NCBI GenBank assembly: GCA_017462565.1 | Contig: JAFTQW010000007.1 | Coordinates: forward strand, 1-33,565 | Direction of reading: 5' to 3' | Length of the DNA: 33,565 bases | DNA from: Ruminococcus sp. | GTDB lineage: Bacteria > Bacillota > Clostridia > Oscillospirales > Ruminococcaceae | Part shown: piece after piece, positions 1-33,565 of the stretch | How positions within the stretch are numbered: position 1 is the stretch's first letter | How the letters are laid out: the number at the start of each line of letters is the position of its first letter | The notes under the pieces: generated by a model | Database searches by the model: none | What the model was told of the DNA's origin: nothing | The model's input: the letters and a program-made list of their open reading frames with translations, nothing else | Translations under genes and position numbers: made by a program

Positions 1-171
1 GCCGGAACTAAATTCTATATTGCTCAAGCAGATTTATCAGCACTTTCATTAAAAAATAGTGATGGAAATATTCGAGAAATAAAAAATGGTATGATGGTTG
101 AGGCTAAAACAATTAGTGGCTCCAAAAAAGCTATTGTCTGGTTTCTTGAGAAAATAAATTTTATAGAATAA
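1..171 (+). CDS. HlyD-family secretion protein, C-terminal fragment (5' end outside window)
   Basis: The first 56 codons of frame 1 are open from the window edge to a TAA at 169-171. The peptide starts with AGTKFYIAQADLS and ends with a Gly-Met-Met-Val-Glu-Ala segment followed by KAIVWFLEKINF. This ending is typical of membrane fusion proteins (HlyD/accessory proteins of bacteriocin-type ABC exporters), where a last beta strand is followed by a hydrophobic helix. Such proteins span the membrane once and work with a peptidase-containing ABC transporter to export peptides. The rest of the gene and any partner transporter lie upstream of the window. No terminator directly follows the stop; the first strong hairpin is about 150 bases downstream. 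The family call is an inference from a short tail, so confidence is moderate. Confidence 0.55.
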   Translation, partial: AGTKFYIAQADLSALSLKNSDGNIREIKNGMMVEAKTISGSKKAIVWFLEKINFIE

Positions 172-320
172 TCATTTGCATTCATTTCAAAAAAAGCAAG
201 CTTATTTCTGGTAAAAAATATGTTTGAAAAGATTATACCGCTTATATGAGAATAGATTTTTTACTCCGTTCAGCCACAATAGCAGAACAGAGTATTTTTA
301 TAATTTAATAAAGTATCAAA

Positions 321-417
321 AGAAAATGAGGATACAAATATGATCGTTTTGCTTAAAACGGGTATATTTGTACCTTTATTTTTTGTGTCCTCTTTTCTGA
401 AAATGAGGAAAGGACAC
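321..417 (+). promoter_or_regulatory. Nested inverted repeats upstream of the multicopper oxidase gene (terminator or switching leader)
   Basis: Bases 321-338 pair with 382-398 over about 17 base pairs with one bulge and one G-U. Inside, 333-341 can pair perfectly with 364-372, and 345-350 pairs with 355-360 around a GCTT loop. The segment 322-332 recurs directly at 399-409, and GTGTCCT (385-391) also matches AGGACAC (411-417). The right arm of the big stem therefore has two possible partners. A T-rich run (375-384) follows the inner hairpin, so it could act as the terminator of the upstream gene. It could also be an attenuator-like leader or a small palindromic repeat element. Confidence 0.5.
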
Positions 418-650
418 ATAGATGATATTTAACTGTAAATGGCTGTGTATAGCTGCAAAGTATGTCCTGACATAGCATAGGAGCAGAAATTTTTCAATGA
501 GAAATATTGAGCATTCAGCGGCAGCCTTCAAGTCTGCATTCGGCTATGTCTTAAGTGAAATTGAAAAAAGAACCCAACTGATAAACCTATCATATACTAA
601 ATTGAAATATAATATATTTCGACATTAAGTATGAAGGGAGTTTATTAACA
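418..650. other. Gene-free leader of the multicopper oxidase gene
   Basis: No convincing ORF lies here. GACATAGC (469-476) matches GCTATGTC (543-550) as an 8 bp inverted repeat closing an 82-base segment, and a second TATGTC copy at 461-466 could compete for the same partner. A TATAAT at 608-613 and a TATACT at 593-598 are possible -10 boxes, but neither has a good -35 at normal spacing. The ribosome binding site GAAGGGAG (633-640) precedes the oxidase start. No known riboswitch consensus was recognised. Confidence 0.4.
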
Positions 651-3600
651 ATGACAAGTTTATCGGATTATCCGAGCAGTACTTTTGTCAGAAATTTTGA
701 TATAGAAGCAATTTCGATTCCCATCGTTTATAATAAATATGGCGATCATGATCCAAATGGTATGATTTATGTGCTGAAAAAGGATTCTGAACGGATTCGG
801 CAAAAAGCAAAAGAGAATTTTGCAATGGATCCTCCGCAGCCTTACAAAGAGGTACAGCCTCTTGTTATAAGAGCAAATGAAGGCGATGAGATTCGGATAA
901 ACTTCTATAACAAATTAGACAGAAATACGTCCATGCACGTGCAGGGACTGCGATATGATGTTTTGACTTCGGACGGTGCAAATGTGGGAAATAATCCGGA
1001 TACCACTGCCCAAAATTTTATACAATATGTCTGGTATGCGGAAAAAGAAGGCGTTTATTTATTTTCAGATATGGGAGACCCACGAGGAAGCGAGGACGGC
1101 ACAAATGTACACGGTCTTTTCGGTGCCGTTATTGTTGAAAAACCGCAATCCACATGGTTCGATCCGGTAACAGGAGAAGAAATTGAAAGCGGACTGTTTG
1201 CTGATATCTATAATCCGGCAAGTCCTGCTTTTCGTGAATATGCGGTTTTCTTTCATGACGAGCTGGAAATAAAAAATAAGGACGGTCAGCAGCCGGTCGA
1301 CCCCCATACGGGACTTCCAAACGGAACAACAGGAATCAGCTATCGTTCCGAACCTATGCGTAACAGACTTCCTCTTGAGGAAATACACCATGTTGTTACA
1401 GGTGAGGATATTTCCATGAGTTCATGGCCATACGGAGATCCTGCACCGCCTATTCTCAGGGCATATGCCGGAGATCCGTCTAAGATAAGACTGATTCATG
1501 GCGGTGTAAAGGAAACTCATGTCTTTCATCTTCACAATCATCAGTGGAGGCTGGATCCTGACGATCCGAAATCTACTATTATTGATTCCATTTCGATAAG
1601 TCCTCAGGAATGCTATACGCTGGATATTCTGTATGGCGCAGGAAGTCTGACAAGAACGATCGGAGATGTGATTTTTCACTGTCATCTTTATCCGCATTTT
1701 CATGAGGGTATGTGGACGCTATGGAGGATTTTCGACAGATTGGAGGACGGCACAGGAGAATATCCGGACGGCACGCCTATTGAGCGGCTTTTGCCGTTAA
1801 AAGACAGACCATGTCCTCCGGAAAAGGATTTGCTTCATCCCGGATATCCCAATTTCATTAATGGAGAATTCGGAGAGCGTCCGCTTCAGCCTCCCTTGGG
1901 AATTCTGGACGAAAACAACAACAATAAAATCATTCCTACACCTATAGAAGCAGCAAATTTTGTACCGGGTTTTGCACCGGGAGCATTGTATTCACAGACG
2001 TGTCAGTGCAATTGTCCAAAGGATATCAAGGTATTTGAACTGGCGGTTGTGCAGGCGAATATTATATACAATCGCTATGGCTGGCATGATCCGCAAGGCA
2101 GATTTTTTGTTTTGAAAGAGGATATAGAACGTCATGGAACACTTGAAAATTATCTGGAAAAGGTCAACAGCGGAAAAATTAAACCTGAACCCCTTGTGAT
2201 ACGTGCAAATGCAGGAGACTGTATTGAAATAAGACTGACAAATTTTCTGCCTGAATTTATTGAAGAAAGTCCGTTTCAGTTGAAAACACTGACCGATATT
2301 GCCGCTTTTCATATTCATCTTGTAAAGTTTGATACAATTGTATCAGACGGTGCGGCAAACGGTTGGAACAATATTGCCGGTGCTGGAAGGTATGAAACTT
2401 TGATAGAGCGGTTTTATGCAAACGAAGAATTGAATACAGTCTTTTTCCATGACCATTTGTTTGCCAATTCTCATCAGCAGCACGGTATGTTTGGAGCATT
2501 GATTATTGAACCGGCAGGTTCTGTTTTTCTGAATCCAAAAAACGGAAAACCATTAAAAAGCGGAGCCAATGCAGTTATCAAAAAAGCAAACGGAGAATCT
2601 TATCGTGAGTTTGCAATGTTTGTTCATGATTTTGCACTGTTATTTGATAAACATGGAAAGCCTCTTAATCCTCCGGAGCATCCCGGTTCTGATGATGATC
2701 CGGGCGTAATGGGAATCAGTTACCGCTGCGAGCCGATGAGAGAACGGCTGAAAAAGAAAAACGATCCGTCTCATATATTCAGTTCACGAAGATACGGAGA
2801 TCCGGCAACACCGATTCTGGAAACTTATCCGGGCGACCCAATGGTAATTCGTTTGCTTGACGGCGCTCATGAGGAGCAGCATGCGTTTAATATAAACGGA
2901 ATGTCCTGGCGTAAGGAGATTACCGATGCAGTTTCTCCTTTGGTTGCAGAGCAGACCATCGGCATATCAGAAGCGTTTAATATTCGTGTTGACGAGTATT
3001 ACGGTGAGGGAGACTATTTGTATTATTTCGGCGGTATTGATGATATATGGCTTGGTTTGTGGGGAATCATCAGAGCGCATAGCCGGCGTCAAAAACATCT
3101 TCTTCCGCTTTGCAATCAGAATAAACCTCTGCCGTTCCCTGTTTGTCCGCCGAAAGGAGCAAGGATACGAAAGTTTGAAATTGCTGCAATTCAAACAGAT
3201 ATTGCATACAACCGTTACGGCGATCATGACCCCGAGGGTATGCTTTTTGTTCCTCTGGAGTATGCAGAAGATGTTAAGTGCGGAAGAAAAAAGCCGATAC
3301 CTTTGATTTTACGTGCCAATGCAGGGGATTGGATTGAAATTACACTGCACAATATGTTTGACAAACCGGTGATGTATCATGATTATCCCTCGGTTCCGCT
3401 GGATATGAAGCATTGCCCGTCTGATAGAGTTTCACTAAGTCCGCAGTTCCTGAAACGCTGTCAGATATGTGCAGCAGGCGTTAATGTGGGTTACAATAAG
3501 CAGGAACAGACGGCTGCGCCAGGGGAATGCATCAAATATTTATGGTATGCCGATAAGGAATACGGAACTTGTATGCTTAATTCATTCGGAGATTTGCGCA

Positions 3601-4334
3601 ATCACAGATATCACGGTTTGTTTGGAGCGATTATCATTGAACCTCCTGCGGCGCAGTATTACAGCAATTTTTTCAATCGAAAAGAAAGCTTCAGCGAACA
3701 GGCGGTTATTACAGCTCCGGGAGTTAAATCATTCCGGGAATTTGTATTGTTTGCTCATAATGGCATACGATTGCTGGATAAAGATGGAAATCTTATTAAA
3801 ACTTCAGAGCAGGGCGAGGATACCGGACATGGAGGCGTTGATCATGAGGATACAGGCGAGAAGGGGTTCAACTATCGCTCGGAACGCTTTTTTAATAGGT
3901 TAAGACGAGTTCCGATTGTTAATAGGATTTTTAGTTCAAGGACGCATGGAGATCCGGCAACACCGCTTTTGAAAGCGTATACCGGAGAACGTGTAATAAT
4001 CCGGTATCTTATGCCGGGGGATAAACCAAGAAATATCAGTTTTGTACTGCATGGGCATAATTGGCTTGCACAGCCTGATGATCCGTTTTCAAGAAGAATT
4101 TCCGTGCAGGGCGCAGTAAGCGCAGGAGGAGTTTATAATATTGAACTGGAAAACGGAGCGTCAGAATATCCCGGCGATTATCTCTATCGTTCAGGCTCAC
4201 TGAAATGGGACGTAGAATCGGGAATGTGGGGGATATTCAGAGTTATGAAAAAAGGTATCGGATATTGCTGTACTTGCGTATGCCGTACATTCGGTAACTG
4301 GTGGGAAAGACAATGGTTTGAGAAATACGAGTAA
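651..4334 (+). CDS. Large multicopper oxidase, MnxG-like, with three two-cupredoxin units
   Basis: The protein has 1227 residues and no signal peptide. It is three copies of a roughly 400-residue unit, each starting with an I-x-YN-x-YG-x-HDP motif, so about six cupredoxin domains as in ceruloplasmin and in the roughly 1200-residue MnxG manganese oxidases. All four classical copper motifs are visible but split between units. Unit 1 carries H290-x2-H293-x-H295 and H343-C344-H345-x3-H349-x4-M354; unit 2 carries H554-x-H556 and H600-x-H602. Equivalent positions elsewhere are degraded (for example MHVQG near residue 95 and YLYRSG in unit 3), so one T1 site and one trinuclear centre are expected at the unit 1/unit 2 interface. 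The family uses O2 to oxidise metals or phenolic substrates; Mn(II) is only an inference. The start is set by AAGGGAG 10 bases upstream. A hairpin terminator follows, then a DUF2935 gene. Confidence 0.85.
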   Translation: MTSLSDYPSSTFVRNFDIEAISIPIVYNKYGDHDPNGMIYVLKKDSERIRQKAKENFAMDPPQPYKEVQPLVIRANEGDEIRINFYNKLDRNTSMHVQGLRYDVLTSDGANVGNNPDTTAQNFIQYVWYAEKEGVYLFSDMGDPRGSEDGTNVHGLFGAVIVEKPQSTWFDPVTGEEIESGLFADIYNPASPAFREYAVFFHDELEIKNKDGQQPVDPHTGLPNGTTGISYRSEPMRNRLPLEEIHHVVTGEDISMSSWPYGDPAPPILRAYAGDPSKIRLIHGGVKETHVFHLHNHQWRLDPDDPKSTIIDSISISPQECYTLDILYGAGSLTRTIGDVIFHCHLYPHFHEGMWTLWRIFDRLEDGTGEYPDGTPIERLLPLKDRPCPPEKDLLHPGYPNFINGEFGERPLQPPLGILDENNNNKIIPTPIEAANFVPGFAPGALYSQTCQCNCPKDIKVFELAVVQANIIYNRYGWHDPQGRFFVLKEDIERHGTLENYLEKVNSGKIKPEPLVIRANAGDCIEIRLTNFLPEFIEESPFQLKTLTDIAAFHIHLVKFDTIVSDGAANGWNNIAGAGRYETLIERFYANEELNTVFFHDHLFANSHQQHGMFGALIIEPAGSVFLNPKNGKPLKSGANAVIKKANGESYREFAMFVHDFALLFDKHGKPLNPPEHPGSDDDPGVMGISYRCEPMRERLKKKNDPSHIFSSRRYGDPATPILETYPGDPMVIRLLDGAHEEQHAFNINGMSWRKEITDAVSPLVAEQTIGISEAFNIRVDEYYGEGDYLYYFGGIDDIWLGLWGIIRAHSRRQKHLLPLCNQNKPLPFPVCPPKGARIRKFEIAAIQTDIAYNRYGDHDPEGMLFVPLEYAEDVKCGRKKPIPLILRANAGDWIEITLHNMFDKPVMYHDYPSVPLDMKHCPSDRVSLSPQFLKRCQICAAGVNVGYNKQEQTAAPGECIKYLWYADKEYGTCMLNSFGDLRNHRYHGLFGAIIIEPPAAQYYSNFFNRKESFSEQAVITAPGVKSFREFVLFAHNGIRLLDKDGNLIKTSEQGEDTGHGGVDHEDTGEKGFNYRSERFFNRLRRVPIVNRIFSSRTHGDPATPLLKAYTGERVIIRYLMPGDKPRNISFVLHGHNWLAQPDDPFSRRISVQGAVSAGGVYNIELENGASEYPGDYLYRSGSLKWDVESGMWGIFRVMKKGIGYCCTCVCRTFGNWWERQWFEKYE

Positions 4335-4345
4335 TAAAATATGTG

Positions 4346-4377
4346 AGAACACCGACTGCTGCAGTCGGTATTCTTTT
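4346..4377 (+). terminator. Rho-independent terminator after the multicopper oxidase gene
   Basis: ACCGACTG and CAGTCGGT pair around a CTG loop (4351-4369). Flanking AGAA and TTCT extend the stem, and a short T-rich run (TTCTTTT) follows. The T run is weak, so some readthrough into the downstream DUF2935 gene is possible. Confidence 0.65.
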
Positions 4378-4421
4378 GCCGTATAACAAAGTACGGATAT
4401 CATGAATATAATAAAAGTATT

Positions 4422-4461
4422 ATTAAGACAGCATCGCATAAAAATTGTGCGGAAGATGCGC
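4422..4461. repeat. Dispersed intergenic repeat, copy A (40 bases)
   Basis: This segment (core CAGCATCGCATAAA, then TTGTGCGGAAGATGCGC) matches copy B at 9498-9537 at 31 of 40 positions in the same orientation. Both copies lie in untranslated DNA just before a gene start. Confidence 0.55.
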
Positions 4462-4479
4462 AGTCGGATGGAGGCAGAT

Positions 4480-5367
4480 ATGCATACTGAAAATTATATT
4501 GTAGAATCCCTTGAGCTTCATTTGTTTTTTGGACGAATTATGAAAGAACATTCACTGTTTCTGAAAGCCGGATTTTCTCCGGCAAATTCAAATTTTGCTG
4601 CAAGAGCTGAATTTTATAAGAACGAATTTGAAAAATTTCTGAGTCAAGCTGTGTCTTTGAGCAATGGTGTGATAAGCGAAAAGGTGCTGAATTCCGGTGA
4701 AATTGTGACAGAGTTTACAGCAGCTGCCGAAAGGCAGACCGAAAAATTTACAGGTATTCGTATTAACAGCAATATCACTCAACGAGAACTGCGGCTAAGG
4801 GTATGCGATTTCAGTGATATAACAGGTAAATTTTGTCAGGTAAAAGCTTTGAATAGCGCAGTACTAAATCAGCTGAACGGTTTAATTGCATTGAAAGAAG
4901 CGGTTCTTGGCAAAGTGCTCAGCTGTCAGATGTTTACAATGAATTATCCGCTGTTAATTGAACACATAATAAGGGAGGCAAAACTTTATCGGAAATATTT
5001 GCAGATTCTTGAATCGGACGGAAAAATTAATATGCAGTCCATGAAAGAAATTGAATGCTTCTGGGATCAAATAATGATGGAGCACGCTGTGTTTATACGA
5101 GGACTGCTGGATCCCTCTGAGACGGAACTGATAAATTCAGCAAATGCATTTGCGGAGGATTATGCCGCATTGTTGAAAAGCTGCCATAATGCGCAAAACA
5201 AATCTGTTTCTGCAAATTCACTGATAGAAACTCAAAAATTCAAAGACTTTAAAATTGCAGGCGTAAAAGGAATAGAAGATTGCAGAATTCGTTCAGTTAT
5301 ACTTCCGCTGCTTGCCGATCATGTTCTTCGGGAAGCAAATCATTTTATCAGGATTTTGGAGAATTGA
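4480..5367 (+). CDS. DUF2935 family protein (duplicated four-helix, probable metal-binding)
   Basis: From the ATG at 4480 the protein has 295 residues; GGAGG (4470-4474) sits 5 bases before it. An upstream in-frame ATG at 4402 would add 26 basic residues that overlap a dispersed repeat, so it is rejected. The protein is an internal duplication of all-helical halves. Each opens with a helix carrying EH (E-H-S-L-F-L-K-A near residue 23; E-H-A-V-F-I-R-G in the second half) and ends with a helix of the form EHxxREAxxY or DHxxREAxHF. These paired Glu/His helices are the hallmark of DUF2935, a ferritin-like fold in Bacillus and Clostridia whose function is not established; a di-metal site is plausible. 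Its place right behind a large copper oxidase suggests a metal-related role, but this is inference. It ends shortly before a convergent terminator. Confidence 0.8.
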   Translation: MHTENYIVESLELHLFFGRIMKEHSLFLKAGFSPANSNFAARAEFYKNEFEKFLSQAVSLSNGVISEKVLNSGEIVTEFTAAAERQTEKFTGIRINSNITQRELRLRVCDFSDITGKFCQVKALNSAVLNQLNGLIALKEAVLGKVLSCQMFTMNYPLLIEHIIREAKLYRKYLQILESDGKINMQSMKEIECFWDQIMMEHAVFIRGLLDPSETELINSANAFAEDYAALLKSCHNAQNKSVSANSLIETQKFKDFKIAGVKGIEDCRIRSVILPLLADHVLREANHFIRILEN

Positions 5368-5407
5368 TCCGGCAAAAGCTTAAACAGGATTTAATCAGCG
5401 CTTTCTT

Positions 5408-5450
5408 AAAAAAATAATCTGCTGCATCGGACAATTCCGGTGCAGCAGAT
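5408..5450. terminator. Bidirectional terminator between convergent DUF2935 and protease genes
   Basis: ATCTGCTGCATCGG (5417-5430) pairs with CCGGTGCAGCAGAT (5437-5450) across a six-base loop, a 14 bp stem with one imperfect pair. The A-rich run at 5408-5416 becomes a T run when read from the minus strand, so it mainly terminates the minus-strand protease gene. It could also stop plus-strand transcription from the DUF2935 gene. Confidence 0.8.
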
Positions 5451-5458
5451 CGCAGTTT

Positions 5459-8400
5459 TCAGAAGATTTTTATTTTATGCAATATAAAGTCCTGAATTAA
5501 AATAATATCAGTTTTATCAAATTTGCCGTCATGATTAACGTCAGCTGATGCAAATTCAACGCTGTTCAGGAACTCTTTCCGCAGTTTCTGTCTTGCAATA
5601 ACAAGATCGAAAGCATCTATTGTTCCATCACCGTTAATGTCGCCTGAAATGTAATCAACATTCCTGATTTCACTGTAGCCGCATCCGGTACATATTCTTA
5701 TCTGAGTAGCGTTTCCGTTATCCTGCCATTCATTGAAAGTATGAGGGGAAACAATAGTATATCCGCAATCTTCACATATTATAGAGTGCTCCTTTTCATT
5801 GACTGATACGCAGTCTCCGAAGCTATGCGGCATTGTGACTACATGGCTGCAATCTTTGCAGATCTTGCTGTGATTGTTTTCATCGGAAGCTTCCCATTCG
5901 GAGAAATTATGTTCAAAGCTGTGAACATATCCGCATTCTTCACAAGTCTGAGAATGATTTTGATCGTCTGTGTATGTTATTTCTCCAAAATTGTGAGGTA
6001 CGGTTTCTGTGTATCCGCATATTTCACAAGTTTTTGAATGGTTTTCACTGTTTACAGCAGATGCTTTTCCAAAGCTGTGATCGGAACTTTCCGTATAACC
6101 GCAGTCGACGCATTGTCTTGAATGAGTGCCGTTTTCGGAAACTGTCCATTCGCCGAAATTATGATCGCTGTAAAGCGTCATATTGCAGTCGGCGCAGGTT
6201 TTGGAATGCTGCTGCTCATCGTAATATGACCATTCGCTGAAATCATGTGCAATATTAACGGTATAACCGCAGTCTTTGCATATCATAGAGTGCTTTTCAT
6301 CATCAGATGACGTAAATTCAGTGAAATTGTGTTCAGCCTCAACAGTCTGGCCGCAGTCGGCACATACTCTTGAGTGAACGTTTTCGTCAACAAATGTCCA
6401 GTCGCCGAAGCTGTGATCGGAACTTTCCGTATAACCGCAGTCGACGCATTGTCTTGAATGAGTGCCGTTTTCGGAAACTGTCCATTCGCCGAAATTATGA
6501 TTGCCGTAAAGCGTCATATTGCAGTCGGCGCAGGTTTTGGAATGCTGCTGCTCATCGTAATATGACCATTCGCTGAAATCATGTGCAAGATCAACGGTAT
6601 AACCGCAGTCTTTGCATATCATAGAGTGCTTTTCATCATCAGATGACGTAAATTCAGTGAAATTGTGTTCAGCCTCAACAGTCTGACCGCAGTCGGCACA
6701 TACTCTTGAGTGAACGTTTTCGTCAACAAATGTCCAGTCGCCGAAGCTGTGATCGGAACTTTCCGTATAACCGCAGTCGACGCACTGTCTTGAGTGAGTG
6801 CCGCTGTCGGAAGTCGTCCATTCGCCGTATGAATGATCGAGAGTTTCAGTGTAGCCGCAGTCAATGCAGGTTCTGGTGTGACTGTTTTCATCTGCAATCG
6901 TCCATTCGCCGAAATTATGCTCATAGTTTTCGGAGTAACCGCATTCTCCGCATGACTTAGTGTGATATGTTTCGTCTAAAGGTGTAAAATCTCCGAAATT
7001 ATGAGAGAATTGCTCGGCATATCCGCAGTCTTCGCATATTCCCTTATGCGTTTCACTATCTGTGGGTTCAAATTTGCTGAATAAATGCTCGGCAGATTCA
7101 GAAACCCCGCATATTCCGCATGAATGAATATGATAAGTATTGTCGTTCTTAGTCCAGCTTCCAAAAGAATGTTCTTCAGATTTGATGCTGCCGCATATCA
7201 GACATTGATGCGAGTGTTCCTTTACTCCGATATTCCAATCGCCAAAGAAATGTCCTTCCGTTGTTACCATGCCGCAGTTAGAGCAGGTTTTGACATGAGA
7301 ATCACCGTTATCGCTCCAGCTTCCATAGGAGTGAGTCAGGGAATCGGCAGTGACCGTTATTGATGTATAATAATTTTTTCCGCAGTTATATGTGTATTGC
7401 ATCGTACTATTTTGGGGAATAAAGGAAGAGCCTTTAATGGTCATTTCCTGTAGGTTTGATACCTTGTTGATATCCAGACCGTCTATTGTGAATCCGCTGC
7501 AATTAATATTGCCGACATTTATCGAACAGCCATAGCAGATAAATTCATTAAGCTTGCTGTTATGAGTAAGATCAAGATTGACAAGAGGATTGTAACAGCA
7601 ATTAAGGTAAGTGAGTTCGGTAAAGAATTCGATTCCTTTGAAATTGGCAATGCCAAGACCCGACAGATTCATTTCAGAAACCTGAGCTATTTCGCTGTAA
7701 GAGAGCGCACCGTCTGAATCGGTATCATAGCGTGAAACATAGTCTCTGAATACGCTGTCAGGGAAATTTGTACTGTTTATTATTATATCGTCTCGTGTGA
7801 GCGCCTTGATGCAGGCTGTTGAGTCATATAATGAAATCGTATCACGCCAGGTGGTACGTGAATTCGGAATTCCACTTGTGAAATAGGAACAATCACTAAG
7901 ATTGCTGCATTCCTGAAGAGCCATACGTGCATCATCTTTGTCAAGTGTAACAACAACAGAAAATTTAGTTCCTTTGCTTACTGAAACAGGTTCAACCAAA
8001 TCAACAACATGATATCCTGCATAAGGCATTGTACCTTTTTGTGTTGTAAGGAGAGTTCCGCTGGTGGGAAGTCCGTCTTCCACATCTGCATAGATTGAGA
8101 TTATATAAGGAACAGAAGCATCACGTGTATAAAAAGCCGCTGCTGAAATAGTCTCGTTATCTGCTGCTGTAAAAACATTTGCCGCTGTGAATGAACTGGA
8201 CTGATATTTGTAATAGGAATCGGGCATTGCGCCGTCATATTGATAGATATTATTATAAGCGGACGTGTCGGCTATTTCAAAAGATGTAATATAATCAAGC
8301 GAGACATCATAGTAAGACATATAGAAGTAGCCGTTATTATGATTCCAGGTGCCCCAGCTGTTTTTGATTATCCAGGCTCCGTCTCCGGGAGGTACTGCTG

Positions 8401-9280
8401 ATTTAAAATTATCCTTGCTGTAATTATCGTCCCAGCCAACAATAGTTATGGCATGATTGGTACTGTCAATTTCATCATTATAGTAAGCTTCCCTGAAATA
8501 TTCTCCATTTGAATACTTACTAATATCGCTATAGTAAGAACAGTAAAGCGCACCGGTAGTCATAAGATGCTGCTTTATGGATTCATGGTCGCTTGCATCA
8601 AGGTCGTCGCTGTTTACAAGATAACCGTAAGATGTGTAACGAAGATTTTCGTCAACAGCCGGACGATCGGTAACGGCGGGAGCGTTTTCTTCAAGCTGAA
8701 CTCCGCTCCATCTTCCAAGAGCAGCCCTTGAACGCCAGCTGTTTCCCCCACAGTCGTAAGCGCCGTTAGTCAGGTCGGTATTGCCAAGACTTTCACCGTC
8801 GCCGTAAAGGGGATCGTTTATATCCGTGCTTGCCTGTCCCTGAGTAAACCATGTGAGATGAGATTCAGAAAGATCTATAGTATTATCAGCAAGACCGTTC
8901 ATTATCATATTGGATTCAGCTGCTGCCAGGGTAGCGTGCGCCCAGCAAGTTCCGGTATCGCTTTGGCTCTTTACTTGAGTAACATATCCGTAATCACGCA
9001 GATCGAATTTTTCGGGATAATAAGTTGCTTTCGGTTCGCTGTGCGGAGTAAGCTCCGGCTCTACTATATTTCCGTTTTCATCGACATAATAAATGGGAGC
9101 AAGACCGTATTCAGAGGGTTCTCCTTCAATAACTGAGATCATCTCCGGTTCGGGGATAGCTTCCTTTTTATCGGAAGAAAGAGGTACAAAAGCAGCGTAG
9201 CTTGGAATACTGGAACTGACTATAGCTCCGGAAAGAACTGCCGTAAGCAGCTTTGAAAAAACTTGGCTTATTTTTTTCAT
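5459..9280 (-). CDS. Secreted papain-family (C1) protease with 20 zinc-knuckle-like repeats and a C-terminal dockerin
   Basis: The 1273-residue protein begins with a signal peptide (basic start, hydrophobic core, cut near SYA-A at about 30). The C1 peptidase domain follows at about 88-335: oxyanion Gln106, nucleophile Cys112 in GTCWAH, His276 in NHAITIVGWDD and Asn307 in KNSWG. A beta-rich region resembling the lectin-like domain often attached to these proteases comes next, then an EF-hand-like DTDSDGALSYSE segment and a short leucine-rich stretch. From about residue 648 to 1207 come 20 tandem 28-residue repeats with invariant His, His, Cys-x2-Cys. The end is a two-repeat dockerin (GDINGDGTIDAFD and DVNHDGKFDKTD). 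It is probably exported and docked to a cohesin-bearing scaffold or the cell surface. AGGGAG lies 11 bases before the ATG, and the gene has its own promoter. A recent 336-base duplication lies in the repeat region. Confidence 0.92.
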   Translation of the reverse strand: MKKISQVFSKLLTAVLSGAIVSSSIPSYAAFVPLSSDKKEAIPEPEMISVIEGEPSEYGLAPIYYVDENGNIVEPELTPHSEPKATYYPEKFDLRDYGYVTQVKSQSDTGTCWAHATLAAAESNMIMNGLADNTIDLSESHLTWFTQGQASTDINDPLYGDGESLGNTDLTNGAYDCGGNSWRSRAALGRWSGVQLEENAPAVTDRPAVDENLRYTSYGYLVNSDDLDASDHESIKQHLMTTGALYCSYYSDISKYSNGEYFREAYYNDEIDSTNHAITIVGWDDNYSKDNFKSAVPPGDGAWIIKNSWGTWNHNNGYFYMSYYDVSLDYITSFEIADTSAYNNIYQYDGAMPDSYYKYQSSSFTAANVFTAADNETISAAAFYTRDASVPYIISIYADVEDGLPTSGTLLTTQKGTMPYAGYHVVDLVEPVSVSKGTKFSVVVTLDKDDARMALQECSNLSDCSYFTSGIPNSRTTWRDTISLYDSTACIKALTRDDIIINSTNFPDSVFRDYVSRYDTDSDGALSYSEIAQVSEMNLSGLGIANFKGIEFFTELTYLNCCYNPLVNLDLTHNSKLNEFICYGCSINVGNINCSGFTIDGLDINKVSNLQEMTIKGSSFIPQNSTMQYTYNCGKNYYTSITVTADSLTHSYGSWSDNGDSHVKTCSNCGMVTTEGHFFGDWNIGVKEHSHQCLICGSIKSEEHSFGSWTKNDNTYHIHSCGICGVSESAEHLFSKFEPTDSETHKGICEDCGYAEQFSHNFGDFTPLDETYHTKSCGECGYSENYEHNFGEWTIADENSHTRTCIDCGYTETLDHSYGEWTTSDSGTHSRQCVDCGYTESSDHSFGDWTFVDENVHSRVCADCGQTVEAEHNFTEFTSSDDEKHSMICKDCGYTVDLAHDFSEWSYYDEQQHSKTCADCNMTLYGNHNFGEWTVSENGTHSRQCVDCGYTESSDHSFGDWTFVDENVHSRVCADCGQTVEAEHNFTEFTSSDDEKHSMICKDCGYTVNIAHDFSEWSYYDEQQHSKTCADCNMTLYSDHNFGEWTVSENGTHSRQCVDCGYTESSDHSFGKASAVNSENHSKTCEICGYTETVPHNFGEITYTDDQNHSQTCEECGYVHSFEHNFSEWEASDENNHSKICKDCSHVVTMPHSFGDCVSVNEKEHSIICEDCGYTIVSPHTFNEWQDNGNATQIRICTGCGYSEIRNVDYISGDINGDGTIDAFDLVIARQKLRKEFLNSVEFASADVNHDGKFDKTDIILIQDFILHKIKIF
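5660..7338 (-). repeat. Twenty tandem 28-residue (84-base) Cys/His repeats inside the protease gene
   Basis: Each unit follows H-x-F-G-x-W, seven variable residues, H-S-x2-C-x2-C-G-Y-T, four residues and the next H. The spacing of two His and two Cys per unit suggests one zinc or another thiophilic metal per repeat. First and last units are the most diverged (the last has TQIRIC where HSxxC is usual); central units are nearly identical at the DNA level. Confidence 0.85.
6071..6800 (-). repeat. 336-base tandem duplication within the protease repeat array
   Basis: The string TCGGAACTTTCCGTATAACC starts at 6081, 6417 and 6753, a constant offset of 336 bases, or four 28-residue units. Copies covering 6081-6416 and 6417-6752 differ at only a few positions, so the duplication is recent. 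Confidence 0.85.
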
Positions 9281-9319
9281 AAATTAACACGCTCCCTTTC
9301 ATGTATTTGGTTTATATAT

Positions 9320-9347
9320 ATTATAACACGTTTTCTGTATATTTCAA
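9320..9347 (-). promoter_or_regulatory. Sigma-A-type promoter for the secreted protease gene
   Basis: On the minus strand TTGAAA (9347-9342) and TATAAT (9325-9320) are separated by 16 bases, about 40 bases before the protease start codon. Confidence 0.7.
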
Positions 9348-9449
9348 TAGTTTTCGGTAAATAAAATGGATAAAATTGACGATTTGTAACAAACAACAAA
9401 TTAGAAGTATTAAATTTATGGAAAATTACGGTTATAATTAAATCGGATT

Positions 9450-9480
9450 TATAGACAAATCGTCTATAATATGATATAAT
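9450..9480 (+). promoter_or_regulatory. Promoter with overlapping palindrome (possible operator) for the ldh-thrE unit
   Basis: TAGACA (9452-9457) and TATAAT (9475-9480) are 17 bases apart. The perfect inverted repeat TATAGAC-AAATC-GTCTATA (9450-9468) covers the -35 box and the start of the spacer, where a repressor would block polymerase. The palindrome does not resemble a Rex or CcpA site, so the regulator is unknown. Confidence 0.6.
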
Positions 9481-9497
9481 ATATTTCATAAAAGATC

Positions 9498-9537
9498 ATT
9501 AAAGCAGCACCGCATAAAGCTTGTATGGCAGCTGCGC
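9498..9537. repeat. Dispersed intergenic repeat, copy B (40 bases)
   Basis: It matches 31 of 40 bases of copy A at 4422-4461, in the same orientation. Here it lies in the 5' leader of the lactate dehydrogenase gene, and the bases after it (GTGCAGTACTGC) are self-complementary. Confidence 0.55.
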
Positions 9538-9586
9538 TTTGTGCAGTACTGCCTTAAAAGAATACGATCTGAAAAGGAGAATATTT

Positions 9587-10531
9587 ATGAATAAGATTAC
9601 CATTATAGGTTCAGGAAGCGTTGGCTCAACAATTGCATATGCGCTTTCTCTTCTCGGAACAGCTTCCGAGATCGTTATGATCGACATCAACAATGAAAAG
9701 GCTCTCGGCGAGGCGTTGGATATAAGACAGGGTTCGCCTTTCTGTAATCCTTTTAACGTTTATGCCGGAAGCTACGAAGATGCCGCAGGTTCAGATATTG
9801 TTATAATCACATCCGGAATTGCCAGAAAGCCCGGTCAGTCACGTCTTGATCTTGCCCAGACCAACGTAAACGTTATGAAAAGCATTATTCCCAATGTCAC
9901 AAGATATGCAGGCGAAACAACCTATCTTATCGTAAGCAATCCCGTTGACGTTATGACATATGTTTTCTGCAAATGTTCAGGTATTCCTGATAGCAGGGTT
10001 ATCGGTTCGGGTACTATACTCGATACTTCCAGACTCCGCACCAGAATTTCCGAGTATTACAAAATTAATCAGAATAACGTTCATGCATACGTTCTCGGAG
10101 AGCATGGAGATTCATCATTTGTTCCGTGGTCTGTTGCAAATATTTCCAATATACCTATCGCAGATTTCCACGATTCCGTACTTAAAGCAGATAAAATGAT
10201 ACCGCAGTTTAACTATGACGAGGTCGAAGAATATGTAAGAAAGTCCGGAGCAAGCGTTATAGAGCGCAAGGGAGCTACTTTCTATGCCGTTGCAACATCG
10301 GTATGCTACATCTGTAAGTGCCTTCTTACCGGAATTGATACGACCATGACAGTTTCAACTATGCTTCACGGCGAATACGGTATTGACGATATCTGCCTCA
10401 GCATACTTAATGTTGTTGGAAACAACGGTGCGCACGGAAAGATCATGCTTCCGCTCACGGACGCTGAAACAGATCTTCTCAGAAAGAGCGCAGACTGCGT
10501 AAGAAATACTATAAACAGCATTGAAATATAA
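9587..10531 (+). CDS. ldh: L-lactate dehydrogenase (malate dehydrogenase-like substrate residue)
   Basis: The 314-residue protein belongs to the NAD-dependent LDH/MDH family. It interconverts pyruvate and L-lactate (or oxaloacetate and malate) in the cytoplasm, recycling NADH during fermentation. The dinucleotide loop is GSGSVGS (8-14) and the NAD-selecting acid is in MIDIN (31-35). The catalytic Asp146/Arg149 lie in LDTSR and His173 in GEHGD, the LDH form of that motif. Arg80 (ARKPG) sits where classical LDHs have the pyruvate-selecting Gln, which is the malate dehydrogenase state, so specificity needs checking. The start is the ATG at 9587, 7 bases after AAGGAGA (9574-9580 region); an upstream in-frame ATG at 9521 lies in the repeat-containing leader and is rejected. 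A ThrE-type exporter gene follows after 23 bases, probably co-transcribed. Confidence 0.85.
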   Translation: MNKITIIGSGSVGSTIAYALSLLGTASEIVMIDINNEKALGEALDIRQGSPFCNPFNVYAGSYEDAAGSDIVIITSGIARKPGQSRLDLAQTNVNVMKSIIPNVTRYAGETTYLIVSNPVDVMTYVFCKCSGIPDSRVIGSGTILDTSRLRTRISEYYKINQNNVHAYVLGEHGDSSFVPWSVANISNIPIADFHDSVLKADKMIPQFNYDEVEEYVRKSGASVIERKGATFYAVATSVCYICKCLLTGIDTTMTVSTMLHGEYGIDDICLSILNVVGNNGAHGKIMLPLTDAETDLLRKSADCVRNTINSIEI

Positions 10532-10554
10532 GAATCTCTTAAAAGGAGAATATA

Positions 10555-11877
10555 ATGAGCAAATTCCGTAAACAGCATATGACGATCGAATGGCACGATA
10601 TCATCGATCAGGAAAGTAATTCACCGGCTGTAAACGCCACTCTGAAGGAAAAAGCAACGCTTGTCGGACGTGTGGGACTTATGATGCTTTCAGTCGGAAC
10701 AGGTGCATGGCGAGTAAGGGCTTCGATGAATAAGATCGCAAGAGCCTTGAATATAGTCTGCAATGCCGATATAGGACTTCTTTCAATTGCATATACCTGC
10801 GTTGAAAACGGCGAAACTTATACAAATGCGATTTCATTAAGCACTACCGGAGTAAATACGGATAAACTTAACGCTATTGAAAGCTTTGCAGACGGTTTCA
10901 GTGAAAGAGCAGGAAAATATTCTGTCGAGCAGTTTCATATGATACTCGACAAAATACAGTCGCTTCCGGCAAATTACAAGGCATGGAATCTTGCGCTTGC
11001 GTCTGCGCTTGCCTGCTGCGGATTTACGTTTCTGCTGGGCGGAGGAATAGTCGAGATGATACTCGCATTCTTCGGAGCAGGAGTCGGACAGTTCGTCCGA
11101 AAAAAGCTTCTGGAACGCCATATAACTCTGCTTGCCAATGTTGCAGGAGGTGTTGCGGCAGCTTGCTGTACATATGTGCTCCTAATGAAGCTTGCAGAAA
11201 TGGTTCTGGATGTATCTGCGGTCCATCAGGCGGGATATATCTGCTCGATGCTTTTCGTTATACCGGGATTTCCGCTTATAACGGGCGGAATCGACCTTGC
11301 TAAGCTTGATTTGCGTTCAGGAATGGAACGTATAATGTATGCTCTTTTGATAATAATCATGGCGACGCTTACCGGCTGGCTGACAGCAATGGCATTTGAT
11401 TTTGCGCCGTCGGATTTTTCAGAGCTTGAACTCGATCCGGTTCTACAGCTCATCTTTCGTCTTATTGCAAGCTTCTGCGGCGTTTATGGCTTTTCGTTTC
11501 TTTTCAACAGCAGAAGAAAAATGGCGGTTACAGCCGGTCTGATAGGCATGATTGCAAATACGTTAAGACTGGAGCTTATTGATTTTACCAATATTCCGGT
11601 AAGCGCAGCGGCTTTTGTGGGAGCGCTGACAGCAGGTTTGCTTGCTTCTGCGATAAAGATCAAGGTTGGATACCCGAGAATAACTCTTACAGTTCCGTCG
11701 ATAGTTATTATGGTTCCGGGAATGTTTATGTATAAGGGCATTTATTTTATCGGACTCAATGATATTGCCACCGGCGGCTTATGGCTGAGCAAAGCGTTTT
11801 TAATAGTTCTTGCGCTTCCTTTGGGACTTATTTTTGCAAGAATCCTTACAGATACAAATTTCAGAAAAAGCAGTTAA
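10555..11877 (+). CDS. ThrE-family threonine/serine exporter (both halves fused)
   Basis: The 440-residue protein has a soluble N-terminal part of about 130 residues (ThrE N-domain features: MLSVGTGAWRV, then an internal ADIGLLSIAYTC strand) followed by about ten membrane segments. Residues near 225-245 carry the hydrophobic FVIPGFPLITGGIDLAK segment of the first ThrE transmembrane half. Residues near 380-400 carry IVIMVPGMFMYKG, typical of the second half (ThrE_2). In many Firmicutes the halves are two genes; here they are fused. The family exports threonine and serine using the proton gradient. The start has AAAGGAG about 7 bases upstream. It lies 23 bases behind ldh and in front of a strong terminator, so the two form one unit; why a fermentation enzyme is paired with an amino acid exporter is not clear. 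Confidence 0.85.
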   Translation: MSKFRKQHMTIEWHDIIDQESNSPAVNATLKEKATLVGRVGLMMLSVGTGAWRVRASMNKIARALNIVCNADIGLLSIAYTCVENGETYTNAISLSTTGVNTDKLNAIESFADGFSERAGKYSVEQFHMILDKIQSLPANYKAWNLALASALACCGFTFLLGGGIVEMILAFFGAGVGQFVRKKLLERHITLLANVAGGVAAACCTYVLLMKLAEMVLDVSAVHQAGYICSMLFVIPGFPLITGGIDLAKLDLRSGMERIMYALLIIIMATLTGWLTAMAFDFAPSDFSELELDPVLQLIFRLIASFCGVYGFSFLFNSRRKMAVTAGLIGMIANTLRLELIDFTNIPVSAAAFVGALTAGLLASAIKIKVGYPRITLTVPSIVIMVPGMFMYKGIYFIGLNDIATGGLWLSKAFLIVLALPLGLIFARILTDTNFRKSS

Positions 11878-11880
11878 TAA

Positions 11881-11918
11881 AAAATCTGCCGTACTTTTAA
11901 AGTACGGCAGATTTTTTA
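11881..11918. terminator. Bidirectional terminator between thrE-type and CPBP genes
   Basis: AAAATCTGCCGTACTT pairs with AAGTACGGCAGATTTT, a stem of about 16 bp with a tiny loop, flanked by A and T runs on either side. It ends both convergent genes; the last codons of the CPBP gene touch its right edge. Confidence 0.85.
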
Positions 11919-12887
11919 TGCAGGCGAATGCTCCGAAGCGGATTTTTTTATTTTTAAAAAGAGCAGAGATATTCCGGTGGCGAGAACAAGTGTTGTGAAA
12001 ATACTTCCCTCGATACCGAATTTGCCTCCGGTAAGAAAAGAGTGAGAGGATTGAGCTGTTGTACGGAATATGGATTCCGTATTTCCGGAACCGCTTACGC
12101 TGATTCCATAGACGTTGCCCTGAGTGAAGTTCCATACCGAATGAATCGCACAGGCTCCCCATATATCGTCAAAAAGTATAATGTACAGTGCGGCAAATAC
12201 TCCGAACAGAATAAGATTGAGCATAGCGAGCGGATTAATTCCCGGATTTGCTGAATGAGCAAGCCCGAATGCGGCAGAGCTTATTCCGATAGCAAGGAGA
12301 GGATTATGATATCCGCCGACAGTAGTCATAAGATATCCACGGAAAATGACTTCTTCGCTCATTCCCTGAACTATGAATCCAAGAAGATAAAGACCTATAA
12401 GTCCGAAATTGATTCCCGAGCAGAGCTTTATACTGTTTGCTCCACTTAAAACGGTGAGGAGCGTAATTGCAGTCATCATCAGCGTCCCCACGGCAAGACC
12501 GAGAAAATAATGAGGCAGAGCCTTACGTTTTCTGAAACCCATGGAACGCACAGGTCTCATCTCTACGCATCGACAGTAGAAAATGCTTGCAAGAGTTCCG
12601 AAGACGGTTGTCAGGAGCGTTGGTATCATTATTTCCGGAAGATTGGAGTAGCTTTCCGACATTTTCATTGATTCTTCAAGAGTAAGTTTTTTTGCTCCGT
12701 TGAGAAACGCCTGGTCTACGCTTAGTTCCTTCATAAGGCGTGGAACAGTGAGAATAGCCGGAATAATCGACTCAAATATGAATATTATAAAAAAGACCAT
12801 TATAAAAATCGCAAGCTGTATCCATATATTCGGAGAAGCGTGTGATTTTGAGGATTCTTCAAACATTTTCGGTTTAAGAGCAAGCAT
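11916..12887 (-). CDS. CPBP family intramembrane glutamic endopeptidase
   Basis: The 323-residue protein has about eight membrane segments. It carries the three CPBP (Abi/Rce1-like) motifs: E178-E179-x3-R183 (MSEEVIFRGYL), F-G-L-A-H211 and H249-x3-N253. These residues form the catalytic site inside the membrane. Family members mature prenylated proteins in eukaryotes and in bacteria are linked to bacteriocin self-immunity, signal processing or unknown roles; nothing here fixes the substrate. The start is the ATG at 12887 preceded by AGGGGGA. The mRNA would carry a leader of about 190 bases that folds into a long rod (separate entry), with the ribosome binding site in the loop of a small AUAUC/GAUAU hairpin. 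It is convergent with the ldh-thrE unit and shares a terminator with it. Confidence 0.88.
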   Translation of the reverse strand: MLALKPKMFEESSKSHASPNIWIQLAIFIMVFFIIFIFESIIPAILTVPRLMKELSVDQAFLNGAKKLTLEESMKMSESYSNLPEIMIPTLLTTVFGTLASIFYCRCVEMRPVRSMGFRKRKALPHYFLGLAVGTLMMTAITLLTVLSGANSIKLCSGINFGLIGLYLLGFIVQGMSEEVIFRGYLMTTVGGYHNPLLAIGISSAAFGLAHSANPGINPLAMLNLILFGVFAALYIILFDDIWGACAIHSVWNFTQGNVYGISVSGSGNTESIFRTTAQSSHSFLTGGKFGIEGSIFTTLVLATGISLLFLKIKKSASEHSPA

Positions 12888-12916
12888 ATTGATATCCCCC
12901 TTTTTCAGATATGTAA

Positions 12917-13076
12917 GAGCCTGTTCAGTATCTTTTTGCGCACGTCTTTTCGTCAGTCTTTAGCCGCTGACCGTGTTAAAGAACCTTGCAATACGGCAGT
13001 ATTCCTGCGGCTTTTGGTTTTCTCATCGACAAAATCTTGTCAAAAATCCGTACACAAAAATATATTGAACAAGCTC
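12917..13076 (-). ncRNA. Long rod-shaped structured RNA, candidate 6S-like RNA or CPBP leader
   Basis: Read on the minus strand, the 160-base segment begins GAGCUUGUUCA and ends UGAACAGGCUC, which pair fully over 11 bp including one U-G. The helix continues inward: UAU/AUA, then a 12 bp run (UUUUUGUGUACG with CGUGCGCAAAAA), then UUUUUG with CGAAAA. That gives roughly 34 pairs broken by a few mismatches. Wobble pairs favour the minus-strand RNA. An asymmetric loop follows, then an apical stem closed by AGCCGC/GCGGCU. A promoter puts the transcript start within a base or two of the 5' end of the helix. A long closing stem, a central bubble and an apical stem is the general 6S RNA layout, but the 6S identity is inferred. 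No clear terminator follows, so it may instead be the 5' leader of the CPBP mRNA. Confidence 0.6.
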
Positions 13077-13081
13077 TAATA

Positions 13082-13110
13082 ATTTTACTATAAATCGGCA
13101 GTTTTGTCAA
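13082..13110 (-). promoter_or_regulatory. Consensus promoter for the rod RNA / CPBP gene
   Basis: On the minus strand TTGACA (13110-13105) and TAAAAT (13087-13082) are 17 bases apart. The predicted start, about 6 bases beyond, coincides with the first base of the structured RNA. Confidence 0.8.
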
Positions 13111-13254
13111 GCATATTACAGAAAAGTAAATGATTATACACTTCTTTATTTTGTCATAAAGGATAAAACATAATTCATTTTACTGTAAGTATAATTTAGG
13201 TTGTGCAAACTGCTGAAATTTATTGTGTGAATTGCTGAAAAAATGTATTTTCTA

Positions 13255-13283
13255 TTTCAAAATCCGGAAAAATATGATACAAT
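13255..13283 (+). promoter_or_regulatory. Probable promoter for the CAP-dockerin gene
   Basis: TACAAT (13278-13283) lies 17 bases after a weak -35 TTTCAA (13255-13260). It supports the downstream start at 13357 rather than the longer ORF. The stretch 13111-13254 holds nothing else I can identify. Confidence 0.5.
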
Positions 13284-13356
13284 AAATTTAACGCAAAATA
13301 GCAGATTTACGGATAGTTTAATGTTTTGTTTCAATAGTTTGCGTGAGGTGGATAGA

Positions 13357-14154
13357 ATGGAGAAAATAAATAATATATTAAAAAAATTTTTGTCGGCAGT
13401 CTTAATTTTTATACTGACAGTTGTTTGTGTGAGCGGTTTTAATATTGAAACTCCTGTTGATTCAACGAATGCGGCATCTGAAGAACTTTCGTCCATAGAG
13501 AATGAAATGGCGCTGAAAATCAACGAGGCTCGTCTTGAGCTTGGACTTAAACCGATATATGTTGTTCCTTATCTTAATGACGTTGCCAGAACCCGTTCAA
13601 GAGAGCTTCTGGAAAATTATGACCATGTACGTCCTGACGGAAACAGTTGGGTTTCTATTATTGACCGTACCCTTGTTCCGTGGAATTTTGCTGATGAGAT
13701 ACTTGCGAGAGGAAGCTCTAACGTTGATCTCGTTTTTAAGGCATGGCAAAATTCCGAGGTTCACTGGAATGCTATAACAAGCGATAAGGTAACGCATTTT
13801 GGAGTAGGTCTTTCATATGAGCCAAACAGCGACAGAAAATGGTATTGGTCTGTGATTTTCGTTGTTCTGGATGAGGGAACTACGCTGAATGGTCAGGAGA
13901 TTCCTGTAAAATACCGTGTTGTGCCGAAGTCGACGGGCGATCTGAACGGAGACGGTCAGATAGATTCATTTGATCTTGTTCTTCTGAAAAAATATGTTGC
14001 AGATAAGGAAAGCGTGTATTTTAATGATCTTCAGACAGCGGCGGCTGATACGTTTAAAGACGGAGCTGTAACTTCTGCGGACGTTTTAATGCTTAGCAAA
14101 TATATTCTGGGCGAATACGACAGACTTCCGGTTACGATTGATATGCTGCTATAA
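13357..14154 (+). CDS. Secreted CAP/SCP-domain protein with C-terminal dockerin
   Basis: From the ATG at 13357 (GAGGTG at 13345-13350) the protein has 265 residues. The longer ORF would start upstream of the promoter -10 and is rejected. Residues 1-30 are a signal peptide or anchor. The CAP domain spans about 47-172: MALKINEARLELGL opening helix, His90 in DHVRPDG, Glu114 in DEILARG and His136 in VHWNAI, which match the usual His/Glu/His cavity of the family. Bacterial CAP proteins are common in sporulating Firmicutes; their activity is not settled. Residues about 194-258 are a dockerin with GDLNGDGQIDSFD as the calcium loop and a second, degenerate loop DTFKDGAVTSAD lacking the usual Asn/Gly pattern. 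It would be exported and may assemble onto a cohesin scaffold, like the protease at 5459-9280. Confidence 0.88.
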   Translation: MEKINNILKKFLSAVLIFILTVVCVSGFNIETPVDSTNAASEELSSIENEMALKINEARLELGLKPIYVVPYLNDVARTRSRELLENYDHVRPDGNSWVSIIDRTLVPWNFADEILARGSSNVDLVFKAWQNSEVHWNAITSDKVTHFGVGLSYEPNSDRKWYWSVIFVVLDEGTTLNGQEIPVKYRVVPKSTGDLNGDGQIDSFDLVLLKKYVADKESVYFNDLQTAAADTFKDGAVTSADVLMLSKYILGEYDRLPVTIDMLL

Positions 14155-14171
14155 ATATTTATGAGTAAAAT

Positions 14172-14214
14172 GAGCTGCTGCACACAATGTGCGGCGGCTC
14201 TTTATGTTTTTCCG
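14172..14214 (+). terminator. Terminator after the CAP-dockerin gene
   Basis: GAGCTGCTGCAC (14172-14183) pairs with GTGCGGCGGCTC (14189-14200) with two G-U pairs, followed by TTTATGTTTTT. Confidence 0.75.
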
Positions 14215-14218
14215 GCAG

Positions 14219-14247
14219 TAAAAAAGCTCCCCAAAAAGGGGAGCTTA
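14219..14247 (-). terminator. Terminator of the PEP carboxykinase gene
   Basis: AAGCTCCCC and GGGGAGCTT form a 9 bp stem around a short A-rich loop. The A run at 14219-14224 reads as a T run on the minus strand. Confidence 0.85.
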
Positions 14248-14267
14248 ATTTTATGATTTTATCAGGA

Positions 14268-16070
14268 TTACTTGTTAAGGTTAGCTTCAATCTTATCAAG
14301 CTCATCATAGAGAGCCTGTGGGATCTTTCCGCCCTTAGCAGCGATATCATCATTGTAGTATCTGCGCATTTCAGCGATTTCCTTAGTCCAGAGATCCTTG
14401 TCAACAGCGAGGAGCTTATCCATAACTTCAGGAGTAACCTCATCCTCGATGCCTTTAAGGTTAATATCACCCTTCTTAGGGAGATAACCGATAGCTGTTT
14501 CGTCAGCGTCAACAGTACCTTCGCATCTCTTGATGATCCAGTCGAGAACTCTCATGTTATCGCCGAAACCAGGCCAGATGAAGTTTCCGTTTTCATTCTG
14601 CTTGAACCAGTTAACATTGAAGATCTTAGGAGCCTTATCGCCGAGCTTTTCGCCCATTTCGAGCCAATGAGCCCAGTAATCGCCGACATTGTAGCCGATG
14701 AACGGCTTCATAGCCATAGGATCGTGACGGAGTACGCCTACAGCGCCTGTAGCAGCGGCAGTTGTTTCAGAAGAAACAGCAGAACCGATGTATGTACCGT
14801 GAGTCCAGTCGAATGACTGATATACGAGAGGAGTTGTAGAAGCTCTTCTTCCGCCGAAGATAATAGCGGAGATCGGAACGCCGGCAGGATTGTTGAACTC
14901 AGGGGAAATACATGGGCAATTTACAGCCGGAGCAGTAAATCTTGAGTTAGGATGAGCAAGAGTGTTTCCTGCTGCTGTGTATTCAACGCCGTTAACCTTA
15001 GCGCCCTTCCACTCTGTAGCATTAACAGGAGGATTCTTATCGAGCTTTTCCCACCATACAGTATTGTCATCATTATTGATAGCAACGTTTGTGAAGATAG
15101 TATCCTTCATTGCGCAGTGGAGAGCATTCGGGTTGGACTTTTCATTTGTTCCGGGAGCAACGCCGAAGAAACCGTTTTCAGGGTTGATAGCATAAAGTCT
15201 GCCGTCCTCGCCGGGCTTCATCCAAGCGATATCGTCGCCGACTGTGAATACTTCATAACCGTCCTTCTTATATCCCTCCGGAGGAATAAGCATAGCAAGG
15301 TTTGTCTTGCCGCAGGCAGACGGGAAAGCAGCAGTGATATACTTAACTTCTCCGTTTGGCTTCTTAACGCCGAGGATAAGCATATGCTCAGCCATCCAGC
15401 CTTCATTCTTACCCTGGAAAGAAGCGATACGAAGAGCGAAGCACTTCTTGCCGAGAAGAACGTTTCCGCCGTAAGCAGAGTTGATAGACCAGATCGTGTT
15501 GTCCTCCGGGAACTGAACGATATATCTTTCGTCAGGGTTAACGTCAGCCTTGGAATGGAGACCTCTTACAAAGTCGTTTGACTCATCGCCGAGGTTCTTG
15601 AAAGCGTCAGCGCCCATTCTTGTCATGATGTTCATATTAAGAACAACATAGATAGAATCTGTAACCTCAACGCCGACCTTAGCAAGAGGAGAACCGATAG
15701 GTCCCATAGAATAAGGGATAACATACATAGTTCTGCCCTTCATAACTCCGTTGTAGAGCTTGCCGAGCTTAGCGTACATTTCCTGAGGATCGCACCAGTT
15801 GTTTGTCGGACCTGCATCCTCTTTATTTCTTGTACAGATGAAAGTTCTGTCCTCAACACGAGCAACATCGTTAGGATTTGTTCTGTGATAGAGACATCCC
15901 GGGAGCTTTTCCTGATTAAGCTCGATCATTTCGCCTGTTCCGATAGCTTCCTTTCTGAGAGCGTCGAGCTGTTCAGCTGAGCCGTCGATCCAGACAACCT
16001 GATCAGGCTGACAGAGGGCGATCATTTCGTCAACCCACTTTAATACGTTAGGATTCTTTGTAAGTGACAT
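14268..16070 (-). CDS. pckG: Phosphoenolpyruvate carboxykinase (GTP)
   Basis: The 600-residue protein starts at the ATG at 16070 (MSLTKNPNVLKW), 9 bases after AGGAGG. The open frame reaches 32 codons further up but passes the ribosome binding site and the promoter. It converts oxaloacetate and GTP to PEP and CO2, or the reverse; in rumen-type anaerobes it usually fixes CO2 toward oxaloacetate and succinate. The GTP-class fold is clear: substrate-loop Arg in YHRTNPNDVARVEDRT, P-loop with reactive Cys253 in SACGKTN, metal-binding Asp in VGDDIAWMK, FGGRRASTTPL, and the guanine-site segment near NFIWPGFGDNMRVL. The length matches the family. It has its own perfect promoter and terminator and is preceded by the peptidoglycan-binding gene on the same strand. 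Confidence 0.97.
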   Translation of the reverse strand: MSLTKNPNVLKWVDEMIALCQPDQVVWIDGSAEQLDALRKEAIGTGEMIELNQEKLPGCLYHRTNPNDVARVEDRTFICTRNKEDAGPTNNWCDPQEMYAKLGKLYNGVMKGRTMYVIPYSMGPIGSPLAKVGVEVTDSIYVVLNMNIMTRMGADAFKNLGDESNDFVRGLHSKADVNPDERYIVQFPEDNTIWSINSAYGGNVLLGKKCFALRIASFQGKNEGWMAEHMLILGVKKPNGEVKYITAAFPSACGKTNLAMLIPPEGYKKDGYEVFTVGDDIAWMKPGEDGRLYAINPENGFFGVAPGTNEKSNPNALHCAMKDTIFTNVAINNDDNTVWWEKLDKNPPVNATEWKGAKVNGVEYTAAGNTLAHPNSRFTAPAVNCPCISPEFNNPAGVPISAIIFGGRRASTTPLVYQSFDWTHGTYIGSAVSSETTAAATGAVGVLRHDPMAMKPFIGYNVGDYWAHWLEMGEKLGDKAPKIFNVNWFKQNENGNFIWPGFGDNMRVLDWIIKRCEGTVDADETAIGYLPKKGDINLKGIEDEVTPEVMDKLLAVDKDLWTKEIAEMRRYYNDDIAAKGGKIPQALYDELDKIEANLNK

Positions 16071-16145
16071 CGTATTATACCTCCTATAAAATCGTTTAGC
16101 AAATAATTCAATACAACTGAAAAAATCAATCGTATCTCTGATACT

Positions 16146-16174
16146 ATTATATATTATTTTTGTCAAACTGTCAA
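16146..16174 (-). promoter_or_regulatory. Perfect sigma-A promoter for the PEP carboxykinase gene
   Basis: On the minus strand TTGACA (16174-16169), a 17-base spacer and TATAAT (16151-16146) match consensus at every position, as expected for a highly expressed central-metabolism gene. The leader to the start codon is about 70 bases. Confidence 0.88.
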
Positions 16175-16219
16175 TAGCATACTGTGATATATTTTTAACA
16201 TAGTTCTATATATATGATA

Positions 16220-17053
16220 TTATAGGGCGTTTTCTTCAATAGTGTATCCTGCAAACTGGAACGGCTTTTTTATATTTCCGAGGATTATGTCCGAATAAAG
16301 CTCTGAAATGGCATTCCATGTGTCATGATTTACTATTCCGTCGGCTGAAAGACCGAGAAGCTGCTGAAGCTGAGAAACTGCCTGAGCCGTTAAAGCTCCG
16401 AAATAGCCTGTTTCTTTTAAAATAGGCGAAAAACCAAGGGATTCATTTATAAGGTTGATATACTCTTGCAGAATACGAACATTCCTATCGGAAATACCTT
16501 CACGCAGTATGGATGAGCCAAATGGAGCGGTGTGCGGAATATCATTCAGGTCGGGAGCTTTTACAGTGATTTTATATGCTCTGTACAGCGTGTGCCATGA
16601 AATGCGGTCGGCTCTTCCTGTTTCATTGAGTTCAAAAACGTGTTGAAAGGCTTTAAGGGCGTTTTCAGTTTCTTCGTCAAAGCTTCCGGTAATGCTGATT
16701 TCCGGAACGGAGGGATAAAAAATTCCCGCAGCCGACAGCCATAGCTGCATAAGTTTTACAGATTCACCTTCGCTTCCTTTGTGAAGTTCTCCGGGAAACT
16801 GAGCCGGAATGCCTTCAAGCTCGTCTGCAATTTTATAGAGTTCTGATAATTTTTTGATCGAAGAATAAATTTCCTTGATTTTAATAATAACGGCGTCGTC
16901 GGTATCGTTATCACCGCTTATGCCGAAAATACGGCGGAAAGCTTCGACAGCATCGGATAAAGCCCCGCTGTCGGGAACTTTGGGTATCTCCGGATAATTA
17001 TACGATATTCTGTTAAGATATATTTTTATAAGATTGCGCTCTGTATCATTCAT
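16220..17053 (-). CDS. Peptidoglycan-binding-repeat protein (PG_binding_1 type)
   Basis: The 277-residue protein has no signal peptide and no catalytic domain. Two complete PG_binding_1 modules are visible: about 113-167 (GSEGESVKLMQLWL, then GSFDEETENALKAFQ) and about 187-258 (SDRNVRILQEYIN, then GYFGALTAQAVSQLQQLLGLSADGIV). A diverged third copy lies at the N terminus (residues 10-50, ending DAVEAFRRIFGIS). The modules are small three-helix folds that bind cell wall and often sit on cortex-lytic enzymes. Lack of an export signal in a likely spore former would fit a forespore or spore-coat role, but this is inference. AGGAGT is about 9 bases before the ATG, and TTGACA-18-TATATT (17107-17078, minus) is a good promoter. 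No terminator is evident, so some transcripts may run on into the PEP carboxykinase gene. Confidence 0.8.
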   Translation of the reverse strand: MNDTERNLIKIYLNRISYNYPEIPKVPDSGALSDAVEAFRRIFGISGDNDTDDAVIIKIKEIYSSIKKLSELYKIADELEGIPAQFPGELHKGSEGESVKLMQLWLSAAGIFYPSVPEISITGSFDEETENALKAFQHVFELNETGRADRISWHTLYRAYKITVKAPDLNDIPHTAPFGSSILREGISDRNVRILQEYINLINESLGFSPILKETGYFGALTAQAVSQLQQLLGLSADGIVNHDTWNAISELYSDIILGNIKKPFQFAGYTIEENAL

Positions 17054-17077
17054 TCTTAAATTACTCCTTAAACATTA

Positions 17078-17107
17078 AATATATATTTATTTTTATTCAC
17101 TTGTCAA
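17078..17107 (-). promoter_or_regulatory. Promoter for the peptidoglycan-binding protein gene
   Basis: On the minus strand TTGACA (17107-17102) is followed after 18 bases by TATATT (17083-17078), just upstream of the ribosome binding site. Confidence 0.65.
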
Positions 17108-17213
17108 CAGTTTTATGTAAAATGGATATTATATAAAGTGCACAATTGAATGAATAAATAGTTGTCGGAATAATAGAATATTGCTTTTTGAATAATTTTT
17201 TTCGTATATTTAC

Positions 17214-17241
17214 TTGAAATATATACAAAATGTGGTATAAT
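17214..17241 (+). promoter_or_regulatory. Promoter for the cytidylate kinase-like gene
   Basis: TTGAAA (17214-17219) and TATAAT (17236-17241) are 16 bases apart, about 75 bases before the start codon. Confidence 0.7.
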
Positions 17242-17316
17242 AGAATAGTAATCATAAAAGTACAGGATTGATTAATCAGTTTTGTATAACAATTTAGCAA
17301 TTGGGGGTTGTTTCCG

Positions 17317-17940
17317 ATGAAGAAAAAAATTATCACTATAGAACGTCAGTATGGAAGCGGGGGAAGCGTTATCGGAAAGCTCGCCGCTGAGAAGCTTGGA
17401 ATAAACTGCTATAACAGGCAGATCCTTGATATGACTGCTGAAAGATGTCAGATCTCTCCGGAATACCTTGAATCCGCCGAGGAAAATGTTCCTACAAGTT
17501 TTCTTTATTCGCTTCTTCTTTCAGCAAATCCGGCAAGATCGGTGGAAGACAGTCTGCCGCTTTCGGATAAGGTTTTTCTTATGGAAAGCCGTATAATCAA
17601 CGAGATCGCTGAAAAAGAGGAAAGCTTTATACTTGTCGGACGCTGCGGAAATTACATCCTTGAGGATAAAGGATGTTTCAGCGTTTATATCTATTCGTCT
17701 CCGGAAGAACGTATGAAACGTGCGGTCGAAGAATACGGCATTGCTCCGAATAAAGCTGAGTCGGTCATGAAAAAGGCTGATAAGCGCCGTGAAACCTTTT
17801 ATAATGTCAATACCGGAAAGCTCTGGCAGGATAAAGACAGATATTCTCTTTGTCTCAACAGCGCTGAACTGGGAGACGAGCTTTGTGCCGAACTTATAAT
17901 CAGGGCATACAACGAATATAATAAAAAATTTGAGAAATAA
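17317..17940 (+). CDS. Cytidylate kinase-like family protein
   Basis: The 207-residue protein starts at the ATG at 17317, 9 bases after GGGGG (17303-17307); an in-frame TTG at 17308 directly abuts that site and is unlikely. The N terminus IITIERQYGSGGSVIGKLAAEKLG contains the glycine-rich nucleotide loop of the cytidylate kinase-like family (G-S-G-G-S in place of the classic GxxGxGK). FILVGRCGNYIL and a basic segment with R-M-K-R-A near 130 follow, the latter resembling the lid region. Family members are widespread in Clostridia; their true substrate is unknown and they are distinct from the essential Cmk. It is a single gene with its own promoter, followed by hairpins and a terminator. Confidence 0.82.
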   Translation: MKKKIITIERQYGSGGSVIGKLAAEKLGINCYNRQILDMTAERCQISPEYLESAEENVPTSFLYSLLLSANPARSVEDSLPLSDKVFLMESRIINEIAEKEESFILVGRCGNYILEDKGCFSVYIYSSPEERMKRAVEEYGIAPNKAESVMKKADKRRETFYNVNTGKLWQDKDRYSLCLNSAELGDELCAELIIRAYNEYNKKFEK

Positions 17941-18050
17941 AATGAATTTCCTTTTTAAAAATTTCATGACGCTATGTGCGTCTGGCGAGCAGCTGAGGAA
18001 TTTTCTTCGGCTGTTTGTCAGAATTTCATAGAATACTATATCTCTCTTTT
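17941..18050 (+). other. Hairpin-rich intergenic stretch with a possible internal promoter
   Basis: GACGC-TATGT-GCGTC (about 17969-17983) and CAGCTGAGGAA/TTCTTCGGCTG (about 17991-18014, 11 pairs with G-U) form two consecutive hairpins. TTGTCA (18015-18020), a 16-base spacer and TATATC (18037-18042) could be a promoter whose transcript would begin at the terminator-like hairpin that follows. Confidence 0.35.
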
Positions 18051-18086
18051 ACAAAAAGACTCTGTTTGAAAGCAGAGTCTTTTTGT
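18051..18086 (+). terminator. Strong hairpin between cytidylate kinase-like and DUF421 genes
   Basis: ACAAAAAGACTCTG (18051-18064) pairs perfectly over 14 bp with CAGAGTCTTTTTGT (18073-18086) around an 8-base loop, with T5 in the right arm. It ends the upstream gene. If the promoter at 18015-18042 is real, it would instead be a 5' leader hairpin of the DUF421 unit. Confidence 0.8.
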
Positions 18087-18136
18087 GTATATTGAAGAAA
18101 AAAAAAGAAATAATAATCAGAAAGGAGTTGTTTGAA

Positions 18137-18844
18137 ATGAGTATTATACTTCTTAGATCACTGATATTATATGTTCTTGTAATATTCGCCATAAGATTGA
18201 TGGGAAAACGTCAGCTTGGCGAACTTCAGCCGTCAGAGCTGGTTATAACTATTCTTGTATCGAACATAGCGACGCTGCCTATAGAAGATGCCGATATACC
18301 GGTTCTTTTAGGTGTAACGCCGATTTTTGCCCTTGTTTGCTTCGAGGTCATTACATCATGGCTCGGACTTCATTTTCCGAAACTGAGAAAAGCCGTATCA
18401 GGAAGCCCGAAAATAATTATCAGAGGCGGCAAAGTAGATCCGTATGTTATGCGAGAGCTGCGCTTTTCAGTCGACGATCTTTTAATGGCTCTCAGGGGAC
18501 AGGATGTTTTTGATATAAGCGAGGTTCAGTTCGCTATAGTTGAAACAACAGGAAGTATTTCCGTTATGAAAAAACAGGCGGATGATACTCCGAAAAGAAG
18601 CGATATAGGTCTCGAACCAAAATCAAGCGATCCGCCTATGCTGGTTGTATCAGACGGAAAAATGATAGCAAGAACGCTGGATTTTCTCGGTTTGAACGAT
18701 GAGTGTATAAACAGGATACTGAAAAAAGCAAGCGTTAAGATGAAAGATGTTCTTATAATGACCGCCGACCGATGCGGAAATTATTATATAGCAGAAAAAA
18801 ACAGCGGAAAACCGCATATTATCGAGGAGAAGAATAATAAATGA
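18137..18844 (+). CDS. DUF421 (YetF-type) membrane protein
   Basis: The 235-residue protein starts at the ATG at 18137, 9 bases after AAAGGAG; the upstream in-frame ATG at 18083 lies inside the terminator hairpin. Three membrane segments occupy about residues 3-80 and include the family signature IRLMGKRQLGELQPSELVI. A cytoplasmic YetF-like domain follows, with IIRGGKVD, the RELRFSVDDLLMALRGQDVFDISEVQ block and LEPKSSD. B. subtilis YetF and its paralogues YkjA/YdfS are tied to the spore membrane and SpoVA-related processes; the molecular activity is not known. The stop overlaps the next gene by 4 bases (ATGA), the standard DUF421-DUF4363 arrangement in Firmicutes. Confidence 0.88.
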   Translation: MSIILLRSLILYVLVIFAIRLMGKRQLGELQPSELVITILVSNIATLPIEDADIPVLLGVTPIFALVCFEVITSWLGLHFPKLRKAVSGSPKIIIRGGKVDPYVMRELRFSVDDLLMALRGQDVFDISEVQFAIVETTGSISVMKKQADDTPKRSDIGLEPKSSDPPMLVVSDGKMIARTLDFLGLNDECINRILKKASVKMKDVLIMTADRCGNYYIAEKNSGKPHIIEEKNNK

Positions 18845-19218
18845 CCAGAGTTAAAATATGCACCGGAATTTTATGCGTTATGGTAGCGATGAGCATTTTT
18901 TTCAGCATTCTTATAAATAAAAAATGCAGCGGATTTATAAAGGATACCGAAACGATATGGGAGTATTATGAAGCCGGAGAATTGGATAAAGCCTATCATG
19001 AGTCGGAAAAGCTTGAAGATGATTGGGAAAACTTCCGAAGCTACGCTTCTGTATTGATACACAACGGCAAACTCACCGAAATAGATCGTATAAGTTCAAG
19101 AATAATTTATCTTGTCGAACATCAAAGCGAAGAGCTGCATTCCGACCTTACCGAACTGAAGCATATGATAGAGTCCATTACCAAAGGCGAATTTCCGTCG
19201 ATTACGAGTATATTATAG
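18841..19218 (+). CDS. DUF4363 family small membrane-anchored protein
   Basis: The 125-residue protein has one N-terminal membrane helix (about 6-25) and then a helical outer domain rich in acidic and basic residues (EYYEAGELDKAYHESEKLEDDW, with two or three helix-turn repeats). This layout and its position directly after DUF421 match DUF4363, whose function is unknown. It is translationally coupled through the ATGA overlap and has its own GAGGAGA (18824-18830). A bidirectional terminator follows at once. Confidence 0.8.
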   Translation: MTRVKICTGILCVMVAMSIFFSILINKKCSGFIKDTETIWEYYEAGELDKAYHESEKLEDDWENFRSYASVLIHNGKLTEIDRISSRIIYLVEHQSEELHSDLTELKHMIESITKGEFPSITSIL

Positions 19219-19250
19219 AAAAACCGCACAATATTTTGTGCGGCTTTTCT
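19217..19250. terminator. Bidirectional terminator between DUF4363 and rodA
   Basis: AGAAAA-CCGCACAA pairs with TTGTGCGG-TTTTCT around a TATT loop. A and T runs on both sides serve both convergent genes. Confidence 0.85.
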
Positions 19251-19252
19251 GT

Positions 19253-20413
19253 TTATTTATCATTGTTGTCGTCATAAAATACGTTATAGTTCACAGCCCT
19301 GTGACTGTATGTGCTTAAAACGAGTCCGATTATCGCATACATACTGACCATAGCCGTACCTCCTGCGCTCAGAAACGGCAGCGGGATTCCGATGACAGGA
19401 GCAACTTTCAGTACCATTCCTATATTGAGTATGCAATGTGAAAGCATAAGACCGAAAGCTCCCATACAGATAAAGCGTCCGAGCCTGTCACGGGTAATAT
19501 GGCTGTCGGCAAAAATTTTAAGGCAGATGTAAGCGAGGATGATGAGAAGTCCGATCGAGCCGACAAAACCGAAAACTTGTCCGGCATATGTGAAGATAAA
19601 GTCGTTATGGATCTCGGGAACATAAACGTATTCGTCGGCGTTTTTCATAAGACCTTTTCCGAATACTCCGCCGGATTTCAGCGCTGCAAGTCCGAGATTC
19701 TGCTGATATTCTATATCGGAATCCGTACCCGGATTAAAAAGAATAAGAATACGCTTTTTGTGAAATTCATTCAGCGCAAAAAACCACATTCCTGCAACGG
19801 CTGCTGCAATAACGAAAGGAGCTGCGACAAGATATTTCCATGAAATTTTTGCAGAGCATATCATAAATCCGAAGATCGCAGCAAAAACTATAGCTGTGCC
19901 GTAATCTCCCTGCTTTCCGACTATAGCGATAGGCACCGCTCCGTGTATCAGCAGAAGAAGCATATGAAGCGGCTTGTTCATATCTTCTTCATCACGGGAA
20001 AGATGATAGCCGAAGGTCAGTATAAAAGCGATTTTCAGAACCTCGGAGGGCTGAAAATTCAAAGGTCCGATTTGCAGCCATGCCTGATCGTCTGCGCCGG
20101 CACGCTGGTATCCGAGAGAGGTGAATGTTAATGCCACAAGAAAAAGCGCAGCCGGAGCAAATATAAACCACAGCTTAACAAGCTTACGGTAATCTATAAG
20201 AGAAATTATAATTGCTGCTCCGATGCCGATTATCATTGAAAAAAGCTGAGTTTTCCAATAGCTCGAACCAACGCCTTCATTTGCGCTCAGACCGCTTTCG
20301 CTGATAGAATATATAAGCAGGGTGCTTATAGCGGCGCAAAGCGTAACTGCAAACAAAAGTCCGGCGTCGATATTATGTTTATTTACAGATAATTTTTTAA
20401 ATGCCGATTTCAT
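19253..20413 (-). CDS. rodA: RodA/FtsW-family peptidoglycan glycosyltransferase
   Basis: The 386-residue protein has about ten membrane segments and the SEDS family signatures: AWLQIGPLNFQPSEVLK, an NPGTDSDIEYQQNLGLAALKSGG stretch, GVFGKG, the PEIHNDFIFTYAGQ loop with the Asp thought to be catalytic, and PLPFLSAGGTAM near the end. SEDS proteins polymerise lipid II into glycan strands with a class B penicillin-binding protein. The sequence fits RodA (elongation) better than FtsW, but SpoVE-like roles in sporulation cannot be excluded. AAGGAG sits 7 bases before the ATG. It lies 54 bases behind comM and is probably co-transcribed with it; no PBP or MreB gene is nearby. Confidence 0.9.
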   Translation of the reverse strand: MKSAFKKLSVNKHNIDAGLLFAVTLCAAISTLLIYSISESGLSANEGVGSSYWKTQLFSMIIGIGAAIIISLIDYRKLVKLWFIFAPAALFLVALTFTSLGYQRAGADDQAWLQIGPLNFQPSEVLKIAFILTFGYHLSRDEEDMNKPLHMLLLLIHGAVPIAIVGKQGDYGTAIVFAAIFGFMICSAKISWKYLVAAPFVIAAAVAGMWFFALNEFHKKRILILFNPGTDSDIEYQQNLGLAALKSGGVFGKGLMKNADEYVYVPEIHNDFIFTYAGQVFGFVGSIGLLIILAYICLKIFADSHITRDRLGRFICMGAFGLMLSHCILNIGMVLKVAPVIGIPLPFLSAGGTAMVSMYAIIGLVLSTYSHRAVNYNVFYDDNNDK

Positions 20414-20467
20414 TGTTTCTCCTTATTTTATAATATATCCTTTTCTTTTGATAGTTTCAGACGGAAA

Positions 20468-21997
20468 TTATTCCTCCGACCAGTATTTTCTGTCAAGACT
20501 TCTGTACTGAGCTGCCGCCGCAATATGCTGTTTGCGGATGACCTCGGAATTATCAAGATCGGCAATAGTCCTTGCGACTTTGAGAATCCTGTCGTATGCT
20601 CTTGCGCTTAAGCCAAGCTTATCGAAAACGTTTTTCATAAGCTTTTCCGCATTTTCGTCCATAGGGCAAAATGCTTGCAGTTTATCCGGAGTTATAAGAG
20701 CGTTGCAGGTTATTGCGGTATTTTTAAAGCGTTCCTCCTGAATTTTTCTTGCCGATATAACTCTTTTCCTTATTTCGGCGGAGGATTCTTCGTTTGCTTT
20801 TGAAGAAAGATCCTCGAATTCAACAGGAGCAACTTCGATATGAAGATCGAAACGATCGAGAAGAGGTCCCGAAATTTTTGAAAGATACGCTGAAACCTTC
20901 TTTTTTGAACAGATGCATTTCCTCTTGGGATGACCGTAATAGCCGCAGGGGCAAGGGTTCATTGCTCCGATAAGCATTATTGTGCAGGGATATGAAACCG
21001 TTCCGGCAGCTCTTGCGATAGTAACTTTTCTGTCCTCAAGAGGCTGACGGAGAATTTCCAGAGTCTTTCTGTCGAATTCTGCAAGCTCATCAAGGAAAAG
21101 AAGTCCGTTATGGGCAAGCGAGACCTCGCCGGGATGTGGGATAGTGCCTCCGCCCGCAAGACCGGCAGAAGAAATGGTGTGGTGAGGCGAGCGGAAAGGT
21201 CTTTTTGTTATTATTGGCATTTCCTGAGTTGTCAATCCGGAAATAGAGTGAATTTTTGTAGTTTCAAGAGCTTCTTCAAACGTAAGCGGAGGAAGAATGG
21301 AAGGCATTCTTTTGGCGAGCATACTTTTTCCGCTTCCCGGCGAACCGATAAGCAAAGCGTTATGACCGCCGGCTGCCGCTATTTCCAGAGCTTTTTTCGC
21401 CGACTGCTGTCCCTTTACATCTGAAAAATCCATAGTTTCATTATATGCAGTTTCCGGCGGAATATAGCGCTGCGTTGGTGAAAGAAGCTCTTCATTGCGA
21501 AAATGCAGGATAAGCTCTTCCGCATTTTTAACTGCGTAAATATCTATTCCGTCGATGACCGAAGCTTCCGAAGCGTTATCGGCGGGAACAAAAACGGCTC
21601 TTATTCCCTTTTCTTTTGCGAGCATTACCATAGGAAGAACGCCGTTGATCCTTCTTATATCGCCGTTGAGAGATATTTCCCCGATAAAAGCGCATCCGTC
21701 GAGAGAGCGGTCTATCATCCGTATCGCTTTAAGAACCGCCATGAAAATCGCCATATCATGAACAGAACCGCTCTTTTTGGTATCAGCCGGAGCAAGATTT
21801 ATCATAACCGAGGCAACAGGAAAATTAATGCTGCATGAACGAAGAGCGGCACGGATTCGTTCACGGCTTTCTTTTACGACCGTATCGGGAAGTCCGACAA
21901 TATCAAACTGCGGATTTCCACGGCTTATATCTATTTCAACGTCTACCGGAAAGGCGTTAAGGCCAAATAATCCCAGACTTGCAACCTTTGCAAACAA
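20468..21997 (-). CDS. comM: YifB/ComM family Mg-chelatase-like AAA+ ATPase
   Basis: The 509-residue protein begins with a TTG codon at 21997 after GGGGTGG; the opening FAKVASLGLFGLNAF with DISRGNPQFDIVGLPD is the conserved start of the family. An S5-like N-terminal domain (1-165) is followed by the AAA+ core with Walker A GSPGSGKS (218-225), a Walker B LLFLDELAEF and arginine-rich sensor segments. A Cys cluster (NPCPCGYYG, KRKCIC) and the C-terminal helical domain follow. In naturally competent bacteria ComM is a hexameric helicase that promotes branch migration of incoming DNA. In Clostridia it is present without obvious competence genes and its role is less clear. Promoter TTTACA-17-TATACT lies just upstream on the minus strand. 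Confidence 0.94.
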   Translation of the reverse strand: MFAKVASLGLFGLNAFPVDVEIDISRGNPQFDIVGLPDTVVKESRERIRAALRSCSINFPVASVMINLAPADTKKSGSVHDMAIFMAVLKAIRMIDRSLDGCAFIGEISLNGDIRRINGVLPMVMLAKEKGIRAVFVPADNASEASVIDGIDIYAVKNAEELILHFRNEELLSPTQRYIPPETAYNETMDFSDVKGQQSAKKALEIAAAGGHNALLIGSPGSGKSMLAKRMPSILPPLTFEEALETTKIHSISGLTTQEMPIITKRPFRSPHHTISSAGLAGGGTIPHPGEVSLAHNGLLFLDELAEFDRKTLEILRQPLEDRKVTIARAAGTVSYPCTIMLIGAMNPCPCGYYGHPKRKCICSKKKVSAYLSKISGPLLDRFDLHIEVAPVEFEDLSSKANEESSAEIRKRVISARKIQEERFKNTAITCNALITPDKLQAFCPMDENAEKLMKNVFDKLGLSARAYDRILKVARTIADLDNSEVIRKQHIAAAAQYRSLDRKYWSEE

Positions 21998-22039
21998 ATA
22001 TAACCACCCCTTGATTCAAAATTCTGAAACATATATTAT

Positions 22040-22068
22040 AGTATAACACTTTTAAAAAGAAATGTAAA
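22040..22068 (-). promoter_or_regulatory. Promoter for the comM-rodA unit
   Basis: On the minus strand TTTACA (22068-22063) and TATACT (22045-22040) are 17 bases apart, about 43 bases before the TTG start. Confidence 0.65.
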
Positions 22069-22183
22069 TATTATTCACAAATTTTAGCGGAGAATATTAT
22101 TTTTAAAATATATGAGAGCTTTTTTACTATTTTACGTCTTATTATAAAGAAAGCTTTTTATTTTGTGAGAAAGGAGGAGATGT

Positions 22184-22738
22184 ATGGACAGCGGTGCGGA
22201 AAGTTACCGCCGTTTTCTTGATGGCGACGACAGCGGAATGGAAGAGATAATACGTGATTATAAAGACGGTCTTATACTGTATCTTAACGGTCTTACGGGA
22301 AATATTTATATTGCAGAAGAACTTATGGAAGATACGTTTTTTAAGCTTGTTACAAAAAAACCTCGTTTTTCAGGGAAAAGCCTGTTTAAAACGTGGCTTT
22401 ACTCAATAGGAAGAAATGCGGCTATCGATGGGATGCGCCGCCGTTCAAAGCTGGTTCATACACCCATTGAAGAGTGCTACGATATTTCGGATGAAGAAAG
22501 CATAGAACGTGAATACCTTAAAGAAGAGCAGAAAATACAGCTTCATAAGGCTTTAGGCAAGCTTAATCCAGATTACCGTCAGGTTTTGTATCTGGCTTTT
22601 TTCGAGGATTTTAAAAATGAAGAAACGGCAAAAATAATGCGTAAATCCAAAAGACAGATAGAAAATCTTTTATACAGGGCTAAACAATCTTTAAAATCCG
22701 TGCTTGAAAAGGAGGGATTTGAATTTGAAATCTTATAA
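22184..22738 (+). CDS. ECF-type RNA polymerase sigma factor
   Basis: The 184-residue protein has the two-domain ECF layout. Region 2 spans about 20-87 (MEEIIRDYKDGLILYL, AEELMEDTFFKL, FKTWLYSIGRNAAIDGMRRR, the last being the -10 recognition helix). Region 4 spans about 120-178 (LHKALGKLNPDYRQVLYLAFFEDFKNEETAKIM, then the helix-turn-helix KSKRQIENLLYRAKQSLK). It directs polymerase to a small regulon, often controlling its own operon. AAGGAGG is 6 bases before the ATG. Its end overlaps the next gene by 14 bases, so the two are translationally coupled, the usual sigma/anti-sigma arrangement. I could not identify a convincing ECF-type promoter upstream. Confidence 0.9.
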   Translation: MDSGAESYRRFLDGDDSGMEEIIRDYKDGLILYLNGLTGNIYIAEELMEDTFFKLVTKKPRFSGKSLFKTWLYSIGRNAAIDGMRRRSKLVHTPIEECYDISDEESIEREYLKEEQKIQLHKALGKLNPDYRQVLYLAFFEDFKNEETAKIMRKSKRQIENLLYRAKQSLKSVLEKEGFEFEIL

Positions 22739-23606
22739 AGAAATTGCCGAGGATGTTTTTAAGCGCAGAGACGAGTATTTTGCAGCAAAAAAAACTAAGC
22801 GTTCCGTTTGGCTGAAGAATATTTCAATTGCTTTAAGCTGCTGCGTTTTAGTGATTGCAGGAATAGGAATTCTTAAAAGCAGCCGTTTGCGTTCAAATCC
22901 TTCTGATCAGGACAGCAGCAGAATAGTTGTCGACGGAATTATTTCTCCGGAAATAGAAGATAATACGGATAAAAAAAATCCGGTTTCAACAACAAAAGAC
23001 TCCGATATTGTTACAACATTGGCTGATGTAACTGCAACAACGGGAAAAAACGATTCGTCTCATATGTCAACAACAGTTGTATCTACGGGAAATCAGACTT
23101 CTGAAGGAAATAATGCCTCTTCATCTGCTTATACGTCGTTCACAGAAACAACAGCTGCATCTGAAACGTCTGTAACGACGACTGATGCACATACTACTTC
23201 TGTTTCGGAAACTACAAGCTTTTCTGAAACGACAAGTATTGTTACGCTGTCATCGACTACCGAATCCGTTATACCGGCCTCCACCACAACTACGACAACA
23301 ACAACTACTACTGCCACGACTACAACCATTACTACATCAACCATTTATCCGATAACTACGACAATAGGCATAAGCAGGAGTATGGATATGTTTTCCGGTA
23401 AATCTTCGGATACGGATTATGGAAGAATAACGTCAGAAATACCCTTGAAAAAGATTTTTTCAGAAATCTGCCTGAAATTTAATGAAAAACGGTCGGTTTT
23501 GTCTTTCAAGGACGCAGAACCTCCTGATAAAAAGATAAATATGCCGTTTTATTATGGGCATATACGAGTCCGTTCAAGAAAAAAACGAGTAATCTACCTT
23601 TTATAA
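22725..23606 (+). CDS. Membrane protein with Thr-rich outer region, probable anti-sigma/sensor partner
   Basis: The most likely start is the TTG at 22725, 9 bases after AGGAGG (22710-22715), giving 293 residues. The TTG at 22704 precedes that site and the one at 22719 is too close. The N terminus MKSYKEIAEDVFKRRDEY is a short cytoplasmic segment typical of small anti-sigma partners in this lineage. One membrane helix follows (about 33-51), then an outer region of low complexity rich in Thr and Ser (about 85-215, including runs of ten Thr). The last 75 residues, rich in Lys and Arg, match no domain I know; a late frameshift cannot be excluded. The overlap with the ECF sigma gene implies a joint circuit: the Thr-rich part would span the wall and pass a signal inward. 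The function is inferred from context. Confidence 0.7.
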   Translation: MKSYKEIAEDVFKRRDEYFAAKKTKRSVWLKNISIALSCCVLVIAGIGILKSSRLRSNPSDQDSSRIVVDGIISPEIEDNTDKKNPVSTTKDSDIVTTLADVTATTGKNDSSHMSTTVVSTGNQTSEGNNASSSAYTSFTETTAASETSVTTTDAHTTSVSETTSFSETTSIVTLSSTTESVIPASTTTTTTTTTTATTTTITTSTIYPITTTIGISRSMDMFSGKSSDTDYGRITSEIPLKKIFSEICLKFNEKRSVLSFKDAEPPDKKINMPFYYGHIRVRSRKKRVIYLL

Positions 23607-23635
23607 GCTGCTGCATTTTTACGGCAGCTTTTTCT
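23605..23635 (+). terminator. Terminator of the ECF sigma / membrane sensor unit
   Basis: AAGCTGCTG pairs with CGGCAGCTT around CATTTTTA, followed by TTTTCTTT. It separates the sigma unit from the next operon. Confidence 0.82.
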
Positions 23636-23716
23636 TTGCACATTGAAAAAATAAATATTTACGCCGATTTATATCATTACAATTTTGTTATAATTGCCTT
23701 TTTATACAGAGCTTTC

Positions 23717-23745
23717 TTGACATTGTGCAAATGCTGTGATACAAT
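23717..23745 (+). promoter_or_regulatory. Promoter of the envelope-polymer operon
   Basis: TTGACA (23717-23722), a 17-base spacer and TACAAT (23740-23745) form a near-consensus promoter. The leader before the first gene is about 40 bases. Because it overlaps the first codons of the longest ORF, it also rules out the start at 23736. Confidence 0.85.
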
Positions 23746-23792
23746 GTAAGTTGCGTGATTATATGCAATATTACGATAAGGGGAAAATGAAA

Positions 23793-25598
23793 ATGAGCAA
23801 CAAAACTGGAAATCAGATTCCGGAGAAAGATAAAACAAAAGCGTCTTCAAAATTGAATAAGAAAAAAGAACTTCTTATCATTCTGCTGAGCTTTGCTGCA
23901 AGCTTTACGTTCTTCTTTTTCTCGCCTGTAGATATTTTTCTCGGAAATCAGAAGGAATTCGTCGTAAGCTTTGGTCATGTTGCAGTTCCGCTTCTTATAA
24001 CGTCGCTGATAAGCGCCGCTCTGCTTATTCTTATTCAGAATATTTTTCTTATAATTCACGAAAAGGCTTACATTGTAATATCAAGACTTATTTTCGGAAT
24101 AACTCTTGCAGCCTATATACAATCGCTTTTCCTGAACAGCAAAATGGCTGCTATAACAGGCGATGACGCTCGCTACAGCGACAATAAGTTTACTGTTATA
24201 CTGAATCTTGCGATTTATATTGTATTAATAATTCTTCCGCTTATTCTCAGCATTCTTGCAGGAAAGTTTAAGTCAAATAAGCTCTTAAACTTTGGAAAGG
24301 GTATGATAATTCCTTATTTAAGCATTCTTATTTTCGGAATGCAGCTTGCCGGAACAGGTTCTTCAATGCTTACGGCTGATTTTGATAAATATAAAAAGAC
24401 ATATACGTCTTATCTTTCCTACGAACCGTCAATGTCGCTTTCAAAGGACGAAAATATAGTCGTGTTTCTTGTAGACCGCCTCGACGGTCTCTGGATGGAT
24501 ACGATAATTGACGAATATCCTGATCTGAACGATAGGTTTGAGGGATTCACATTCTATCAGAATAATATTTCCCATAATACAAATACATTCCCGTCGGTCG
24601 CTCAGATGCTCACCAATTATCGCTATCAGGGTACGGAATGGGCAGATTACGTCAGCAAGGCGTGGGAAAGTGATACAGTCGCTAAAAACCTTAAAGAAAA
24701 CGGTTATAAAGTAAATCTTCTTATAGATAATCTTACAACATACAGCTGTGTTGCTCAGTTAGACGGTCAGTGCGACAATATTCTATCGTGCAGTTCTGAC
24801 GATGTAAAGTTCAATTATGTGGGCAAGGGCGGTATAGTTCCGACTATGGCGCAGATCTCGCTTTCAAAGCTTTCGCCGTATATCTGCAAGAGCCTTGTAA
24901 CGGTAGGTCTGGGGGCAAATCTTTCGGCGGATTTTGTTACATACAGCAAGCCTATGGACGATATGATGCCTATGGCTGTCGGAATAGAATCCGATCTGAA
25001 ATATAACGACTATATTAAAAGTCACGAATTCAATTCCGGAAGCGACGCAAAAACCTTTTCATACATACACCTCAACGGAGCGCACGATGATTCCGATGAG
25101 CTGACCGCTCTTTACGACAGTTCGATCCCGACCGACAGATGGTCTACCGCAAGAGGAGATTTTGAGATTCTGTTCTATTATTTCGATCAGATGAAAAAAC
25201 TCGGAATCTATGATAATTCCACGATTATTGTACTCGGAGATCACGGAAGAGCTCCCTTTGAGATAGAAAGAGAGGGAAAAGACGGTATCGAGAGCGCAAT
25301 AACTACCGCTCTTCTTGTAAAACCGAAGAACGCCAATGCAGAACCTCTTAAATTCGACAGAGAATCAGAGCTTTCCAACGATTTCTTCCCGGCAAGTATT
25401 CTTGAGTATGCCGGAATAGATCACGAAAAATTCGGCTGTTCATTTAATGATGTAATAAACGGCGATCTTCATCCCGAACGTTACTTCCAGACATATGATT
25501 TCGGCGGATACGGAAGAGTTATTTATAAAACTCTTTATAAAGTAACTGGAGACGCAAGAAATTTCGATAACTGGGAAGCACAGGAGGAGCATGAATAA
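23793..25598 (+). CDS. LtaS/sulfatase-fold membrane phosphotransferase-like protein, paralogue 1
   Basis: The start at 23793 is set by AAGGGGAA and the promoter position; the protein has 601 residues. A basic N-terminal tail leads into five membrane segments (about 28-46, 62-88, 95-115, 134-155, 172-190), the first followed by the conserved FSPVDIFLGNQKEF. The outer domain has the alkaline-phosphatase/sulfatase fold: metal-site Asp228 in VFLVDRLDG, candidate nucleophile Thr265 in NTNTFPS, His431 in HLNGAHD and Asp483-His484 in LGDHGR. This is the layout of LtaS and related enzymes that move glycerol-phosphate or phosphoethanolamine groups from phospholipids outside the membrane. It has 1 base of stop/start overlap with a full-length paralogue. 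Transfer of a polyol phosphate to a surface polymer is inferred; sulfatase or hydrolase activity is also possible. Confidence 0.82.
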   Translation: MSNKTGNQIPEKDKTKASSKLNKKKELLIILLSFAASFTFFFFSPVDIFLGNQKEFVVSFGHVAVPLLITSLISAALLILIQNIFLIIHEKAYIVISRLIFGITLAAYIQSLFLNSKMAAITGDDARYSDNKFTVILNLAIYIVLIILPLILSILAGKFKSNKLLNFGKGMIIPYLSILIFGMQLAGTGSSMLTADFDKYKKTYTSYLSYEPSMSLSKDENIVVFLVDRLDGLWMDTIIDEYPDLNDRFEGFTFYQNNISHNTNTFPSVAQMLTNYRYQGTEWADYVSKAWESDTVAKNLKENGYKVNLLIDNLTTYSCVAQLDGQCDNILSCSSDDVKFNYVGKGGIVPTMAQISLSKLSPYICKSLVTVGLGANLSADFVTYSKPMDDMMPMAVGIESDLKYNDYIKSHEFNSGSDAKTFSYIHLNGAHDDSDELTALYDSSIPTDRWSTARGDFEILFYYFDQMKKLGIYDNSTIIVLGDHGRAPFEIEREGKDGIESAITTALLVKPKNANAEPLKFDRESELSNDFFPASILEYAGIDHEKFGCSFNDVINGDLHPERYFQTYDFGGYGRVIYKTLYKVTGDARNFDNWEAQEEHE

Positions 25599-27388
25599 TG
25601 AAGCCTGTTTGTTTTAGAACAAAAATAAATAGAAAGCTTCTTGATAAAAAGAAAATATTTGCCGCAGCTATTCTTAGCATATCAATTTCTTTTACAGTTT
25701 TCTTCTTTTCGCCAATTGAAGTGTTTCTTGGAAATCAAAAAGAATTTCTTATAAATTTTGAGCAGGCAGCAATTCCTTTGCTGATTGTTTCATTGGTTTG
25801 TTCTGCCGCTGTTCTGACGATTCTAATTTTACTTTATAAAATATGCGAAAAAGCTTTTGAAATAGCTTTGCGGCTTGTTTTGGGAATTCTTCTGGCGTTT
25901 TATATGCAAAGTCTCTTCTTTAACGGAAAAATGTCATCCCAAAACGAAATCATCTCTTATCCTGATGACCTGAAAACAAATATAATTAATTTTATTGTTT
26001 ATTATTTTATATTGTTTGTTCCGCTTATCATTTATGCGGCAGCACATAAAAAATCTGATATAAAGTGGCTGAACAAAGGAAATAAGCTGATTGTTCCATA
26101 TGCGGCGTCATTGATTTTTCTCATGCAGCTCTGCGGAACATCGGTTACCGTTTTAAATACCGATCTGAATAAGAATGAAAATACGTATTCTTCGTATTTT
26201 TCGTATGAACCTGCAATGTCTCTTTCTACGGAGGAAAATATTGTTGTGTTTCTTTTTGATCGGCTTGACAGTCTGTGGATGGATGAGGTTATCGAACGAT
26301 ATCCCGAAGTAAAGGACGAGCTTGAGGGCTTCACTTTTTATCAGAATAATGTTTCTCATAATACGAATACTTTTCCTTCGGTTTCGCAAATGCTTACGGG
26401 AGTGTATTACAAAGGGGAAAACTGGGTAGATTATCTTGATACTGCATGGAAAAGCGGCACTATTCCTCATGAACTTAAGAAAAATGGCTATAATGTAAAT
26501 CTTTTTATAGATAAAACTACCGAGTTTAATAATTATAAACAGCTTGAAGGTATTTGTGATAACATAGAATATTGTCAGAGAAGCGATTATAGCTTCAATT
26601 ATATCGGGAAAAACGGAATAATTCCTACGATGACCAGATTTTCCTTTTCAAGAACGCTTCCGTACATATTTAAGGAAAGTATGACAAAGGATATAGCACC
26701 GGGATTTTCAAATGAATTTATATCATATTTACCGGAAATCAATGAAAAACTTGCTCCGGTTGCTATTGAATCAAAATCTGATATTAAATTTAATAATTAT
26801 ATAAAGACGTATGGCTTGAAATCCGATTCAGGAAACAAGACGTTCACGTTTATTCACCTTAACGGCGCGCATGGGCAAAATGAAAGCGTATCCGCACTTT
26901 ATAATGACCCTGAATCGCAAGGCTTTGACAGAATTTCTACGGCAAGGGGCGTATATGAAATCATATTTGAATATTTGCGGCAGATGAAAAAGCTTGGCGT
27001 TTATGATAATTCTACTATTATAATTGTCGGCGATCATGGACGTGTTGCATCCGGATTGGATAACGGCATGAATGAGCTTAATTTCGCAATAACGACGGGA
27101 CTTCTCATAAAACCGGCTCAGTCGGGCTTGGAACCGCTGAAAATAGACAGTAAAAGCGAGCTTTCCAATGACTTTTTTATGGCAAGTATTTTTGAATATG
27201 CCGGAATCGGTCATTCTGCTTACGGATACTCTTATAATGATATAATAAATGGAAATCTTCATCCGGATCGTTATCAACAGACGTTTCAATATGTTGAGGC
27301 AGGTGAAATAATTTATAAAACCCTTTATAAAATAACCGGAGACGCAAGAGATTTCGATAACTGGGAAGCACAGGCAGAGCATGAATAA
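25598..27388 (+). CDS. LtaS/sulfatase-fold membrane phosphotransferase-like protein, paralogue 2
   Basis: The 596-residue protein aligns end to end with the preceding one. It has the same membrane layout with FFSPIEVFLGNQKEF, the same DRLDSLWMD, NTNTFPSVSQML, HLNGAHG and GDHGRV motifs, and an almost identical C terminus (ARDFDNWEAQ). All candidate catalytic residues are kept, so both copies should be active. The His-motif context differs (HGQNES against HDDSDE), which could change the acceptor. The ATG overlaps the upstream stop as TAATG, and AGGAGG at 25582-25587 lies inside the upstream gene, so translation is coupled. Codon use is visibly more A/T-rich than in paralogue 1, so the copies are not a recent duplication. 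A primase/polymerase split, as with LtaP and LtaS in Listeria, is a possible model. Confidence 0.82.
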   Translation: MKPVCFRTKINRKLLDKKKIFAAAILSISISFTVFFFSPIEVFLGNQKEFLINFEQAAIPLLIVSLVCSAAVLTILILLYKICEKAFEIALRLVLGILLAFYMQSLFFNGKMSSQNEIISYPDDLKTNIINFIVYYFILFVPLIIYAAAHKKSDIKWLNKGNKLIVPYAASLIFLMQLCGTSVTVLNTDLNKNENTYSSYFSYEPAMSLSTEENIVVFLFDRLDSLWMDEVIERYPEVKDELEGFTFYQNNVSHNTNTFPSVSQMLTGVYYKGENWVDYLDTAWKSGTIPHELKKNGYNVNLFIDKTTEFNNYKQLEGICDNIEYCQRSDYSFNYIGKNGIIPTMTRFSFSRTLPYIFKESMTKDIAPGFSNEFISYLPEINEKLAPVAIESKSDIKFNNYIKTYGLKSDSGNKTFTFIHLNGAHGQNESVSALYNDPESQGFDRISTARGVYEIIFEYLRQMKKLGVYDNSTIIIVGDHGRVASGLDNGMNELNFAITTGLLIKPAQSGLEPLKIDSKSELSNDFFMASIFEYAGIGHSAYGYSYNDIINGNLHPDRYQQTFQYVEAGEIIYKTLYKITGDARDFDNWEAQAEHE

Positions 27389-27443
27389 TGCTGCGCATTA
27401 TTCATTATATATAATAGGAAAATATTGAAAGGAAATGATAAAT

Positions 27444-27683
27444 ATGTTTAATTTAACAGCCTCTATGTACATTGATCCTGCAACCACAAGCTTTATTATT
27501 CAGATAGGAGCCGGTATTATTATTGCTGCCGGAACCTTTATCGGAATTTTCTGGAGCAAGATAAAACGTATTTTCAAAAAGAAAAAGGATGAGACTCCTG
27601 CAATAGACGCCTCTGAGGTTAATAGTCTTCACAGCAATGAAAAGGATGTTATAACCGCTGATGATCTTCTTGATGAAGATTAA
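27444..27683 (+). CDS. Small single-span membrane protein of the envelope-polymer operon
   Basis: The start at 27444 lies 10 bases after GAAAGGA; an ATG at 27435 is too close to that site. The 79-residue protein has a short outer segment containing MYIDPATTSFIIQ, one glycine-rich membrane helix (about 16-38), a strongly basic stop-transfer stretch (KIKRIFKKKK) and an acidic tail. Small proteins with the DPAT-T-S-x-I-I-Q motif are, to my knowledge, found next to polysaccharide and teichoic-acid genes in Clostridia, without an assigned function. Sitting between the LtaS-like enzymes and the YidC-glycerophosphotransferase fusion, it may be a structural partner of either. Confidence 0.7.
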   Translation: MFNLTASMYIDPATTSFIIQIGAGIIIAAGTFIGIFWSKIKRIFKKKKDETPAIDASEVNSLHSNEKDVITADDLLDED

Positions 27684-27701
27684 TTCTTCGGGAGTGTTTG
27701 T

Positions 27702-29726
27702 ATGGCAGTTTTAGGTACGATTCTTGGATGGGTCATGAGCCTTATCTATAATATTATTAATAATTACGGACTTAGTATTATCGTTTTCACCCTTTTCACG
27801 AAGTTTCTTCTTTTTCCGCTGAGTCTTTTAACGCAAAAAAACTCCATAAATATGGTAAGGCTCATGCCGGAGGAGAATGCTCTTAAAATCAAATATATCG
27901 ACGATAAGGATAAGCTTGCCGACGAAAGGCTTGCGCTTTATAAAAGATATAAGTATCATCCTATTCTTGGAACGATACCGCTTCTTATACAGATCCCGCT
28001 TGTTCTCGGACTTGTTTACGTTATCTACCGTCCGCTCTCGTACGTTTTGCAGATAGACGCAGACGTTATCGCTCAGATGCGTGACTGGCTTATCGGAATA
28101 GTCGGAAAGGGAAGCGACGCTGCTGCTGATAACTCCTATCAGTGCGAGATCATAAGACGTATCAAAGACGGCATTGCTCCTGATGGGGATTTCGGCAGAG
28201 CAATTTCCGATATCAAGGCTTTGGATATGAATTTCTTCGGTCTTGATCTGAGCAAAAAGCCATCGTTCAAGGGGGACTATATTCTACTTATCATACCTTT
28301 TCTCTCAGGACTCAGCGCATGGCTGCTCTGTTATGTTCAGAACAAGATAAACATTCTTCAGATGGCTCAGGGAAATGCAAATAAAATACTGACAACGATA
28401 TTTATGGTTGCATTTTCTACGTATTTTGCGCTTCTCGTTCCTGCCGGAGTAGGTCTTTACTGGATTTTCGGAAACCTTTTCGGTATTCCGTCTATGTATC
28501 TTACAAACCTTTGTATGCCTCCGAAAAAGTATATCGATTACGATTACCTCAAGAAAATGCGTGAACAGCGCATTGAAAAAGAGAAACTCCATAAGCAGTA
28601 TGGAGTCAGGGAAAAGGCTGATTATAAGAAATTCTTCTCTGAAAAGGACATGAAGCTTGTGTTTTACTCCGAGCAGAGCGGATTTTTTAAGTATTATTCC
28701 GGAATGATAGACTATATCTGTGAAAATTCAGATATCGTTATTCATTATGTTACAAGCGACCCGGACGACGCTGTGTTCAAGGATACAAGAGAGCAGATAC
28801 ATCCCTATTATATTTCTTCGGACAAATATCTGATTCCGCTTTTTATGAAGCTTGATTGCAGAATGTGCGTTATGACAACTCCTGATCTGGAAAAATATCA
28901 TATCAAGCGTTCAAGAGTTAATAAGAATATCGAGTACGTTTACGCTTTCCACGGCATGGGAAGTACGGCTCTTACGCTCAGAAAGGGAGCGCTGGATTGG
29001 TATGATACCGTTTTTGCCGTCGGAATCGACTGCGTTAACGAGATACGAGACGCTGAGGAGCTTTATAATACGCCGAAGAAGAGACTTGTTGAAACGGGTT
29101 ATCCTCTTATCGACGAGATGATCGAAAAATATGAAAGCTCCGAGCATGAGGAGAATAAAATTCCAAGAATCCTTATCGCTCCTTCCTGGCAGCCGGATAA
29201 TATTATTGATTCCTGTATCGACGAGATTCTTGAAAAGCTTTCAGAAACGGATTACGAGATAATCGTTCGTCCACATCCTCAGCAGGTTCGGCATCAGCCG
29301 GAGAAATTTGAGATTATGAAAGAAAAATTCAGTAAATTCAATAATATTGAAATTCAAACGGATTTTTCTTCTAATAATCCGGTCATGGAATCCGATATTC
29401 TTATTACCGACTGGTCGGATATTTCGTGGGAATTTGCTTTTGTGACGAAGCGGCCTGTACTGTTTATCAATACTCCAATGAAGGTTATGAATCAGGAATG
29501 GGATAAAATTAAAACAAAGCCTATAAATATTACTCTCAGGGACGTTATCGGCGTTTCTATGGATACTGATAAGCTTGGTTCTATTAATGAAACGGTTGCC
29601 AAAATGCTTGAGGAAAAAGAGCAGTACCGTGATTCTATTGCAAAAACTTTCAGCGAACACGTCTTTAATGTCGGAAAAAGCAGAAAGCTTTGCGGAAAAT
29701 ATATTGTTAAATCTCTTGAAAAATAA
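27702..29726 (+). CDS. YidC/Oxa1-like membrane domain fused to a CDP-glycerol glycerophosphotransferase
   Basis: The 674-residue protein starts at 27702 after GGGAG. Residues 1-275 have the YidC/Oxa1 layout: a helix with GLSIIVFTLFTKFLLFPL, a charged hairpin (KIKYIDDKDKLADERLALYKRY), the HPILGTIPLLIQIPLVLGL helix and three later helices ending in PAGVGLYWIFGNLFG. The usual groove Arg of YidC is Lys34 here. Residues about 300-674 are a TagB/TagF-like transferase: His417 in AFHGMGS, APSWQPDN, His525 in VRPHPQ, and TDWSDISWEF (569-578) with the nucleotide-site acids. This domain transfers glycerol-phosphate from CDP-glycerol to a membrane-linked acceptor on the cytoplasmic face. There is no signal peptide before the first helix. 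The fusion suggests that the YidC part anchors or channels the acceptor instead of inserting proteins. It closes the four-gene operon and is followed by a strong terminator. Confidence 0.88.
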   Translation: MAVLGTILGWVMSLIYNIINNYGLSIIVFTLFTKFLLFPLSLLTQKNSINMVRLMPEENALKIKYIDDKDKLADERLALYKRYKYHPILGTIPLLIQIPLVLGLVYVIYRPLSYVLQIDADVIAQMRDWLIGIVGKGSDAAADNSYQCEIIRRIKDGIAPDGDFGRAISDIKALDMNFFGLDLSKKPSFKGDYILLIIPFLSGLSAWLLCYVQNKINILQMAQGNANKILTTIFMVAFSTYFALLVPAGVGLYWIFGNLFGIPSMYLTNLCMPPKKYIDYDYLKKMREQRIEKEKLHKQYGVREKADYKKFFSEKDMKLVFYSEQSGFFKYYSGMIDYICENSDIVIHYVTSDPDDAVFKDTREQIHPYYISSDKYLIPLFMKLDCRMCVMTTPDLEKYHIKRSRVNKNIEYVYAFHGMGSTALTLRKGALDWYDTVFAVGIDCVNEIRDAEELYNTPKKRLVETGYPLIDEMIEKYESSEHEENKIPRILIAPSWQPDNIIDSCIDEILEKLSETDYEIIVRPHPQQVRHQPEKFEIMKEKFSKFNNIEIQTDFSSNNPVMESDILITDWSDISWEFAFVTKRPVLFINTPMKVMNQEWDKIKTKPINITLRDVIGVSMDTDKLGSINETVAKMLEEKEQYRDSIAKTFSEHVFNVGKSRKLCGKYIVKSLEK

Positions 29727-29731
29727 AATTT

Positions 29732-29766
29732 ACTGCTGTATTATTTATAATACAGCAGTTTTTGTT
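29732..29766 (+). terminator. Terminator of the envelope-polymer operon
   Basis: ACTGCTGTATTAT and ATAATACAGCAGT are perfectly complementary (29732-29759) and are followed by TTTTTG. Confidence 0.9.
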
Positions 29767-29861
29767 TGATTTGTACAGTGCTGATTTTGCTGGTTTGGCA
29801 ATGCTGTGCAAATTTAACAAATTTTTTGCAGAAAATTCTAATTAATGTACATGAATAATAG

Positions 29862-29890
29862 TTGCAAATTAAATTTGTGTGTGATATAAT
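29862..29890 (+). promoter_or_regulatory. Promoter for the large adhesin-like gene
   Basis: TTGCAA (29862-29867) and TATAAT (29885-29890) are 17 bases apart, about 97 bases before the start codon. Confidence 0.72.
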
Positions 29891-29986
29891 AATTAATGCA
29901 AAAGTGTCTTATACTGCCTTTTCGCACATGAAAACCGCAGTTTAAGAGAAATTTTGCTATAATAATAATGAAAGGATGGAAAACCT

Positions 29987-32900
29987 ATGAAAAAAACATG
30001 GGGGAAGCGGCTGCTAAGCGGTGTTACCTCAGCGGTTCTGGCGGTTTCTTATATGCTGCCGTCAAGTATTCCGTTTGGCTTTAACGGCGTAAATGCTGCA
30101 AATGAAGTTTTGCCGTTGACTGGTGATGAATCAAAGAAAACCGATGATGTTACGCTGCTTGTGGGATCATCACCTCAAAATCCGAATGGCGAGCCATATG
30201 CTAAGTTCTCAAGTGTTGATGAAGCAATAAGACAGTATGACAACGATTATGCACTTGGTATTGCATCGCAGTTCTGTGTGTTTCTAAATGAAGATTTCTC
30301 ACCTACGAGGTCGGATGCAGAAGGAAGAGCAGTGATTGGTGGCAATATTTATACCAATCTTCAGGATCAGGATGTTTATAATATAGGAAAAGGTGACTAT
30401 ATTACCAACAAGAGTCTTGATGAAGTCCTTGGAAATAGTGGATATGCTCATGTCATCTGGGGTGCAAATAGTTCGGAGTTGAGTTTCCCAAGCTTGATAT
30501 ACGGTGATTTTAAGCCCAGAACAGCAGTACAGACTCAGGAAGGAGCAGATTATATTTCTGCAAATCTTTCAAGCGAAAAAAGTAATTTTTATCAAGCAGA
30601 ATTACTTGATATTAATGCTGAAATGGAAAAGATTAAAACAAGGTCTCAGCAGTTATCAAACAAAGAAAATCAGTTTGATGTAGAGTTTTTTGCCGCAAAT
30701 CATGCTCATACCAAGGATTTGGGGGCAACAATTGCTACGGTAAAATATAATGGCACTGATACAACGGCAGAGACTGTTTATTTCAATCTTGACGAACTTA
30801 CTGATGAGGAGTATAAGCAGTTTAAGAGTGCATCAATAATTCGTTATGAAGATATTCCTGAGCTTGAAACTCCGAGAACGGTTATTGATACATCCGGAAA
30901 TCCGCAGATATGGAAATATTCTTATATTGTAATCAATGACAGCAGAACAGGTGATGTGCTGATTGGAAGTCAGAAAGGCTGGCTGCAGCAGTACACATTC
31001 ATAAAAGGTCAGGGTGCAAGCGAAGCTATCAACATTTCCAGCGGTGGCGGCGTATGGGTTAAACAGGACGAAAACGGACAGGAAACTTATGCAGTTGATA
31101 AAGAAGGTAAAGCGAATAATGATATAGGCGTTACGTCACTTCTTTACAATGTTCCAAATGCAAGCAGAGTAGTTATAGTAAGCTCTGCACAGGGAACGAT
31201 TTTAGCTCCAAATGCTGAAATAGTTGATGCAAAAACGTTAAAAAACGAAGGAAAGTTAGACGAGGTTGGTTTGCCTTCTGTTAATGATGATAATCCACAT
31301 ATTTCAGGTGCGATTATAGCAAATAAATTCAGAGGAAATACCGAAATCGGTTACAGACCGTTCACAGGTCCTATCTCAATGCTCGGTATGGATTCTGCTT
31401 ATTCAGTTGATCTTTACAAGTATATCAAGGGAACAACCGATCTTCTCGACGGAGCAACTGTTGGTCTTTTCCCGGTAGCAGACGACGGAACAGTCTCTGA
31501 AACCCCTTCAAGCGAGTTTGAAATTACCGACGGTTATATCAATCAGGCGATTGAACCCGGCAGATACGTTCTTAAAGAAACTAAAGCTCCTGAAGGATAT
31601 ACAATTGATACAACTCAGGAATACTATATCGATATTAAAGATGGAGCTAAGGTTGAAAAAAGCGATATCAAAACAGGCGGTACTATAACAGATACAAAGC
31701 CTGTTATTTATGAAATAGACAAGGACATCACACAGGATGTTGTCACCGGCGAAGCAAGCCCTTATGTTCCCGCTGAAAAACAGCAGTATCAGTATACATA
31801 TACTTTAAATTATTCTGATTTTGGCAAATATTTAAATAAGCTTGCATGGAACGCTCAGGCTCCTACAGGATTAAAAATTGATCAGGTTGTTTTAAATTAT
31901 GCAGATACTAAGCCGGATGTTTATACTATCGGCGAAAATGGTTTTGAACTGAATGATGAAAACCAGACTCAGTATACTCCTGCTGAAGAGCAGAAAAAAC
32001 AGTATGTATATACTATTACATTTGATTCTCCTAAGAGTTTCTCACAGATGGCATGGAATACAGCTGCTCCTGCAATTGACGTAGATAAGCTTGTTTTCTA
32101 CCATGAGGACGGTTCTGCTGAAACTGTTGATACTGTAAACTGGAGTACCGGCAGCAATGACTGGAATCAGTTTAATATTAATGTAAACAATAAAGAGAAC
32201 ATTACTAAGATTGAAATGGTAATGTCCGGAAATGTTGAGGCTGAACAGGACAAACTGAAGCTTATAGTTCAGGATTCCAGCTATAGCAATATTTTTAGCG
32301 GTTCATTTACAGCAAATGATTGCACATTGGAATATCCTCCGATCACAAAATATTATAAGCTTGCAGACGAGGATAATCTTCCTGAGGGAAAAATTTCAGC
32401 AGAAGTCACAGTAGACGGAATAACCAGCAAAGTTGAAGCTGTTTTAATTGATCAAAAGTCACCTAAATATTTAGGTATTGATGCAGACTATAATATTGTT
32501 GGTGTTAAGTGGAATACTGTTACTGATAATTGGCATGAATTTGAACTTGATTTAACCGAAGAAGAAAAACAGAATGTCGTTTCTGTTGAAATTGCTTTAT
32601 CTGGCAGAGTTGAAGAAAATGCAAGTAATCTTAAAATTTGTGCACAGGATGAAAAGTATATTAATCAAACAGAAACAATTGATATTAATGACGAAGCATC
32701 TGTTGATAAGATCGAAATTCTTATAAAAAAATATTATAAGAAGTGGGTTGAAGGCGAGTCACCAAGCGGTTCTACAACAGAGGGCGACGTTACAACAACC
32801 AAAACTTATACAACCGTAACAGTAAACGGTGAAGAAATTGTCGTTGATGCAATTAAGACTGAATCGCCGGAATACCTTAATACTTTTGAATACACTGATG

Positions 32901-33565
32901 GTGTAACGATTACTCTTTATGAGGACTCTAAGTTTGAGAATGTGAAAGAGACTGCTTCATATTCGCCTCTTAATGTTGAAGAGGCAACGTATGAGTTGGA
33001 CGGCAATACATTAAAGTTTACAATTAATGAGGAAGGCGCTGTTACTGATGTTGAAGTGTTGAACGGCGATGGTTCTTACTCAGCTGAAGATTTTAGCGCA
33101 TATTCAGTTGATTCCGATAAATCACATTATGTAATTGTTTATAACGGTGATGTTCTCAATGCTAAGATCAATCTTACACAGAAACTTGCAACACAGCTTA
33201 AATTTGAGAATGAAAAAGAAACAGTAACGACTACAACAACTACAGAAGAAACAACGACTACCACAACGACAGAAGAGACTACAACTACGACAACAACAAC
33301 AGAAGAGACTACAACTACGACAACGACTACCACAACAACAGAAGAGACTACCACAACGACGACAACAACAGAAGAGACTACAACCACTACTACCGAAGAA
33401 ACAACAACCACCACGACTACTACAACTACTGCAACTACCACCACTACAGTTTCAAAATATGAAGTAGTGATCAACAAGGTAGACGCAGCAGGCGGAAACG
33501 AAGTAGTGGGAGCACAGCTCACACTTACAGGTGTAAAACTTGACGGAACACCGATTGAGTTTGAA
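29987..33565 (+). CDS. Large secreted adhesin-like protein: choice-of-anchor A, SpaA-like domains and Thr-rich stalk (3' end outside window)
   Basis: The frame is open from the ATG at 29987 (AAAGGA 10 bases before) to the window edge: 1193 codons and no stop. A signal peptide covers about 1-38 (KKTWGKRLLSG, hydrophobic core, cut near VNA). Residues about 80-465 fit a choice-of-anchor A domain: FCVFLNEDF and AVIGGNIYTN near the start, VVIVSSAQGTILAPNAEI and HISGAIIANKFRG near its end. A SpaA/prealbumin-like domain follows at about 472-560 (VDLYKY, GRYVLKETKAPEGYTID). Several beta modules with WN-x2-A/TP and YVPAEKQQYQY-type repeats come next, then a Thr-rich stalk with Glu-Glu spacers (about 1080-1155) and the start of another SpaA-like domain (YEVVINKVDAAGG). 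Such proteins are displayed on the wall, usually by a sortase or a dockerin; the anchor lies beyond the window. Confidence 0.85.
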   Translation, partial: MKKTWGKRLLSGVTSAVLAVSYMLPSSIPFGFNGVNAANEVLPLTGDESKKTDDVTLLVGSSPQNPNGEPYAKFSSVDEAIRQYDNDYALGIASQFCVFLNEDFSPTRSDAEGRAVIGGNIYTNLQDQDVYNIGKGDYITNKSLDEVLGNSGYAHVIWGANSSELSFPSLIYGDFKPRTAVQTQEGADYISANLSSEKSNFYQAELLDINAEMEKIKTRSQQLSNKENQFDVEFFAANHAHTKDLGATIATVKYNGTDTTAETVYFNLDELTDEEYKQFKSASIIRYEDIPELETPRTVIDTSGNPQIWKYSYIVINDSRTGDVLIGSQKGWLQQYTFIKGQGASEAINISSGGGVWVKQDENGQETYAVDKEGKANNDIGVTSLLYNVPNASRVVIVSSAQGTILAPNAEIVDAKTLKNEGKLDEVGLPSVNDDNPHISGAIIANKFRGNTEIGYRPFTGPISMLGMDSAYSVDLYKYIKGTTDLLDGATVGLFPVADDGTVSETPSSEFEITDGYINQAIEPGRYVLKETKAPEGYTIDTTQEYYIDIKDGAKVEKSDIKTGGTITDTKPVIYEIDKDITQDVVTGEASPYVPAEKQQYQYTYTLNYSDFGKYLNKLAWNAQAPTGLKIDQVVLNYADTKPDVYTIGENGFELNDENQTQYTPAEEQKKQYVYTITFDSPKSFSQMAWNTAAPAIDVDKLVFYHEDGSAETVDTVNWSTGSNDWNQFNINVNNKENITKIEMVMSGNVEAEQDKLKLIVQDSSYSNIFSGSFTANDCTLEYPPITKYYKLADEDNLPEGKISAEVTVDGITSKVEAVLIDQKSPKYLGIDADYNIVGVKWNTVTDNWHEFELDLTEEEKQNVVSVEIALSGRVEENASNLKICAQDEKYINQTETIDINDEASVDKIEILIKKYYKKWVEGESPSGSTTEGDVTTTKTYTTVTVNGEEIVVDAIKTESPEYLNTFEYTDGVTITLYEDSKFENVKETASYSPLNVEEATYELDGNTLKFTINEEGAVTDVEVLNGDGSYSAEDFSAYSVDSDKSHYVIVYNGDVLNAKINLTQKLATQLKFENEKETVTTTTTTEETTTTTTTEETTTTTTTTEETTTTTTTTTTTEETTTTTTTTEETTTTTTEETTTTTTTTTTATTTTTVSKYEVVINKVDAAGGNEVVGAQLTLTGVKLDGTPIEFE
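33222..33450 (+). repeat. Thr-codon low-complexity repeat coding for the adhesin stalk
   Basis: The stretch is nearly all ACN codons with GAA-GAA or GAA-GAG inserted every few Thr, giving (E-E-T5 to T10) units. All four Thr codons are mixed. The antisense frame reads as poly-Val and is not a gene. Confidence 0.9.

Follow-up and report, generated by a model that had tools for sequence, protein, structure and literature searches.

A YidC-TagF-like fusion with a small single-span partner and LtaS-like enzymes: a candidate surface phosphonate transfer module in Ruminococcus and relatives

Introduction

What would a bacterium make with two LtaS-like enzymes, a small membrane protein and a YidC-like domain fused to a TagF-type transferase? 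A Ruminococcus sp. contig raises this question within a window of 33,565 nucleotides, i.e., the whole stretch of DNA analyzed here. According to the abstract of Rice et al. 2019 (PMC6697681), bacteria use most of their capacity to make phosphonates for cell-surface tailoring, and the later Pnt steps remain enigmatic. Passages of the paper name LicD-like phosphotransferases or glycosyltransferases near Pnt-type genes; neither YidC nor "glycerophospho" occurs anywhere in its main text. Our literature search found no paper on a YidC-glycerophosphotransferase fusion (looser matches were judged by title) and none joining aminoethylphosphonate (AEP) or phosphonate with CDP-glycerol glycerophosphotransferase.

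Results

Gene organization of the unit

The unit comprises four genes, encoding two LtaS/sulfatase-fold membrane enzymes, a small single-span protein and a YidC-Glyphos_transf fusion. All four ORFs lie on the + strand (23736-25598, 25598-27388, 27435-27683 and 27702-29726 in the ORF listing of the window); the first two overlap by 1 base, and gaps of 46 and 18 bases follow. The features are:

23717..23745, + strand, sigma-70-type promoter, TTGACA-17-TACAAT with extended -10 (TG), 11/12 consensus match
23787..25598, + strand, LtaS-like/AlkP-superfamily membrane enzyme A (ORF listed from GTG 23736)
25598..27388, + strand, LtaS-like membrane enzyme B, 51% identical to enzyme A
27444..27683, + strand, small single-span protein (ORF listed from 27435), with YIDPATTS ahead of the span and ITADDLL as acidic tail
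27702..29726, + strand, YidC/Oxa1-like plus TagF-like (PF04464) transferase fusion (Pfam, alignment and fold matches)
27765..28508, + strand, YidC-like domain of the fusion (PF02096 match; YidC 3wo7 fold match)
28644..29723, + strand, TagF-like GT-B domain of the fusion, residues 315-674
29732..29759, + strand, intrinsic terminator, 12-pair stem and T-run (sequence scan)

Because the listed GTG falls within the promoter, enzyme A probably starts at ATG 23787 or 23793. ATG 27444, which is better spaced from AAAGGA, is probably the start of the small gene and would give 79 amino acids. The promoter is the top-scoring of 29 sites in 22500-31000, a region not enriched in sites of at least 9/12 (29 versus 25.9 expected, sd 5.3). 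When its 180-base gap was shuffled 2000 times (first-order), 0.9% of the shuffles gave an 11/12 site, and the + strand of the whole window holds 3 such sites versus 0.58 in 40 shuffles; terminator-like sites number 10 versus 5.5 in shuffles (sd 2.5). The sequence-only reading had described a self-contained four-gene operon between a near-consensus promoter and a strong terminator, a description borne out by the ORFs, the Pfam domains, the 11/12 site and the stem with its T-run.

The YidC-TagF fusion has invariant residues in both domains

The joining of a YidC/Oxa1-like domain to a TagF-type domain, also part of that earlier description, stands on Pfam and fold matches. PF02096 matches at E 2.2e-34 (119.3 bits versus a cut-off of 35) and PF04464 at E 1.1e-12, over the Pfam cut-off. 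In predicted structure, the C-terminal domain is of GT-B type and its fold matches are headed by TagF. The YidC-like domain matches 3wo7 (Foldseek E 1.2e-6, TMt 0.68), and its fold assignment rests on Foldseek and sequence, as the VIA-align rows for the fusion span residues 315-674.

In an alignment using 45 of 56 references, H417, R523-P-H-P and D570-W-S of the transferase domain are invariant in all 45 fusions, and so are the groove K34 and the polar Q213, N217 and Y253 of the YidC domain. Across 44 homologues, the YidC part has a median identity of 0.67 to the window protein, and the transferase part one of 0.69. We had considered a groove Lys in place of Arg as a mark of lost insertase function; this was ruled out, since stand-alone YidC carries K at that position in 14/16 genomes, the window's own included, and R in 2/16, so that the groove K is not peculiar to the fusion.

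With YidC/SpoIIIJ insertases the fusion shares a PF02096 match over cut-off, the 3wo7 fold match and a positive groove residue; it differs from them as a paralogue that stands alongside the stand-alone YidC also encoded in its own genome, carries a catalytic-type C-terminal domain and is a putative insertase at most. Unlike TagF/TarL CDP-polyol polymerases (PF04464), it has a YidC-like domain fused, its genome has no TagD (E<=1e-10), and it is linked in some relatives to phosphonate/choline-type activation genes.

LtaS-like enzymes and the small YIDP protein

PF00884 is found in both large proteins (E 4.5e-9 and 1.2e-11), and the predicted model of enzyme A (pLDDT 85.9) matches PbgA/YejM, LtaS and sulfatases, with sulfatases scoring as high as LtaS. 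D247, D250, T284, H445, H450, D502 and H503 (enzyme A numbering) are invariant in the 36 LtaS-like proteins aligned out of 52 references. The modeled AlkP-superfamily fold and active-site-type residues are present; the sequence-only reading had assigned both enzymes to the LtaS/sulfatase fold. Like LtaS, PbgA (YejM) and EptA-type enzymes of this superfamily, those of the unit combine a helical membrane part with an AlkP fold and conserved active-site-type residues. They depart from these enzymes in being accompanied by the small YIDP protein, in matching no NCBIfam family, LtaS models included, at E<=0.1, and in having Asp247 at a position occupied by Glu in LtaS.

An AxA-like-ended leader precedes YIDP in 11/30 aligned small proteins (30 of 49 references were used; the pattern gives 12, of which that of locus L074 is probably spurious), and signal peptidase I genes adjoin the small gene in three loci (L128-L130). 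Leader and neighbors together point to Sec export of the small protein in those loci.

The small protein and the fusion form a recurrent pair

The unit recurs as a module. The small YIDP protein accompanies the fusion almost constantly, its gene lying within 700 bp upstream in 55/60 loci. In 31/60 loci the upstream 800 bp contain the end of an LtaS-like gene; the count rises to 35/60 with three such genes located farther upstream (up to 7 kb) and one located downstream. An order of four genes, two of them LtaS-like, is just one of several arrangements. The rare adjacency that would have spoken against the sequence-only reading is not seen for the small protein and fusion genes, but the LtaS-like genes are not obligatory. 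In one genome of another order, a small-LtaS gene fusion adjoins a YidC-TagF fusion. In a FastTree phylogeny of 71 fusions, linkage to LtaS-like genes and linkage to activation genes each change at least 12 times, and mutual exclusion of the two was not detected (median p 0.625).

Phosphonate genes co-occur with the fusion

The window's own genome carries an AEP cluster on contig C28, a different contig from that of the unit. It encodes a CTP_transf-fused PEP mutase (TIGR02320, 419 bits versus a cut-off of 319.6), a phosphonopyruvate decarboxylase (476 versus 312.5), an AEP aminotransferase (460 versus 360.8) and an NTP-transferase that, by similarity and position, is a candidate cytidylyltransferase. 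Within the genus, PEP mutase scores over cut-off in 13/14 fusion genomes versus 3/22 without the fusion (Fisher 3.0e-6, phylogeny ignored); one further genome without the fusion, G005, has a match below cut-off. The order sample of 394 genomes gave 8/17 with the fusion (called at E<=1e-60) versus 16/377 without it (Fisher 9.5e-7, or 7.4e-6 without the window's own genome, again blind to phylogeny), the fusion matches in G222, G260 and G362 starting at query residues 172-187. Many of the genomes compared are incomplete.

Linkage points the same way in some clades. In the window's own clade, phosphonate genes do not lie beside the unit. The small gene and the fusion stand immediately behind a phosphonate operon in five loci (L047, L049, L074, L080 and L087), and the fusion precedes such an operon in two (L059 and L088). 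Elsewhere, NTP-transferase/choline-kinase, NTP-transferase/aminotransferase or AEP-uptake-like genes lie near the fusion, the AEP-transporter matches scoring below curated cut-offs. By our own profiles, and without a random-locus control, an activation or phosphonate gene lies within 9 kb in 20/73 loci, and in 18 of these it has the same orientation as the fusion; one of the 20 (L076) is a gene fragment, and three of the 76 loci (L057, L091 and L137), where no fusion gene was called, were left out.

PEP mutase over cut-off is absent from 18/60 fusion genomes, including the 3.6 Mb isolate YRD2003, and donors may therefore vary. Among these 18, one (G089) has a partial sub-cut-off match, and ten have no match to an NTP-transferase/choline-kinase query at E<=1e-5; several of the eight matches in the others span the NTP-transferase half only.

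Markers of classical teichoic acid synthesis

The CDP-glycerol chemistry that had been ascribed to the unit is not supported for this genome, which has no TagD match (TIGR01518, E<=1e-10), no PF04464 domain beyond that of the fusion and AEP genes instead. The classical wall teichoic acid set (TagD plus separate TagB/TagF) was thus not found there. A Pfam scan covering 18 proteins of the window gave no ABC exporter of TagGH type, and the sequence-only reading had seen none in the window either. TagD scores over the curated cut-off in 0/14 genus fusion genomes; a CDP-glycerol donor inferred from TagD co-occurrence was rejected, as the only genomes over cut-off (G012 and G041) both lack the fusion. 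CDP-polyol donors may nevertheless occur in four fusion genomes with sub-cut-off TagD-like domains, three in the genus (G004, G008 and G022) and one outside it (G036). The ORFs of the first three (427 amino acids in G004, cut by the locus end; 441 in G008; 451 in G022) carry, in our reading, a second, oxidoreductase-looking part.

Discussion

Our analysis suggests attachment of phosphonates to the cell surface rather than the building of a classical teichoic acid. We give even weight to acceptance and doubt in proposing that the unit is a surface-decoration machine, in which the fusion would be held in the membrane and act as a transferase for CMP-phosphonate, here CMP-AEP, alongside the small protein and the outward LtaS-like enzymes. 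For donor, acceptor, topology, step order and the role of the YidC domain, we infer the following scheme. The TagF-like domain, on the cytosolic side, would use a phosphonate activated with CMP, for which CMP-2-aminoethylphosphonate from the C28 cluster is the likeliest candidate in this genome, and move it onto a lipid or lipid-linked glycan bound to the membrane. The YidC-like domain would anchor the enzyme in the membrane and probably present or pass the substrate or help insert partner proteins. On the outer face, LtaS-like enzymes, where present, would transfer or modify the phospho or phosphono group on a cell-wall polymer.

The same proteins could instead make a teichoic acid-like glycerol-phosphate polymer, primed inside by the fusion with CDP-glycerol and extended outside by the LtaS-like enzymes from phosphatidylglycerol. 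The closeness of the C-terminal fold to TagF, the LtaS-like folds with intact active-site residues and the sub-cut-off TagD-like genes in four fusion genomes fit such a route. We nevertheless regard it as rather unlikely, given the TagD results in the window's own genome and in the genus and the types of the linked activation genes, which are phosphonate, choline or unresolved NTP-transferase.

Compatible with either donor, and bearing on the YidC part only, is its use as an insertase dedicated to the small protein, the LtaS-like enzymes or both, with the tether to the transferase serving complex assembly. This role is credible, although we lean against it: PMC8920935 gives a positive charge in the groove as a mark of YidC insertases, K34, Q213, N217 and Y253 never vary, and the small gene is close to the fusion in most loci, but a stand-alone YidC already serves the genome, and the AxA-like leaders and signal peptidase I genes indicate Sec export in some loci. 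We consider it unlikely that the domain forms a translocation or presentation path, in which CMP-AEP would be loaded on a lipid inside, the YidC groove and YIDP protein would pass the lipid-linked phosphonate outward, and the LtaS-like enzymes would deliver it to the wall; if true, the YidC/Oxa1 fold would here act on a substrate other than protein, and the unit would represent a new type of system for transferring phosphonates to the surface. That the YidC-like part is a mere anchor is quite improbable: the fusion by itself would put the transferase at the membrane, but invariant groove residues and conservation near that of the transferase exceed an anchor's needs.

The module is a concrete candidate for the Pnt transfer step in Firmicutes of the rumen and gut, and its proposed donor is open to testing. 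It also presents an envelope-polymer enzyme that incorporates a YidC-like domain. Like Pnt pathways with the PntC CMP-AEP cytidylyltransferase, as described in passages of PMC6697681, the window's own genome clusters a CTP_transf-fused PEP mutase, Ppd, an AEP aminotransferase and an NTP-transferase; the candidate transferase here is a YidC-TagF fusion, unlike the LicD-like enzymes or glycosyltransferases named there. Nothing on the genus's own phosphonates was found in passages of PMC12413058. In G002, one of the three genus genomes that have PEP mutase but no fusion, the PEP mutase cluster is adjoined by genes for a LicD transferase and a flippase in the same orientation, as if replacing the fusion.

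Phosphonate genes and the putative activated donor

The sequence-only reading took the unit for a candidate maker of a teichoic-acid-like glycerol-phosphate polymer from CDP-glycerol. This reading is not supported in the unit's own genome, where neither TagD, for CDP-glycerol supply (E<=1e-10), nor a PF04464 domain besides that of the YidC-TagF fusion was found. The function best supported in its place, still unproven, is to add phosphonate or related CMP/CDP-activated groups as decoration. The same genome carries genes for PEP mutase, phosphonopyruvate decarboxylase and 2-aminoethylphosphonate (AEP) aminotransferase, all above curated cut-offs, with an NTP-transferase gene among them. Within the genus, PEP mutase occurs in 13 of 14 genomes with the fusion versus 3 of 22 without it (Fisher test, 3.0e-6, uncorrected for phylogeny), and in an order-level sample in 8/17 fusion genomes versus 16/377 others (9.5e-7, likewise uncorrected). 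Altogether, 42 of 60 fusion genomes exceed the PEP mutase cut-off (our genome plus 12/13 and 29/46 of two further sets). Eight of the other 18 match an NTP-transferase/choline-kinase query (E<=1e-5), several over its NTP-transferase half only; the remaining ten gave no such match at this threshold. The iron alcohol dehydrogenase gene between PEP mutase and decarboxylase in fusion genome G009 suggests hydroxyethylphosphonate rather than AEP as the product.

In seven loci of related genomes (L047, L049, L059, L074, L080, L087 and L088), genes for PEP mutase and phosphonopyruvate decarboxylase are lined up with the fusion; those of L087 score 420 and 463 bits, both above curated cut-offs. A decarboxylase-like gene adjoins the fusion in L142, with a PEP mutase match about 2.3 kb away on the same strand, and in L052 a fused NTP-transferase/choline-kinase gene follows it at a distance of 0.2 kb. 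NTP-transferase and AEP-transporter-like genes occur in L128, L129 and L136, the latter genes scoring below curated cut-offs in the two loci tested (L128 and L136). Next to the fusion match in L057, a single protein (8027-10573) combines NTP-transferase, CobD/HisC-like aminotransferase and methyltransferase domains; homologues of 568-630 residues exist in L063, L067 and L069. The L057 protein may by itself produce an activated, methylated amino alcohol.

Three genomes of the genus (G002, G010 and G012) have PEP mutase over the cut-off and no fusion. LicD and a polysaccharide flippase adjoin the PEP mutase cluster in one, G002, as if they took the fusion's place; LicD was not found among the tested neighbors in G010 (four proteins) or G012 (three).

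Proposed mechanism

In the simplest model, the TagF-like domain would transfer a CMP- or CDP-activated phosphono/phospho group in the cytosol onto a membrane-held acceptor, and the outward LtaS-like enzymes would complete or modify the product, a topology that we assume from YidC and LtaS. The YidC part is less likely to be a mere membrane anchor, since it is conserved like the catalytic part (median identity 0.67 and 0.69, respectively) and keeps its groove residues; it may insert a protein or handle a lipid. A cell-wall polysaccharide would fit as acceptor because UDP-galactopyranose mutase (422 bits, cut-off 304) and glycosyltransferase-looking genes lie near the fusion in L153.

Recurrence of the unit

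The four-gene unit proposed from sequence was confirmed in the window, which is contig C18 of a 2.63-Mb Ruminococcus-like genome, whose fusion has its closest homologue among named genomes (96% identity) in a Ruminococcus flavefaciens MAG.

23605-23630: terminator-like site closing the gene pair ahead of the unit's promoter
23787-29726, + strand: four-gene unit, near-consensus promoter 5', strong terminator 3'

Across 60 fusion loci (59 related loci and the window), the expected co-occurrence held for the small protein, which in 55 loci precedes the fusion by no more than 700 bp, and only in part for the LtaS-like gene, which ends <=800 bp upstream in 31. The exceptions for the small protein are L052, L059 (where just 409 bp of sequence precede the fusion), L066, L072 and L073; L072 and L073 each have it about 4.4 kb off, flanked by two LtaS-like genes. 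LtaS-like genes lie farther upstream in three more loci and downstream in one (35/60 in total); three of the 25 loci lacking them have <1 kb of sequence ahead of the fusion. Among 16 more loci, belonging to other families of the order, 12 had the small protein close by and 12 an LtaS-like gene (own profiles, E<=1e-4), and 5 of 398 genomes in a phylum sample, ours included, matched the small protein. In one of these five, G866, from another order, a single 756-residue frame joins small protein and LtaS-like enzyme beside a YidC-TagF fusion (PF02096, 112.4 bits; PF04464, 57.3 bits), which is strong evidence that the three work together.

Small proteins, signal peptidase and other neighbors

In L128-L130, signal peptidase I (PF10502) is encoded between the small protein and the fusion, and in L153 close downstream of the joined small-LtaS gene; this would fit cleavage of the small protein before YIDP. 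Small proteins with a YIDPGTGS or YLDPGTGS motif also occur with no fusion gene nearby in L154, L155 and L156, each followed by a protein of 453-460 residues (no Pfam or NCBIfam match for the one tested, in L155). The small gene of L155 has an LtaS-like gene ahead of it.

Of the two genes 5' of the unit's promoter, one encodes an ECF sigma factor and the other a protein that matches Sigma_reg_N weakly, below the cut-off. ECF sigma factor genes of one family occur in 8 of the 60 loci (window 22184-23606, L033, L039, L041, L043, L045, L046 and L085), some of them not upstream of the fusion or not on its strand, and may connect the unit with envelope stress.

Elsewhere in the genome (C6, 23374-24162), a third PF00884 protein, of 647 residues, resembles the LtaS model only weakly (29 bits against a cut-off of 970). 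The window also encodes, at 651-4334, a multicopper-oxidase-like protein of 1227 residues (PF07732, PF07731), whose host is probably an anaerobic rumen bacterium.
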